DNA of 53,628 nucleotides, taken from contig CAJFQC010000014.1 in the NCBI GenBank assembly GCA_904418845.1, forward strand, positions 1-53,628, in the 5' to 3' direction. The notes under the pieces are model-generated. The model did no database searches, was not told where the DNA came from, and saw only the letters and a list, made by a program, of their open reading frames with translations. This document shows, one piece after another, positions 1 through 53,628 of the stretch (the first letter of the stretch is position 1; each line of letters starts with the position of its first letter). The DNA comes from an uncultured Ruminococcus sp. (GTDB lineage Bacteria; Bacillota; Clostridia; Lachnospirales; Lachnospiraceae). The translations under genes and the position numbers were made by a program.

Positions 1-13
1 GAACTACACCCGC
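1..13 (-). tRNA. tRNA-Gly, 5' end only (cut by window edge)
   Basis: The reverse complement of these bases is GCGGGTGTAGTTC. This is identical to the first 13 bases of the complete tRNA-Gly(TCC) at 24171-24241. It lies 6 bases downstream of tRNA-Pro on the same strand, so the two probably form one transcript. The anticodon lies outside the window. Confidence 0.8.
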
Positions 14-19
14 ACATAT

Positions 20-93
20 CGGGGTGACAGGATTCGAACCTGCGACCTCCTGGTCCCAAACCAGGCGCTCTAGCCAAGCTGAGCCACACCCCG
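20..93 (-). tRNA. tRNA-Pro (anticodon TGG)
   Basis: The reverse complement folds as a 74-base tRNA. The acceptor arm is CGGGGTG paired with CACCCCG, the D arm contains GGCTCAGC, and the anticodon stem CTGG/CCAG holds the loop TTTGGGA with anticodon TGG. The T arm contains GGTTCGAATCC. No CCA is encoded at the 3' end as read here. A strong promoter lies at 136-164, and a tRNA-Gly follows directly. Confidence 0.97.
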
Positions 94-135
94 GTATTTC
101 TCTACGTTTCCTGTCTTTCCCGTAGCGCATTGACT

Positions 136-164
136 ATTATATTATATGGTTTTACCATTGTCAA
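136..164 (-). promoter_or_regulatory. Sigma-A promoter of the tRNA-Pro/tRNA-Gly transcript
   Basis: On the minus strand the -35 box TTGACA (159-164) and the -10 box TATAAT (136-141) both match consensus and are separated by 17 bases. The -10 box ends about 43 bases before the tRNA-Pro 5' end. A second overlapping TATAAT lies at 141-146 but gives poor spacing. Confidence 0.85.
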
Positions 165-285
165 CAATTTTTTTCAGTTTTTATTTATCAGAGTTCGGCC
201 ATGCAGCGTATGAACAGTATAAAACATGTCCGCATGTTCTTGTGAGCGGGCATCTTTATAAGCAGAACGCCTCTTCCCGTCTGGT

Positions 286-771
286 CTACCGATCCAGGAA
301 AAACTGTTCAAAAACCGGCTCTTTGTCCTCTTCTATCTCCATGAGCATATAACTGCCCTTTCGCCCCTCCTGGCGGGGAAAAGAAAGGCTCCCCGGATTA
401 AGCACGGTAATCCCGTTCTTCTGCTCGAAAAACGGGCGGTGCGTGTGTCCGAACATTACAATATCTGCATTTCTTGACTCGCCCTCTTCCCTGATATACT
501 CGGGGTCGAGCGACACATAATACGGGTGGCCGTGGCTGATAAATACTTTATATCTACCTATATTAAATTCTTCCTCCCTTGGAAGATCTGAAAAGAAATC
601 ATTGTTTCCTTTCACCAAATGCTTCTCACAGTCCACCACCGCATTTATGTATTCTTCTCCGCCTTCCACGTCACCAAGATGAATAAACATATCAATACGG
701 CCTGCCTCTTCCAGCGCTCTGTCAAGAGCGGCATGCCTTCCATGCGTATCACTGACGATCAATACTCTCAT
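286..771 (-). CDS. YfcE/MJ0936-type metallophosphodiesterase
   Basis: This is a small cytoplasmic calcineurin-like metallophosphoesterase of 161 residues, the usual length of the YfcE/MJ0936 group. Family members hydrolyse phosphodiesters in vitro and their natural substrates are mostly unknown. All metal-ligand blocks are visible in order: SDTHGR near residue 7, HLGDVEGG near 31, KGNND near 54, SHGHPYYV near 78, and the final GHTHRP near 107. The start codon overlaps the end of the upstream rdgB gene by 4 bases (ATGA), so the two are translationally coupled. It is the last gene of a three-gene housekeeping operon. The name is by family and the substrate is not predicted. Confidence 0.9.
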   Translation of the reverse strand: MRVLIVSDTHGRHAALDRALEEAGRIDMFIHLGDVEGGEEYINAVVDCEKHLVKGNNDFFSDLPREEEFNIGRYKVFISHGHPYYVSLDPEYIREEGESRNADIVMFGHTHRPFFEQKNGITVLNPGSLSFPRQEGRKGSYMLMEIEEDKEPVFEQFFLDR

Positions 772-1382
772 AACGCTTCCTCTCTAAATCTCTTCTTTAA
801 GACTTCCCTCATCTCATGGAGCGCTTTTCCCCGATGGCTTATCTCATTCTTCTGTTCCGGCGTCATCTGCGCTGTGGTGCAGCCATACTCAGGCACATAG
901 AAAATGGGATCATATCCAAAACCATTCTTCCCCTCTGCTTCCCCGGCGACTTTCCCCTCAACTGTCCCGCGCACCGTCAGCACTGTGCCATCCGGAAATA
1001 CTGCTGCCACCGCGCACACAAAACGCGCGGTCCGCTGTTCCTCCGGCACGCCTTCCATACGGTCCAGAAGGATACGGTTCTTTATATCATAAGATGTATC
1101 CTCCCCCGCGAATCTTGCAGAATAGATCCCCGGCGCCTTGTCCAGATAATCAATCTCTAATCCGGAATCATCCGCGAGCACAACATCACTCGTAAGGACA
1201 CGAGATACCGCACGCGCTTTGATTTCCGCATTTTCTTCAAAAGTCATGCCATCCTCGACAATATCCAGATCTACGCCTGCTTCCTTCATGGAGACAATCT
1301 CCATCCCCAGATCCGCCATGATCATGCGTATCTCTTTCATCTTATTTTCATTACCTGTTGCAAATACAATCCTTTTTTTCAT
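768..1382 (-). CDS. rdgB: XTP/dITP diphosphatase (RdgB/HAM1 family)
   Basis: This pyrophosphatase removes non-canonical purine nucleotides (dITP, XTP) from the nucleotide pool, releasing the monophosphate and PPi. It has 204 residues, normal for the family. The N-terminal block ATGNENKMKEI, the ADDSGLEID loop near residue 70, the YSARFAGE block near 87 and the C-terminal block ISHRGKAL near 182 are all present. It lies 42 bases downstream of the rRNA methyltransferase gene and overlaps the following phosphodiesterase by 4 bases. No sequence anomalies were seen. Confidence 0.95.
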   Translation of the reverse strand: MKKRIVFATGNENKMKEIRMIMADLGMEIVSMKEAGVDLDIVEDGMTFEENAEIKARAVSRVLTSDVVLADDSGLEIDYLDKAPGIYSARFAGEDTSYDIKNRILLDRMEGVPEEQRTARFVCAVAAVFPDGTVLTVRGTVEGKVAGEAEGKNGFGYDPIFYVPEYGCTTAQMTPEQKNEISHRGKALHEMREVLKKRFREEAL

Positions 1383-1424
1383 CTTTCCTTTGTACCCTCT
1401 ATCCTTGTACCTTTCCTCTTTTTC

Positions 1425-2603
1425 TTATGTATTTTCCAAACGTTTCCGCCCCGGCGGCTTCGGACCACGGAACTGGTAGAAATACGTCCGTATCATGCCA
1501 TTATATATCTTTCTGTTCTTATCCGCCCTGCGTCCAAAATACCGCTCCGCGTCTTCGTAGCTGGTGATCATATACGCTGACCAGCTGTCAAGCCCACGGA
1601 AAGCCTCCCCGAATTCCCGGTATATCCGGGGAAGCGCACTTTTTTCCTCAAGACGCTCTCCATAGGGTGGATTAGTGATAATGAATCCATATTTCTTAGA
1701 ATGGCTGAAATCCTTCACCGCTCTTTGCTGGAAATGGATCAGATGTTCCACGCCCGCTTCCTCCGCGTTTCTGCGGGCTGTACGCACTACCTCCGGGTCT
1801 GCATCATAGCCCTGTATATCTGTCTCGATCTCATCATCAATCAGGTCCTGCGCCTCATTGACTGCTTCATACCAGTTCTTCCTGTCAATCAGATTTGTCC
1901 AGTCCTCCGCCGTGAATGAGCGGTCCATTCCAGGGGCGATATTGGCTGCCATCATTGCCGCCTCGATAGGAAATGTTCCACTGCCGCAAAACGGGTCTAC
2001 AAGTACCCTGTCTTTTCTCCACGGCGTCAGCATGATGAGCGCCGCTGCCAGATTCTCCGCAATAGGCGCCTTGCCCGCCACAGGCCTGTAACCTCTTTTA
2101 TGAAGGGATACTCCCGTCGTATCGATACCCACGGTAACGACATCTTTCATCAAAAATACCCTCACCGGATAAGATGCCCCTGTCTCCTGAAACCATTGTA
2201 TACTGTATTTCATCCTGAGGCGCTCCACCATAGCCTTTTTCATAATGGACTGGATATCCGACGGACTGAAAAGACGGCTCTTCACAGACGCCGCTTTTGT
2301 TACCCAAAATTTCCCGTCCTCAGGAATATATTTCTCCCACGGGATCTCCTTTGTCCTGTCGAACAACTCTTCAAAAGTGACTGCCCGAAAACTCCCCACC
2401 TTGAGAAGTATCCTCTCCGCAGTTCTCAGAAATATATTTGCCCTGCACACTGCGTCCGCCCCGCCTGAGAAAGTAACTCTTCCGTCCTCAACCTGAACAA
2501 TCTCATATCCAAGATTTTGAATCTCTTTCTTTAATACAGATTCCAGTCCAAAATGGCACGGAGCAATCCATTCCGCCTTATCTATACCCATGAAATCTTC
2601 CAT
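1425..2603 (-). CDS. THUMP-domain 23S rRNA guanine-N2 methyltransferase (RlmL N-half/YpsC type)
   Basis: This S-adenosylmethionine-dependent RNA methyltransferase has 392 residues or slightly fewer. An N-terminal THUMP RNA-binding region (about 10-160) precedes a Rossmann methyltransferase domain. That domain contains the SAM motif DPFCGSGTFPIEAA near residue 207 and the catalytic motif ITNPPYGERL near 310. In Firmicutes this family is called YpsC and corresponds to the m2G2445-forming half of E. coli RlmL, without the second domain. Two starts are possible: residue 1, or the methionine at residue 5 (start at 2591), which has GGAAG at better spacing. It is the first gene of the rdgB operon. 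Confidence 0.88.
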   Translation of the reverse strand: MEDFMGIDKAEWIAPCHFGLESVLKKEIQNLGYEIVQVEDGRVTFSGGADAVCRANIFLRTAERILLKVGSFRAVTFEELFDRTKEIPWEKYIPEDGKFWVTKAASVKSRLFSPSDIQSIMKKAMVERLRMKYSIQWFQETGASYPVRVFLMKDVVTVGIDTTGVSLHKRGYRPVAGKAPIAENLAAALIMLTPWRKDRVLVDPFCGSGTFPIEAAMMAANIAPGMDRSFTAEDWTNLIDRKNWYEAVNEAQDLIDDEIETDIQGYDADPEVVRTARRNAEEAGVEHLIHFQQRAVKDFSHSKKYGFIITNPPYGERLEEKSALPRIYREFGEAFRGLDSWSAYMITSYEDAERYFGRRADKNRKIYNGMIRTYFYQFRGPKPPGRKRLENT

Positions 2604-2641
2604 CCTTGTCCCTAATCTGTATCCATCTTACTATAAATCAA

Positions 2642-2670
2642 AGGCAGAGTAAAGTTGAACTTTGCTCTGC
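2642..2670 (-). terminator. Rho-independent terminator of the Asn/Ser-rich protein gene
   Basis: On the minus strand a stem of about 13 base pairs, GGCAGAGCAAAGT paired with ACTTTACTCTGCC around a short loop, is followed by TTTGATTTAT. It lies about 65 bases after the stop at 2737 and just before the methyltransferase operon starts. Confidence 0.75.
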
Positions 2671-2736
2671 CCTTGTGTCATTGCGCCATATGGCGCGTCT
2701 TAGAAAACACCCCCGTTGCCCAAGGTGTTCCTCAGT

Positions 2737-2940
2737 TTAATAACGGTCAGAAGCGTTAGAAGCATTGTAGTTTCTTCCGCTGTTCTGGCTGTTTGATGCG
2801 TTTGACTCAGCGTTGCTGCTGTTCTTGTTAGAGTTCTTGTTCTTGCTCTGTGTATCCCCATAGGATGAGTAAGAGCTGTTCTTTGAAGTTGTGTTCTTGT
2901 TAGAATTAGAATTGTTAGCGTTACTATAATTCTTTGCCAT
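2737..2940 (-). CDS. Small Asn/Ser-rich low-complexity protein
   Basis: Function not recognised. The start was placed at the ATG at 2940 (protein beginning MAKNYSNAN) because ACAGGAGGT lies at ideal spacing. The longer reading from 2967 runs through that ribosome binding site. The 67-residue product is made almost only of Asn, Ser, Lys, Tyr, Gly and Ala. It has no Cys, Trp, Pro, Phe, Leu, Ile or Val, so it is probably unstructured and cannot form a membrane segment. The composition resembles small spore-associated or coat-associated proteins in a general way, but none of the known acid-soluble spore protein motifs were found. It has its own terminator at 2642-2670, so it is a single-gene unit. 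Confidence 0.65.
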   Translation of the reverse strand: MAKNYSNANNSNSNKNTTSKNSSYSSYGDTQSKNKNSNKNSSNAESNASNSQNSGRNYNASNASDRY

Positions 2941-3129
2941 GATGATACCTCCTGTTTTTTGATTCATTCTTAGTATCTCATAAGCACGTTTTTTTATTCA
3001 TGTTTTTTATATTCATAATTTCATAATTTTTTAAATATTTTGCTTGCTTTTTCCAATTCAATATATTATACTATTCATTGTAGGAAGGTTACTTTCTACA
3101 ACCCCTTATTAATTATTTATACTCCCCTC

Positions 3130-3160
3130 AAAAGATCGATGGCTCCCCCATCGGTCTTTT
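3130..3160. terminator. Bidirectional terminator-like hairpin, no adjacent gene
   Basis: AAAAGATCGATGG is followed by a short C-rich loop and CCATCGGTCTTTT, so either strand ends in a T run. The nearest genes end or start hundreds of bases away. It may be the end of an unrecognised small RNA. Confidence 0.5.
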
Positions 3161-3336
3161 ACTATTCTGAGATAGCAAAACCAACGTTCATAGTTTGTTC
3201 ATTTATCCTTTAAAATTCTTTTACGATATCAACATGTTTTCTTCATTTCTCCCTCATATACTATAACCATCGAAAGAAAAAACAAACATAAACAAGACGT
3301 TAACAAGTTATTTTGAATAAACTTTTTCATAATACA

Positions 3337-3370
3337 TGCCGGGAGCTGAGCCGATCAGCTACCCGGCATC
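3337..3370. repeat. Palindrome with ATGCCGGG arms
   Basis: ATGCCGGG-A-GCTGA pairs with TCAGC-TA-CCCGGCAT around the five-base loop GCCGA. The outer arms ATGCCGGG/CCCGGCAT recur in the hairpin at 3517-3550. There is no good T run on either side, so it looks more like a palindromic repeat than a terminator. Confidence 0.55.
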
Positions 3371-3439
3371 CTCCCTTTTCAGGAACCGCATTTCCTCCGT
3401 TTTTGTATCTGGCAATATACGGCTGTATAGATCCATTAT

Positions 3440-3468
3440 CACGGCAAGGGAACCCACGGCAAGGGAAC
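3440..3468. repeat. Tandem copy of CACGGCAAGGGAAC
   Basis: The 14-base unit occurs at 3440-3453 and 3455-3468, a period of 15. The second copy runs on into CGTCCCCA. It lies between the two CCGGG palindromes. Confidence 0.7.
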
Positions 3469-3516
3469 CGTCCCCAGGCATTATCTTTAACACCTGTGGC
3501 TGTATCCCCATAAAAC

Positions 3517-3550
3517 AATGCCGGGAAACCGATAAAAGCTTCCCGGCATT
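3517..3550 (-). terminator. Terminator downstream of the DUF5107 gene
   Basis: A perfect 11-base-pair stem, AATGCCGGGAA paired with TTCCCGGCATT around a 12-base loop, lies 47 bases after the stop at 3597. On the minus strand it is followed by GTTTTAT. The arms are shared with the palindrome at 3337-3370. Confidence 0.65.
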
Positions 3551-3596
3551 CCGACCTCTCCACGATGTTTTGGGCGCGCCGGACGTGACATCCCTC

Positions 3597-6500
3597 TCAT
3601 ACGCACATTTTTCTATATATAAATGCTTTCTCATGGGATTCGTTTATACCCCTCACTGTATCAAATTCCCGCTCTGCCTGCTTCACATGACCAAGTCCCA
3701 TATGGCCAAGAGCCAGCAGATAATGGCAGTGGATCTTATTCTTTCTCATCAGATCTTCATCAAAGAGCTGAAGATCCGGCAGTGATACGGCAAAATAGTC
3801 GATATGTACTTCGTCAAATATGTGAGACTCTCCGTATTCAAGAAGCCTGTTATAAAGCGTCGCCGCGGTCTTCTCATCCCCGAGCGCCTCATAACACTTA
3901 CCCTGATAGAAGATCATATCTGCCGGCTGGTCATTGTAGTACATCATGCCCGCAATCTCTCCCAGCCCTTTGGTCCCGTTCTCCCACATCTCACGGGCTG
4001 TATTACCGTCTCCTCTCTTGCTGCTGATCATACCCAGATAGTAGTAGATATCATTATCGCTTACACCCTCCAGTTTTCCTTCTCCGAGATTGACCGGGTA
4101 TACCGTTGCCCGCTTCAAGCACTCTTCCGCAGCCTCCATATCTGACTGTTCCATTTTCTCTTTCGCCATCTCTATGAGTGAAATGCGGTACTGCATGGTA
4201 ATCTTGCCTTCTCCGCCTTCCCACGGATGGAACTTATGCTCCATTATGAGGCGGTATGCCTCTTCATATCTTCCCTGCAAATTCAGAAGGCTGATATACT
4301 CTGTGTAGAGGTCATCCCTTGTGCGCGCCAGCTCCACGTGGCTGTCAAGCAGCGTAAACCTCTCTTTGACCGGCACATTCATCTTTTTATAGAGCTGATC
4401 AAGCTCAAGAAGAATCCTTGCGTCTGACTCATTCAGGTGGAACGCTTTCTCCATCGCCTCTCTTGCTTTCTGCAGCTCTGCCGTCTTGTTGAAATACACA
4501 AGCGACAAGTTTCTCCACACGGTAGGGAAATTCGGATCAATCTCGGCCGAACACTCCCAGAGGTTTCTTGCCTTCTCATACTGGTATTTATCATACCAGA
4601 GGTTGCCCAGGTAATATCTTGCTTTTGCATCCGCTCTATTCTGATCTGCCGCCCACTCAAGCACAGAGATATCCTCCAGCCTGTTCGGGAAGCAGTAATC
4701 GCTCGGTGCGGATACCGCTGTGCGAAGCGCCTCTTCCGCTCCTTCGCCGTCTCCCATCTGCGCTTTATAATATGCAGTATAATAGCATATCATGGGATGG
4801 GAGAGCCCGCTTTCTTCCAGAATGCAGACAGCTTCTTTCCAGAAGCCTCCCTCCGCATAGTCTGATGCCAACAGGATGACAGCGTTCGGATTATATCTCA
4901 TCATGCCGAACACTTTCTGCTTCTCCTCCCAGCCGGCTTCCGCCCGGCTCATATAATCAAAGGGATCAATCTCGATATTGGCTTTCAGCCATTCTTTGCG
5001 ATCCTCTTCTCTTCCCAGCACTCTGAGGAGTACAGCCTTAAGGCCTCTGGCCTTAACGTTGTGCATGTTTTTGACAAGTCCCTTCTCCACAAGCTCAAGC
5101 GCCTCCGCATAGTTCTGCTTCCTGGATGCGATCACAGCCAGGTAGTAATAGGACATCTCCTGCTGTTCATTGCTCCACGTAGCTTTATAGAATGCGTCAA
5201 ACGCCTCATCGTATCTCTCCTGATGGAACAGAGAGAGTCCCAGGTCATAGTATGCCTCGCTGATATAAGGGTTCGGATTCTTTAAAATGCTTCTCGCCAC
5301 CGCTTTTCTGAAATATGTTTCACTCTCATTGAACAGCCCTCTTCTGAGCAGCAGCAGCCCATAGCTCGTATTGATCCTGATATCTCCCGGATCTCTTTTT
5401 AAACCTTCCAGATAGTAGGGGTCTGGTCTGTATGTAGCATGGCGGTACTGCTCGATGTGCATTCCGGTCAGATACAGCTCCTCGTTTGTCGCAATCTCCT
5501 CGGGTGCTTCCGCCGCTTTCGCGGGGGCCGGTATCTGGGCGATCTCTTCCGGAGCCGCTTTATAGCTCAGCAGCAGATGACCATCCCTTCCGTAAACCGA
5601 AGCTTCCAGACCGCTTTCCTCATAAACACTGCTTCCGCATGTCTTTTTAAACACGTTCACCGGCGACAGGCTGCTCACCTCGTCCAGGATTGTTTTTCCA
5701 TTATATGTCACACAGATTCTGACCCCTTCTGTCTCCTTCGAAGCATAGACGGTCACCTCTGCTTTATTGTCTTTGTTCTTTTCTATATTAAGAACGAGTT
5801 CTTTCGTGGCGTTCTTTACATTTCCAGCTTCTTTATATGGCATAAAATACTGTACGAACGTCTTCTCCTCAAAGGGCTTCAGCCATGTAAAATCAGGCTG
5901 GTTGTCTGTATATACCCCTGTCATCAGTTCGATGTACGGTCCATTCTTATCGGTCAGATTTCTGTCCCAGGCCTGGCCGAAGTCACCGCAGCCCCAGGTC
6001 CACTGTTTCTTTCCAGGAGATACATGGTGATCCGCTATGTGCAGAATCCCCGCCTTTTTTCCATAATCATAGCCTCCCACAAAATTATAGTCTGAGTGAT
6101 ATGCCATGTATGAGGTGGGTACGGGAATATTTTTATAACGGGAGATATCCACACCTTCCCCGTAGTTATGCTTATAATAAACGCCTCTTGCGACCGGAAA
6201 TCTTGACACGTCTCTCTTGCCGTGATCCATGACCGCGTGCACATCCGGCGGGAAGATAGACTGAGTATTATCGTTGACAGCAACCGCCGGGTTCGCCCAC
6301 CAGAGGAAAGTCTGCGGCAGCTCAGTCCGGTTGTAGAGCTGTCCGCGTATCTCCAGATATGCCTTTCCTGGATACAGAGTAAAGCCTGCCATGCCCTTTG
6401 TGCCGTACATTCTGTCTACTTCGCTGACAAACACAGTCTTACTCCCGTCTTCATTCTCCTGCAGCACATAATCCACCGGTGAAAACGTAGTCGGCCTGTG

Positions 6501-6878
6501 ATGCTGCGGCCAGTTGAACTCTATACCGCCGCTGATCCATGGACCGGTAAGGCCTACAAGCGCCGGTTTGATCACCTCATTATAATATACGAAATCATAC
6601 CCGTTAGTTTTGTCGTAAGCCCGTTGAATACGGCCGCCCAGTTCGGGCAGGATCATAATTTTCAGATACTCGTTTTCAAGCCATACCGCGTTGTATTCTT
6701 TATCTTTTTTCTCGTCGTAGATCTTGTCGATCACCGGAAGAGGGTATACCTTTCCCGAACTGCCCTGATACACTCGTTTTTCAAAGAACATCGGGTTCTT
6801 ATCCGGCGTTCCAACTTCATATGTAGGAATTGTGATTCTTTCCTCCCACACTTGAACTTCCCTGATGTTTTTTTCCAT
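3597..6878 (-). CDS. DUF5107 domain protein with C-terminal TPR array
   Basis: This is a very large cytoplasmic protein of 1093 residues; no signal peptide or membrane segment is visible. The start at 6878 (MEKNIREVQVWEE) was chosen for the AGAAGGAG site nine bases upstream; the frame extends 15 codons further without one. Residues about 20-360 form the DUF5107 domain, a beta-rich domain with aldose-epimerase-like features (blocks such as GGRIQRAYDK, GGIEFNWPQHHRP and WGCGDFGQAWDRN). A second beta domain spans about 370-460. The rest is a long series of tetratricopeptide repeats. The function of DUF5107 is not established in my knowledge. Divergence from an AraC regulator and closeness to a sugar importer and an isomerase-like enzyme point to carbohydrate recognition or processing (inference). 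Confidence 0.85.
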   Translation of the reverse strand: MEKNIREVQVWEERITIPTYEVGTPDKNPMFFEKRVYQGSSGKVYPLPVIDKIYDEKKDKEYNAVWLENEYLKIMILPELGGRIQRAYDKTNGYDFVYYNEVIKPALVGLTGPWISGGIEFNWPQHHRPTTFSPVDYVLQENEDGSKTVFVSEVDRMYGTKGMAGFTLYPGKAYLEIRGQLYNRTELPQTFLWWANPAVAVNDNTQSIFPPDVHAVMDHGKRDVSRFPVARGVYYKHNYGEGVDISRYKNIPVPTSYMAYHSDYNFVGGYDYGKKAGILHIADHHVSPGKKQWTWGCGDFGQAWDRNLTDKNGPYIELMTGVYTDNQPDFTWLKPFEEKTFVQYFMPYKEAGNVKNATKELVLNIEKNKDNKAEVTVYASKETEGVRICVTYNGKTILDEVSSLSPVNVFKKTCGSSVYEESGLEASVYGRDGHLLLSYKAAPEEIAQIPAPAKAAEAPEEIATNEELYLTGMHIEQYRHATYRPDPYYLEGLKRDPGDIRINTSYGLLLLRRGLFNESETYFRKAVARSILKNPNPYISEAYYDLGLSLFHQERYDEAFDAFYKATWSNEQQEMSYYYLAVIASRKQNYAEALELVEKGLVKNMHNVKARGLKAVLLRVLGREEDRKEWLKANIEIDPFDYMSRAEAGWEEKQKVFGMMRYNPNAVILLASDYAEGGFWKEAVCILEESGLSHPMICYYTAYYKAQMGDGEGAEEALRTAVSAPSDYCFPNRLEDISVLEWAADQNRADAKARYYLGNLWYDKYQYEKARNLWECSAEIDPNFPTVWRNLSLVYFNKTAELQKAREAMEKAFHLNESDARILLELDQLYKKMNVPVKERFTLLDSHVELARTRDDLYTEYISLLNLQGRYEEAYRLIMEHKFHPWEGGEGKITMQYRISLIEMAKEKMEQSDMEAAEECLKRATVYPVNLGEGKLEGVSDNDIYYYLGMISSKRGDGNTAREMWENGTKGLGEIAGMMYYNDQPADMIFYQGKCYEALGDEKTAATLYNRLLEYGESHIFDEVHIDYFAVSLPDLQLFDEDLMRKNKIHCHYLLALGHMGLGHVKQAEREFDTVRGINESHEKAFIYRKMCV

Positions 6879-6931
6879 GTTTATCTGTCTCCTTCTCACT
6901 CTGTTGATTTGACATTTTTTCATATTAAAGG

Positions 6932-6960
6932 TTGAACTAGCTTTGTTTTGCCATTATAAT
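6932..6960 (+). promoter_or_regulatory. Sigma-A promoter of the AraC regulator
   Basis: TTGAAC (6932-6937) and TATAAT (6955-6960) are separated by exactly 17 bases. The start codon lies 103 bases downstream. The same -10 region read on the other strand also contains TATAAT (6953-6958), so the divergent DUF5107 promoter may overlap it. That would allow one regulator to control both. Confidence 0.7.
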
Positions 6961-7063
6961 ATCATCATATATAACATTTCTGTTTTTGTTTATTGCTAAT
7001 TTTTTTTGAATAATTGCTCCTGTAATTTATTGCTTGCAGACACGTTGCCAAAGGAGGTTATCC

Positions 7064-7915
7064 ATGCGCGCTCAAGAGAAAGGCGTACTTTCTTCATCGA
7101 ATCTGTATTTTCATACAGCCAGCCCCAGGGCGAAAAAATTGTTCTTCTATCCACTGTGTACCGGACACTTTGTCTGTGACAGCGATTACAATCTTAAGCG
7201 CACCAGCTATGACAGTTTTCTTGTTATGCATATCGTGCACGGCACAGGTTTTCTCGAAACGGACGGCCAGAATATCGCCCTCAAAGAAGGAGATTTTGTA
7301 CTGGTCGACTGCTACCGCCCCCACCACTATTATACGGAGACCGGATGGGAACTCCTGTGGCTCCATTTTGACGGCCCCATGGCCAGAAGCTTTTTTGATG
7401 AACTGACCGCCAGATCCCTGATTCTGCCGCCGCCGGATATCCCCTCTGCCTACAAGGCGCTGAAAGCAGTCTACGATGCATATAATCTGCACAGAGATTA
7501 TAGCGAAGCCTCACTGTCCTGTATGATCGGTAATCTTCTCTGTATGTTCTTCAACGGCCCCGCGCCTGAAACATCAGATGGGTCCTCACGGCCACCGGCA
7601 CGTTCTCTCGGCGACACTCTGTCTTATATCTCCGAGAATCTGGACAGCCCGCTGACTGTCGACGAACTGGCAGAGCGGGCATTTTTGAGCAAATATTATT
7701 TTATCCGTCTATTTAAAAAGGAAGTCGGCTACACTCCTCACGAGTACATTGTTGTATCTCGTGTGAACTTCGCCGCCTTCCTTTTGAAAACCACTACATT
7801 TTCTATCAAAAATATTTCTATTAAGTGCGGGTTCTCGGATGAGAGCAGTTTCTGTACTACCTTCAAACGTGTTATGGGAAGCACTCCGCTCTCCTACCGC
7901 AACTCCGGAAAATGA
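7064..7915 (+). CDS. AraC-family transcriptional regulator
   Basis: This is a sugar-type AraC/XylS regulator. The ATG at 7064 follows AAAGGAGGT at good spacing, giving 283 residues; the longer frame from a TTG at 7034 is not needed. The N-terminal half is a cupin-like ligand-binding domain, with blocks such as GTGFLETDGQ, GDFVLVDCYRPHHYY and ELLWLHFDG. The C-terminal 100 residues hold two helix-turn-helix motifs (LTVDELAERAFLSKYYFIRL, then FSIKNISIKCGFSDESSFC), followed by FKRVMGSTPLSYR. It diverges from the DUF5107 gene and converges on the VOC gene 15 bases away, so it is the obvious local regulator. The effector is probably a sugar or glycoside (inference). Confidence 0.93.
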   Translation: MRAQEKGVLSSSNLYFHTASPRAKKLFFYPLCTGHFVCDSDYNLKRTSYDSFLVMHIVHGTGFLETDGQNIALKEGDFVLVDCYRPHHYYTETGWELLWLHFDGPMARSFFDELTARSLILPPPDIPSAYKALKAVYDAYNLHRDYSEASLSCMIGNLLCMFFNGPAPETSDGSSRPPARSLGDTLSYISENLDSPLTVDELAERAFLSKYYFIRLFKKEVGYTPHEYIVVSRVNFAAFLLKTTTFSIKNISIKCGFSDESSFCTTFKRVMGSTPLSYRNSGK

Positions 7916-7930
7916 ATCTGCTTGATTCTT

Positions 7931-8341
7931 CTATTGTTCTGTCTGTGAAAACTCAACACGTTCATTACTTGGCCCTGTGATGGTAAAATACCTGCACTTC
8001 TTCGGGCTCCATATATCTGTAGACTCTATCCCGTCCGTCACAACGGGATAGTTTTTTTCTGTGCAGTACGCATATACTCTGTCCAGATCTTCTGTCCTGA
8101 GCGCTATGTGATCCACATGGCCGTCACTTCTCTGGCCGGCCGCCTCCTTTTCTTCTGCGTCCGCGCTTTCATACAGTTCTATGATACATCCGGAATTCTC
8201 CATCATCGCCACATGATAGCCGTTCAAATCTCTGGCTTTTGCCGCTGCACGAAAACCAAATTCCTCATAGAAGGAAACCGATTTTTCCAGATCTGTGCAC
8301 GGGACTCCTATATGTGCGAATCCATTCACCATATCTGCCAT
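7931..8341 (-). CDS. VOC/glyoxalase-fold protein
   Basis: This is a vicinal-oxygen-chelate family protein of 136 residues. The start at 8341 (MADMVNGFAHIGV) has AAGGAGG upstream; the frame continues 32 codons further into the preceding gene without support. Two beta-alpha-beta-beta-beta modules are visible, starting at FAHIGVPCTDLEKSVSFYE and at VDHIALRTEDLDRVYAYC. The likely metal ligands are H10, E58 (CIIELYE), H79 (HVDHIAL) and E131 (ERVEF). The family covers glyoxalases, epimerases and dioxygenases, so the reaction cannot be named. It ends the sugar operon, 13 bases after the isomerase-like gene. Confidence 0.85.
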   Translation of the reverse strand: MADMVNGFAHIGVPCTDLEKSVSFYEEFGFRAAAKARDLNGYHVAMMENSGCIIELYESADAEEKEAAGQRSDGHVDHIALRTEDLDRVYAYCTEKNYPVVTDGIESTDIWSPKKCRYFTITGPSNERVEFSQTEQ

Positions 8342-8354
8342 TATACATGCCTCC

Positions 8355-9704
8355 TTATATCTCGTCGTACTCGATTCCAAACACAGAACATACGGCACGC
8401 ATTTGATTGCTTCTCTTGCCGGTGCAGACAATAACATGATGTGAGTATATCTTTTCCATCAGGCGGTATCCATCGGCCACCTTGATCAGTCCGCCGTTTC
8501 TACAGTCTGATCCCGGATACTGCACATATTCTTCCAGAACAGCTTTCTCTACCATCAGGCTCTTAAAATCGGAGTGGAGTTTGCACATCGTGATATTGCC
8601 CTTCTCCACTTCTGCGTCGATAGCCGTGGAATGTTCGCCGAACAGCCATGCGAGAACAGACGGCTTCAATGTCCATTTTGTAGCATACTTCTGGGCAATG
8701 CTGCATCCCAGATATCCGCAGTGCACGAGGAGCGCGTGATTGTCCGGATCTTCCACATCCGGAAAGCTCTGGATCTTCTCGTGAGAAAGAGCCGGCATTC
8801 CAGAAAGGAACGGATATATGTTCGTCGTAAATATTGCAGAATCAATGACAGATCCCATGATGTACTGAGTCAGGAGCGCAGATGTGTCTCCCTCGCATCC
8901 CCACATAACGCCCCGGTCGCGGTACAGCAGATTCCAGGCAAGGCACGGAGTTACATTTGTGTCGTAAGCCTCATTGATACAGTTTACTCCACATGCCGCC
9001 ACGTTTCCTGTCTTATCCACCTCTTCCCGGAGAGACATGAACATTTTGATTGTCTCATACATCGCTTTATCGTTTACGCCCTCACTGTCAAAATCCCAGC
9101 GTTCCAGCTCCTTTTTGGCGTCTTCATCAGCGATGGATTTCGCGTAATCGCAAAGATCTTTGTACGGCTTGCGGACGATCTCTATGCCAAACTTCTCTTT
9201 GATGTCATTTGTACATTCGTCGTTCCACCAGTAAAAAATCTTAAACTGCTCCGGTATCAGCCCGTCCCCCGGCGTATCCTGGAATATGAGAAATTTCTGT
9301 CCCCGCATCACACGTTTTAATGCCAGTGCTTTCAGAATCGTCTTTCCAAGCTCAATGCTGTGTGGATTATAAACTTCGAATCCCTTTGACTTCAAATAGG
9401 TAACAGCTTCCCAGTCAAACATGAGCGACACGCCAAACACAGTAGTGATCACCAAGATTGGTTTTTGGATCGTCCTTTTAAAAAGTTCCAGGTTTGTGTA
9501 AGTGTCTACCCACATAACCGGAATAAGGACTGCGTCCACATCCTCCGGAATCTCATCCCCCAGCATTACCGGATCTTTCACTTCCATCTCTTCTGCGTAG
9601 ATTTCTTTTAATTTCCCAAGGATTTTATCGAATTCTTCCATATTCGTTCCTTCAAACCTCATAGGAACGACTCTGGCGATATTTTTCGCTATTGTGTTTT
9701 TCAT
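8355..9704 (-). CDS. L-fucose/L-arabinose isomerase-like protein
   Basis: This 449-residue protein belongs to the FucI/AraA superfamily, manganese-dependent ketol isomerases of sugars. The start was placed at 9704 (MKNTIAKNIARVV) because AAAGAGG fits it better than the ATG two codons upstream. Recognisable blocks are DAVLIPVMWVDTY near 58, CGVNCINEAYDTNVTPCLAWN near 240, and WGCEGDTSALLTQYIMG, where the E and D fit metal binding. The block SFPDVEDPDNHALLVHCGY near 316 and a C-terminal KLHSDFKSLMVEKA beta domain follow. It lies between the transporter permease and the VOC gene in one operon. The substrate is unknown, and the distant match means catalysis should not be assumed to be on fucose or arabinose. 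Confidence 0.8.
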   Translation of the reverse strand: MKNTIAKNIARVVPMRFEGTNMEEFDKILGKLKEIYAEEMEVKDPVMLGDEIPEDVDAVLIPVMWVDTYTNLELFKRTIQKPILVITTVFGVSLMFDWEAVTYLKSKGFEVYNPHSIELGKTILKALALKRVMRGQKFLIFQDTPGDGLIPEQFKIFYWWNDECTNDIKEKFGIEIVRKPYKDLCDYAKSIADEDAKKELERWDFDSEGVNDKAMYETIKMFMSLREEVDKTGNVAACGVNCINEAYDTNVTPCLAWNLLYRDRGVMWGCEGDTSALLTQYIMGSVIDSAIFTTNIYPFLSGMPALSHEKIQSFPDVEDPDNHALLVHCGYLGCSIAQKYATKWTLKPSVLAWLFGEHSTAIDAEVEKGNITMCKLHSDFKSLMVEKAVLEEYVQYPGSDCRNGGLIKVADGYRLMEKIYSHHVIVCTGKRSNQMRAVCSVFGIEYDEI

Positions 9705-9752
9705 TCTCATACCTCTTTTCTTAAATCACTTGCCACTGTCTTCTTGTCTTTT

Positions 9753-10727
9753 TTATTTTCCTTTGCCGCGTTTTTTAAGTGTGTCGAGCAGGACAGCAAT
9801 CAGTATAACAGAACCTTTGACAATATCCTGGAAATAAAACGATATGTTCAACAGATTCAGAGCGTTATTGATGACTCCGATCGTCAGGGCGCCAAACAAC
9901 ACTCCTATGATGCTGCCCACGCCTCCTGAGAAGCTGGTTCCGCCAAGAACGGCTGCCGCCACCGCGTCCATCTCATAACCTTCGCCCGCCGTCGGCTGAC
10001 CTGAATACATGCGGGAGGCCAGAATAATTCCAACTATTGCGGACAGAGTGCCCGAATACACATAACAAAAGAACTTTGTCTTTACTACATTAATACCCGA
10101 ATATCTGGCAGCCTCACTGTTGCCTCCTACAGCCAGCACGTAATTTCCAAACTTAGTTTTATGCAGAAGCAAATAAGAAATCACCACAATAATGATTAGG
10201 ATAACAATTGGTATCGGCACCTCAAATAATCCGAATGACAGATATCCATTTCCAATCAGGTTGTATACTTCATTAGAAGAACGGATAGGTAAGCCTGCCG
10301 AATATACATAGGCAATACCTCTTCCAATTTGCATGGAGGCCAGAGTAACGATAAATGGAGGAATATTCAGCTTTGCCACGAAAAATCCATTGAAGATTCC
10401 GAATACCGGTCCGGTCAGAAGAGCAAGAAATACTGCAACCCATACATTCACGCCGTCGCTGATAAGCCCGCAGCTGATCACTCCCGATACCGCCAAAACC
10501 GAACCCACAGAAAGGTCAATTCCTCCCGAAATGAGGACAATAGTCATTCCAATCGTCAGTATGCCGTTTGTTGACATTTGCCGTATAATATTGACCATAT
10601 TGCTGCTCGTCAGAAAAGCCTCAGGTATGATGACTGCAACGATCACCGAAACAATGAGCAAGGCCATAATGCTGCTCAGCTTATTTGTAACAGAGGCCAC
10701 TATTTTTTTCGTGTTAGACAGATCCAT
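9753..10727 (-). CDS. Sugar ABC transporter permease (RbsC-like)
   Basis: This is an inner-membrane subunit of a carbohydrate importer of the ribose/xylose/galactoside class. It has 324 residues with about ten hydrophobic segments. The family hallmark GMTIVLISGGIDLSVGSVLAVSG lies near residue 60, and AVGGNSEAARYSGI, the coupling region that meets the ATPase, lies near 195. The start at 10727 (MDLSNTKK) has AGAGGAA upstream, and the gene overlaps the end of the ATPase gene by 14 bases. It works with the ATPase and binding protein upstream. Confidence 0.92.
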   Translation of the reverse strand: MDLSNTKKIVASVTNKLSSIMALLIVSVIVAVIIPEAFLTSSNMVNIIRQMSTNGILTIGMTIVLISGGIDLSVGSVLAVSGVISCGLISDGVNVWVAVFLALLTGPVFGIFNGFFVAKLNIPPFIVTLASMQIGRGIAYVYSAGLPIRSSNEVYNLIGNGYLSFGLFEVPIPIVILIIIVVISYLLLHKTKFGNYVLAVGGNSEAARYSGINVVKTKFFCYVYSGTLSAIVGIILASRMYSGQPTAGEGYEMDAVAAAVLGGTSFSGGVGSIIGVLFGALTIGVINNALNLLNISFYFQDIVKGSVILIAVLLDTLKKRGKGK

Positions 10728-12216
10728 TTTCTTCACTTCCTCTCATCGCGTATGCCATAATCTTTTCCTGTTTCAGTTCACTTCTGTCTAAAATCCCCGT
10801 AATTTTCCCTTCCCGCATAACAACTACCCTTGTGGATAGGTTGATAATCTCTGACATATCAGATGAGATGAGTATTACACTTACATCCTTCTTTGCCAGC
10901 CGGAAAATCAGGTCATAAATCTCCATCTTTGCTCCCACATCAATTCCCCGGGTCGGCTCGTCAAGTATGATGATATCGGGTGTATTTTCCAGCCATTTTG
11001 CCAGAACGATCTTCTGCTGGTTTCCTCCTGAGAGGGAAGAAACCAGAGTTGTGAAAGACGGCGTTTTGATCCTCAGGGAAGAAACTTCTTCTGACACGAT
11101 CGAATTGGCTTTCTTTTTGTTGACGATACAGCCTTTGATAAATTTGTCGAGAACAACTAAAAGCGTATTAAACTGGACTGTATTTCCCAGAACAAGCCCC
11201 TGACCCTTTCTGTCCTCCGGAACAAGCGCAATACCGTTTTTGATAGCGTCTTTGGGGCTGTTAATTTTCACTTCGCGCCCCTTGATCTTCACTGTGCCTG
11301 ATTGGATTGGATCAATCCCGAACAGCGCGCGGGCAAACTCTGTCCGTCCGGCCCCTACAAGTCCGGAAAAGCCGAGGATCTCTCCTTTTCTCAGCTGAAT
11401 GTTGATATCTGAGACGTATTTACTGGACAGATTTTCCACTTCAAGGACATTTTCTGAAAGACTTCCCTGATCATAATTGTAGATCTCCTCCAACTGACGG
11501 CCTACCATCATTGAGATCAGTTCGTTTCTGTCTGTCTCTTTTGTCTTAACTGTTCCGATATACTTTCCATCCCTTAAAATCGTAATATTGTCTGCTATCT
11601 CAAACAGCTCGTCCATTCTGTGGGAAATATAAATGATTCCTATCCCGTCATTTTTCAGCCTTTCGATAATCTTGAACAGCTTGCGGGTATCATTGTCCGT
11701 GATCGCCGCAGTCGGCTCATCCATAACAATGATTCTTGAGTTCATGCTAAGCGCCTTTGCAATCTCCACGATCTGCTGCTTCGCTATGCTCAGTTTTGAC
11801 ACAATATCATTGGCATTAATATCAAACTCCAGATATTCGAGCAGTTCTGCCACTTTTTTTACATTTTCTCTCTGGTTGATGAAAACTCTGCCGTTTTCCC
11901 TTCCCAGATAAATATTCTGTGCCACTGTCATCTCAGGCACCAGCGATATTTCCTGATGGATGATTCCTATCCCGCATTCCTGCGAGACAGCAACGCTGTT
12001 AATAGTCCTCTTTTCGCCGTCGATCTCGATCTCGCCCTGATCCGGGATATAGATTCCGCCAAGCACTTTAATCAGAGTAGACTTACCGGCGCCGTTCTCA
12101 CCTAAAAGAGCGTGTACCTCTCCCCTGTTTAAAGTGAGGCTGACATCATCAAGGGCCACCACACCTGGGAATTTCTTTGTGACGTTTTTCATTTTCAATA
12201 GAACTTGTTCACTCAT
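10714..12216 (-). CDS. Sugar ABC transporter ATP-binding protein (RbsA/MglA-like)
   Basis: This is a duplicated ATPase of 500 residues, the standard length for RbsA-type proteins. The first half carries Walker A GENGAGKST near residue 38, the signature-like KLSIAKQQIVEIAKA and Walker B RIIVMDEPTA. The second half carries the altered Walker A region GLVGAGRTE, a good signature LSGGNQQK and Walker B IIILDEPTRGIDVG. It powers import through the downstream permease. Its start has AGAAGGG upstream, and it lies 36 bases after the binding-protein gene. Confidence 0.95.
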   Translation of the reverse strand: MSEQVLLKMKNVTKKFPGVVALDDVSLTLNRGEVHALLGENGAGKSTLIKVLGGIYIPDQGEIEIDGEKRTINSVAVSQECGIGIIHQEISLVPEMTVAQNIYLGRENGRVFINQRENVKKVAELLEYLEFDINANDIVSKLSIAKQQIVEIAKALSMNSRIIVMDEPTAAITDNDTRKLFKIIERLKNDGIGIIYISHRMDELFEIADNITILRDGKYIGTVKTKETDRNELISMMVGRQLEEIYNYDQGSLSENVLEVENLSSKYVSDINIQLRKGEILGFSGLVGAGRTEFARALFGIDPIQSGTVKIKGREVKINSPKDAIKNGIALVPEDRKGQGLVLGNTVQFNTLLVVLDKFIKGCIVNKKKANSIVSEEVSSLRIKTPSFTTLVSSLSGGNQQKIVLAKWLENTPDIIILDEPTRGIDVGAKMEIYDLIFRLAKKDVSVILISSDMSEIINLSTRVVVMREGKITGILDRSELKQEKIMAYAMRGSEENGSV

Positions 12217-12252
12217 GATATCCCTTCTTCTTTCGGTTGTATATTTTCTTGA

Positions 12253-13239
12253 TTAGTATCCCGGATTTTCCTCACAGTTATCTGCGTTGATCCACAAAGA
12301 GGGAACCATGACTTCCTTTTCTGTGATCTCTTCGCCGTCAAGGATCTTGTATGCATTCTCAAGACATGTTTTTGCGACTTCAACCGGGAACTGTGCCGCA
12401 GTACCGATCATTTTGCCTTCTTTCACAGCGTTTACACCATCTGAGGAACCATCTACAGAAGCCACCTTCACATCTTCCAGCATTCCCGCTGATTCAAGAG
12501 ATGCCACTGCGCCCAGCGAGGACGGATCGTTAATGCAGAAAACTGCATCCAGGTCTGGATAGCTCTGGATCATATTGTCCATGATCGTAAGGGCCGTGTC
12601 AGTCGTTCCGTTTCCTTCCTGCTCGAATACGATCTCTGCAGTCGGGCATGTTGAGGCAAGTCCTTCTTTAAAATTGTCGGAACGTGCGCGGCAGTCCATA
12701 TTTACGGAAAGGCCAATAATTCCGACTTTCGCGTTTTCTTCAAGCTCTTTGCCAAGCGCTTCTCCGGCCAGTCTTCCCGCTTCAGCATTGTCCGCTGTCA
12801 CCTGGCACTGTACCAGATCTACATCTGTTACAGAAGTATCAATAGCCACGACCGGAATATCAGCTTTATTTGCAGCCTCCAGAGCAGGTCTTACACCGTC
12901 AGCGTCAAAAGCGCTGATAAAGAAAAGATCATAGCCTGCGGAGATCGCGTCCTCTACCTGAGAAATCTGCTTGGACTGATCACTCTGCGCGTCAAAGATA
13001 TCCAATGTTCCGCCGTCAGCTTCGATATCCGCTTCCAGCTGTCCCAGTTCACTCACCCAGTATGGATTTGTCATTGTAGGCACGAATGCGGCAAATTTCT
13101 TCGCGCCGTCGCTGCTGCCTTTGTCTGTGGTCTCTTCGGCTGTATCTTTTCCAGATGAGCGCCCGTCTGTTACACATCCTGTAAGCATTGTGCCCACCAT
13201 TACTGCTGCCAATAAAGTTACCAATACTTTCTTTTTCAT
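12253..13239 (-). CDS. Sugar-binding lipoprotein of the ABC importer (RbsB-like)
   Basis: This is a periplasmic-binding-protein type I receptor of 328 residues anchored as a lipoprotein. Residues 1-22 are a signal peptide ending in the lipobox LTGC (Cys22), followed by a Ser/Asp/Lys-rich linker. The mature domain shows PTMTNPYWVSELGQLE, then DAQSDQSKQISQVEDAI, AIDTSVTDVD and INDPSSLGA, typical of the ribose/galactose receptor fold. It is the first gene of the operon that runs through the ATPase, permease, isomerase-like and VOC genes. AAAGGAGGATG precedes the start. The ligand is not predictable from sequence alone. Confidence 0.94.
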   Translation of the reverse strand: MKKKVLVTLLAAVMVGTMLTGCVTDGRSSGKDTAEETTDKGSSDGAKKFAAFVPTMTNPYWVSELGQLEADIEADGGTLDIFDAQSDQSKQISQVEDAISAGYDLFFISAFDADGVRPALEAANKADIPVVAIDTSVTDVDLVQCQVTADNAEAGRLAGEALGKELEENAKVGIIGLSVNMDCRARSDNFKEGLASTCPTAEIVFEQEGNGTTDTALTIMDNMIQSYPDLDAVFCINDPSSLGAVASLESAGMLEDVKVASVDGSSDGVNAVKEGKMIGTAAQFPVEVAKTCLENAYKILDGEEITEKEVMVPSLWINADNCEENPGY

Positions 13240-13407
13240 TTGTTACATCCTCCTTTTTGTGTTTTCTCCAGTCAACCTTTAATATAACCAGATTATATCC
13301 CGTATCCTATTTTTCATGTTTCAAAAAATTGCTTTAAATTTTTGAGAAATTGCTGTTCTTTTTGTGCAAAAACACAAGAAAAAGGGGATTTCTGTAAATT
13401 TTTTCTA

Positions 13408-14148
13408 TCAAATCCCTCCTCTTATCACTATGATAATCAAACATAACACCACGCAGATGCACGCTCCGGCAAAAACACTTTTTCTCAGAACTTTTTCGTG
13501 TTTTCCTGATAATCCCTCCTCTTTTGGTACAGGAGGAAGATCTCGAACCACATGTCCCATACTCTCATATATTCTCCTTTGCTCACCTATACAGCGCCCG
13601 ATGACCCTTGACAGGCGAAACTCTTCAAAGAGTGTCAGACCGGGCTCCACCTCGGCATATGCCAAAAGGAATTGGGCCATCCGGCCATATGCAAATAAAT
13701 CCGCCTTATATTCCTTCTCACGCCCCATCTCACATACCGGTTTCACAAAATGCTCCCTCACTGCCCGTCGCTGCATCTGTTTCATCACAAATCTATTCTC
13801 CGGCGCTTCCAGATCTAACAAACGAAGCTCATTTTCCTCTGTGACAACGATACTGTACGGATTCAGATAGCGGTAATCCTTTCGCTCCTTCCTGCTCCTG
13901 TGATACTGATCCAAACTCACGCACAATTCGCGGAACCAGCAGAAAAGCATTGCTTTCTCTATCTGCGGATTTTTCTTAAGAAACTCAGCCATAATCGTTC
14001 CCCGGACACAGTCCATGCTCTGTCTGCAATGCGTTCCATATTCAATAAACCTCAGCACTTCATACATTTCTTCCATATGCAATTTTCTTTCGGCTGCATA
14101 TGATGGCGCCGCAGAAATCCCTCTTCTTCCACAGTGCCTGTAATACAC
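13408..14148 (-). CDS. Kinase-fold-like protein with C-terminal membrane anchor
   Basis: This is a protein of up to 246 residues with no clear functional name. The block RYLNPYSIVVTEENELRLLDL (about residues 92-112) reads like the catalytic loop and metal loop of a protein kinase lower lobe. However, the HRD triad is replaced by YRY and the DFG region by DLE. No glycine-rich loop is visible in the short N-terminal part. The last 20 or so residues (AGACICVVLCLIIIVIRGG) form a membrane helix, so the protein is a tail-anchored, probably catalytically dead, kinase-like protein (inference). The start is uncertain: GTG at 14148 follows AGGGAA, while the ATG at 14076 (MEEMYEVLRF) has no good site. 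Confidence 0.6.
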   Translation of the reverse strand: MYYRHCGRRGISAAPSYAAERKLHMEEMYEVLRFIEYGTHCRQSMDCVRGTIMAEFLKKNPQIEKAMLFCWFRELCVSLDQYHRSRKERKDYRYLNPYSIVVTEENELRLLDLEAPENRFVMKQMQRRAVREHFVKPVCEMGREKEYKADLFAYGRMAQFLLAYAEVEPGLTLFEEFRLSRVIGRCIGEQRRIYESMGHVVRDLPPVPKEEGLSGKHEKVLRKSVFAGACICVVLCLIIIVIRGGI

Positions 14149-14304
14149 CCATTTTCCCTAATGAAATCCATCAGAAACTGATGACAAGATCTCCCGGATC
14201 AGACTGATCCAAGTATAGATATCTTACATGAGCCGGAAAGAAAATGCAACCCTCGCATCTTCTCCCGGCCTATGATTTTTTATATTACTTTGTATTACTA
14301 TATC

Positions 14305-15402
14305 TTATAATGATTCCAGTCTGTCAAGCGCCGCCGCAATCACTTTATCCATATCATAATATTTATAATCGCCCAGCCTTCCGCCAAAGATCACATTCTC
14401 CTCTTCCCCCGCCAGTTCTTTATAAGCCGTGAACAGAGCGTTATTCTTCTCGTCATTGACCGGATAATACGGCTCCATGCCCACGCTCCACTCAGAAGAA
14501 TACTCCCTCGAAATGACAGTCTTTTCCTGCTGCCCGAACTCAAAATGCTTGTGTTCGATTACACGTGTATAGGGCACTTCCCTCTCGGTATAGTTGACCA
14601 CAGCGTTCCCCTGATAGTTGGCACAGTCCAGCATCTCTGTCTCGAACCGCACGGAACGGTACTCCAGCGCTCCAAGACGGTAGCCGAAGTACTCATCTAT
14701 CTGTCCTGTGAAAATGATCTTGTCCGCAATATCCGGATTCTCTTTTCTAAACTCGAAGAAATCCACTCCCGTCCGCACTTCCGCGCCTGAGAGCATCTTC
14801 TCGATGATCGGTGTATAACCGCCGATGGGGATTCCCTGATATCTGTCGTTGAAATAATTGTTATCATAAATAAAACGCACCGGAAGCCGTTTGATGATAA
14901 AGGACGGCAGTTCCGTACATTTTCTTCCCCACTGTTTCTCTGTGTAGCCCTTGACCAGCTTCTCATAAATATCCCGTCCCACAAGAGACAGCGCCTGTTC
15001 CTCCAGATTCTTCGGCTCTGCAACACCCGCTTCCTGCCGCTGCCTTTCAATGATCTCCTTTGCTTCTTCAGGCGTGCGGATTCCCCACATCTTGCTGAAT
15101 GTATTCATGTTAAAGGGCAGATTATAGAGTTCATCTTTATATACTGCAACCGGGGAATTGATGTAATTATTAAATTCAGCGAACTTATTGATATAATCCC
15201 AGACCCGTTTATCTGATGTATGGAAAATATGGGCGCCGTACTTGTGTACATGAATCCCCTCTATGTCCTCACAATAGATATTTCCGCCTATGTGATCCCT
15301 CCGGTCTATCACCAGACATTTTTTTCCCTGTTTTCCTAATTCACAGGCCATGACAGCACCATACAAGCCAGCGCCTACGATCAGATAATCATATTGTTTC
15401 AT
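14305..15402 (-). CDS. glf: UDP-galactopyranose mutase
   Basis: This flavoenzyme converts UDP-galactopyranose to UDP-galactofuranose, used in surface polysaccharides. It has 365 residues, normal length. The FAD-binding motif VGAGLYGAVMACELG starts near residue 7, followed by VIDRRDHIGGN. HKYGAHIFHTS near 53, WGIRTPEEA, GYTEKQWGRKCTELP and the C-terminal FGGRLGDYKYYDMD that closes over FAD are also present. The start at 15402 is preferred over the GTG three codons earlier because AAGAGG is then eight bases away. No other glycan genes flank it, so its polymer is made elsewhere. Confidence 0.96.
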   Translation of the reverse strand: MKQYDYLIVGAGLYGAVMACELGKQGKKCLVIDRRDHIGGNIYCEDIEGIHVHKYGAHIFHTSDKRVWDYINKFAEFNNYINSPVAVYKDELYNLPFNMNTFSKMWGIRTPEEAKEIIERQRQEAGVAEPKNLEEQALSLVGRDIYEKLVKGYTEKQWGRKCTELPSFIIKRLPVRFIYDNNYFNDRYQGIPIGGYTPIIEKMLSGAEVRTGVDFFEFRKENPDIADKIIFTGQIDEYFGYRLGALEYRSVRFETEMLDCANYQGNAVVNYTEREVPYTRVIEHKHFEFGQQEKTVISREYSSEWSVGMEPYYPVNDEKNNALFTAYKELAGEEENVIFGGRLGDYKYYDMDKVIAAALDRLESL

Positions 15403-15623
15403 GTTTTTCACCTCTTAATATTTATCGTTTTGCTTTTTATCTACTATACCCTACATTTTGTTGTTTGCCAACACAGATTTCCCCGCGCGAACTTTTTGTT
15501 TATATTACCCATAATCTTTATTTTTTCATTTACAAATTAGTAATTATGCACTAAACTATTATTATAACTGCTTCGGGAAAAGTTTCATCCGGAGTATATA
15601 TCGCAAAACGGAGGTACTTAATA

Positions 15624-16856
15624 ATGAAAGGAAATGTAATCGTCGGACAATCAGGCGGCCCGACTGCCGCCATCAACTCAAGCCTTGCAGGCGTATACCG
15701 CACAGCTAAAGACCGCGGAGCGGCTAAAGTATACGGAATGCTCCACGGCATTCAGGGATTGATGCAGGAGCGCTACATTGATCTGTCCGAGTATATTACA
15801 AATGAACTTGACGCTGAGCTTTTAAAGAGAACCCCGGCAGCCTTCCTCGGCTCCTGCCGGTATAAACTTCCTGAGATCCATCAGGATAAGGGTGTGTATG
15901 AGACGATTTTCTCCATCCTTGATAAACTGAACATTGAAGCGTTTATCTATATCGGAGGCAATGATTCCATGGACACAATCAAGAAGCTGTCTGATTACGC
16001 TATCGTCACAGGTCATCCCACACGTTTCATCGGCTGCCCGAAAACTATTGACAATGACCTTGCACTTACGGACCATACGCCCGGATACGGCAGCGCCGCA
16101 AAATATATCGGGACGTCCGTCAAAGAGATCATTCGTGACAGCTTTTGTCTGGAATATGATAAAGGTCTCGTCTCCATCGTGGAGATCATGGGCCGTAACG
16201 CCGGATGGCTTACAGGAGCCGCGGCTCTCGCAAGAGGCGAGGACTGCTCAGGTCCTGATCTGATCTATCTGCCCGAACTTCCCTTTAACATCGAGGCTTT
16301 CGGAACAAAAGTAAAGAAGCTGCTTGCCAAGAAACCTTCCGTAGTCGTAGCTGTATCCGAGGGCATCCGCCTCGAGGACGGCCGTTATGTATGCGAGCTC
16401 GGACAGAGTATCGACTTCGTGGACGCATTCGGACACAAACAGCTCTCTGGTACAGCAAACTATCTTGCAAGCTATATCGCAGGAGAGTTCGGGTGCAAGA
16501 CCCGCTCCATCGAGCTGAGTTCGCTCCAGCGCTCCGCTTCTCACTGTGCATCCCGTGTGGATATCCTTGAGGCATACCAGGTAGGAGGTGCTGCTGTCAA
16601 AGCGGCTGATGAAGGCGATTCCGGAAAAATGGTTGTCCTTCAGAGATTGTCCGACGATCCGTACCAGAGCGGAACAGAAGTAAAGGACGTGCACAAGATC
16701 GCGAATGACGAGAAGCTCGTTCCCCGTGAATGGGTAAATAAGGACGGCTCCTATGTGACGGATGAGTTCGTCAGCTATGTGCGCCCGCTCATCCAGGGCG
16801 ATGTATCCCCGGTAATGGTGGACGGCATCCCGCGCCATCTGTATCGTCACATCTAA
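15624..16856 (+). CDS. pfp: 6-phosphofructokinase, PPi-type
   Basis: This enzyme phosphorylates fructose 6-phosphate at the 1-position in glycolysis. It has 410 residues. The N-terminal block is VGQSGGPTAAINSS. The donor-site motif is GGNDSMDT near 110 with Asp where ATP enzymes have Gly, and PKTIDNDL near 138 has Lys where ATP enzymes have Gly. Those two residues are the accepted markers of pyrophosphate-dependent enzymes, so PPi is the likely donor. MGRNAGWLTG and the C-terminal sugar-binding region are intact. CGGAGG precedes the start, and its own terminator follows at 16898-16929. Confidence 0.93.
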   Translation: MKGNVIVGQSGGPTAAINSSLAGVYRTAKDRGAAKVYGMLHGIQGLMQERYIDLSEYITNELDAELLKRTPAAFLGSCRYKLPEIHQDKGVYETIFSILDKLNIEAFIYIGGNDSMDTIKKLSDYAIVTGHPTRFIGCPKTIDNDLALTDHTPGYGSAAKYIGTSVKEIIRDSFCLEYDKGLVSIVEIMGRNAGWLTGAAALARGEDCSGPDLIYLPELPFNIEAFGTKVKKLLAKKPSVVVAVSEGIRLEDGRYVCELGQSIDFVDAFGHKQLSGTANYLASYIAGEFGCKTRSIELSSLQRSASHCASRVDILEAYQVGGAAVKAADEGDSGKMVVLQRLSDDPYQSGTEVKDVHKIANDEKLVPREWVNKDGSYVTDEFVSYVRPLIQGDVSPVMVDGIPRHLYRHI

Positions 16857-16897
16857 GAACAGCCATCGGCTGAACATAATAAACAGAATTACTTACA

Positions 16898-16929
16898 GGG
16901 AGGGCTCCCGCCGGACGGAGGCCCCTCCC
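16898..16929 (+). terminator. Terminator of pfp
   Basis: GGGAGGG pairs with CCCTCCC, with further pairing of CTCC and GGAG inside, and is followed by TTTTATT. It separates pfp from pyrC, 41 bases after the pfp stop. Confidence 0.85.
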
Positions 16930-16947
16930 TTTTATTATACCTGTTCG

Positions 16948-16958
16948 TATGGTATAAT
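16948..16958 (+). promoter_or_regulatory. Extended -10 promoter of pyrC
   Basis: The bases read TATGGTATAAT, i.e. a TGnTATAAT extended -10 element with TATAAT at 16953-16958. There is no good -35 box at the expected distance. It lies between the pfp terminator and the pyrC start, about 52 bases upstream of the start codon. Confidence 0.55.
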
Positions 16959-17010
16959 AATTGCGCAAAGTACAAAGCACAAAACGAACTCTATTTTTCA
17001 GGAGGTATTT

Positions 17011-18264
17011 ATGCTGATTAAAAATGGTTTTATCATATCCCCCGCTTCTCAGCGTTCTTACACTGGTGATATCCGTATTGAAAACGGAGTGATCCGGAAG
17101 ATTGCCGCTGACATCATGCCTGTTCCGGGCGAAGAGGTCATCGATGCCGCCGGACTCACGGTTTCTCCGGGACTCATTGATACTCATGTGCATTTCCGTG
17201 ATCCGGGCTTCACGCACAAAGAGACGCTTCACACGGGTGCCCTCGCCGCGGCCAAAGGTGGTTTTACTTCTGTCGTCTGCATGGCGAACACCTCCCCTGT
17301 GGTAGACAGCATCCCCGTACTAAATGATATTCTGCAGCGCGCGCAGTCCGAGAAGATCCGCATCTATCAGGCTGCCTCGGTCTCCCATTCTCTGAAAGGG
17401 GAAGAGATGACGGATATGGAAGCATTAAAAGAGGCCGGGGCATGTGGATTTACAGATGACGGTATTCCACTCAAAAACGCGGCCTTTCTTTATAATGCCA
17501 TGGAAAAGGCAAAAGAGCTGGGGGTGCCTGTCAGTCTCCACGAAGAAGATCCTTCCTTCATTAAAAATAACGGCATCAACCACGGGCCTGTCTCAGATCA
17601 GCTTGGCATCTATGGTTCGCCGTCCATTGCAGAAGAATCTCTTGTAGCAAGGGACTGTATGCTGGCCCTTCGTTCAGGCGCCAGTGTAGTCATCCAGCAT
17701 ATCAGTTCCGGTCGTTCTGTGGAGCTTGTACGTATGTTTAAGTCTCTCGGCGCAGACCTGCACGCAGAGGCCACCCCGCATCACTTTACCCTCACGGATG
17801 AAGCGGTACTTAAATACGGTACGTTAGCAAAGATGAACCCGCCTCTCCGCACGGAGGCTGACCGCCAGGCCGTCATCCGCGGACTTGCGGACGGAACTAT
17901 CGACATTATTGCCACAGACCATGCACCGCACAGCAGAGAGGAAAAAGAGCGTTCCATCACAGCCGCTCCCAGCGGGATTATCGGGCTGGAGACATCCCTT
18001 GCTCTCGGCATTACCTCGCTTGTCCGCCCCGGACATCTGACGATGATGCAGCTCCTTGAGAAAATGACCGTTAATCCGGCGAAACTATATCATCTGCCAG
18101 TCGGGCTTATTGAAGAAGGCGCCCCCGCAGATCTGGTCCTCTTCGACCCGGAAGAAAAATGGACGCCCACAGAGTATGTCTCCATGTCGTCCAATTCACC
18201 CTTCACAGAATGGGAACTTTACGGAAAAGTCAAGATAACCATATGCGATGGAAAAATCGTGTAA
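17011..18264 (+). CDS. pyrC: Dihydroorotase
   Basis: This zinc amidohydrolase closes carbamoyl-aspartate to dihydroorotate in pyrimidine synthesis. It has 417 residues, typical of the class I bacterial enzyme. Metal and substrate motifs are visible: DTHVHFRDPGFTHKE near 58, MANTSPVVDS near 91, HEEDPS near 178, VIQHISS, the DHAPHSREEK block near 303, and GIIGLETSLAL. CAGGAGGT precedes the ATG. It stands alone between a terminator and convergent genes and is not in a pyr operon here. Its own extended -10 promoter was seen. Confidence 0.95.
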   Translation: MLIKNGFIISPASQRSYTGDIRIENGVIRKIAADIMPVPGEEVIDAAGLTVSPGLIDTHVHFRDPGFTHKETLHTGALAAAKGGFTSVVCMANTSPVVDSIPVLNDILQRAQSEKIRIYQAASVSHSLKGEEMTDMEALKEAGACGFTDDGIPLKNAAFLYNAMEKAKELGVPVSLHEEDPSFIKNNGINHGPVSDQLGIYGSPSIAEESLVARDCMLALRSGASVVIQHISSGRSVELVRMFKSLGADLHAEATPHHFTLTDEAVLKYGTLAKMNPPLRTEADRQAVIRGLADGTIDIIATDHAPHSREEKERSITAAPSGIIGLETSLALGITSLVRPGHLTMMQLLEKMTVNPAKLYHLPVGLIEEGAPADLVLFDPEEKWTPTEYVSMSSNSPFTEWELYGKVKITICDGKIV

Positions 18265-18299
18265 CTGCGGTTTTTCCTATCCCTCGCCAGACCCGTATT

Positions 18300-18722
18300 T
18301 TACAGCCTCTCGCTGCTCTCATTCATAAACTTATACTCTGCCACTGACCTGTCAAACGTCTTGATGTGTCTATACAGCCACTCGATGACATTTTTATTCA
18401 CCTGCTCTACAAACGCATCGGACGGACCTTCCTCCTCTTCCAGCATATTGTAGAGATCTTTTACCACGCCGCGGAGCTTCTCATGCTCTTTTTTATGCTC
18501 GGCCATCCCAGGGTAGTTGATCGTTTCCTGAAGCTTCTCCTCCTCGCCAAAGTGGAACTCTGTATAGTCTGCGAGGTAATCCAGTGTCTTTACCGCAACC
18601 GGCTTATCTTTGCTCGTCTCGCAACTGTCCAGAAGCCTGTTGATTTTGTCGATCAGTTCCTTGTGCTGGCTGTCGATCATCTCATTTCCTGTCACTAAAC
18701 TCTCATCAAATTCTGCTCTCAT
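18300..18722 (-). CDS. Bacteriohemerythrin
   Basis: This non-heme diiron oxygen-binding protein has 140 residues, slightly above the usual size. The iron ligands follow the family pattern: H in DSQHKELID near residue 20, HFGEEE near 57, HKKEH near 75, and the final HIKTFD near 124. In anaerobes these proteins are thought to bind or sense O2. It lies 15 bases after nudC on the same strand and converges with pyrC. Confidence 0.93.
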   Translation of the reverse strand: MRAEFDESLVTGNEMIDSQHKELIDKINRLLDSCETSKDKPVAVKTLDYLADYTEFHFGEEEKLQETINYPGMAEHKKEHEKLRGVVKDLYNMLEEEEGPSDAFVEQVNKNVIEWLYRHIKTFDRSVAEYKFMNESSERL

Positions 18723-18736
18723 CTGCTATCTCCTCC

Positions 18737-19573
18737 TTATACTTCTTTGTTTTTAAACTTGATGATCATCTCATTGGTCAGACTGTCGCGTGACGGCTCC
18801 ACCGGAATATCCTCTCTCTTGAACCACTCTGCAAGGGCAAGCTCCTCCCGGTCCAAAGTGATTGTATCCCCGCCGTCCAGATCGCAGTAGAAGCCCATAA
18901 GAAGCGTGTCGCTGAACGCCCACGGCTGGCTCTTATAATACCGGATGTTTTTAACCTTCAATCCGACCTCTTCCATGACCTCTCTTTTTACCGTCTCTTC
19001 CACCGTCTCTCCGATCTCGGTGAATCCGGCAAGAAGCGCATACTTTTTGTATGTCCTTCCAGAATATTTTGACATAAGTATACGGTCTCCGTCAACTACT
19101 CCTACGATGACTGCGGGAGATATTTTCGGAAATTCCATGTTGTGACAGGCATCGCATCTTAGCATCCGCTCTTTTTCATCCCGGACCATAAGTCTGCCGC
19201 ACCGCCCGCAGTATTTATGATTTCTGTACCAATTATGGAGCTGATATCCTGTGATCCCGGCAAATGCGTAATGCTGAGGATCAGCCGCACGGAATATCTC
19301 CGTGTTCTCCATCGTAAACTCCGAGAGCGGCTCTCTGTTTATTTCCTGTACGAGATAGTACCGTTCGTCATCGACGGAAAACAGATATATGTAATCTTCA
19401 TAAATTTCTTCGTTGAGCCGTTCCAGTTCCTTAAATGTTGGAAATGCGATGCCCTCTTCCGTGCGTTTCAAGAGCACTGCGTGATCCTCATAGTACAATG
19501 CATAGCTGTCTCTGTCCGGTGGAACCGGAGTATACTCATTGTATAAGTGATGCGGCTGTATATCCTGAATCAT
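18737..19573 (-). CDS. nudC: NAD+ diphosphatase / NADH pyrophosphatase
   Basis: This Nudix hydrolase of 278 residues cleaves NAD(H) to NMN(H) and AMP, and can remove NAD caps from RNA in related species. A zinc ribbon (CGRCGRLM then CDACHNMEFP, about residues 122-145) precedes the Nudix box GFTEIGETVEETVKREVMEE. The NADH-specific motif SQPW lies about 15 residues after the Nudix box. It is between smpB and hemerythrin in one operon, 14 bases from each. Confidence 0.95.
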   Translation of the reverse strand: MIQDIQPHHLYNEYTPVPPDRDSYALYYEDHAVLLKRTEEGIAFPTFKELERLNEEIYEDYIYLFSVDDERYYLVQEINREPLSEFTMENTEIFRAADPQHYAFAGITGYQLHNWYRNHKYCGRCGRLMVRDEKERMLRCDACHNMEFPKISPAVIVGVVDGDRILMSKYSGRTYKKYALLAGFTEIGETVEETVKREVMEEVGLKVKNIRYYKSQPWAFSDTLLMGFYCDLDGGDTITLDREELALAEWFKREDIPVEPSRDSLTNEMIIKFKNKEV

Positions 19574-19587
19574 ACCGGTCTTACTCC

Positions 19588-20052
19588 TTACAGATTTCTT
19601 ATCTTAAATTCCCTCTGTGCTTCTCGTTTTTGGTCCTTCTTCGCAATGTCGTCCCGCTTGTCATAAAGCTTCTTCCCCTTTGCAAGAGCGATCTCCACCT
19701 TTACGAGACTACCGCTGAAATATACCTGTAAGGGAACTACGGTGATTCCCTGCTCTTTCATCTTGCCGAATATCTTATTGATCTCATTCTTGTGGAGAAG
19801 CAGCTTTCTCACCCGGAGAGGATCTTTATTAAAAATATTCCCCTTCTCGTATGGCGAGATATGCATACCGTAAATGTATATCTCACCGTTCTCTACACGG
19901 ATAAATGCTTCCTTGATACTGCATTTCCCCATGCGCAGGGACTTGACCTCTGTGCCGTGGAGCACGATCCCCGCCTCATATTTCTCAAGGATAAAATAAT
20001 CATGATATGCTTTTTTATTGTTGGCGATCAGTTTTGTCTCTGCCTTTGCCAT
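19588..20052 (-). CDS. smpB: SsrA-binding protein
   Basis: This tmRNA-binding protein of 154 residues is needed for trans-translation rescue of stalled ribosomes. Hallmarks are [19 protein letters not shown] at the N terminus, [27 protein letters not shown] and the basic C-terminal tail [20 protein letters not shown]. It lies downstream of rnr, the usual Firmicutes arrangement. GGAAGGAGA precedes the start. No tmRNA gene was seen in the window. Confidence 0.97.
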
Positions 20053-20174
20053 ATCTATCTCCTTCCGCCGCTTTTTTACTCATATCCGGCGCTCTCCCAT
20101 GCACTCCCGCTCGCGCAGCCATGCGAGCATCGTCTCTGCTCCTGCTCAGCGCTTTCCTTCTTTCGGCCGCCGTC

Positions 20175-22298
20175 TCAACCCGCGCCATTCATAAATTCAA
20201 AGTTTACGGTCCTTTGGACTTTGTCCGCGTCGATCACACGCACTTTTACTTTCTGCCCTAACTTATAAGTCCTGCCTGTACGTTCTCCTACCATCTCATA
20301 GCTCTGCTCTATGAACTCGTAATGATCCTCCTGCATATCTGTCACATGCACAAGGCCTTCCACTGTATTTTCAAGTTCCACATAGACGCCCCATTTTGTG
20401 ATGCCGGAGATCACGCCGCCATACTCTTCGCCGATGTGGGCTCTCATGTATTCTGCCTTTTTCAGCTTCATTACCTCGCGCTCTGCCTCCTCCGCGGTCC
20501 GCTCCCTCTCACTGCACTGAACTGCCACTTTCGGAAGTATCGCCTCATAATGCGCGATCCTTTCTTCCCCGAGCCGCCCTCTTAAATTCTCCTTGATAAT
20601 CCTGTGTATCTGGAGATCCGGGTACCGCCGGATAGGAGAGGTGAAATGTGTATAGTATTTTGCCGCCAGGCCGAAATGTCCTGTATTCTCCGTGGTGTAC
20701 CCGGCCTGTTTCATAGAGCGCAGGGCAAGGCGGCTGATGAGCGCCTCCTCGGGCGTGCCCTCCACTTTTCCTAAAAGCTTCTGTATCTCCTTCGGACGCA
20801 CCTCGTTTCGGACATGGATATGATATCCGAAGTTATTGATAAATGTGGAAAGCCGGCGGATCTTCTCCTCATCCGGCGTCTCATGGATTCTGTATAGGAA
20901 AGGAATCTCTCTCCAGAAATACTCTTCCGCCACAGTTTCATTTGCCATGAGCATAAAATCCTCAATAATCTTTGTCGCTGCGTTTCGGTCATAAGGCCTT
21001 ATATCAATCGGTTTCCCGTTCTCGCCCAGCACGATCTTTGCCTCTGGAAAGTCAAAGTCGATAGAACCTCTTCTTCCCCGCTGTTCCCGAATGATCTCAG
21101 ACAACTCTTTCATTAGCAGAATCATCGGCACAAAATCTTTATTCTCTTCTTGAGCCGCGCTGTCCCCGTCCAGTATTTTCGCCACGCCGGTATAACTCAT
21201 CCGCTTATCTACGCGGATCACTGTCTCCGCAATCTGGTGATCTACCATCTCCCCCGCCGGGCTCAAAGTCATGATGCACGACAGCGCCAGTCTGTCCACC
21301 CCCTCATTAAGGGAACAGATGCCGTTTGACAGCTTATGCGGAAGCATCGGTATCACGCGGTCCGCCAGATACACACTGGTGCCTCTTTCAAATGCTTCCC
21401 GGTCAAGGGCGCTTCTCTCCTGAACATAATTTGTCACATCTGCGATGTGTACGCCGAGACGATAATTCTCTCCTTCTTTTGTAAGAGAAACCGCGTCGTC
21501 CAGATCTTTTGCATCCTCGCCGTCAATGGTCACCATCTGCCATCCGCGTAGATCCAGCCTTCCCACGCAGTCCGCCTCACTTACATCTTTGCCGACACGC
21601 ACCGCCTGGTTCAATACTTTTTCGGGAAACTCCGTGCGAATATTCATATCCATCACGATAGACAGGATATCCGTGCCCGGATCGTTGATATGCCCGATGA
21701 TCTCCACGATCTTCCCCTCCGGCTTCATATGCTCCCCACCGTAAGAGGCAAGCTCCACCACAACCTTGTGCCCTGTCATGGCGTTTCCGTCTTTGCCCTC
21801 CGGGATATAGATATCCTTTAGATACCTTTGGTTGTCCGGGCGGACAAATCCAAAGCTTTTCACTTTCTCATACAGGCCCACCATGCGGGTAACGCCGTGT
21901 GAAAGGATACTTACAATCTTTCCTTCCCGTCGCCTTCCCGAAGGAGCCCCTGTAATGATGTATTCTACCTCATCCCCCTGAAACGCACCGTTTAGGTTCT
22001 CCTCCGGGATGAACACATCCTCCCCGCCCTCCTTGGGAGTTACAAATCCGAATCCCCTTGCGTTTGCCTGAAATGTTCCTTGAAGGCGCTCCGTATGTCC
22101 ACGACTGTACTTCCCACGTTTGGAAAGGTTTATCTTACCTTCCCCCACAAGAGTGTCAAGAACATTTCGCAGTTCCTCCCTCTGCTCTCCCGGTATCTGT
22201 AAGACGACTGCAATCTCCTTTATCTTCATAGGGACGTACAGATCATCGCTCATAAAATCCAATATGACTTTCTTCCGTTTTTCAAACGTCTTGTCCAT
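20175..22298 (-). CDS. rnr: Ribonuclease R
   Basis: This 3'-5' exoribonuclease degrades structured RNA and works with the tmRNA system. It has 707 residues from the preferred start at 22298 (MDKTFEKRKKVILDF), which has GGGGAGAAG upstream; the frame runs 13 codons further without support. An N-terminal winged-helix and cold-shock region is followed by the RNB catalytic domain. That domain contains TIDGEDAKDLDDAVS near 258, with the metal-binding aspartates, and YTHFTSPIRRYPDLQIHR near 560. A C-terminal S1 domain begins at EEYGGVISGITKWGVYVEL. smpB follows after 122 bases. Confidence 0.96.
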   Translation of the reverse strand: MDKTFEKRKKVILDFMSDDLYVPMKIKEIAVVLQIPGEQREELRNVLDTLVGEGKINLSKRGKYSRGHTERLQGTFQANARGFGFVTPKEGGEDVFIPEENLNGAFQGDEVEYIITGAPSGRRREGKIVSILSHGVTRMVGLYEKVKSFGFVRPDNQRYLKDIYIPEGKDGNAMTGHKVVVELASYGGEHMKPEGKIVEIIGHINDPGTDILSIVMDMNIRTEFPEKVLNQAVRVGKDVSEADCVGRLDLRGWQMVTIDGEDAKDLDDAVSLTKEGENYRLGVHIADVTNYVQERSALDREAFERGTSVYLADRVIPMLPHKLSNGICSLNEGVDRLALSCIMTLSPAGEMVDHQIAETVIRVDKRMSYTGVAKILDGDSAAQEENKDFVPMILLMKELSEIIREQRGRRGSIDFDFPEAKIVLGENGKPIDIRPYDRNAATKIIEDFMLMANETVAEEYFWREIPFLYRIHETPDEEKIRRLSTFINNFGYHIHVRNEVRPKEIQKLLGKVEGTPEEALISRLALRSMKQAGYTTENTGHFGLAAKYYTHFTSPIRRYPDLQIHRIIKENLRGRLGEERIAHYEAILPKVAVQCSERERTAEEAEREVMKLKKAEYMRAHIGEEYGGVISGITKWGVYVELENTVEGLVHVTDMQEDHYEFIEQSYEMVGERTGRTYKLGQKVKVRVIDADKVQRTVNFEFMNGAG

Positions 22299-22368
22299 GT
22301 TCTTTCTTCTCCCCGGCCGGATGAACATGAAGTACATGCCGTCCGTTCATTTCTTCGCCGAATAAAAT

Positions 22369-22400
22369 GTAAGCACCCTATAATTTCATAGAGTGCTTAC
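22369..22400 (-). terminator. Terminator of secG
   Basis: On the minus strand GTAAGCACTCTAT pairs with ATAGGGTGCTTAC around a small loop and is followed by ATTTTATT. It lies 36 bases after the secG stop and before rnr. Confidence 0.85.
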
Positions 22401-22435
22401 GTTACTTATTATCTTTCGATATCTCGCTTTTCATA

Positions 22436-22678
22436 CTAATTAAAGACACTTAGGTTCAGAACAAGAGCCAGTACGATAAAGAGAACTGCTATCACTCTTG
22501 TCACTTTTACAAGAGTTCCTTCCATAGAACGCCCCTTATTGTGGCCCCAGTATGTGTCCGCCGCACCGCTGATTGTGCCAAGCCCTGCGGATTTTCCTTC
22601 CTGAAGCAGAATAATAGCCGCTAACGCAATACAATCTATAACAAAAATAATTGTCAAAACAGTCTTTAAAATATCCAT
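22436..22678 (-). CDS. secG: Preprotein translocase subunit SecG
   Basis: This small membrane subunit of the SecYEG protein channel has 80 residues from the ATG at 22678. GGAGGTATTGAG provides the ribosome binding site; the upstream frame contains it. Two hydrophobic helices (about 3-24 and 56-78) flank the conserved loop LLQEGKSAGLGTISGAADTYWG. It often precedes rnr in Firmicutes, as here, though a terminator separates them. Confidence 0.95.
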   Translation of the reverse strand: MDILKTVLTIIFVIDCIALAAIILLQEGKSAGLGTISGAADTYWGHNKGRSMEGTLVKVTRVIAVLFIVLALVLNLSVFN

Positions 22679-22789
22679 CTCAATACCTCCCAAGGATAAG
22701 CCACGAATATTCTATCACAGTTTCCTGCGGTTTGCAACAGCAAAACTGCTTTATAACCTCTTCCCCAAAACAGCCCTCTAAAAAAGTTT

Positions 22790-23437
22790 TTAGTCAAGGG
22801 TACAACTCCTGCATATTTCGCCATCTCCTGCTGCATCCCCGCTTTTAGCCGGCACATTCTGATCCCGGAACTGGATCTGTCCTGTCTCGGCATTCATCCC
22901 GTCCACAATCGCAAGTGACTCTAACTGGAATCCAAGATTGCGGATCATCCTTCCACCGGACTGGAAGCCCTTCTCAATGGCGATTCCAATCCCCTCCACT
23001 GTAGCTCCTGATGACTGAACAATCTGAATCAGTCCCTGAAGCGCGCAGCCGTTCGCGAGGAAATCATCGATGATCAGCACATGGTCGTCCGGCGTTAAAA
23101 ATTTCTGTGCTACGATCACATGATTTATGCACTTATGCGTGAAAGATTCCACCTCGGCTACATACATGTCCCCGTCAAGATTGATGCTCTGGGACTTCTT
23201 GGCAAACACAACCGGCACGTCAAAATGCTGCGCCGCTATGCAGGCAATGCCGATGCCTGACGCCTCAATGGTCAGGATCTTATTAATGGGCTTTCCCTCA
23301 AATCTCTTCTTAAACTCCGCACCCATCTGATTCAGCAGCTTGATATCCATCTGATGATTCAGGAAACTGTCTACTTTAAGCACATTTCCTTCTTTTACCA
23401 CACCGTCTTTCACAATGCGTTCTTCCAGAAAATTCAT
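22790..23437 (-). CDS. xpt: Xanthine phosphoribosyltransferase
   Basis: This purine-salvage enzyme makes XMP from xanthine and PRPP. It has 215 residues, about 20 longer than the B. subtilis enzyme because of a C-terminal tail rich in Gly/Asp/Cys. [15 protein letters not shown] near 52, [11 protein letters not shown] near 78 and the PRPP-binding motif [14 protein letters not shown] near 120 are conserved. Its start overlaps the DUF624 gene by 4 bases, so no room exists for the purine riboswitch that often controls xpt. The promoter is upstream of DUF624. Confidence 0.95.
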
Positions 23438-24087
23438 TCAGCGCCCTCCTCTTCTGTCTTATCCTCATTCTCCTCAAAAACCAAAAATGCACGTCTTAAT
23501 AAGTAAGAATTAATACAAGCGATAGCAGATACGCCTATGAAACACCACAGCGGAATCGCAAATAAAAGGGTATACCCCGTCCACATTGAGGCGATAACCG
23601 CCCCTATGATCACTGCCATCATGATCAGTGTATACGGGAGTTTGGCAATAGAGAGCAGCACGGCATTTTTCAATGTGTTGCTCAAAGTATTCTCATATCT
23701 TGCAATGAGTGGAAATACATAAATCATCACTGCCAGCAGGATAAAACTCACAATAAGGACGAGTACATTCAACACTGTTCCTGCGGTTCCCGGAAGATAA
23801 GACACAATCCTTTGGTCAATCCAGCACAGGATTCCCAGAATAAGCAGAATAATCCAGGTAATAGTACTCTGTTTGAAATTTGACTTAAATGCTTTGAAGA
23901 AGCCTCTGAATATGTACCCTTCCTCATTTTTTACCATTTTAAGAACAACCGTATATAATGCTGTAGTAGACGCCCCGATCGTAAAGATCGGTATCGAGCA
24001 GACGAGCCAAAGTATGTTCAGGCACATCAGATCGCAGATTTTTCCAAGCGCGCGCACAATAATATTATCATTGATATTAAATCTCAT
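23434..24087 (-). CDS. DUF624/YesL-family membrane protein
   Basis: This is an integral membrane protein of 217 residues with five to six hydrophobic segments. Family features include the N-terminal [38 protein letters not shown] and [19 protein letters not shown]. The role is unknown; YesL relatives sit in sugar-use operons. Start at 24087 (MRFNINDN) with GGAAAGG upstream. The longer frame to 24195 reads through the promoter and the antisense of tRNA-Gly and was discarded. It is coupled to xpt by a 4-base overlap. Confidence 0.88.
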
Positions 24088-24129
24088 GGCAGCCTTTCCG
24101 CCTTCCCTTCTCTCCGGTAAGTTTCTTAC

Positions 24130-24158
24130 AGTATAGCACACCGGCGGCATGGATACAA
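24130..24158 (-). promoter_or_regulatory. Sigma-A promoter of DUF624-xpt
   Basis: On the minus strand TTGTAT (24153-24158) and TATACT (24130-24135) are separated by 17 bases, 43 bases before the DUF624 start. It lies just after the T run that ends tRNA-Gly. Confidence 0.7.
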
Positions 24159-24170
24159 ATATAAAAAAAG

Positions 24171-24241
24171 AGCGGGTGATGGGAATCGAACCCACGTATC
24201 CAGCTTGGAAGGCTGGTGTTCTACCATTGAACTACACCCGC
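24171..24241 (-). tRNA. tRNA-Gly (anticodon TCC)
   Basis: The reverse complement is a 71-base tRNA. Its acceptor stem is GCGGGTG paired with CACCCGC, and the anticodon stem CCAGC/GCTGG holds the loop CTTCCAA with anticodon TCC. The T arm contains GGTTCGATTCC. It is followed at once by CTTTTTTTAT, which probably ends transcription. No CCA is encoded. Confidence 0.97.
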
Positions 24242-24262
24242 ATCATCTCTGACACGCCTGTT

Positions 24263-24291
24263 ATCTTATCACATGCCAGAGAAAATTGCAA
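24263..24291 (-). promoter_or_regulatory. Promoter of tRNA-Gly
   Basis: TTGCAA (24286-24291) and TAAGAT (24263-24268) on the minus strand are separated by 17 bases and lie 22 bases before the tRNA 5' end. Confidence 0.55.
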
Positions 24292-24327
24292 CTATTTTTT
24301 ACTAATGACCTCTTTGTTCTTTACATT

Positions 24328-26862
24328 TCAACTGATGACTTCTTTGTACGGGGCATGTTTTGCCAGCGCCTCTGTCATCTTAGCCATCTCGGACAGATCT
24401 CCCATGAGGATCACTCCTGACAGCCTGTTGTTGAGGAAGTAATACTTCCTGTACTGCCCTTTACCCATATCACGGTACTCTACAGTCTTGTAAAGCAGGT
24501 CAGGGTTCTTCCCATTGTCTCCTGCCGCGAACAGCGCGGTATTCATACCGTGGAAGGTGAGAGCAGCCGCCACGGGCTCATATTCCAGCTCTTCTCCCGC
24601 CGCGTTCGCTCCTGCGATCCGCCCCTGCTCCACAGCCTCCGGCCAGATCGCGTAGTTGACGCCTTCATACTCCGCGCAGTCTCCGCACGCATAGACGCCG
24701 GGCACGCTCGTCTCCATCTTCGGGCTGACCTTCACCGCGCGGCCAGTATCAAGTCCTATCTCCTGCGCCAGCGCCGTGTTCGCGCGCACGCCTGCGGATA
24801 CGATGACCATCTCTGCCTGAATTACCGTCCCGTCCGCGAGCCTCACGCCTGTCACATGGTCTTCACCTTCAATAGCCTCCACCGAGACTCCTGTATGAAT
24901 TTCCACTCCATTTTTCTTCGCTGTTTCCTTAAGGATCTCTGCCGATCCTGCGTCAAGCTGACGTCCCATAAGTACCGGAGCCACCTCTAATACCTGCACA
25001 TTGAGACCTGCTTTTTTAAGTTCCCACGCCGCTTCAAGTCCCAGAACTCCGCCGCCGATCACGACTGCGTTTGACGATGTCTCCATCAGCTTCTCTACCT
25101 TCTCAACATCGGAGAGTCTGCGGATCGCCACGACTTCGGGAAGCCTGCTGCCTTCCATGGGCGGGATAAAGCACTCGCTTCCCAGAGCATAGATCAGTCT
25201 TGTAAAGTGTACCTTCTCCCCGCTCTCTAGCAGAACCTCCTTCTCTTTCATATCAATGGACTGTATCTGTTTTCCAAGCATCTGATACACTTTGTTCTCT
25301 TCGTACCAGTCCTGACTCTCGACAGCAATCTGCTCCGCGCTTAATCCTGCCACGATAGATTTCGTCAGCATGGGCCGGTTATACGCCAGATACGGCTCGT
25401 TAGAGATCATGATGACAGCGCCTGTCTTATCCCTCTCTCTTATCGCTTTCGCCGCGTTAAAGCCGGCGGCTCCGTTCCCAAGGATCACATAATACTCCTG
25501 CGTATTGTTAATGTAACCGCTTTCTTCTACGTCAACCGGCACGAAGTTTTCTTTTCCGACTCCACACACCGGACAGATTTCCATGGAAGAATCAAAGATC
25601 TCGCCGCAGACAAGGCATTTCACAAGACTCTTCGCGCCTTTCTTCTTCGGCTTCACCGGCTCTTTATTCTGGACGATGCATCCGAACTGATAGCCGTATT
25701 CATATGCGCCGACAAGATCTGCCTCGGACGGTTTGAAACGTACCCGAAAGCCTTCATGCACCTTCATCCTGAGTTGTTTTAAACGCTCTATGATGTGGGG
25801 TACACCTTCGCCGCTCCAGCCATAACTTCCGAACGCCCCGGCATATTTCCCGCCATGTGTTCCCGGGAACATGTTAAGAGTCAGTTCCCAGACAGGCCTT
25901 AACGCCTCTCCTACAATGGTCGGCGTTCCCAGCAGGATACCGTCTGCAAAGAGAAGTTCTTCATTCACCTTTGCTGCGTCCGCCTCGACCATATCATAAG
26001 AGCGCACATCTATATCGCCGCTGTCCTTTACCCCCTCTGCGATCTTTTCCGCCAGAGATTTGGTATATCCGTACGCACTTACATAAGGGATGATGACCGT
26101 CTTTTTCGGGTTCGGATTGACCACCGTGGACCATTCTCTGTACTGCTTCATTGCAGACTTGATGCGGTCTCCCACAAGCACCGGTCCGTGTCCGGTACAA
26201 ACCATGGAGATATCCATATCTTCCACCCGATCCAGGGCCTTGAGCATAAACGGCTTGAACGGCCCGATAATGCAATCATAGTAATACTTGAGCGCACTCT
26301 GATAGTCCGCCTCGTTTTTGATCTCTGTGGACAGAATTTCCGGCAGACAATAATGCGCACCGAAGGAATCACAGGTGACAAGGATCTGCTCTTCCTCGAT
26401 AAACGTATACATCGTATCCGGCCAGTGCAGGTTCGGCACAAACATGAAACGCAGCGTTTTGTTTCCTATGGTCATTTTCTGCTCATCCCTTGCCGCAATC
26501 CCCACAAAGTCACGATTCACGATCTCCTTGAGGAAGCCAAGAGCGCAACCCGTAGCGATGATCTTCATCTGCGGGCTTAAGTCAAGGAGCATCTCCACGC
26601 TTCCCGCATGGTCCGGCTCCGTGTGGCTCACCACCAGGTAGTCGATCTTATGCACATCGATGACATCTTTTAATTTCTCCAGATACTCATCGAAGAATTT
26701 CGCTTTCGCGGTCTCGAAGAGCACCGTTTTATCTCCCGCTTTCATCACATAGGAATTATACGTTGTTCCAAACTCTGTATACATTATGATGTCAAATACT
26801 CTCAGCTTGTCGTCGATAATGCCTGTCCAGTAAAAATTGTCTCTTAATTTGATACTTTTCAT
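24328..26862 (-). CDS. Flavodiiron protein fused to rubredoxin-like and NADH:rubredoxin oxidoreductase domains
   Basis: This oxygen- or NO-reducing enzyme contains its whole electron chain in 844 residues. Start at 26862 (MKSIKLRDNFYW) with AAAGGAGG upstream. Residues about 1-250 form the diiron beta-lactamase-like domain with ligands H80, E82, D84 and H85 in HTEPDH, plus later HW, D and H ligands. A flavodoxin domain (about 255-400) has the FMN loop SAYGYTKS. A short rubredoxin-like module (CLVCGEIFD and CPVCGVG) comes next. The rest is a pyridine-nucleotide-disulfide FAD domain with LGNGAAGFNAA and GGGVLGLEAAWEL. This order matches the FDP-Rd-NROR fusions known in Clostridia. It detoxifies O2 or NO at the expense of NADH (inference). 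nth lies 57 bases upstream. Confidence 0.93.
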   Translation of the reverse strand: MKSIKLRDNFYWTGIIDDKLRVFDIIMYTEFGTTYNSYVMKAGDKTVLFETAKAKFFDEYLEKLKDVIDVHKIDYLVVSHTEPDHAGSVEMLLDLSPQMKIIATGCALGFLKEIVNRDFVGIAARDEQKMTIGNKTLRFMFVPNLHWPDTMYTFIEEEQILVTCDSFGAHYCLPEILSTEIKNEADYQSALKYYYDCIIGPFKPFMLKALDRVEDMDISMVCTGHGPVLVGDRIKSAMKQYREWSTVVNPNPKKTVIIPYVSAYGYTKSLAEKIAEGVKDSGDIDVRSYDMVEADAAKVNEELLFADGILLGTPTIVGEALRPVWELTLNMFPGTHGGKYAGAFGSYGWSGEGVPHIIERLKQLRMKVHEGFRVRFKPSEADLVGAYEYGYQFGCIVQNKEPVKPKKKGAKSLVKCLVCGEIFDSSMEICPVCGVGKENFVPVDVEESGYINNTQEYYVILGNGAAGFNAAKAIRERDKTGAVIMISNEPYLAYNRPMLTKSIVAGLSAEQIAVESQDWYEENKVYQMLGKQIQSIDMKEKEVLLESGEKVHFTRLIYALGSECFIPPMEGSRLPEVVAIRRLSDVEKVEKLMETSSNAVVIGGGVLGLEAAWELKKAGLNVQVLEVAPVLMGRQLDAGSAEILKETAKKNGVEIHTGVSVEAIEGEDHVTGVRLADGTVIQAEMVIVSAGVRANTALAQEIGLDTGRAVKVSPKMETSVPGVYACGDCAEYEGVNYAIWPEAVEQGRIAGANAAGEELEYEPVAAALTFHGMNTALFAAGDNGKNPDLLYKTVEYRDMGKGQYRKYYFLNNRLSGVILMGDLSEMAKMTEALAKHAPYKEVIS

Positions 26863-26918
26863 ATCTGCCTCCTTTTTCTTTTTTATGAAAAACTCCTCCG
26901 CTCGGAAGAAACTCTTCT

Positions 26919-27575
26919 TCACTTTTTGGATTTCTGTTGTTTTACACCGTTCTTTTTACAGACTTCCGAAAGACAGCACTTCCCGCAGTATGGTTCTGTC
27001 CGTGCCGTGCACACGTCTCTTCCGTGGTACACGAGCCTGTGGCAGAAGTCGCTGCCCTCCTCCGGCGGGATGATCTTCCAGAGCGCCATCTCCACCTTTT
27101 TCGGCTCTTTGATATTGTCTACAAGCCCGATTCTGTTCACAAGACGGATACAGTGGGTGTCTGTCACGATAGCGGGTTTGCCGAACACGTCCCCCATGAT
27201 CAGGTTCGCGCTTTTGCGTCCCACACCCGGCAACTTTAAGAGTGCGTCAAAATCCTCCGGCACTTTGCCGCCATACTCGTCCCGCAGTATTTTCATGCAC
27301 GCACTGATATCTCTTGCCTTGCTGCGCCCGAGCCCGCAGGGACGGACGATCTCTTCGATATCATCTACATCTGCCGCCGCGAGGGCATTTACATCCGGGT
27401 ATTTTTCATAGAGTCCTTCCACGACCACATTAACCCTGGCGTCCGTACACTGTGCCGCCAGCCGCACGCTGACCAAAAGCTTCCACGCCTGGTCATAATC
27501 CAGAGTACAGTCTGCGTCCGGATATTCCTTTTTGAGCCGTTCGATTACTTCCAAAGCCCGCTGCTTCTTTGTCAT
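26919..27575 (-). CDS. nth: Endonuclease III
   Basis: This base-excision repair glycosylase/AP lyase removes oxidised pyrimidines. It has 218 residues from the ATG at 27575 (MTKKQRALEVIERLK). The helix-hairpin-helix motif LPGVGRKSANLIMGDVFG contains the catalytic Lys, and VTDTHCIRLVNR contains the catalytic Asp. The C terminus carries the 4Fe-4S ligands in CTARTEPYCGKCCLSEVC. AAAGGAA precedes the start. The gene lies upstream of the oxygen-reducing flavodiiron enzyme, a plausible oxidative-stress pairing. Confidence 0.95.
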   Translation of the reverse strand: MTKKQRALEVIERLKKEYPDADCTLDYDQAWKLLVSVRLAAQCTDARVNVVVEGLYEKYPDVNALAAADVDDIEEIVRPCGLGRSKARDISACMKILRDEYGGKVPEDFDALLKLPGVGRKSANLIMGDVFGKPAIVTDTHCIRLVNRIGLVDNIKEPKKVEMALWKIIPPEEGSDFCHRLVYHGRDVCTARTEPYCGKCCLSEVCKKNGVKQQKSKK

Positions 27576-27620
27576 TTGTCTGATTCCTTTCTTATGTACC
27601 ATATAGTATATATACAGATG

Positions 27621-28619
27621 CTATTTCATATCCGTAAACCTTCGGAGCTCCTCGAGCGCTTCCTTAAACCGCTCTGACGCCGCGGTAGGATTTCTCCTGA
27701 GATGTTTTGCTATGCGCAGATAATTCCTGTCTGTCCGTGAGCCCAGCTTCTGCAGCTCCTGAATGATATTCTGCCTGATCTCCGCAAGGTCTTTTGTGCG
27801 CTCCCCGCCAATCATCTCATTGATCTTAGAAGGCAGTTCTTCTTTAAGAAGCTGCTCTACTTTCTCTCCCAGCCATACAAGCTGGCCACGGCGTTCTTCA
27901 CGTTTCAAATTGATCCGCTCCAGAAATGCATCTTTCCGGAATGCCGTTTCCTGCCGCCACTTATGGGCTCGTTTACGATAATCCTCGGTCATTGACTCAT
28001 ACCGCTTTTTATAATCTTCCATGACTTCAACGGACGCGGCTTTTAATTTCTCTTCCAGCTTGTGCAGCTGTTCTTTGCTCTCCTCAAGCTGCGTGAGGAT
28101 ACGTTTCATATCCATAGCCTCGTTGAAAGACTGTGTCAGATCTACCGCTGCTACAGCCACCAGAACAAAAGCAATCCAATCCGCCGCGACAAGAGGCAGC
28201 TTTAAGACCGCCGTCTCAACGGGCACGTGGAGCACCCGCACAAGGAGCACAGAAAAACAGCCCCAACACAGCGATGAAGACACACAGATATACCCGTGCA
28301 GATTGAGCTTCTGATTACTGTAATCCCAGTATCTCACATGAAAAAGTCTCTCCATCCCGGCTCCTGTCACATATTCTAAAACTGTCGCCGCGGCCATTCC
28401 GAACAGAAAGATCAAAATTATGTTCTCTCTCACCCCGATCGTGCTGATCAGCACAACAAGAGCGCCCGACCCATAGATCGGCAGCATGGGGCCGTGCATA
28501 AAACCCCGGTTCACCCACCGACGCTTTCTCACTGAGACATAGCAGCTCTCCCATACCCAGCCCACAAAGCTGTAAAAGAAGAAAAACAACACCCATTGAG
28601 TCAGATGATACGAATGCAT
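27621..28619 (-). CDS. CmpB-type membrane protein (putative ABC transporter permease family) with coiled coil
   Basis: This 332-residue protein has an N-terminal membrane half with five or six helices. It matches the family called putative ABC-transporter type IV (blocks SFVGWVWESCYVSV, NRGFMHGPMLPIYG, TGAGMERLFHVRYWDYS, LNLHGYICVSSSLCWG). Residues about 165-330 are charged and helical, with long coiled-coil potential (LEESKEQLHKLEEKLKAA). No ATPase partner is nearby, so transport is not supported by context. Its start codon shares one base with the rpiB stop (TAATG), so it is coupled to rpiB. Confidence 0.8.
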   Translation of the reverse strand: MHSYHLTQWVLFFFFYSFVGWVWESCYVSVRKRRWVNRGFMHGPMLPIYGSGALVVLISTIGVRENIILIFLFGMAAATVLEYVTGAGMERLFHVRYWDYSNQKLNLHGYICVSSSLCWGCFSVLLVRVLHVPVETAVLKLPLVAADWIAFVLVAVAAVDLTQSFNEAMDMKRILTQLEESKEQLHKLEEKLKAASVEVMEDYKKRYESMTEDYRKRAHKWRQETAFRKDAFLERINLKREERRGQLVWLGEKVEQLLKEELPSKINEMIGGERTKDLAEIRQNIIQELQKLGSRTDRNYLRIAKHLRRNPTAASERFKEALEELRRFTDMK

Positions 28620-29062
28620 TACTCCTTACCCTCGATCGCCATGATCAGATCGACCCGTCTCTGATGACGCCCGCCTTCAAACTCTGTATTCAGCCATGTG
28701 TCTACCATCATCTTTGCCAGCTCGGGGCCTACAACCCTTGCCCCAAACGCAAGAATATTACAATTATTATGTGCCCGTGCCATCTTCGCCGTAAACGGCT
28801 CGCTGCACACTGCCGCGCGGATCCCCTTCACTTTATTTGCCGCCAGAGAGATACCCAGTCCTGTTCCGCAGATCAAGATCCCCTGCTCAACCTCTCCAGA
28901 CGCCACCGCGCGCGCCACAACCTCGCCGTATACCGGGTAGTCACAGCTCTCCAGGGAATTTGTCCCATAGTCTGCCACTTCATGGCCTTTTTCCTTCAAA
29001 AACTCTATGATCTCCGCCTTCATTTCCAGTGCAGAATGATCATTTCCAATTCCGATTTTCAT
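28619..29062 (-). CDS. rpiB: Ribose-5-phosphate isomerase B
   Basis: This enzyme interconverts ribose 5-phosphate and ribulose 5-phosphate. The 147-residue protein shows GNDHSALEMKAEI at the N terminus, DYGTNSLESCDYP, the active-site CGTGLGISLAANKVKGIRAA and HNNCNILAFGARVVG, all classical for RpiB/LacAB proteins. AAGGAAGGA precedes the start. It heads an operon with the CmpB-type protein. In principle it could serve the sugar locus at 3.6-13 kb, but no link is visible. Confidence 0.93.
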   Translation of the reverse strand: MKIGIGNDHSALEMKAEIIEFLKEKGHEVADYGTNSLESCDYPVYGEVVARAVASGEVEQGILICGTGLGISLAANKVKGIRAAVCSEPFTAKMARAHNNCNILAFGARVVGPELAKMMVDTWLNTEFEGGRHQRRVDLIMAIEGKE

Positions 29063-29291
29063 ATCCTGTCCTTCCTTTATTGTGACCGTATATGTCGTTC
29101 ATCTGTTACATCCCTACTATCATAACAAATAGATGCTTTAACCGCAACAGATTAGCCCGCAGTTTGTTATAAACCTGAGTTGAAAAAGTAATTTCCAGTT
29201 CTTAGACCTGATACAAATTTTAGTTTTCACACATTTTCCGGAAATCGAGCATATCTTTACACAACTAAGAGGACTTGCCACATATCGCTCT

Positions 29292-29326
29292 ATAATTTAT
29301 TTAGCGAATTATCGCAAATAAATTAT
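29292..29326. repeat. AT-rich inverted repeat before the integrase remnant
   Basis: ATAATTTATTT and AAATAAATTAT form near-perfect arms around a small centre containing GCGA and TCGC. It ends directly before the ribosome binding site ATGGAGGTG of the integrase remnant. It may be an operator or part of a recombination site. Confidence 0.5.
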
Positions 29327-29340
29327 GGAGGTGTCTTTTT

Positions 29341-29808
29341 ATGAAGACAAAAATTACATTTGAGGAATATCTAAAAAAGAATAACCTCGCCGAAAGCAGT
29401 ATCAATTCATATCTATGGACAGTAGACTATTTTAGCGTTCATTACAAACAGGTGTCATCAGAAACCTTACTTGAATACAAAGGTTTTCTGATGGAAAATT
29501 TTAAACCCAAAACAGTAAATTTAAGGATTCAGGCAATGAACAAATATCTTGATTATTTAAAAAAACCTCAACTCAGGCTGAAAACAGTGAAAATTCAGCA
29601 GAAAAGCTTTTTAGAAAATGTAATCAGCAATGCCGACTACAAATTTTTAAAACGACAGCTGAAAAAAGATGGAAATATGGAATGGTATTTTGTTGTCTGG
29701 TATCTTGCTGATCTCATGGGACATGAGAGCATTGAAACCACTCGTATATACCTTCGCCGTACTGCCAGTGAACAGCAGGCAATAGTCGATAAAATTGTAA
29801 CCTGGTAA
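29341..29808 (+). pseudogene. Tyrosine recombinase with internal in-frame deletion
   Basis: This is a remnant of a phage-type integrase with 155 residues, where relatives have about 270-290. Residues 1-110 are a complete N-terminal SAM-like DNA-binding domain and the start of the catalytic domain, ending in MEWYFVVW. The text then jumps to LADLMGHESIETTRIYLRR, the C-terminal box with the last His/Arg region and the nucleophile Tyr. The part between, which should hold the first catalytic Arg, the Lys and the HxxR motif, is absent although the frame is kept. Recombination is therefore not expected. GGAGG precedes the start. Confidence 0.85.
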
Positions 29809-29813
29809 TCAGA

Positions 29814-29858
29814 AGGCTGTTGCAAAAGCAGATGACTAATCTACCGGAGCAACAGCCT
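29814..29858 (+). repeat. Inverted repeat after the integrase remnant
   Basis: AGGCTGTTGC (29814-29823) and GCAACAGCCT (29849-29858) are perfect 10-base arms around a 25-base loop, beginning six bases after the stop. It may be a folded 3' end or a recombination-site relic. Confidence 0.55.
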
Positions 29859-29872
29859 CTCAAATTTCAGAC

Positions 29873-29896
29873 AACGCCGGACAATTGCCCGGCGTT
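29873..29896 (+). terminator. Terminator after the integrase remnant
   Basis: AACGCCGG pairs with CCGGCGTT around eight bases and is followed by TGCTTTT. It separates the remnant from the convergent MATE gene ending at 29919. Confidence 0.7.
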
Positions 29897-29918
29897 TGCT
29901 TTTCAGAGAGATCAGACC

Positions 29919-31292
29919 CTACGCCTGACCCTGCTGACTTTTTTCCCATTTTCGCATTATATAGATATAATAGGGCACCAGAGGAATCAGCGCTGCGATC
30001 CATGCCGCGGGATCTGAAAGACATACGCCCACGAAACTCGCGCGCCCCGCCACCAGCATGACGATGACCGTCCTTGCCGCCAGTTCAAAGACCCCGCCCA
30101 GCATAGGCACCAGGCCATACCCCATTCCCTGAAGGGTATTCCGATAGATGAAGATGCTTCCAAGGAATGGATAGCACCAGAATACCGTGTGGAAATACAG
30201 GACAGATACATTGACCACCTCTGTCTCCGATGGGCTGACGAAGAGCCATGTCATATATTTTCCGCCAAAGTACACCAGCACCATCGTAAAGATGCTCCAC
30301 GCGAAGATCATAATCTGTGTGTACTTCACGCCTAATCGAACCCTGTCCGCCTTTCCTGCTCCCCGGTTCTGCCCTACATAGGTGGCGATCGTTGCTCCAA
30401 ACGCAGTAAATACCGTAAGTATAATATTCTGAAGTTTGCCCGCCGCCGAGAATCCCGCCATATACACTTCCCCGTAAACATTGACTGCGCCCTGCACGAT
30501 AATCGTCCCGATGGCTGTGATAGAGAACTGCAGACCCATAGGGATACCCAGCGCTACCAGACGCCCGAAGCTGTGGAAAGAAATGTTGAAGTCCTCTTTC
30601 TTCAAGTGCAGGATAGGATATTTCTTCATAATATACACAAGGCAAAGCAGTGCGGATATGCCCTGAGCGATAACCGTTGCATACGCACATCCCTCTACTC
30701 CCATGTCAAAACTGATGATAAATACGATGTCAAGCGCCACATTGATGACCGCGGATATTATAAGGAAATACAGCGGAGACTTGGAATCTCCCAGAGCTCT
30801 CAAAAATGACGCCAATGCATTATATGCCGCTGTTACAATAAGCCCTGCGTAAATAATAGCCATATAGGCTTTCACATCAGGCAAAAGTCCTTCTGAATAA
30901 TTCATCAACCGCAGGATCGGCTCATTGACAATCAAGAATCCTGCCGTCATGGCAATAGCAAAGGCTGCACAAAGATAAATGGACATAGCAACATAATGGC
31001 GCATCCTGTCATATTGTTTAGCTCCAAACCATTGCGATACGAGGATCGCAAAGCCGCTGCTGAGCCCATTCAGCCAGCCGGTCACAAAGAACATCAAAGA
31101 ACCTGTACTGCCGATGGCTGCCAAAGCGTCTACTCCAATAAATTGTCCTGCTACGATAGAATCCGCGATATTATAGAACTGCTGAAATATATTTCCCAGA
31201 CACATGGGGATCATAAAACGAATGATCAGCTTAACCGGGCTTCCCACCGTCATATCATTTGCCTTTTGTGCACGTACTATTTCATTGCTCAT
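29919..31292 (-). CDS. MATE-family efflux transporter
   Basis: This multidrug-and-toxin-extrusion type antiporter has 457 residues and about 12 hydrophobic helices in two similar halves. Hallmark blocks are SPVKLIIRFMIPMCLGNIFQQFYNIADSIV, split by the first helix, GIDALAAIG-like text (VDALAAIGSTGSL) and GIPMGLQFSITAIGTIIVQ in the second half. It is the last gene after the dlt-like operon, starting 80 bases after the SGNH gene. AAAGGGG precedes the start. Whether it exports something made by that operon or is a bystander cannot be told. Confidence 0.93.
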   Translation of the reverse strand: MSNEIVRAQKANDMTVGSPVKLIIRFMIPMCLGNIFQQFYNIADSIVAGQFIGVDALAAIGSTGSLMFFVTGWLNGLSSGFAILVSQWFGAKQYDRMRHYVAMSIYLCAAFAIAMTAGFLIVNEPILRLMNYSEGLLPDVKAYMAIIYAGLIVTAAYNALASFLRALGDSKSPLYFLIISAVINVALDIVFIISFDMGVEGCAYATVIAQGISALLCLVYIMKKYPILHLKKEDFNISFHSFGRLVALGIPMGLQFSITAIGTIIVQGAVNVYGEVYMAGFSAAGKLQNIILTVFTAFGATIATYVGQNRGAGKADRVRLGVKYTQIMIFAWSIFTMVLVYFGGKYMTWLFVSPSETEVVNVSVLYFHTVFWCYPFLGSIFIYRNTLQGMGYGLVPMLGGVFELAARTVIVMLVAGRASFVGVCLSDPAAWIAALIPLVPYYIYIMRKWEKSQQGQA

Positions 31293-31372
31293 ATATGTAA
31301 CACCCCTTTACAGCTCAGTTGCTTAGTATACCACAACCCGTAAATGAATGTATATATTTATTTGGCATTTTT

Positions 31373-32365
31373 TTATCTGACAGCAGCCGACATTATTTTT
31401 TGCTCAGATGCAATTTTTTCTCTGTACTCTTCCGCCTCCTTATCCCATGCAGAGTACGCGTCATCTCCTCTGTGATCCGAAAGTCCATATGTCTCCTTTA
31501 AGTATGCGCCCATATAACGGCTGATCTTCTGGGCTCCTGTCAGATTGGGATGATCCCCGCCATCCATAGTATCTACAGCCCAGTTGATACCAAGTTTTTC
31601 AAGCTCCAGATTCAGATCTACATAGTCCAGATGTTTTTCTTTCGCGTATTCTTCAAGAGCCCGGTGTTTCTGATCATTATAGTTTACTGGGGAGGGTGTG
31701 CTGACCAGCATAAGCTGCGCGCCGTTTTCCCCGCACAATTCTATGATTTTTTCCATATACATCCTGACTCCGTCGGATATATCTCTCTTCTTGTCATTTT
31801 TAGTCATGTAGTCCTTCCCTGTATACGCCATAATTGCAGAGCGGATCATAAATCCTTTATAAGTCCGTTCTCCATACTTTGATCCCAGAAGCATGGGCTT
31901 CCAGATATTGTGAAATCGGAACACAGGAAAACAGGAGCCCAGCTTTTCCGTGATCATCTGCTGCATCCCGCTCAGATCCCCACTATCCCGGAATATGGTG
32001 TTGGTCTCCAGTACAACCAGTTTGGGGCTTTGATTCTCAAACGCTGCCTCAAGCATAGAGTAAGTCTCATTAATCATCTGTCCCGACTGACAGCCCGCAT
32101 AGGAGGTGACGCCCTGCTCCTTCCATATCTGAAGCGGCGAAAACGACGTGTATCCCAGGCTGTCTCCCAAGAACAGAACATCAATCATATCCGCCTCTTC
32201 ATTTTGAAGCTTTATAAGAGTTTTATTCCGTTCTTGTACCAGACCGTCATTCTTCTTTGCTATCTCCATAACCTGCCAGGACATCCCCGCAAGAATGCCT
32301 GTCAGTATCAGTAGAAAAAGCAGCGGCCTTCCGATTCCTCTGAATATCTCCTTAAAATCCCGCAT
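31373..32365 (-). CDS. SGNH-hydrolase-like extracytoplasmic protein (DltD-like role)
   Basis: This 330-residue protein has one N-terminal membrane anchor (about 13-33) and an outside SGNH/GDSL-type domain. The motif VLFLGDSLGYTSFSP has a candidate nucleophile Ser69, and DTMDGGDHPNLTG has D271 and H272 as the other catalytic candidates. VLETNTIF near 119 fits a middle block. Its place after an MBOAT acyltransferase, with a 14-base overlap, is that of DltD, the membrane esterase-like protein of D-alanylation. It may finish transfer of an acyl group to a cell-surface polymer, or proofread it (inference). It is not close enough to DltD to use the name. Confidence 0.8.
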   Translation of the reverse strand: MRDFKEIFRGIGRPLLFLLILTGILAGMSWQVMEIAKKNDGLVQERNKTLIKLQNEEADMIDVLFLGDSLGYTSFSPLQIWKEQGVTSYAGCQSGQMINETYSMLEAAFENQSPKLVVLETNTIFRDSGDLSGMQQMITEKLGSCFPVFRFHNIWKPMLLGSKYGERTYKGFMIRSAIMAYTGKDYMTKNDKKRDISDGVRMYMEKIIELCGENGAQLMLVSTPSPVNYNDQKHRALEEYAKEKHLDYVDLNLELEKLGINWAVDTMDGGDHPNLTGAQKISRYMGAYLKETYGLSDHRGDDAYSAWDKEAEEYREKIASEQKIMSAAVR

Positions 32366-33941
32366 AAATCAGATCCACCTGCTGGTAACCAATGCCATAT
32401 GCTCCGAAGATCACGACCGAGAAGATCAAAGCATAGTACAGAACCCACCTGGCGGGCGTCCACATTCTTGCGAGCGGCGCGTCACCCAGCAGTCTCCTTT
32501 CTTTTATCACTCCCACGACGGCGACTGTCAGGCACCCCGTCGCTATTACCAGATAATCCCCCTGATCCAGCCCGAAACCAAGCAGCGTCTCATCCCAAAA
32601 TATATGCAGATCAAAATCCCGGAACATACTCCGGAACATATGGAACCCGGCGCGAAGTCCATCCGCACGGAAAAACAACTCTCCCACGAAGATGATGACC
32701 CACGTCTTTAATATCCGGGTGATTTTCCAGTAAAATGCCTCCTCATCAATGTGACAGGCCGCCAGTATCTTATTTCTGGCCGGCTCCGCTGCCACACCGA
32801 AAAGAAGGATTGTAAAATAATACATCCCATAAAACACATAGTTCCACCCAGTGCCATGCCACAGTCCGTTGCAGATCCACACCGGAAAGAGTGCGATCGC
32901 AGATACTCCCACTTTTGTGAGATGTTTTCCTACATGTCTCTTTCCAAACCTATTCCACCGTTTTACTATAGATGACACAGACATAGGATAGAAAATGTAT
33001 GTCTTAAGCCACACTCCCAAAGTAATATGCCACCTCCGCCAAAACTCGGCCGCATTCCCGGAAGCAAAGGGCTGGCGGAAATTCTCAGGCAGAGTCACTC
33101 CGAAAAGTTTTCCGCTGCCAATGACAATATCCATACCTCCGGAAAACTCCATATAAAGCTGTACTGTATACGCTATTGCCGCCACAGCTATAACTGCTCC
33201 GCTGTATTTAGCATAATGGCCGAACACCTCACAAACTAACACATACAGCCTGTCCGCGACGAGCATCTTTTTAAAAAGCCCCCACACGATACGAACAGCA
33301 CCCGATGTAAGATTCTCTCTTTTCAGAGAACGACATTCCCACAACTGATCTGCTGTCTGAGAGTACATGCTGATTGGTCCTTCCATGATCTGTGGAAAAA
33401 ATGCAAGGAATAATGCCAGCTTCCCAAGATGTTTTTCCGCCGGAATCTTCTCCCAGTACACATCCGCCATATACCCGATGGCCTGCAGTGTGTAGAAAGA
33501 AATTCCGATAGGAAGGAGCAGCTGTTTTGCCTGAAAAGCGAAATTCAAACCTGTATACCCCAGGACAACATTCGCATTTTGCGCAAAGAAGTTATAGTAT
33601 TTCAGATAAGCCAGCACTGCCATAAGCATAAAAATTCCAAAGGCAAGGACCAGCCTTTCTTTTTTCTTGTATCTGTTTTTGACTGCTTTCCGCTCATTCT
33701 TTTCTGTCCGCTCTGCCTCTCCCGCGCAGCAGCATTTCAGCCACGAAAGCCACACGCCGATATAATGCGTGAATAATGTAGTTCCTATAAGAAATAAAAG
33801 CAGCTTGCCGCTGAAGGACCAGAAAAAGATATATCCCGCCCCCAACAGAACAGCCCATTTAAACTTCTGCGGTGTCAACTGATAGACCAGCAGCACCACA
33901 GGAAGGAACACGAACAGATACATTGCTGTATGGTAAGCCAT
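32352..33941 (-). CDS. MBOAT-family O-acyltransferase (DltB/AlgI-like)
   Basis: This is a multi-helix membrane protein of 529 residues. N-terminal MYLFVFLPVVLLVYQ, the block GISFYTLQAIGYMADVYW near 150, FPQIMEGPISMYSQ, FWRRWHITLGVWLKTYIFYP near 306 and the catalytic-His block ICNGLWHGTGWNYVFYG near 358 all match membrane-bound O-acyltransferases. Such enzymes take an acyl or aminoacyl group from a carrier inside and pass it to a hydroxyl outside. Its direct neighbour is the carrier protein gene (3-base gap), which supports an acyl-carrier donor as in DltB. AGGAG precedes the start. Confidence 0.93.
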   Translation of the reverse strand: MAYHTAMYLFVFLPVVLLVYQLTPQKFKWAVLLGAGYIFFWSFSGKLLLFLIGTTLFTHYIGVWLSWLKCCCAGEAERTEKNERKAVKNRYKKKERLVLAFGIFMLMAVLAYLKYYNFFAQNANVVLGYTGLNFAFQAKQLLLPIGISFYTLQAIGYMADVYWEKIPAEKHLGKLALFLAFFPQIMEGPISMYSQTADQLWECRSLKRENLTSGAVRIVWGLFKKMLVADRLYVLVCEVFGHYAKYSGAVIAVAAIAYTVQLYMEFSGGMDIVIGSGKLFGVTLPENFRQPFASGNAAEFWRRWHITLGVWLKTYIFYPMSVSSIVKRWNRFGKRHVGKHLTKVGVSAIALFPVWICNGLWHGTGWNYVFYGMYYFTILLFGVAAEPARNKILAACHIDEEAFYWKITRILKTWVIIFVGELFFRADGLRAGFHMFRSMFRDFDLHIFWDETLLGFGLDQGDYLVIATGCLTVAVVGVIKERRLLGDAPLARMWTPARWVLYYALIFSVVIFGAYGIGYQQVDLIYAGF

Positions 33942-33944
33942 TGT

Positions 33945-34172
33945 CTAACGCTCCTGAAGTCTTGTGATCATCCGGTACATCGCCGCGACAGAATTGAAAT
34001 TTGCCGGTACCATCTCAGCCGCCTTGATCTCAATGTCGAACGCCGTTTCTAATTCAGAGATCAAAGTAATGATCCCAAACGAATCCAGGAGGTGGTCATC
34101 AATGAGCTTCTGCTCCTTTTCCCATGCAATACCGTCGTCAATCTCATTTAATATCATCAGTAAAGTTTCCAT
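33945..34172 (-). CDS. Acyl/aminoacyl carrier protein (DltC-like)
   Basis: This 75-residue four-helix carrier protein has Ser31 in LLDSFGIITLISELE as the phosphopantetheine attachment site. The start at 34172 (METLLMILNE) has GGAAGG upstream and overlaps the decarboxylase gene by 29 bases; the frame continues upstream without support. Size and motif fit both DltC and freestanding carriers of amino-acid tailoring pathways such as BtrI. The neighbours are an adenylation enzyme, a PLP decarboxylase and an MBOAT protein, so it most likely carries an amino acid or its decarboxylated product. Confidence 0.92.
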   Translation of the reverse strand: METLLMILNEIDDGIAWEKEQKLIDDHLLDSFGIITLISELETAFDIEIKAAEMVPANFNSVAAMYRMITRLQER

Positions 34173-35361
34173 TGTTTCTTGCCTTCCTTTCCATATTCCA
34201 TCTATAAGTCTGCTGTTCCTCCCGCACCGGTCTCCATCCCGACTCCCGGCTGTAAATGACAACCCTTGGAAGTTCATGGCTTAGGAACAGAGCCATTCCT
34301 TCCATTGCCGAGTACGCTCCTGCCCGGTCGAAAATGAACACATCCCCTTTTTGAAGTCCACGAACGGGCGCATCCTTTATCAATACATCATTAACCGTAC
34401 ATAATGAACCGCACACGGTCCACTCTCTGACCTCTCCTGACTCACGCTCCGGGCTCACGCGAAAGACCGGGCGGTACATTCCCCGGATCTGTCCGTCATA
34501 ACTGATCTGGTGGCTTCCTCCGTCAACAATGCAGTAATTCGTCCCATTGCTCTTCTTTACATCCAGAGCCGTCGTAAGATAATGCCCGCAGGTGGCTGCG
34601 AAGGCCCGCCCCATCTCCAGCATGACACTGCCGTTCCATCTCATAGAAGCAAGAGCGTCCCCTATCTCTTTGGTGTCACACACCGTCATGTCCTCCTGAC
34701 CTTCAAAATAGGAAACCGCAAGCCCCGGCCCATACTCCAGTTCCGACAGGGGATGCCCCGTCTCCGCTTCTGTCTTTTGAAGAAAATCATCCAGAAATTC
34801 CAGTTCTTCTCTGATCTTCCCTGCGTTTTTCTTCTGTGTTCCCGAAAAATAATGGATTCCTTTTATACTGACAAATTCCCACCGTTCCGCACCTTTCAAG
34901 ATTCTATATATGGAGTCAGCGTCCATGCCGAACTGATTGCCGCTTGTCAGTCTCAGATAGATATTTACCTTCTGTCTGTTTGCGTCGCTCCATCCCACAA
35001 TAAGCCGGAACTGTTCCGGAGACTCAACCGTATATGTGCATCTTCCTCCGCAATATCCAAGGATCTCACGGATATCCTCTTCTTTTTTCAATACACCGGA
35101 TATCAAAAGTTTCTCCGGCGGGATATTAAGCTCCCGGCAGATACAGAACTCTCCCATAGAGCATACTTCGACCCGGTCGAGCCTTTCTGCCATCTGCGCT
35201 GTGATAAATGGGTTTGCTTTCATCGCGAAACACAGTCCCACACCGTCGCCCAGCAGTTCTCTGTAAATTCTCACCGTGGCTGCCGCCTGATCCACATCAT
35301 ACACGTACATCGGCGTTCCGTACTTAAGTATCCCGTATTCCAGCGTCTTTCTGTCCATCAT
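34144..35361 (-). CDS. Fold-type III PLP-dependent amino acid decarboxylase (Orn/DAP decarboxylase family)
   Basis: This alanine-racemase-fold decarboxylase has 405 residues. The PLP lysine is K48 in CFAMKANPF, followed by VEVCSMGEF near 67. The phosphate-binding region LEYGPGLAVSYFEG lies near 208. EMGRAFAATCGHYLTTALDVK replaces the usual EPGR start, and DGGSHQ follows. GSLCTVNDVL near 324 holds the Cys and Asp of the dimer active site in the unusual form CTVND, and DRAGAYSAMEG is also present. Relatives act on diaminopimelate, ornithine, arginine or carboxynorspermidine, and BtrK acts on a carrier-bound glutamyl group. Its place between an adenylation gene (ATGA overlap) and a carrier gene makes a carrier-linked or carrier-destined amino acid the likely substrate (inference). 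Confidence 0.88.
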   Translation of the reverse strand: MMDRKTLEYGILKYGTPMYVYDVDQAAATVRIYRELLGDGVGLCFAMKANPFITAQMAERLDRVEVCSMGEFCICRELNIPPEKLLISGVLKKEEDIREILGYCGGRCTYTVESPEQFRLIVGWSDANRQKVNIYLRLTSGNQFGMDADSIYRILKGAERWEFVSIKGIHYFSGTQKKNAGKIREELEFLDDFLQKTEAETGHPLSELEYGPGLAVSYFEGQEDMTVCDTKEIGDALASMRWNGSVMLEMGRAFAATCGHYLTTALDVKKSNGTNYCIVDGGSHQISYDGQIRGMYRPVFRVSPERESGEVREWTVCGSLCTVNDVLIKDAPVRGLQKGDVFIFDRAGAYSAMEGMALFLSHELPRVVIYSRESGWRPVREEQQTYRWNMERKARNNGNFTDDIK

Positions 35362-36938
35362 CCTCTCACCTCCAGTCGCCGCCTGAGATGCTCCCGGTCA
35401 GTCTTACCGTTTTTATTAAGGGGCATTGCCTGTACCTGTATGATCTTGTGCGGCACCATGTATACCGGAACTCTTTTCTTCATATCTTTTCTGATCTCCT
35501 CCGGGTCTGCCCTGCCAAGATAGAACGCCGCAAGCCGGCTCCGCTTCTCATCCAGCACACAGCAGCTTCGCTCCACCCCCTCCACTCTGTCCATCGCCCG
35601 TTCAATCTCCTCCATCTCGATCCGGTGACCCATGTGTTTAATCTGAAAATCCTTCCGCCCCGAAAAGCAGAGTTCTCCGTCCGCGTCAAAATATCCCAGA
35701 TCCCCTGTCCTGTAGTACCTCTTTGACACTCCGCCACGACTGTAGTATACAAACCTCTTTGACGTTTCCTCAGGCTGATTATAATATCCGTCTGCGAGGG
35801 ATTCTCCTGCCACGCAGATCTCCCCTGTCTTTCCGGTTTCCGTAACTTCCCTGTCCGCCTCATCCAGAAGAAACACCTCCCTTCCAGGGAATGGTCTGCC
35901 GACAGGAATCTTCTCCCCGTCTTTGAAGATTCGCTGTACCGGATAATAGGTACAATTACATGTAATCTCAGAAGGCCCGTACAGGTTCACAAACTCGGCC
36001 TCCGGCAATGCCTCCTGCCAGAGTCTCAACTGCCTGGCCGGCATGACCTCGCCGCTGAAAAATATTTTTTTCACTGCTTCCGGTCTTCGGTATCTCAGCC
36101 CTTTCAGAGAAGAGACGAGGGTCAGCGCGGACACGGCCCAGATCAGGACTGTTGTCTGCTTCTCACAGAGATAATCCAGAAGAACCGGGGGCACGGAAAA
36201 CATCTTCTTCGGTATGAGCACCAGTGCCGCCCCGGTCATAACGCTCGTATAGATATCCTTCACAGACACATCGAAGTCAAAGGGCGCCTGATTGCCGATC
36301 CTCTCCTCTGCCGTAAACCCGAATGTATCGATAAAATGCTTTATGAAATCAATCACCGCTCTGTGGCTTACTACAACCCCTTTTGGAACTCCCGTTGAGC
36401 CCGATGTAAATATCCCGTACAGAATGTCCGTGTCACGACTTTTCTCTCTCACGGCTTCAAGGGCTGCATTGTCAATACCACCGTCAACATTCCCGACAAA
36501 TCCGCCGCTGTTCCCGCCCGCAGGTTCACCACTGCTTCCGGGAACATTTGTCCCTAATATATTTTCCAAGAAGAATCTCTCTCCCTGATATTCCGCCTCA
36601 TCCAGTATCGGGTTGTACTCCCGTTCTGTAACCACAAGCCCGGCGCCCAATGACTTAAGAATCTGTTTCACCCTTGCCGGCGGCTGCGCCGGGTCTACAT
36701 TTACATAAAAGCAGCCCGCGTACACAGCGCCGAACATCGCGGCTAATGTGCAGGAGCTTTTTTCCGCCAGAACAACCACCGGTTTCCCCCTGCCTGTCCT
36801 TTTGCAGAATTCAGTCCCCAGTCTTCTTGACAGCTTTGTCAGTCCGCTCCACGTCATAGTTGTCTTTCCGTCGTCAACTGCTGTGCGCCCGGGATGATCC
36901 TGAGCTGTTTTCTCCAAATAATCCAGTATGTTTTTCAT
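35358..36938 (-). CDS. Amino acid adenylating enzyme (DltA/NRPS A-domain type)
   Basis: This ANL-family enzyme of 526 residues activates a carboxylate with ATP and loads it on a carrier protein. Start at 36938 (MKNILDYLEK) with AAAGGAC upstream. Core motifs are FTSGSTGVPKGVVVSH (177-192), NLYGPSEIT (318-326), YRTGDLGYFDADGEL, GRKDFQIKHMGHRIEMEEIE and the catalytic Lys in PLNKNGKTDR at the end. D223 in PFDFDVSVKDIY sits where amino-acid A domains bind the substrate amino group, so an amino acid is likely. A Gly/Ser/Asn-rich insertion lies at about 131-154. It heads the operon and shares ATGA with the decarboxylase. It looks like DltA, but the context argues for a substrate other than, or in addition to, D-alanine. 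Confidence 0.9.
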   Translation of the reverse strand: MKNILDYLEKTAQDHPGRTAVDDGKTTMTWSGLTKLSRRLGTEFCKRTGRGKPVVVLAEKSSCTLAAMFGAVYAGCFYVNVDPAQPPARVKQILKSLGAGLVVTEREYNPILDEAEYQGERFFLENILGTNVPGSSGEPAGGNSGGFVGNVDGGIDNAALEAVREKSRDTDILYGIFTSGSTGVPKGVVVSHRAVIDFIKHFIDTFGFTAEERIGNQAPFDFDVSVKDIYTSVMTGAALVLIPKKMFSVPPVLLDYLCEKQTTVLIWAVSALTLVSSLKGLRYRRPEAVKKIFFSGEVMPARQLRLWQEALPEAEFVNLYGPSEITCNCTYYPVQRIFKDGEKIPVGRPFPGREVFLLDEADREVTETGKTGEICVAGESLADGYYNQPEETSKRFVYYSRGGVSKRYYRTGDLGYFDADGELCFSGRKDFQIKHMGHRIEMEEIERAMDRVEGVERSCCVLDEKRSRLAAFYLGRADPEEIRKDMKKRVPVYMVPHKIIQVQAMPLNKNGKTDREHLRRRLEVRG

Positions 36939-37083
36939 GCTCTGTCCTTTCGTGTATATTTCAAAAGTGACCACGCCAGGTTCGTTTTGATGGAGCAATT
37001 ATCCCAGACAGTTCTTAATATTTTTTATATGAAAATATAAAAAAAGCGAAAAATTGTTCAGAAACCAAACTAAATGAACAAAA

Positions 37084-37105
37084 AGAGTTCCTATTTCGGA
37101 ACTCT
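37084..37105 (-). terminator. Terminator of the alcohol dehydrogenase gene
   Basis: On the minus strand AGAGTTCC pairs with GGAACTCT around six bases and is followed by TTTTTG. It isolates the dehydrogenase from the dlt-like operon that starts at 36938. Confidence 0.9.
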
Positions 37106-37155
37106 CAAATCTTTTCTTTCATTTTTAAATCTATGCCGCACAAATTTTAGATTCC

Positions 37156-38376
37156 TCACTTCATAATAGAGCGGATAAATTTTCTCAATTCTTTCCTGCT
37201 CCATATGACTGGTACCGGGTACAGTGGATTCGCTTCTTTATCTGCCCACTCTGCGATCTGATCTACGTCCTCCTCTTTTATCATATCTGGATACTTGGGC
37301 AACCCCGCCTTTTCTTTTGTCTCCTCTATCCAGCAGAGGAATGCTTCCGCCTTAGACTCATCTGTCTCGTCTACAGAACAGATTCCACACACATCACAAA
37401 GGCGTGCAAGCCTTTCATAAACTGCCGGACCGTAAGCTCTCATCACATGAGGCAAAAGGATGGCCATAGCAAGGCTGTGTCCTGTACCGTAAAGCCCTCC
37501 CAACGTATGTCCGACAGCGTGAACATATCCCACTGACCCCCTTGAGAACGCCCGTCCCGCGTAAAATGCCGCCCTCTGCATATTTCCCCTGGCCTCAATA
37601 TCTGAATCGTCCCGGCAGACACGATACAAGTTGTCATAGATCAGCTTTACGGCTTTGCAGCACAGCCCATCTTCCAAAGCGGTATTATATATATGATTGG
37701 TGTATGCTTCTACGGCATGGCACAGCGCATCCATTCCTGCTGCCGCCGTCATTTCCGGCGGAAGTCCTGCGGTCAGCTCTGGGTCCAGCACTGCAAATCT
37801 GGGCATCATACACAGATCATTGATGGAAGCCTTATGGTGGGCGGCCGTATCTGTAATGACCGCCGCGATAGTAGTCTCGGAACCTGTTCCAGCTGTGGTC
37901 GGAACCGCAAAAATAACCGGAAGGGGTCTTAGCACCTTGAAAAGCCCCTGAAGCTGTCCAACTGATTTCTTCGGCCGAGCGATCCGCGCACCGATCGCTT
38001 TGGCGCAATCCATGGGGGAGCCGCCGCCAAATGCGATCATGCAGCCACATCCAGTGTCCTGATATAAGCGAACACCCTCCTCCACATTCTCCTCCGTAGG
38101 ATTAACCGCCGTCTTATCATACACTACATACTCAAGGCCCGCTTCTTCCATCGCCTTAAGCATACCGTCCAGACGATGGAGTCTCATCAGCTTTGGTCCC
38201 GTCACAACAAGCACTTTTTTTAAACCACACTTCTTCACCACACCGGGCAGACGTTTTACCTTCCCTGACCCACTCATAACTTTCGGCACGCGCCATGGCA
38301 GTGCGTACATCCCTGCTTTGACAGCATACTGAATCCCTCTGTATGCTGTCTTCTTTATATTCCATTTCGTCTCCAT
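37156..38376 (-). CDS. Iron-containing alcohol dehydrogenase
   Basis: This group III dehydrogenase has 406 residues. The NAD(P)-binding part holds VVTGPKLMRLH and GGGSPMDCAKAIGARIARP near 116. The metal ligands lie in MDALCHAVEAYTNH near 214 and HTLGGLYGTGHSLAMAILLPH near 286, with the preceding Asp in FAVLDPELTAGLPP. Substrate class is open: the family covers 1,3-propanediol, butanol, lactaldehyde and glycerol enzymes. It is monocistronic, with GGGGAGAGG at the start and a strong terminator after it. Divergent upstream there is a small 33-residue gene and then a WYL regulator. Confidence 0.94.
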   Translation of the reverse strand: METKWNIKKTAYRGIQYAVKAGMYALPWRVPKVMSGSGKVKRLPGVVKKCGLKKVLVVTGPKLMRLHRLDGMLKAMEEAGLEYVVYDKTAVNPTEENVEEGVRLYQDTGCGCMIAFGGGSPMDCAKAIGARIARPKKSVGQLQGLFKVLRPLPVIFAVPTTAGTGSETTIAAVITDTAAHHKASINDLCMMPRFAVLDPELTAGLPPEMTAAAGMDALCHAVEAYTNHIYNTALEDGLCCKAVKLIYDNLYRVCRDDSDIEARGNMQRAAFYAGRAFSRGSVGYVHAVGHTLGGLYGTGHSLAMAILLPHVMRAYGPAVYERLARLCDVCGICSVDETDESKAEAFLCWIEETKEKAGLPKYPDMIKEEDVDQIAEWADKEANPLYPVPVIWSRKELRKFIRSIMK

Positions 38377-38455
38377 GCCTCTCCCCGCCTTTCTTTTGAT
38401 GCTTTCATTTTACAGCTAAATGACATCGGTACACAAGGGGAAGTCACGTATCTCT

Positions 38456-38557
38456 TTATCCTGCCATGTATTCCCGATAATCCGCTTCGCTGGCAAACAG
38501 CATGTATCTTCCTCCCACATAACCCATATAACCGTCACTTACTAAATATCCCTTCAT
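38456..38557 (-). CDS. 33-residue small protein (MKGYLVSDGYMGYVGG...)
   Basis: A short open frame of 33 codons with GGAGAAG eight bases before the ATG. The product begins MKGYLVSDGYMGYVGG, continues RYMLFASEADYREYMAG, and is rich in Tyr, Gly and Met. It has no signal peptide or membrane segment. I recall similar very short proteins with a SDGYMGY/ RYMLFASE pattern in other Lachnospiraceae, but no function is known to me. It sits alone between the dehydrogenase start and the WYL regulator, on the dehydrogenase strand. The good ribosome site and balanced composition argue for a real gene. Confidence 0.7.
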   Translation of the reverse strand: MKGYLVSDGYMGYVGGRYMLFASEADYREYMAG

Positions 38558-38751
38558 AATCTTCTCCTTTTTTCTGTCAATCTTTGTTGATTCGGTTTCT
38601 ATGGTTTATATCTTACTCAGATAGCTGTCCCAAAAACTTCCCATCTATGCTTTTCTTTTTTCTGGTCTTTTGATATGATGGAAACACAAAGGCAGGCAGA
38701 ATGTACGGCGGCGCGCTGTTGAAGGACAGAAGGCAGAAAGGCGGAATCTTC

Positions 38752-39741
38752 ATGGCGAAGGGACAGAATCAAAAACTGAAACTTTTATATCTTCTGAAAA
38801 TATTTACGGAGGAGACCGACGACACCCACGGTCTCTCCCGCCAGGAACTCATTGTAAAACTGAATTCCCACGGTATAACGGCGGACCGAAAGACACTTTA
38901 TGCGGATTTTGAGGAACTTCGGAAATTCGGCATCGACATCATCACCGAACACGAGGGAAACGACTGGACTTATCATATCGGGGAGCGCGATTTCGAGCTT
39001 GCCGAATTAAAGCTCCTTGTGGATTCCGTACAATCCGCAAGATTTATCACCGAAAGAAAATCCCAATCTCTCATCAAGAAACTAGAGGGCCTTGTCAGCC
39101 GTCATGAGGCGAAGCAGCTTCACCGCCAGGTACTGATCTCCGGGCGCATAAAAACAATGAACGAGAGTATCTACTATAACGTGGATAAGATACACTCTGC
39201 GATTAATGCGGATTCCTGTATTAAATTTCAGTATTTTCAATGGAATATAAAAAAAGAAATGGTACTGCGCCATGATGGGGCATGGTATGACGTCAGCCCA
39301 TGGGCGCTTATCTGGGATAATGAGAACTATTATATGATCGGTTATGACACGATCTCTCAGCAAATACGCCATTACCGTGTAGATAAGATGCTGCGGATCA
39401 GCGCCGCGGACAAAAAGCGCGAGGGAAAACATCTGCTTAAATCACTGGATATCGCTGCATATTCCAGAAAGATGTTCGGGATGTTCGGTGGTGAAGAAGC
39501 TCGCGTCTCCCTGGAGGCAAAGGAGCACATCGCGGGCATCCTGATCGACCGTTTCGGTCAGGACGTCCGTATGATCCCCAAGGATAACGGCACTTTCACT
39601 GCATATGTAGACGTCACCGTAAGCCCCCAGTTCCTGGGCTGGGTGTTCAGCATCGGGGCAGATATCCGCATCACCGGGCCGGAGAGTGTGGTAGAGATGA
39701 TGAAGGCGGAGAGCAGACGGCTGGCGGAGCAGTATTTGTAA
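38752..39741 (+). CDS. WYL-domain transcriptional regulator
   Basis: This DNA-binding regulator of 329 residues starts at the ATG at 38752, with AAAGGCGG upstream. The N-terminal 65 residues form a winged helix-turn-helix (LYLLKIFTEETDD, LSRQELIVKL, ADRKTLYADFEEL, FGIDI). Residues about 125-220 form a WYL-type ligand domain, where the namesake region reads WYDVSPWALIWDNENYYMIGYD and HYRVDKMLRI follows. A C-terminal extension has SPQFLGWVFSIGADIRI. WYL proteins respond to nucleic acids or small ligands and often sit near defence or mobile genes. This one abuts the mobile region at 39.75 kb, but its target is unknown. Confidence 0.92.
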   Translation: MAKGQNQKLKLLYLLKIFTEETDDTHGLSRQELIVKLNSHGITADRKTLYADFEELRKFGIDIITEHEGNDWTYHIGERDFELAELKLLVDSVQSARFITERKSQSLIKKLEGLVSRHEAKQLHRQVLISGRIKTMNESIYYNVDKIHSAINADSCIKFQYFQWNIKKEMVLRHDGAWYDVSPWALIWDNENYYMIGYDTISQQIRHYRVDKMLRISAADKKREGKHLLKSLDIAAYSRKMFGMFGGEEARVSLEAKEHIAGILIDRFGQDVRMIPKDNGTFTAYVDVTVSPQFLGWVFSIGADIRITGPESVVEMMKAESRRLAEQYL

Positions 39742-39747
39742 GCATCT

Positions 39748-39933
39748 AAAAATATTCACCCCTTCCTCTACAAGCCGGGCTGTAAACGTATGCCTCAACG
39801 AATAACAACTGAACTTGGGAAGTAGTACTTTTGAATTGCTGTTTTTACTCAACTGAGCCTCGTTACAATCTTGTGTAATTCTGCGTATATCCTTATTCAG
39901 CGTTCCCTGATGTTGAACTCCGCCAAAGTGATT
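39748..39933 (-). pseudogene. Integrase C-terminal fragment
   Basis: The minus strand encodes about 62 codons that closely follow the integrase at 50048-51295. They begin at FGGVQHQGTLNKDIRRI, pass KVLLPKFSCYSLRHTFTARL, which contains the HxxR box, and stop matching after EEGVNI. The nucleophile Tyr and everything before FGGVQ are missing. The open frame around it continues into the antisense of the WYL gene without meaning. It begins seven bases after the WYL stop, so it marks an old insertion boundary. Confidence 0.85.
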
Positions 39934-39983
39934 GCTAATATTCCTTTTCCTGCCCTCAAGTCCTACATTCTCAGCTTCCCTTT

Positions 39984-40085
39984 TCACATTTCTGATGATA
40001 AGATCGCTCCTAATACCAAGTCCTCAATCTTTCCAAAAAGACCAGTTCCAATACCTGTGCCAAACAGCCCAAATCCATCAAACAT
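39984..40085 (-). CDS. 33-residue Gly-rich hydrophobic small protein
   Basis: The frame starts at the ATG at 40085 with a strong AAAGGAGG site. The product begins MFDGFGLFGTGIGTGLFGK, continues IEDLVLGAILSSEM, and is rich in Gly, Phe and Leu. It could insert in a membrane as one short helix. The function is unknown. A near-perfect hairpin lies 24 bases upstream of the start (40109-40137), between the likely promoter and the ribosome site. It is followed by the integrase fragment on the same strand, so it is probably a leftover gene of a mobile element. Confidence 0.6.
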   Translation of the reverse strand: MFDGFGLFGTGIGTGLFGKIEDLVLGAILSSEM

Positions 40086-40108
40086 CTCACTTTCCTCCTT
40101 TCCGCAAG

Positions 40109-40137
40109 AAACGGTAGGGAATAATTCCCTGCCGTTT
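40109..40137. repeat. Near-perfect hairpin upstream of the 33-residue gene
   Basis: AAACGGTAGGGAAT and ATTCCCTGCCGTTT form arms with one mismatch around a single base. There is no T run in the direction of the following gene, so it looks like an operator or a 5' leader structure rather than a terminator. Confidence 0.6.
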
Positions 40138-40227
40138 GCATATCGTTGGCTTTTTCTATTGTTGCTGAATGGTTTCACTATAATAATATATCATTGAAAA
40201 TCTGAGATTTTACATACATAAAGAAAA

Positions 40228-40249
40228 GCAGGAAGATTGATCCTCCTGC
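40228..40249 (-). terminator. Terminator after the surface-protein remnant
   Basis: On the minus strand GCAGGA and TCCTGC arms with extra pairing inside are followed by TTTTCTTT, 14 bases after the stop at 40263. Confidence 0.75.
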
Positions 40250-40262
40250 CCCACGGTTGCTA

Positions 40263-40682
40263 TTATTTTACAAAATATTTTTTCTTGATAATCGCACCGC
40301 ATATTCCTGCACATACAATCAGTGCAGCCACATATGGCAAAGTAGTCGTACTATCTCCTGTTTTAACACTTTTCCGGGCATTGCCATCAGCGTTTCCTGC
40401 CTGCACTCCTTCTGCATCAGACATTACAAGCACATAATCCAAAGCATGGCTGAAATCCAGATTTACAGTTCCGGTTTCTGCAGTCTTGTCAGAAGTCATA
40501 AACTCCAGATTTTTATTATTATAATAATAGAGATTTTCATATTTCCCCCTATATTCTTTTCCTACGTCCATGGTAAGAGTTGCTCGAAACTGCGTTTGTA
40601 TCAAACTTCACTTCCATGTTGATATCCTGAAGGTCATCGGCAAAGATATTTTCCCATTGATCGTCCATGTATATCCGTCCAT
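40263..40682 (-). pseudogene. Remnant of a sortase-anchored surface protein
   Basis: The minus strand shows the C-terminal end of a cell-wall protein in broken frames. From 40682 it reads MDGYTWTINGK, then shifts frame to IFADDLQDINMEVKFDTNA. It then shifts again, with a stretch lost, to FRATLTMDVGKEYRGKYENL. The last frame ends in SVKTGDSTTTLPYVAALIV plus a hydrophobic helix and the tail KKKYFVK. This is a degenerate TGD-type sorting signal, in which Pro or Leu before Lys is replaced by Val. No N-terminal part or signal peptide was found. At least two lesions make it non-functional. A terminator follows. Confidence 0.75.
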
Positions 40683-40719
40683 GTTGAATTTGAGAATATT
40701 ACACCCTCAGTATCTTTTT

Positions 40720-40911
40720 CTATGTAGGTTTCTTTTTTAAGCCGTCCTGTAAAACCTGTATTGCATAACAATATCCTTCCATAAAAGACTCTTCTTCTAT
40801 ATCATTTATTAGCTGCTCCATTTCACATGTAAAAATCTTCCATTTTTCCTCCGGCACATATTCTTTTATCGACTTTAAGTAATGACTACTTTTATTTCCG
40901 TACTTACTCAT
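40720..40911 (-). CDS. Small helical protein, unknown
   Basis: A 63-residue frame starts with MSKYGNKSSHYLKSIKEYV, has a middle EEKWKIFTCEMEQLINDIEEES and ends FMEGYCYAIQVLQDGLKKKPT. The pattern suggests a two-helix hairpin similar to small proteins found in Lachnospiraceae mobile elements. I cannot name it. Its ATG overlaps the end of the MetRS fragment, and TGGAGG lies too close to the ATG for a good site. It may be the tail of a longer gene cut at a junction near 40900. Confidence 0.45.
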   Translation of the reverse strand: MSKYGNKSSHYLKSIKEYVPEEKWKIFTCEMEQLINDIEEESFMEGYCYAIQVLQDGLKKKPT

Positions 40912-41197
40912 GCCTCCATCCCCCGATCTTGCCGGAGACTACAATACCCATCACCTTTCTCGGCGGCAGATTTACGATTGCGATTGCGGTCTTTCCAACC
41001 AGTTCTTCCGGCTCGTAATACTCGTGGATACCGCTTAAAATCACACGGTCTTTGCGCACGCCGTCATCTAAGGTAAACTTCAGAAGTTTCTTGCTCTTCG
41101 GCACTGCCTCGCATGCCAGGATCTTCACAGCACGGAAATCTGACTTGCTGAAAGTCTCAAAATCAACCATTTCTTCAAAGCACAGCTCAATTTTCAC
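40904..41197 (-). pseudogene. Fragment of methionyl-tRNA synthetase C-terminal tRNA-binding domain
   Basis: These 97 codons encode the OB-fold tRNA-binding domain found at the end of bacterial MetRS. VDFETFSKSDFRAVKI, EAVPKSKKLLKFTLDDG, RVILSGIHEYYEPEELVGK and IVNLPPRKVMGI are visible. After GI the homology stops, and the reading ends in unrelated VVSGKIGGWRHE. The conserved end of the domain (AGAKLY in the copy at 47528) is missing. The GTG start at 41197 has no ribosome site. The piece is thus truncated at both sides. A diverged sister lies at 47528-48007. Confidence 0.8.
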
Positions 41198-41403
41198 ATC
41201 TTACTCTTGAATTAAAATAAACAAACACATGGGTATGATATGCACTTCCCATTTCGTCAGCCATTGCAAAATACGCTAAAGTACCAAAATTTCTTATCAA
41301 TTTTTTTAATTTCATCATGTGTCAGTTGCTTCTCCTTGGAGTTGTTAATTGTTAAGAGGAACTTATTTGATTGTTTACTTCTTTTTTCTGCTATTTTCTT
41401 CAT
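41187..41403 (-). pseudogene. Frameshifted 5' remnant of a HUH-type replication initiator
   Basis: From an ATG at 41403 the minus strand reads MKKIAEKRSKQSNKFLLTIN then NSKEKQLTHDEIKKIDKKF, which resembles the start of CRESS-like Rep proteins (motif I FLLTINN). One extra T in a TTTT run breaks the frame. In the shifted frame the text continues LAYFAMADEMGSAYHTHVFV, where HTH is the HUH metal motif (motif II). The rest, including the nucleophile Tyr and the helicase domain, is absent, and the sequence runs into the MetRS fragment. Such Rep genes lie in small plasmids and conjugative elements of Firmicutes. Confidence 0.65.
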
Positions 41404-41676
41404 CTCCCTTGTTCATTTTGTGCAAATATGAAAATTGTCTATAAGCGTTGATTTTACGCTATTTCTATCTTGTTTGTGCATTTCCTTAAGGTAATACTAG
41501 CTTAAGGATGCCTTAGGCATTAGGATTGCTACGCTCTGCACACGCAAATGCGTGTTTCGAGCTTCGCATCCTATAACCCTTCTATATTTCTTCTGAACCG
41601 CTTTCTCTATTTAACAATCTCTTAACATTTAAATTCATTTTATCCATGTTAGTAATCCTAAGAACTACAATATGTT
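41404..41676. other. Non-coding segment with hairpins, possible transfer or replication origin
   Basis: No gene was seen. It lies between the coupling-ATPase remnant and the Rep remnant, where Tn916-like elements keep their origin of transfer. The clearest structure is 41533-41562, where GCTC and GAGC flank the hairpin ACACGC-AAAT-GCGTGT. Around 41500-41525 there is a CTTAAGG/GCCTTAGGC palindromic patch. The origin call rests on position only. Confidence 0.35.
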
Positions 41677-42317
41677 TCAACCTACTACCATCCACAGAAC
41701 ATGTCCCATACCTCGTGTTTTATCATTCCTCATGCCTTCCTTCACATTGAAGAAAAACATCTGTTGCATCTCTTTACTTATGTTGGACATAGCAATCACA
41801 CAGGTGATATTATTTCGAATTTTCTCAAATGTATCTGCATATCCCATCTGGCATACAAAGATCATTGCCATACCAAATGCCCTTGCGGTCATAACACACA
41901 CAGCAATTTTCTTTTTAACTGCTTCCTGTTCCTTCTTAAATCTAATGCTGTTAAAAAAGAGGCATATTCATCAAAGAATAGAAGCACAAAGCTTCTATCT
42001 GGATTGCCCTGCTGTCTGTCTCTAAAAATACTCCAAAAATGCTCTATACATTCCATAAAAGCATAGTAATTTTTGCATTCTCGATATTCTTTAAAGGAAT
42101 CATCTCCCTTGAAATCACACAAAATGACCGTACCATTTTCTCCGCTCTGTTCTAAATCATATTCACAATATGCCAGCATTCTGTTTAATAAAAATGTCTT
42201 CCCAGAACCTGTTGCACCCTGCAATAGAGTCATTGCATTTTTATCCGTATCCAGCACAATTTCTCGTTGCAAATTGAGTAGCAATAAATCTTGATTAAAA
42301 CCTAACCGCAAAAGCAT
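41677..42317 (-). pseudogene. FtsK/TraG-like coupling ATPase, frameshifted and truncated
   Basis: The first frame (42317 to 41889) gives MLLRLGFNQDLLLLNLQREI, Walker A LLQGATGSGKTFLLNRML and Walker B SFVLLFFDEYASFLTALDLRRNRKQLK. It then shifts near 41900 into VCVMTARAFGMAMIFVCQMGYADTFEKI and NISKEMQQMFFFNVKEG, the normal next part of such ATPases. The protein is far shorter than the usual 400 residues or more, so N- and C-terminal parts are also lost. In Tn916-type elements this gene (orf21/YdcQ) delivers DNA to the conjugation channel. The ATG follows the TAG of the preceding frame directly. Confidence 0.7.
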
Positions 42318-42405
42318 CTAAAACACCTCATCATCTACCACCATAGTATTCGAAGTGTATAGTCTGTTTTTCTTCTTTCTCTTCTTCATAATTGTTTTTT
42401 CTATT

Positions 42406-42756
42406 TCATTCCAAAAAACAATTATTTGCACCTGTAAATACGCACCATTTACCAAAACAGAATCCACTCGCAAATAGGGACTTTGTATCAAACGTAATTC
42501 CATCAAACCCTTCTTCTGATTTACGTACTAGCTCATTCTGCAAAATCTCTTTTGCATCATCTACATGTATCATTTCACTGGCATCTTTCAGAACCAAATC
42601 GAATTGATAAATGACCTCTTTCCCTTTATTAAATGTTTTCTGCCCAATAGATGCTACCGCACTTTTACTGAGGGTTTTATGACCCCCAATGCAGTATAAA
42701 TATCTGATACCACTATAAAAATTGCATTTTGAATATACGAATAGTTTTTCGAGCAT
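42406..42756 (-). CDS. Hypothetical protein of the conjugation module
   Basis: This is a 116-residue frame starting at 42756 (MLEKLFVYSKCNFYSG) with GGGGGAG nine bases upstream. No domain was recognised. It overlaps the upstream membrane-protein gene by 44 bases and precedes the coupling-ATPase remnant by 88 bases. It may be the N-terminal part of that ATPase's original gene, cut off by a stop: the sequence LFASGFCFGKWCVFTGANNC could be a beta-rich pre-ATPase region. Intactness is doubtful. Confidence 0.45.
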   Translation of the reverse strand: MLEKLFVYSKCNFYSGIRYLYCIGGHKTLSKSAVASIGQKTFNKGKEVIYQFDLVLKDASEMIHVDDAKEILQNELVRKSEEGFDGITFDTKSLFASGFCFGKWCVFTGANNCFLE

Positions 42757-42952
42757 CAAAGTCAACTCCCCCATATGCCCAAACTTCCATATACCACAAT
42801 ATATAAGCACCCTCATATATTATAACTCCCATCGTATCTAGAAAAGTTATAGAATCCATGTATGGATAAATCCATACTATAAAATCCATAATAGCGCTTA
42901 GGCAACATAACACTGTAACAAAAACTACACATATGCCAATTCTTACCATCAT
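42713..42952 (-). CDS. Small membrane protein of the conjugation module
   Basis: This 79-residue frame starts with MMVRIGICVVFVTVLCCLSA, a clear membrane helix, and continues with a second hydrophobic stretch (MGVIIYEGAYILWYMEVWA). The ATG lies directly after the TAG of the 20-residue frame upstream, so translation is probably coupled. No family was recognised. Small membrane proteins are common in this position of Tn916-like modules. Confidence 0.5.
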   Translation of the reverse strand: MMVRIGICVVFVTVLCCLSAIMDFIVWIYPYMDSITFLDTMGVIIYEGAYILWYMEVWAYGGVDFDARKTIRIFKMQFL

Positions 42953-43015
42953 CTACTCTTTTACAGTACATTTACCAACTTTGTATTTTTTAAGCATTTC
43001 TTTGATTTCTTTCAT
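42953..43015 (-). CDS. 20-residue mini-ORF
   Basis: The product is MKEIKEMLKKYKVGKCTVKE. GGTGGAG lies two bases before the ATG, a short spacing, and the stop abuts the ATG of the next membrane-protein gene. It may be a leader peptide that couples translation. A strong hairpin lies just upstream at 43030-43055. Confidence 0.35.
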   Translation of the reverse strand: MKEIKEMLKKYKVGKCTVKE

Positions 43016-43029
43016 AACTCCACCTTCTA

Positions 43030-43055
43030 CAGAGGATAGGTTTACCTACCCTCTG
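43030..43055. repeat. Strong hairpin between conjugation genes
   Basis: CAGAGGATAGGT and ACCTACCCTCTG form 12-base arms with one mismatch around TT. On the gene strand no T run follows, so it is more likely an RNA-processing or regulatory structure than a terminator. Confidence 0.6.
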
Positions 43056-43067
43056 ATTTAAAATCTT

Positions 43068-43437
43068 TTAATTTTCAATTAACTTCATGTATGGTGCAAC
43101 AATAGACACCTTTGCATTTCCATATGAAATATCATATGGTCGTATAATTGTCTCTGAAACTGGAATAGCAATATACATTGGTTCTTCTGAATGACTCAAG
43201 TATTTCTTGTATTACTACTGAACGTGTTGTTTCTACTTTCAAAGTAAACATAGAAAAATTGTCTGGATTAACACAATCATATCTAACAGAATCTACTTTA
43301 TCAGTCTTTTTTCCTTCTGCATCCATCTTATATGACAATCTTACATTCTTCAAAACGTCTATTTCTGGAATTTTATCTTCCGCAAAAATTACAAGTTCGC
43401 TTGCTTTCATTATGTTGTTATCTATAACTACTTTCAT
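43068..43437 (-). pseudogene. DUF961/Orf23-like protein with one-base frameshift
   Basis: The frame starts MKVVIDNNIMKASELVIFAE at 43437 and runs well to ILESF. One extra A in the run CAGAAGAA then sends it into unrelated text. Removing that base restores EEPMYIAIPVSETIIRP and then YDISYGNAKVSIVAPYMKL, ending at 43068 with about 121 residues. Size, first position in the module and the FAEDKIPEID block fit the small proteins that lead Tn916 conjugation operons, but family assignment is tentative. A sequencing error cannot be excluded. Confidence 0.6.
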
Positions 43438-43590
43438 TTCTTTATTCTCCTTTCTGTGAAGCGTCCCCCACTTATTAGCTTAACTGTACTATAGCACCAA
43501 CAGTTTGCTATTAAAATCGGCGTCAGCTAACCCCAAAAAATTCAACTACTTTACTACTTTTATCATCTCAACATTTTCCACTATTTTCTC

Positions 43591-43627
43591 TTGTAAAATT
43601 AGGTATATTTGTGTATAATTTACCTAA
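43591..43627 (+). promoter_or_regulatory. Promoter of the RM operon with operator-like inverted repeat
   Basis: TTGTAA (43591-43596) and TATAAT (43614-43619) are 17 bases apart. The arms TTAGGTA (43599-43605) and TACCTAA (43621-43627) lie on either side of the -10 box, with centres 22 bases apart, two helix turns. That is the layout expected for a repressor site, and the first gene encodes a ribbon-helix-helix-like protein. Confidence 0.65.
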
Positions 43628-43662
43628 ATTATTTTTCTTAATATTTTTAAATGGAGAGAGTT

Positions 43663-44244
43663 ATGAACGAGAAAACGATAAATTTCACATTATCAACATC
43701 AACTGATAATGATGTAAAAAAATATGCTCGATACTCTAATTTACAACGTCCATCTTGTATTCGTTTTTTCATATCAGAGCAAATCATTTTGTTTAAATTA
43801 CAAAATAAAACATTTTTAGAACAATGGAATACTAGACGCTCTCAAAAACTAGATGTGGAAGATGGTGAACATTACAAAAAATTTTCATTTAAAATTCCAG
43901 ATAATATGTATCAAGATTTAATGGATATGAAAGAACATCTCAATGTATCACTTAATGAGCTAATTGTAAATCTGGTTAGAAATGAATTAGATAATATCTT
44001 CGCAGAGTATGACAAATCATTTGCTACTCTATTAAAGGACATATCTGCCGAAAATTATAGGAGCAATATAAGTTTATCAAATGTTATTAAGCAAGATTTA
44101 GTAAACATTTCCGAAGAAATGGGTATATCGCTTAACACACTGATAACACATATCCTAATAAAGTATCTAAGAGAACATTATACTGATTTTTTTAATGAAA
44201 CTTATATGAGTGCATCTGGAAAAATATATCATGGATTATGGTAA
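43663..44244 (+). CDS. Ribbon-helix-helix-like protein, likely RM regulator
   Basis: This 193-residue protein starts at 43663 (MNEKTINFTLST) with GGAGAG upstream. Three stretches look like ribbon-helix-helix units, a short strand followed by two helices: about 3-38 (TINFTLSTSTDNDVKKYARY), about 71-108 (KFSFKIPDNMYQDLMDMKEH then VSLNELIVNLVRN), and about 134-170 (SLSNVIKQDLVNISEEMGIS then LNTLITHILIKYL). The assignment is from pattern only. The gene ends 14 bases before the restriction-modification gene on the same strand. A role in timing RM expression through the inverted repeat at its own promoter is inferred. Confidence 0.6.
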   Translation: MNEKTINFTLSTSTDNDVKKYARYSNLQRPSCIRFFISEQIILFKLQNKTFLEQWNTRRSQKLDVEDGEHYKKFSFKIPDNMYQDLMDMKEHLNVSLNELIVNLVRNELDNIFAEYDKSFATLLKDISAENYRSNISLSNVIKQDLVNISEEMGISLNTLITHILIKYLREHYTDFFNETYMSASGKIYHGLW

Positions 44245-44258
44245 AGGAGGCAATCAAA

Positions 44259-46283
44259 ATGGCAAAAAGCATAGAAGAACAAGTTGAAGATTGGGGAAAA
44301 AAACAGCTGGGAAAGACAAAATATTATACAAAAACAGAAAGTATAAATCACGAAATTGAAACTGCATTAAAAATAGCACCTTCAAAAACTGGTGGTGCAG
44401 GTGCAAATTATCCAGATATTAAAATGTTTATTGAAACCAAGACCCTACGCAAAATCCCAGTTATGATTGAAGTTAAAGGAACAAAAGGAAGCCTTATAAA
44501 ACAAAATACAGATGGGGAAATTGATAATAAGAAAAAAGATGGTACTCCTAATTACACCAATATCAATAAATATGCTGTAAACGGTGCGGTGCATTATGCA
44601 AAGGCTATTATTGAACACTCCAAAAGCTACAAACAGGTGGTCGCTATTGGTTTAAATGGCTATGATGAAGCAGGAACAAGAATTTATGAAATTGAAGCAT
44701 ATTATGTATCAGCTGAAAATTACTCTATTCCAAAACGTATAAGCGCCTATACTGACTTATCATTCTTATTGTCAAAGAATCAAGAAAAATTTGTTGAACA
44801 GATTGACAAAATCGGTTTAACAGATGAAGAGCTCGAAGCTAAAGCTAAAGAATTTGAAAATGAAATAGAAAGCAAATTAAAAAAACTGAATCAAGTTATG
44901 CAAGATGATTTAAAGATTTCAGTAGGATCAAGAGTAGAACTTGTTACGGGCATGATAATGGCATCTCTTGGAGTAGACGGAAAAGTTGCACCCCTTGAAA
45001 TTACTGACTTAAAAGGAGAAGGCAGTAATAAGAGTAACGACGGAACAGTTATAATAAATAAAATTGATTCATTTCTTGAAGAAAAAAATCTTCCGCAAGA
45101 GAAAAAAGAAATGATAATAAATGACCTTTCCAGAGTTTTTATTTATTCAGACCTTTGGAAAGCCGAAAATGGAGAAAGCAAATTAAAAACTGTCTATACA
45201 AGCGTGAAAAATGACATTATGCCTATTTTTACATCAGCAAGACATCTGGATTTTACTGGAAGACTTTTCAATGTCCTTAACGCATGGGTTGACATTCCAG
45301 ATAGTGATAAAAATGATGTTGTCTTAACACCACGATATGTTACAGAACTTATGGCAAAACTTGCACAAGTAAACAAAGATAGTTATGTATGGGATTATGC
45401 AGTTGGTTCAGCAGGTTTTCTTATTTCATCAATGAAATTGATGATTAAGGACGCTCAGGAAAGAATAAAAAGTCCTAAGGAGCTAAACGAAAAGATTGTA
45501 AAAATCAAATGCGAACAGCTTCTTGGTATCGAAAAACGTTCTGATATTTATTTGCTAGCAGTGCTTAATATGATTTTGATGGGTGATGGTTCTTCAAATA
45601 TTATTCATAAAGACAGTTTGACAGAATATAGCGGTAACTATGAACAAGGCGAGCTAAATGGAAAGAAATACCCTGCTAATGTATTCTTATTAAATCCACC
45701 ATATTCCGCACAAGGAAAAGGATTCATATTTGTCGAGAAAGCACTTAAACGCATGAACAATGGACGTGCTGTTATTCTTATACAAGAAAATGCTGGAAGT
45801 GGTAACGGTTTACCTTATACCAAAAACATATTAGAAAACAATACTCTTATTGCAAGTATCCATATGTCAGATATTTTTCATGGTAAAGCTGGTGTTCAAA
45901 CAGCAATATATGTATTTAATGTAGGTGTTCCGCATGACATCAAGCAACTTGTAAAATTTATTGATTTTACCAATGATGGGTATACAAGACAAAATCGAAA
46001 AAAATCAAGTCAAGAAACCAATTTAAAAAATACCGACCATGCCTTAGAACGATATGAAGAAATTGTAAATCTTGTGTTATATGGAAAATCTTATCTACAC
46101 TATTTTACTGAGGAGGAGTACACCGAAGATACTATAACTCTTAATGGGAATGACTGGACATACAAACAACATCAAAAAATAGAAACCATACCGACCGAAA
46201 ATGATTTTAGAGATGTTGTAAAAGAGTACCTAAGTTGGAAAGTATCAATGATTATGAAGGGGGATATGTCAAGTGAAAACTAA
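44259..46283 (+). CDS. BcgI-like restriction-modification subunit (nuclease + adenine methyltransferase)
   Basis: This bifunctional protein has 674 residues, close to the known size of BcgI A subunits. Start at 44259 (MAKSIEEQVEDWG) with AAAGGAGG upstream. The N-terminal PD-(D/E)xK nuclease has D53 in YPDIK and E71/K73 in MIEVKGTKG. A helical region leads to an N6-adenine methyltransferase with the SAM motif DYAVGSAGFL near residue 378 and the catalytic NPPYSAQGKGF near 478. One subunit thus cuts and methylates, with DNA recognition supplied by the next gene (11-base overlap). That matches type IIB systems, which cut on both sides of a split site. It is AT-rich compared with the left of the window, so acquired. 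Confidence 0.87.
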   Translation: MAKSIEEQVEDWGKKQLGKTKYYTKTESINHEIETALKIAPSKTGGAGANYPDIKMFIETKTLRKIPVMIEVKGTKGSLIKQNTDGEIDNKKKDGTPNYTNINKYAVNGAVHYAKAIIEHSKSYKQVVAIGLNGYDEAGTRIYEIEAYYVSAENYSIPKRISAYTDLSFLLSKNQEKFVEQIDKIGLTDEELEAKAKEFENEIESKLKKLNQVMQDDLKISVGSRVELVTGMIMASLGVDGKVAPLEITDLKGEGSNKSNDGTVIINKIDSFLEEKNLPQEKKEMIINDLSRVFIYSDLWKAENGESKLKTVYTSVKNDIMPIFTSARHLDFTGRLFNVLNAWVDIPDSDKNDVVLTPRYVTELMAKLAQVNKDSYVWDYAVGSAGFLISSMKLMIKDAQERIKSPKELNEKIVKIKCEQLLGIEKRSDIYLLAVLNMILMGDGSSNIIHKDSLTEYSGNYEQGELNGKKYPANVFLLNPPYSAQGKGFIFVEKALKRMNNGRAVILIQENAGSGNGLPYTKNILENNTLIASIHMSDIFHGKAGVQTAIYVFNVGVPHDIKQLVKFIDFTNDGYTRQNRKKSSQETNLKNTDHALERYEEIVNLVLYGKSYLHYFTEEEYTEDTITLNGNDWTYKQHQKIETIPTENDFRDVVKEYLSWKVSMIMKGDMSSEN

Positions 46284-47391
46284 ACAATTTAAAATTTCCG
46301 AAGTGTTACAATGGCAACCCCAAAAGGAAATTGACCCATTAAAAATCAACGAGCTTACTGTAGATGCTAATTATTCTTATCCTTTTTACGGACAAGCCAC
46401 TTTAAATAATGGGATTATTTCGTTTGAAACCCTTACTCCCAAAGTATTGAATAACACTGATGGTAAACCAACCATTCTAATTCATTCCAACAACCAAAAT
46501 ATTGTTTATTTAGAGACCCCTTTTTATTTAAAAGATGGACATGGAGCAACAAGTGTATTACAATCTGAAAAACTTAATGAAAAGAATGCCCTTTATATTA
46601 TTACATGCATTAAGAAAGTAATCACAAAAAAATTTGCTTATAACGATAAAGCCACTAAAATAGCATTAAAAAATACATACATTGAATTACCAATTACAGA
46701 TAACGAAGAAATTTATTACCAATACATGGAGGAGCGTATACGCGAACTAGAAGAGGAGCGTATACGTGAGCTCTCCGCTTACTTAACAGCAAGCGGATTA
46801 AATAATTATAGGTTAACTATCACAGAAAAAAACTTACTAACTAACTTTATTAGTGGTAATATAACTTTTCACTCTTTTAAAATTACAGATATATTTACAG
46901 TCAAAAATACTCACAGTATTTTAAAAAATGAAGTAGTACTCAACAGCGGTTCTTCACCTTATGTCACAGCAAGCGAGGGAAAAAACTCTATTTTATCCTA
47001 CATTTCATACAATAAAGAACTTATTGAAGAAGGTAATTCAATAATGATAGGTGGAAAAACTCTTGTTATTACCTATCAACCTAACGATTATTATTCTAAC
47101 GATAGTCATAATCTTGCTCTATATATTCATGACAAACGAGGACGAACTGAAAAAGCACAATTATTCATGGTTACTGCTCTATATAAAAGTTTAAAACCGC
47201 TTTATACATGGGGCGATTCTATATCAAAAAAGAAAATTCAGAATGATTATGTTTCATTACCTGTAGATTACAATAATAACTTAGATTTTAATACGATGGA
47301 ACAACTAATTACTATTCAAGAAAAACTTGCTATCAAAAGTATTGTTAAATGGAAAGATAAAATAATAAACACTCCAAAGAAATGTATATAA
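46273..47391 (+). CDS. Type I/IIB specificity (S) subunit
   Basis: This DNA-recognition subunit has 372 residues and starts with GTG at 46273, with AAGGGGG upstream. Two target-recognition domains are visible: about 5-145 (FKISEVLQW... FYGQATLNNGIISF, ending with YIELP) and about 195-372 (FKITDIFTV... SPYVTASEGKNSI, ending with YVSLPV). A charged helix, EERIRELEEERIREL, joins them. Each half would read one half of a split DNA site, with the helix setting the gap. Size and pairing fit BcgI B. A terminator at 47393-47433 closes the operon. Confidence 0.85.
   Translation: MKTKQFKISEVLQWQPQKEIDPLKINELTVDANYSYPFYGQATLNNGIISFETLTPKVLNNTDGKPTILIHSNNQNIVYLETPFYLKDGHGATSVLQSEKLNEKNALYIITCIKKVITKKFAYNDKATKIALKNTYIELPITDNEEIYYQYMEERIRELEEERIRELSAYLTASGLNNYRLTITEKNLLTNFISGNITFHSFKITDIFTVKNTHSILKNEVVLNSGSSPYVTASEGKNSILSYISYNKELIEEGNSIMIGGKTLVITYQPNDYYSNDSHNLALYIHDKRGRTEKAQLFMVTALYKSLKPLYTWGDSISKKKIQNDYVSLPVDYNNNLDFNTMEQLITIQEKLAIKSIVKWKDKIINTPKKCI
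46729..46773 (+). repeat. 24-base tandem repeat in the S gene
   Basis: GAGGAGCGTATACGCGAACT at 46729 recurs at 46753 with two changes, giving a 24-base period and about 1.9 copies. It encodes EERIRELE twice in the inter-domain helix (about residues 153-168). Length change here would keep the frame. Confidence 0.85.
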
Positions 47392-47392
47392 A

Positions 47393-47433
47393 AAATAGGA
47401 CTTCCTCATCATTTCATATGGGAAGTCCTATTT
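47393..47433. terminator. Terminator of the RM operon
   Basis: AAATAGGACTTCC and GGAAGTCCTATTT form perfect 13-base arms around 15 bases, starting two bases after the S gene stop. Both ends are A/T runs, so it may work in both directions. Confidence 0.85.
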
Positions 47434-47454
47434 ATTTAAGCATGTTCTCTTTAT

Positions 47455-47476
47455 TTGGTCGCAAATCGGTCGCAAT
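47455..47476. repeat. Two 11-base direct repeats, TYGGTCGCAAW
   Basis: TTGGTCGCAAA (47455-47465) is followed at once by TCGGTCGCAAT (47466-47476). The 11-base period equals one DNA turn. The same arrangement with a related core occurs at 48134-48166, on the other side of the MetRS fragment. Confidence 0.7.
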
Positions 47477-47527
47477 CTACACCCTTCATTCTCTAAAAGC
47501 TCTTAGAGAAAACGAAAACAATACATC

Positions 47528-48007
47528 TTAGTAAAGTTTTGCTCCTGCTGGAATCTTGTCATCAAGAATCAGAACATTGAGTCCTTCTCTTCCTTCTACA
47601 AGGTGTGTAGCGGAGATAATCATACCACAAGAATCAATTCCCATCATCTTACGTGGTGGAAGGTTTGTGATTGCAAGTAATGTCTTTCCAACCAATTCTT
47701 CCGGCTCGTAGTAATCATGAATTCCGCTTAAAATCACACGTTCTTCGCCACTTCCGTCATCTAAAACAAATTTCAAAAGCTTCTTAGATTTCGGAACTGC
47801 TTCACATTCTTTTACTTTTACAGCTCTGAAATCAGACTTGCTGAATGTGTCGAAATCAACCATATCTTTGAACAATGGCTCCACTTCTACGTTAGAGAAA
47901 TCGTAAGTTTCTTTCACTTCAGCGATTACTTTTTCCACTGTTTTTTCAACTGAAGTGGACTGTGCAGCATTGTTAGCTTCATTCTTTGCAGCCCCCTGTG
48001 ACTTCAT
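47528..48007 (-). pseudogene. Methionyl-tRNA synthetase C-terminal domain fragment (longer copy)
   Basis: These 159 codons keep the full C-terminal tRNA-binding OB domain of MetRS: VDFDTFSKSDFRAVKV, EAVPKSKKLLKFVLDDG, GIHDYYEPEELVGK and IISATHL, then LNVLILDDKIPAGAKLY at the natural end. Before it lies a Lys/Ala/Glu-rich linker (EKTVEKVIAEVKETYDFSN). The ATG at 48007 has no ribosome site and homology starts abruptly, so it is a 3' piece of metG rather than a normal gene. It could still be translated as a stand-alone tRNA-binding domain if a promoter exists. It is bracketed by two sets of 11-base repeats. Confidence 0.75.
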
Positions 48008-48133
48008 TGTGGGGAGACTTGAAATGTACCGTTATACTAGTCTTTACCACTCGTCAAAAGCCTGTTTTTCTGTGTTATCGTTATTTTGAGATTTTCAATG
48101 TTCTATACATAATTCTACGGTTTCCTACGGCAT

Positions 48134-48166
48134 TTGGTACAAAATTGGTACAAGATTGGTACAAAA
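48134..48166. repeat. Three 11-base direct repeats, TTGGTACAARA
   Basis: TTGGTACAAAA, TTGGTACAAGA and TTGGTACAAAA follow each other without gaps from 48134 to 48166. The spacing puts all three on one DNA face, as for binding sites of an integrase or other oligomeric protein. They lie two bases from the ParE-type gene end. Confidence 0.8.
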
Positions 48167-48167
48167 A

Positions 48168-48497
48168 TCAGAACCTCATATTCAGCAATAATGGTTTTGC
48201 ATTTACCAACATATGTAAGACTCTAAGTACATATACCGTACTAATTTTTTCGTCAATAAAGAAATATATCTTATAATTTTTGTAATAACACTTTCGGATT
48301 CCTCGCGCCGCCAGTTCCTCATCTTCATCCAGTTCATGCTGTTTAGGCATAAATTCAAGTTTGGCAATGGTGTTACGAAAACCCATTGCCAATTCCAACG
48401 CTGTTTCAGGTGCTTTTTTCTCGAACGCAATATAATCCGTATTATTCACGATATCCGCCTCTGCCAGAGGAAGCATCATAACTTTATGCATTTGCAT
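48168..48497 (-). CDS. RelE/ParE-family toxin
   Basis: This 109-residue toxin candidate has the plasmid-stabilisation fold: LAEADIVNNTDYIAFEKKAPETA at the N terminus, a helix with AMGFRNTIAKLEFMPKQ, ARGIRKCYYKNYKIYFFID in the strand core and VYVLRVLHMLVNAKPLL at the end. ParE relatives poison gyrase and RelE relatives cut mRNA; sequence alone favours the ParE side weakly. Its start overlaps the small upstream gene by 14 bases, the normal antitoxin-toxin order. Confidence 0.82.
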   Translation of the reverse strand: MQMHKVMMLPLAEADIVNNTDYIAFEKKAPETALELAMGFRNTIAKLEFMPKQHELDEDEELAARGIRKCYYKNYKIYFFIDEKISTVYVLRVLHMLVNAKPLLLNMRF

Positions 48498-48654
48498 TCC
48501 TGTACCTGCTTTCTAATTCCGCAAAGAACTCTTTATAATCTCTGCCTTTCCCTTTCTCGATATCACGGTAACTATCCATTACCATTTTCCGAACATCCTT
48601 CTGGTTTTCTTCCATTGAATCTATAAAATCTGTCTTTCTTGCTGTTGCTTCCAC
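48484..48654 (-). CDS. Small antitoxin partner of the ParE-type toxin
   Basis: A 56-residue frame starts with GTG at 48654, seven bases after AGGAGG. The product reads (M)EATARKTDFIDSMEENQK then DVRKMVMDSYRDIEKGKG and DYKEFFAELESRYRNANA. It is short, charged and helical, as expected for the toxin-wrapping part of an antitoxin. No DNA-binding domain is visible. It overlaps the toxin gene by 14 bases. Confidence 0.65.
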   Translation of the reverse strand: MEATARKTDFIDSMEENQKDVRKMVMDSYRDIEKGKGRDYKEFFAELESRYRNANA

Positions 48655-48843
48655 TGACAATTCCTCCTATCTCAGGTTATTCAAGGTTTCACTTTCTATT
48701 TCATTTACTCTTTATAATATAGGGCCTCATGGCTTATTTTTTCTCTTCTTTTAATCTATTATAATCTTACCGGCAATAGTCATGCAATGAAATTTTTTGC
48801 CAAAACAGCAAAATTCCATAAATCACGCTGCGTTCCCTTTTCG

Positions 48844-49185
48844 TTAATTTGAGTCAAATAGCTTTAGCCCCTCCCTTTCTATATTTGAATAAAACGGATA
48901 TACGTCCATCCACTTATTAAAATGCTCCTTATTTTTGGCTATCGCCTTAATATCCAGATCATAGTCCATATTAAAATCATAGGTCATGCCTGACAGTTCA
49001 TGCCGATACTTTTTTATATCCATATCGCTCAAATCCAGAAGTACCATAATATCCATGTCAGAATCTTCCGTATAATCGCCTCTTGCATATGAGCCATATA
49101 AAATCACCGTCTTTAAATGATCTCCGTATATTTTTCTGAGCAGTTCAACATACTGCATGACCAGATTATTTATTGTCACGGGCAT
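48844..49185 (-). CDS. MNT nucleotidyltransferase (second of two)
   Basis: This minimal nucleotidyltransferase has 113 residues, starting at 49185 (MPVTINNLVMQYVELL) with AAAGGTG upstream. The catalytic motif is GSYARGDYTEDSDMDIMVLL, with the two metal-binding Asp residues in DMD, and DYDLDIKAIAKN probably supplies the third. MNT antitoxins silence HEPN toxins by adding AMP. It lies 10 bases after the HEPN gene. Confidence 0.88.
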   Translation of the reverse strand: MPVTINNLVMQYVELLRKIYGDHLKTVILYGSYARGDYTEDSDMDIMVLLDLSDMDIKKYRHELSGMTYDFNMDYDLDIKAIAKNKEHFNKWMDVYPFYSNIEREGLKLFDSN

Positions 49186-49195
49186 ATCAACACCT

Positions 49196-49597
49196 TTATA
49201 TACGATTGTCATTAGACAGATATGTTTCAATCACTCCAAGAAATTCTTCTGCTTTCTCATACTGCTCCTGTGCATCCTGCTTTGAGACTACGAAAAAATC
49301 GCCATAATCCGTATTGTTCCTGATCTGAAATGCCTGGCTTATATATTTGGAATACTTCTTCTCTATTTTTCCGGTTTTAATATACTCTTTCTGGAAACAG
49401 GCAATTACGCCTGCATGTTTAGAAAAGTCTTGTCCATCTACTGCCAATAGCGCACGAACAGCGGTAAACATTGCATAGTAGGAACGTCCGATCGAGTCTT
49501 TATAGCACCCGGCATCCAGAAGCAGCCTTGAAGATTTCAGCCGTTCTTTTGACATTTCCAGACGATATTTCATTAACTCTATCCGGTTATCATGCAA
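49196..49597 (-). CDS. HEPN-domain protein (UPF0332 type), likely toxin
   Basis: This all-helical protein of 133 residues has RLEMSKERLKSSRLLLDAGC, YKDSIGRSYYAMFTAVRALL, FSKHAGVIACFQKEYIKTG and the core FQIRNNTDYGDFF. HEPN proteins of this type are ribonucleases or their relatives and pair with MNT proteins. The classical R-x4-6-H motif is not fully there: the Arg is present and DY follows in place of His, as in the UPF0332 branch. The start overlaps the upstream MNT gene by 8 bases. Confidence 0.85.
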   Translation of the reverse strand: MHDNRIELMKYRLEMSKERLKSSRLLLDAGCYKDSIGRSYYAMFTAVRALLAVDGQDFSKHAGVIACFQKEYIKTGKIEKKYSKYISQAFQIRNNTDYGDFFVVSKQDAQEQYEKAEEFLGVIETYLSNDNRI

Positions 49598-49931
49598 TGA
49601 TATTCACCCCCTCATTCTGTATATTTTTATAGTAGGGTAAGTCATCTTTATATTGTTCAAACTCGCTAAATGGGATGACTGTGGGGGAAACAATCGTTCC
49701 ATATTCCAGTTCCAAGTCGGATGAAATATCCCAGATCTTTTTCAGCCGGTTCTGCAAGTCAACACGATCTCCCCGCACAATAGCTACAATATCTATGTCC
49801 GAATCATTTTGATAATCGCCTCTTGCATAGGAACCATACAAAATAATCCTGACAACATCTTCTCCATATACAGAGTAATAGATTTCTGTCATTTTTTTTA
49901 AAATTGTATTCAGTTCATTTTCGGTACACAT
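49590..49931 (-). CDS. MNT nucleotidyltransferase (first of two)
   Basis: This 113-residue minimal nucleotidyltransferase has the motif YGSYARGDYQNDSDIDIVAIV, cut by the usual GS-x-D-x-D pattern, and LELEYGTIVSPTVIP later. It shares the motif with the gene at 48844 but the rest is clearly different, so the two are not a recent copy. GAAGGAGG lies 13 bases before the ATG, longer than ideal. It is the first gene of the MNT-HEPN-MNT trio. Confidence 0.88.
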   Translation of the reverse strand: MCTENELNTILKKMTEIYYSVYGEDVVRIILYGSYARGDYQNDSDIDIVAIVRGDRVDLQNRLKKIWDISSDLELEYGTIVSPTVIPFSEFEQYKDDLPYYKNIQNEGVNIIA

Positions 49932-49958
49932 ACCGTCTGTTTCGCCTCCTTCAAATAT

Positions 49959-49972
49959 TGTTTAATCAAACA
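49959..49972. promoter_or_regulatory. Palindrome upstream of the MNT-HEPN-MNT operon
   Basis: The bases read TGTTTAATCAAACA, a 14-base palindrome with one mismatched centre pair, 28 bases before the first start codon. It could be an autoregulation site of the toxin-antitoxin operon. Confidence 0.35.
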
Positions 49973-50047
49973 GGCGCTCTATAACCATCTATATACAGAA
50001 TCCATAACGTAAACTTCTTTTTTCATTATACTAGATTTTTTCCTACT

Positions 50048-51295
50048 TTAACACCCCCTTTGCGCTTCATAGTATTGACCATTTATCTTCTTCTGCAAAG
50101 TTTCAAATTCTCTTTGCTTCAGCTCCTGCGTTGCGTCTGTATAGATATTCAAAGTAGTTTTTACGTCTTTATGTCCAAGAACATCCTGAACAACTTTAAT
50201 ATTTACCCCGGACTCTACAAGCCGTGTGGTAAATGTATGCCGCAGTGAATGGCAGCTAAACCGGGGTAATAATACTTTGGGATTGCTGTTTTTATTCAGC
50301 AGAGCATCATTACACTCACGGGTGATCCTGCGTATAGCCTTGTTCAGGGTCCCCTGATGCTGTACTCCGCCAAACCGATTTACAAATATAAAATCTGTAT
50401 ATCCGTCTATCGTTACTTTACACTGAATATCATTCTCCTCCTGATATTGCTTTTCCTGTAAAAACGCCTCTTTTACATAGTCGAGCATGGGAATCTGTCT
50501 TGTTCCGGCTTTTGTTTTCGGCGTATGTACGTTAAAATAGCATCTGTTTTCCGCATGATTATAATAAACCAGAGTATGATTCACGTCTATGATCCCCCGC
50601 TCCAGATCAATATCGCACCACCTGAGTCCCGTAACTTCTCCTACCCTCATTCCAGTCCCAAGCATTACCGCGAAAATCGTATACCAATGGTGAAAAGGCG
50701 TCTTTTCCGATTGCAGAAATTCCAGAAACAAATCCTGCTCTGCCTGTGTAAGAGCTTTCCGCTTATCCGTCTCCAGATTACGAGCCTGCTTTAATTCTTT
50801 TAAAACATTATCAGATACATTGGTACGCAGATACCCGTCATCCACCGCTACTGTTAAAACCTGATGTAAAACAGTATGCACATTATCCACTGTTGAAATT
50901 TTAAGCTGCCTCTCGTCTACAAGCAGATTATAAAACCTCTTTATATCTGATTTTTTCAAGGTCTGAATACGGAGTTTCCCCACCTCGTCTGCGGCAAATT
51001 GTTCATACATATAGCAGTAATTCTGGAATGTGTTATCCTTTAATCCACGTTTCATCTCCCGCCACAGATTATACATATCATTGACTGTAACATTCTTCGC
51101 TTCAGCACGAATCCCGTCATGTTTATCCTTAGCTATCTCATCTTCTTTCTCCCTGAGTGCCTCTAATGTGGCGGCAGTACAACTATGACGCCTGCCGTCC
51201 CTCGTAGTCCAACGATATATGTAATAGCCGTCTGCCCTTTCAGTTTCTCCTGTTCTTAGCAACCTATGCTTGCTGTCGTATCTCTTCTTTGCCAT
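50048..51295 (-). CDS. int: Tyrosine integrase, Tn916-like
   Basis: This site-specific recombinase has 415 residues. Start at 51295 (MAKKRYDSKHRLL) with CAGGAGG upstream; the longer frame runs through the hairpin and the xis end. An N-terminal arm-binding domain (about 15-60), a SAM-like core-binding domain (about 65-165) and the catalytic domain follow. Catalytic residues are visible: Arg in GTGMRVGEVTGLRW, Lys in TPKTKAGTRQIPM, HxxR in CHSLRHTFTTRL, His in LGHKDVKTTLN and Tyr in NIYTDAT. It appears intact and is preceded by xis. A degraded relative lies at 39748-39933. Confidence 0.95.
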   Translation of the reverse strand: MAKKRYDSKHRLLRTGETERADGYYIYRWTTRDGRRHSCTAATLEALREKEDEIAKDKHDGIRAEAKNVTVNDMYNLWREMKRGLKDNTFQNYCYMYEQFAADEVGKLRIQTLKKSDIKRFYNLLVDERQLKISTVDNVHTVLHQVLTVAVDDGYLRTNVSDNVLKELKQARNLETDKRKALTQAEQDLFLEFLQSEKTPFHHWYTIFAVMLGTGMRVGEVTGLRWCDIDLERGIIDVNHTLVYYNHAENRCYFNVHTPKTKAGTRQIPMLDYVKEAFLQEKQYQEENDIQCKVTIDGYTDFIFVNRFGGVQHQGTLNKAIRRITRECNDALLNKNSNPKVLLPRFSCHSLRHTFTTRLVESGVNIKVVQDVLGHKDVKTTLNIYTDATQELKQREFETLQKKINGQYYEAQRGC

Positions 51296-51316
51296 ATTTT
51301 CCTCCTGTTTAAAAGA

Positions 51317-51340
51317 GCTGTGAGCAAATCCGCTCACAGC
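51317..51340 (-). terminator. Terminator-like hairpin between xis and int
   Basis: On the minus strand GCTGTGAGC pairs with GCTCACAGC around GGATTT and is followed by TCTTTTAAAC, then the int ribosome site. It could reduce read-through from xis into int. Confidence 0.75.
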
Positions 51341-51350
51341 CCTGCTTACG

Positions 51351-51548
51351 TTAAATTGAATAGGCTTTTTCCAGATAATCCTCCAACTTGCGACGCTTAA
51401 ACATCCGCTTCGAGCCGTTCCAGAGAACGAACTCACAACGCTCGTCAGAGCTGAGATCCCTGAGTTTATTAACTCCGATCCCGGTATACGCCGCTGCTTC
51501 TTCTAATGTTAGAGTTGATTTTTTCCAAATCGGAACTTCCTGTCTCAT
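51351..51548 (-). CDS. xis: Excisionase, Tn916 Xis-like
   Basis: This small winged-helix recombination directionality factor has 65 residues. Start at 51548 (MRQEVPIWKKSTLTLEEAA) with GGAGGAG upstream. The pattern LTLEEAAAYTGIGVNKLRDL, then a basic turn FVLWNGSKRMFKRRKLEDYL, is typical of Tn916-type excisionases. It lies three bases after the helicase-like gene and just before int, the normal cassette order. Confidence 0.92.
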   Translation of the reverse strand: MRQEVPIWKKSTLTLEEAAAYTGIGVNKLRDLSSDERCEFVLWNGSKRMFKRRKLEDYLEKAYSI

Positions 51549-51550
51549 CT

Positions 51551-53248
51551 CTACTTCTCCTCCAATTTTCCCCAAATTTTCTCCACCGTTTCTTTCTTCA
51601 ACCACAGGAAACGTTTATTAACAACTTTCCCTGCAATGGTAATTTTGTGCGAAGCTCGTGCTATATTTCCCTCTCTCTTTATGTATAGTATCCCCTCATT
51701 TTTTAGTGGTTCTATAATCTCACGCCCCACTTTATACGGAAAATAAATTCGTCGATAATCTGTGTAAGCTTTCACACATTCCCACAGCCTTTCCGATGTG
51801 ATATAAAAGAACACCTCATCAGAAAGACAATAATTCTGAACATCTTCTTCACTCACTTCTTCTTTTCTCTTTTCCAGAATTTTCCCCGCACAAAGGGCAT
51901 GCCTCAGAGCTTCCAAAATTGTCACGGCTGGTGATACTATGGACAACTCCGCATCATTTTCCATGATTACTCGTGTCAACTGCTCTCTGTCCTTTGCAAT
52001 CAGTATATCTGCCTGTGTCTTATCCAAGAGCTCTTTTTCCAGTATAAAACTGTGAAAAATAGTGGTTATTGCATACATGTTTCCCAGCGCATCTACATAG
52101 CGCGGCATTTTAATCTCATGCGAATTTAATCTTCGCACTTCATCACAAACAACACTAATCGTTTCTTTTATTCGGTTTAAATTCTCCGTCACATATTCCA
52201 GAAAGGTATACACAAAATCCGGCAAGATATGCAAATTCTCCTGATAATACGTCAAAATCTCCGTATTCACGTCACCATCTTCAAATCGCAAAATGATAAC
52301 TCGACTTCTGCTCGATTTCCCTCCCGAAAAGGTTTCACCCGTTAAAAGGGCACACCCAGTAATCGGAATGAACTCTTTTGCCGTACTGTTTTGAGCGTAA
52401 GAAACAGAGCGTTTTCTCGGCACACGATCCCCATAAGAACGAAGAATAACTTCAAGTTTTCTCCGCTTTTCTCTGTCATCCGCATCATTTTCCGATGGCG
52501 TCAGATCATCAATAAGCACGATCTGATCCGCATATTTATCCATGATCTCGTAAACTGCCGGAGCCGTTGCTGCAAAATTTATATCCGGAACTGCTGCGGG
52601 TGTTCGATTAAAAACTCTTGTAAATATTTCCGCACATGACGTTTTTCTAGTATTAGTTTTCCCAATCGCTGCAACGCAAAACTCTATTTGATGCCCAGTT
52701 TCTTTGAATAGTGCGGTCATGGTAGACATCAGTAGATAATATTGCAGGAATATTGCATTTCCCAGATGATTTGAAATAATATTACGCATCGCAAGAAATT
52801 CCCGAAAATTTTTCATCTGATTTTCTGTATTTGATCGGAAAAAACGGAATTTTTTATTCGCTTTTACTGGTAAATCAGGGCGTCCGATTGCTCCCTCGGC
52901 AGTCAAATATACTTCCGTACCGTCATCAAGGATTTTCCACCCAGGTGAGGAATACTCCGCAATTTCCCGATACTTTCCTGCCGAAATCTGCTTTTGAAGA
53001 TACATCTTCAACAATCTCGTATGATCTCTTGTTTCATCAAAAAACGCCTGTCCCTGTGCTGCTGAATGAACCCATGAGAATTTAAACAGGTGATCATGGG
53101 AAATCTCGGTATAAAATGCTCTTTCACCGATAAATATTGCTAATTTCCATATCAGAAAAATCTTTTTTCTTACTACCTCATTCGCTTCATTAACCTCCTC
53201 GTCCTTTATGGTTTTCCGCTCTTCTAGGCGAATTGCAAAATTTCCAAT
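51551..53248 (-). pseudogene. Helicase/primase-like ATPase (DUF927-like), 5'-truncated
   Basis: This mobile-element replication ATPase lacks its N terminus. The frame is open from 53248 to 51551 (565 codons) but holds no ATG, GTG or TTG before the TTG at 53014, which has no ribosome site. A stop at 53249-53251 closes it. The text upstream of 53014 (FKFSWVHSAAQGQAFFDETR) continues smoothly, so the true start was lost. The ATPase core shows VAAIGKTNTRKTSCAEIFTR, a Walker A variant, IVLIDDLTPSEND as Walker B and CALLTGETFSGGKSSRSRVI. The C-terminal part is probably a winged-helix domain. Family naming is tentative. Confidence 0.65.
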
Positions 53249-53413
53249 TTACACCTCAAATTATATTCCCCACTACAAACAATGTAAACTAAAATTCCTT
53301 TAATCACACAAATCAGTATTATTGAAGAGGGAGTATTTGTCCGTTAGGATTAGATTCCCCTCTTTATGTTGACTTGTCACACAAGCTAGAAGTCACTAAT
53401 TTTTTTAACCATT

Positions 53414-53628
53414 TTACTTTTTTCTAGTTATTTTCTTAATAAGTAATATTAGTAAAAAATAAATTACACATACTGCAATTCCTGCAACACAACTCCATGA
53501 AACCAATACATACCAAAGACTTTTCACTCTTGGCTTGTCTGGGGCGGCATGGTTATCCTTGCAATCATTTTGTACCTGTTTGAACGGAAAGCGGTTCATG
53601 CCACTTATCACGATGGTTATGATGCCAG
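53414..53628 (-). CDS. Partial membrane protein at window edge
   Basis: The frame is open to the right edge, so the N terminus may lie outside. The visible part has GMNRFPFKQVQNDCKDN, then a membrane helix LVSWSCVAGIAVCVIYFLLI and the basic end KKITRKK. A GTG at 53611 or an ATG at 53599 could also serve as start, but no good ribosome site is seen. No family was recognised. Confidence 0.4.
   Translation of the reverse strand, partial: GIITIVISGMNRFPFKQVQNDCKDNHAAPDKPRVKSLWYVLVSWSCVAGIAVCVIYFLLILLIKKITRKK

Follow-up and report, generated by a model that had tools for sequence, protein, structure and literature searches.

A dlt-like five-gene unit with a built-in PLP decarboxylase: a candidate surface-acylation system in an uncultured Ruminococcus sp.

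Five tightly packed genes in the window (the whole analysed stretch of 53,628 nucleotides, contig CAJFQC010000014.1 of an uncultured Ruminococcus sp.) probably belong to a surface-acylation system, conserved in gut bacteria, that prepares its acyl group itself: an amino acid would be decarboxylated on a carrier protein and the positively charged product then esterified to a surface polymer. No description of a Dlt-like surface-charge variant with a built-in decarboxylase was found.

Organization and conservation of the five-gene unit

The unit (positions 31373-36938, minus strand) encodes a carrier-protein ligase, a fold-III PLP decarboxylase, a carrier protein, an MBOAT acyltransferase and an SGNH protein (Table 1). 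The genes overlap or nearly touch, with shared stretches of 4 bases (ligase/decarboxylase), 29 bases (decarboxylase/carrier) and 14 bases (MBOAT/SGNH) and a gap of 3 bases between the carrier and MBOAT genes; no gap anywhere inside the unit exceeds 3 bases. The original prediction had described five tightly packed genes in this order, and the coordinates and family assignments confirm it. The search for co-occurrence of the five families that it suggested found all five together, and contiguous, in 70 of 80 related loci, some of them with a truncated end gene; the remaining 10 are interrupted by contig ends. The gene order is rearranged yet linked in 6 of the 80 loci, which shows that the linkage survives shuffling. 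Given the 70 contiguous loci, the grouping is beyond chance. No acceptor-polymer gene was seen inside the unit.

A MATE exporter, previously proposed as a sixth gene, is indeed present beside the SGNH gene, but it is not conserved: MATE homologues occur in only 3 of the 80 related loci, in varying positions, and the gene was therefore excluded from the unit. A promoter-like site lies between the MATE and SGNH genes, where such sites occur near chance level (16 found versus 12.0 expected from shuffles). Upstream, a terminator-like hairpin separates the unit from a gene for an iron-containing alcohol dehydrogenase. Genes of a two-component system are the most recurrent neighbours of the unit; phospholipid genes accompany it in a few loci. 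In 21 of 67 loci a response regulator gene lies no more than 300 bases downstream, and in none does one lie upstream; no two-component system was seen adjoining the window's own copy.

Table 1. Features of the five-gene unit and its surroundings
Feature	Positions	Strand	Evidence
Carrier-protein ligase, AMP-forming, 526 aa	35358..36938	-	AMP-binding over Pfam cut-off
Fold-III PLP decarboxylase, BtrK-like, 405 aa	34144..35361	-	Orn_Arg_deC_N and Orn_DAP_Arg_deC (PF02784 and PF00278), both over Pfam cut-off
Carrier protein, 75 aa from ATG at 34172	33945..34172	-	PP-binding 20.5 bits, just under cut-off 20.8
MBOAT acyltransferase, 529 aa	32352..33941	-	PF03062 38.0 bits, over cut-off 27
Hexapeptide LIYAGF at MBOAT C-terminus	32355..32372	-	Fused acyl-shuttle motif, FXYXXF-like with Tyr526
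Membrane-anchored SGNH-fold transferase candidate, 330 aa	31373..32365	-	Ser69, Asp271, His272
MATE gene	29919-31292		80 bases from SGNH gene
Terminator-like hairpin	37083..37106	-	Consensus scan only

The decarboxylase resembles BtrK

The closest solved relative of the decarboxylase is BtrK (E 2e-29), followed by a diaminopimelate decarboxylase (DAPDC; E 8.6e-23). This agrees with the original prediction of a dlt-like unit holding a BtrK-type fold-III PLP decarboxylase, which is neither LysA nor part of a classic Dlt system. The catalytic residues are conserved, including the PLP lysine (Lys48) and the motif Cys321-Thr-x-x-Asp325. The cysteine is followed by Thr or Ser (CT or CS; CTVND in the window) in 87 of 87 operon decarboxylase rows, at least one gene being counted twice, whereas the LysA-like copies seen keep CENND, whose Glu belongs to the CExxD motif for substrate binding. 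Identity with LysA was rejected on this replacement and on the score with the lysA model TIGR01048 (135 versus a cut-off of 298 bits). The best named model is TIGR03099 (exosortase-A; 151 versus 478 bits). A separate gene elsewhere in the genome carries CENND and has TIGR01048 as its best model (273 versus 298), so the operon enzyme is not, as had been considered, a sole housekeeping DAP or ornithine decarboxylase. Source annotations name its relatives alanine racemase, decarboxylase or diaminopimelate decarboxylase family protein. In 6 of the 20 stretches that were retrieved for the decarboxylase from the order and the phylum, no MBOAT match exceeds 100 bits.

The ligase has a distinct substrate pocket

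Pocket residues were mapped by hand in GrsA numbering, the DltA pocket included. The window ligase has D235, V236, K239, S278, F299, S301, L322, C330, N331 and K517 (DVKSFSLCNK). The pocket DVKS[M/L]SLCNK was found in 72 of 78 ligases, and D235, K239, S301, C330, N331 and K517 are invariant in all 78. Compared with the DltA-type pocket DLMSLCTVAK, seen in locus L123, whose ligase passes NF003417, D235, S278 and K517 are retained, whereas M239 is replaced by Lys (residue 227 of the window ligase), C301 by Ser and A331 by Asn. Judged from these residues, the pocket is small, with a base at its floor. Residue 239 is basic in 97 of 98 decarboxylase-adjacent ligases, the exception being a weak match of a different ligase type, and six decarboxylase-bearing ligases have the pocket IARSCSQASK, without the amino-binding Asp. 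V236 and S301 are reminiscent of beta-amino-acid domains (VinN S299 and engineered TycA A236V; PMC11253843); the argument is weak, as DltA likewise has larger residues at both positions. The ligase scored 285 bits with the DltA model TIGR01734 (cut-off 560) and 194 bits with the exosortase-A ligase model TIGR03098 (cut-off 592), and no DltA over the cut-off was found in any of the 61 relatives searched.

Carrier, MBOAT and SGNH proteins

The carrier is encoded as a stand-alone protein beside the BtrK-like decarboxylase. Its phosphopantetheine Ser lies in LDSFG and is invariant in 78 rows; the protein is DltC/AmcB-like, below the cut-offs of both (TIGR01688 for DltC, 20 versus 52 bits). In the MBOAT protein the catalytic His362 is invariant in 72 rows. 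It matches the DltB structure 6bug (E 1.3e-19) and scored 134 bits with TIGR04091 (DltB; cut-off 375). Since an ordinary MBOAT of the same genome scored higher with this model (150 bits), the similarity to DltB is no proof of carrier feeding.

The MBOAT protein has a C-terminal extension beyond DltB that ends in a hexapeptide of the FXYXXF type, which the available part of PMC12148441 describes as an acyl-shuttle motif. The first position of the window's motif is Leu instead of Phe; 71 of 71 MBOAT homologues end in xxYAxF, and the Tyr is present in 72 of 72 rows. No DltX microprotein was found among the stop-to-stop segments of 30-90 aa scanned between positions 31001 and 37600, the two loose pattern hits both lying on the opposite strand and neither being FXYXXF. 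The fused tyrosine shuttle, the failure to see a DltX and the two-component system near some relatives had not been foreseen.

Ser69 and His272 of the SGNH protein are invariant in 85 rows, and Asp271 is present in 84 of them. Its GDSL Pfam score is well under the cut-off (21.6 versus 32.9), and it had no DltD match in NCBIfam or Pfam at E 0.01. The predicted model shows an SGNH fold, common to PatB, and an N-terminal hydrophobic helix. Identity of the unit with a classic Dlt system was rejected, given DltA, DltB and DltC models below cut-off, the non-DltA pocket and no DltX seen.

Proposed pathway and alternative readings

In the proposed pathway, the ligase would activate an acidic amino acid and load it onto the carrier, the likeliest candidate being aspartate, activated at its side-chain carboxyl, and the next glutamate, as suggested by the pocket, the precedents and the sister systems. 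The decarboxylase would strip the free alpha-carboxyl on the carrier to give a beta-alanyl (or GABA) thioester, by analogy with BtrK and VinO. The MBOAT protein, which carries the shuttle motif, would transfer the group through the membrane onto the Tyr in its C-terminal tail. The membrane-anchored SGNH enzyme, to judge from its fold and conserved residues, would accept it on Ser and esterify a surface polymer with it, so that the polymer gains a primary amine. The assignments of substrate and polymer are ones that we infer. Within this surface-acylation reading, beta-alanyl is somewhat favoured over all other groups, GABA is a possible but less probable product, and another small group takes up the rest.

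An alternative order of events, which we regard as unlikely, is that decarboxylation precedes loading and leads to the same product: the decarboxylase would work on the unbound amino acid, and the ligase would then load the ready-made omega-amino acid (beta-alanine or GABA). Against the proposed pathway, of eleven DVKS ligases drawn from 40 hand-picked lower-scoring places, only 5 have an adjacent decarboxylase, 2 have a formyltransferase and 4 neither. No BtrK-like decarboxylase was found at E 1e-40 in two genomes with the window-type pocket (G969 and G895) or in a third with the near-identical DVKSLSLGNK (G946). The loaded group can thus be used without the decarboxylase, which argues against strict coupling; these genomes might acquire beta-alanine or GABA by another route. 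However, the invariant Lys239 would be superfluous for beta-alanine. VinN accepts 3-methylaspartate and refuses its decarboxylated product, thioester formation being required first, and VinN/VinO/VinL and FlvN (for Asp) are precedents for carrier-bound decarboxylation (PMC11284099). BtrK likewise acts on a carrier-bound group, forming GABA-S-carrier (PMC7857480).

Less probable still, the beta-aminoacyl group of the ligase, decarboxylase and carrier may be destined for a small molecule or lipid, acylated by the MBOAT and SGNH proteins, with no surface polymer involved. Ligase-decarboxylase-carrier genes without nearby MBOAT or SGNH genes occur in two loci (L112 and L127), a third (L097) has ligase-carrier-decarboxylase genes among radical-SAM and ABC genes, and the characterised VinN/O/L trios serve antibiotics (PMC11284099). 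Against this stand the MBOAT and SGNH genes joined to the unit in 70 of the 80 loci, the hydrophobic helix and PatB-shared fold of the SGNH protein, and the recurring neighbours, chiefly a two-component system and in a few loci phospholipid genes.

Loading of meso-diaminopimelate or ornithine, from which the carrier would come to bear a lysyl-like or diamine group, seems very unlikely. The lysA score does relate the decarboxylase to DAP decarboxylase, and BtrK itself groups with DAPDCs in a single clade (PMC7857480), but the CExxD Glu is replaced in every operon row and the ligase pocket resembles that of DltA and has Lys at its floor. From these sequence features, beta-alanyl and next GABA, derived from Asp or Glu, would fit better than the lysyl, DAP and ornithine variants. 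Of the products originally suggested, GABA still fits, while the lysyl, DAP and ornithine ones are disfavoured by the CT/CSxxD motif and the small pocket with Lys239. An ordinary D-alanine dlt locus beside a chance housekeeping decarboxylase is scarcely credible: the gene set is dlt-like overall, but this reading is largely contradicted by the linkage, with the model scores, the different pocket and the LysA-like gene elsewhere also against it.

A wider family and its implications

Carrier-linked systems with a fused shuttle form a wider set, to which the unit belongs and whose members differ in their pockets and in their editing enzymes (racemase, formyltransferase, GNAT); the original prediction, partly supported as a whole, had not foreseen this family with swapped pockets. 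Sister systems with the pocket DAKSxG also carry K239, and in 12 of 18 a racemase of the Asp/Glu/cysteate type is encoded no more than 300 bases away. The equivalog that scores above its cut-off there is the one for cysteate racemase and not the one for aspartate/glutamate racemase, so an acidic substrate is better supported than aspartate in particular. Tentatively, these systems may represent a modular platform of Lachnospirales, with a common carrier/MBOAT/SGNH chassis, swapped ligase pockets and editing enzymes including the decarboxylase; with the window version, gut commensals would display beta-alanine or GABA at their surface.

If the proposed pathway is correct, teichoic-acid-style decoration extends beyond D-alanine, and common gut bacteria edit a carrier-bound amino acid and present a non-protein one at their surface. 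The pathway would also provide a surface aminoacylation route for genomes without DltA over cut-off. Beta-alanine is isobaric with D-alanine and easily mistaken for it, so mass alone cannot distinguish their esters. The pocket classes, which besides the window's DVKS type include DAKSAGLGMK, IARSCSQASK and SMxSLALDIK, open substrate prediction to direct testing. The system would unite two features, a carrier and a Tyr shuttle fused to the MBOAT protein, that are separate alternatives according to the available part of PMC12148441.

Comparison with known systems

The unit shares with DltABCD/DltX the logic of ligase, carrier, MBOAT and SGNH proteins, a small ligase pocket and presumably the MBOAT-to-Tyr-to-SGNH relay; it differs in the added PLP decarboxylase, another pocket, a shuttle tail fused to the MBOAT protein and no DltX seen. 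PatA/PatB-type pairs also combine an MBOAT protein carrying a fused C-terminal FXYXXF-like shuttle with a separate SGNH transferase. These pairs are said, in the available part of PMC12148441, to use acyl-CoA without a carrier protein, whereas the window operon and its kin have an adjacent carrier, and the window operon also a ligase. Both window enzymes are similar to the exosortase-A ligase and decarboxylase (TIGR03098 and TIGR03099, listed by NCBI as hypothetical equivalogs), far below the cut-offs.

With BtrI/BtrK (butirosin), VinL/VinN/VinO and FlvN (macrolactams) the unit would share an acidic amino acid on a stand-alone carrier and its decarboxylation there by a PLP enzyme, BtrK and the window decarboxylase both having the alanine-racemase fold. 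The butirosin loading enzyme BtrJ is an ATP-grasp protein, not an AMP-forming one. The BtrI/BtrK, Vin and FlvN systems serve antibiotics, whereas the window trio accompanies a transmembrane MBOAT/SGNH pair.

A conserved five-gene unit

The five genes form a conserved, linked unit with a fused shuttle tail, i.e. the Tyr-containing C-terminal hexapeptide of the MBOAT, and an SGNH-fold partner. In the host genome (2.40 Mb, 51 contigs, 95% complete) they are separated by overlaps of 4, 29 and 14 bases and a single gap of 3 bases. The original prediction called for a search for co-occurrence of the five families, and all five genes were found together, by clustering checked by eye, in 70 of 80 related loci. 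These loci are the best 80 of 334 confirmed in one scan of species genomes with a decarboxylase alignment, and were then searched with iterated profiles seeded by the window's proteins; because the decarboxylase was the bait, they do not give the frequency of the other four genes without it. The window's gene order was kept in 58 of these 70 loci; six more keep it but show one or two extra SGNH matches (in L054, two pieces of one split gene), one locus has a LysA-like gene in front and five are rearranged. This linkage, kept through rearrangement, is strong evidence that the genes function jointly. Ten of the 80 loci reach a contig end, one of which, L083, is also rearranged. The MATE exporter, previously listed after the five genes, was matched in just 3 of the 80 loci and is not retained; the alcohol dehydrogenase and WYL neighbours were each matched in one.

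Downstream sequence of 1.2 kb or more is available for 67 loci. In 21 of these an OmpR-type response regulator gene follows on the same strand no more than 300 bases downstream, and a histidine kinase gene always comes after it. A regulator lies within 4 kb in 13 further loci, and within 300 bases upstream in 0 of 67. In a few Schaedlerella-type loci the unit is followed by genes for VTT-domain proteins (seven), CDP-alcohol phosphatidyltransferase (five) and phosphatidylserine decarboxylase (five). These two-component and phospholipid neighbours, absent beside the window's own copy, indirectly match the expectation for an envelope-charge regulon.

Two other observations concern the host. Its second MBOAT gene, with no carrier seen beside it within the 3.7 kb listed, looks like part of an ordinary acyl-CoA-type pair with the gene that follows. 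The window region with N6-methylase and specificity genes and a Tn916-type integrase is probably mobile.

Coordinates of the unit and of other features in the window and the fetched loci
Sequence	Positions	Feature	Remark
Window	31373-36938	Five-gene unit	Minus strand; shuttle tail LIYAGF
Window	24328-26922	864-aa single frame	Flavodiiron-type, rubredoxin-like and pyridine-nucleotide oxidoreductase parts
Window	44238-47391; 50048-51436	N6-methylase and type I specificity-domain genes	Near Tn916-type integrase
L001 (host contig C2)	1066-3638	Second MBOAT gene	Ends FLYFRF; then 384-aa gene
L112	6949-10170	Ligase-decarboxylase-carrier trio	No MBOAT or SGNH match in stretch; different genus from L127
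L127	6417-9667	Ligase-decarboxylase-carrier trio	No MBOAT or SGNH match in stretch
L097	3700-6564	Ligase-carrier-decarboxylase trio	Amid radical-SAM-like and UvrA-like ABC genes
L158	7713-11057	Fusion of the decarboxylase with Ig-like and transglutaminase-like domains of surface type	Upstream of ligase/carrier/MBOAT/SGNH set
L092	3963-4679	Racemase gene	Directly beside DAKSxGLGMK carrier-ligase/MBOAT/SGNH system, as in nine more loci
L093	249-965	Racemase gene	As L092
L094	10002-10721	Racemase gene	As L092
L138	5422-6303	Formyltransferase-domain gene	Adjoins carrier gene; window's pocket type, no adjacent decarboxylase
L142	2-850	Formyltransferase-domain gene	As L138

Distribution

The named organisms with units closest to the window's in the genome collection are Lachnospiraceae, e.g. 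Claveliimonas, Schaedlerella, Extibacter, Blautia and Mediterraneibacter. Of the 61 genomes in the relatives set, 15 carry a member of the decarboxylase family (E up to 1e-60, own genome counted); one of the 15, G027, has a distant copy only. The family was present in 48 of 392 genomes (27 of 173 genera) across the order and in 4 of 398 genomes sampled across the phylum (E up to 1e-50, own counted), these being counts of the decarboxylase alone and not of the whole unit. At 20 places fetched from the order and phylum lists, an MBOAT match above 100 bits was present in the stretch in 14 and absent in six (L112, L113, L115, L117, L123, L127). The 3636 relatives in the protein database (E up to 1e-10) surely include more distant decarboxylases.

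Decarboxylase and ligase pocket

The nearest solved relatives of the decarboxylase are two BtrK entries (E 2e-29), with DAP decarboxylases ranking behind (E 8.6e-23). The possibility that it is the genome's only, housekeeping copy was set aside, as the genome has one other PF02784 member, which is LysA-like and scores 273 bits (cut-off 298) on its best model. In DAP decarboxylases the Glu of the CESGD motif contacts the distal amine of the substrate. Here CENND stands in the second copy as well as in nine LysA-like genes close to related loci, and the operon copies have CT (83) or CS (4) in all 87 rows scoring at least 450, among which at least one gene is present twice; the 27 rows scoring below 440 comprise 16 CT/CS, the nine LysA-like copies and two CN. 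A paper on DAP decarboxylase (PMC6986272) ties the CESGD motif to substrate binding. BtrK converts Glu-S-carrier to GABA-S-carrier (PMC7857480); VinO, after loading by VinN, converts 3-methylaspartyl-carrier to 3-aminoisobutyryl-carrier, and the substrate of FlvN is Asp (PMC11284099).

In 78 ligases (the window's and 77 passing length and score filters, from 79 matches), the ten specificity positions were assigned GrsA numbers through manual alignment. The codes were DVKSMSLCNK (52), DVKSLSLCNK (20) and six single variants, including the window's DVKSFSLCNK, with D235, K239, S301, C330, N331 and K517 invariant throughout. Lys239 occurs in glutamate-loading NRPS domains. It was found in 92 of 98 decarboxylase-adjacent ligases (Arg in five, Tyr in one), and also in 6 of 13 without an adjacent decarboxylase, so it is not special to decarboxylase systems. 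Beta-amino-acid domains have bulkier residues at 236 and 301 (VinN F231 and S299; engineered TycA A236V), according to a review (PMC11253843). The likeness of the window's V236 and S301 to these may be taken as a hint only, because DltA too has larger residues at both positions.

We infer that the ligase loads an acidic substrate, most likely Asp, which would be decarboxylated on the carrier and end as an amine ester on a surface polymer. Should this hold, there is a slightly better than even chance that the transferred group is beta-alanyl.

Sister systems of the wider ligase family

In a set of 150 Lachnospiraceae genomes, with one genome for each genus, alignment A2 matched ligases of this type in 60 (E up to 1e-150). 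Forty of 71 listed places were picked, all lower-scoring (rows 27 to 71, five skipped); their pockets began with DAKS (15), DVKS (11), SM (6), IARS (1) and others (7). An MBOAT above 100 bits occurs in 33 of the 40 stretches, and 31 of these end in xxYxxF or xxYxxY, the other two being cut by the stretch end. Within the picked places alone, a decarboxylase adjoins 5 of the 11 ligases with a DVKS pocket versus 0 of the 13 with DAKSxG (p 0.011, Fisher's test). When places fetched earlier are included, the 23 DVKS loci and near variant L168 have a decarboxylase in 18 of 24, 13 of the 24 having been fetched via it, and a racemase in none. The 18 DAKSxG loci, five of which had been selected for the absence of a decarboxylase match, have a racemase gene within 300 bases in 12 and a decarboxylase in none. 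Three racemases tested scored above cut-off for the amino-acid racemase subfamily and the cysteate-racemase equivalog, and below it for the aspartate/glutamate racemase model; the linked systems possibly perform D-amino-acid decoration other than D-Ala. N-formylation is possible at L138 and L142, and a GNAT is the editing gene in L100 and L101. SM pockets, without Asp235 (L157, L162, L163, L164, L166, L171, L096; MBOAT beside six of seven), probably serve a non-amino acyl group.

Several observations speak against the proposed route from an acidic amino acid to a surface amine ester. Six of the 11 picked DVKS ligases are without an adjacent decarboxylase; a copy lies elsewhere in three of these genomes (G425, G916, G915), and none was found at E 1e-40 in the other three (G969, G895, G946 (near-variant pocket)). 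The pocket therefore does not require decarboxylation. In decarboxylase-free DVKS systems either the loaded amino acid may be transferred unedited or, as in the main rival explanation, the ligase may accept an omega-amino acid that is produced elsewhere. Moreover, the IARSCSQASK pocket keeps the decarboxylase and has lost the amino-binding Asp235 (L115, L118, L119, L120, L123, L159), and some decarboxylase trios have no MBOAT nearby.

The region of the L097 trio is possibly a small-molecule cluster.

Comparison with Dlt

In a tree of 60 ligases, which carries warnings about long branches, DVKS is set off by a branch with support 93/90, and IARS and DAKS are each set off at 100/100; these three and four others stand apart from the single DltA row and its company (100/99). 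None of the window's proteins reached the cut-off of a Dlt equivalog model, and no DltX-like frame was seen on the coding strand across the operon region. DltA above the TIGR01734 cut-off was found in 0 of 61 relatives and 2 of 14 control genomes. A ligase above the NF003417 (DltA) cut-off was found in 3 of 40 handles of decarboxylase-bearing genomes, representing at most 38 distinct genomes, as two pairs give identical places; one of the three, the DltA-type ligase at L123, shares its locus with a decarboxylase trio. Compared with this ligase (DLMSLCTVAK, same mapping), the unit's ligase retains D235, S278 and K517, but has Lys for Met239, Ser for Cys301 and Asn for Ala331, with positions 236, 322 and 330 also changed. 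By curated models, pocket and motif, the unit is distinct from both Dlt and LysA. We regard it as a variant on Dlt that belongs to a broader family, which merits its own description.
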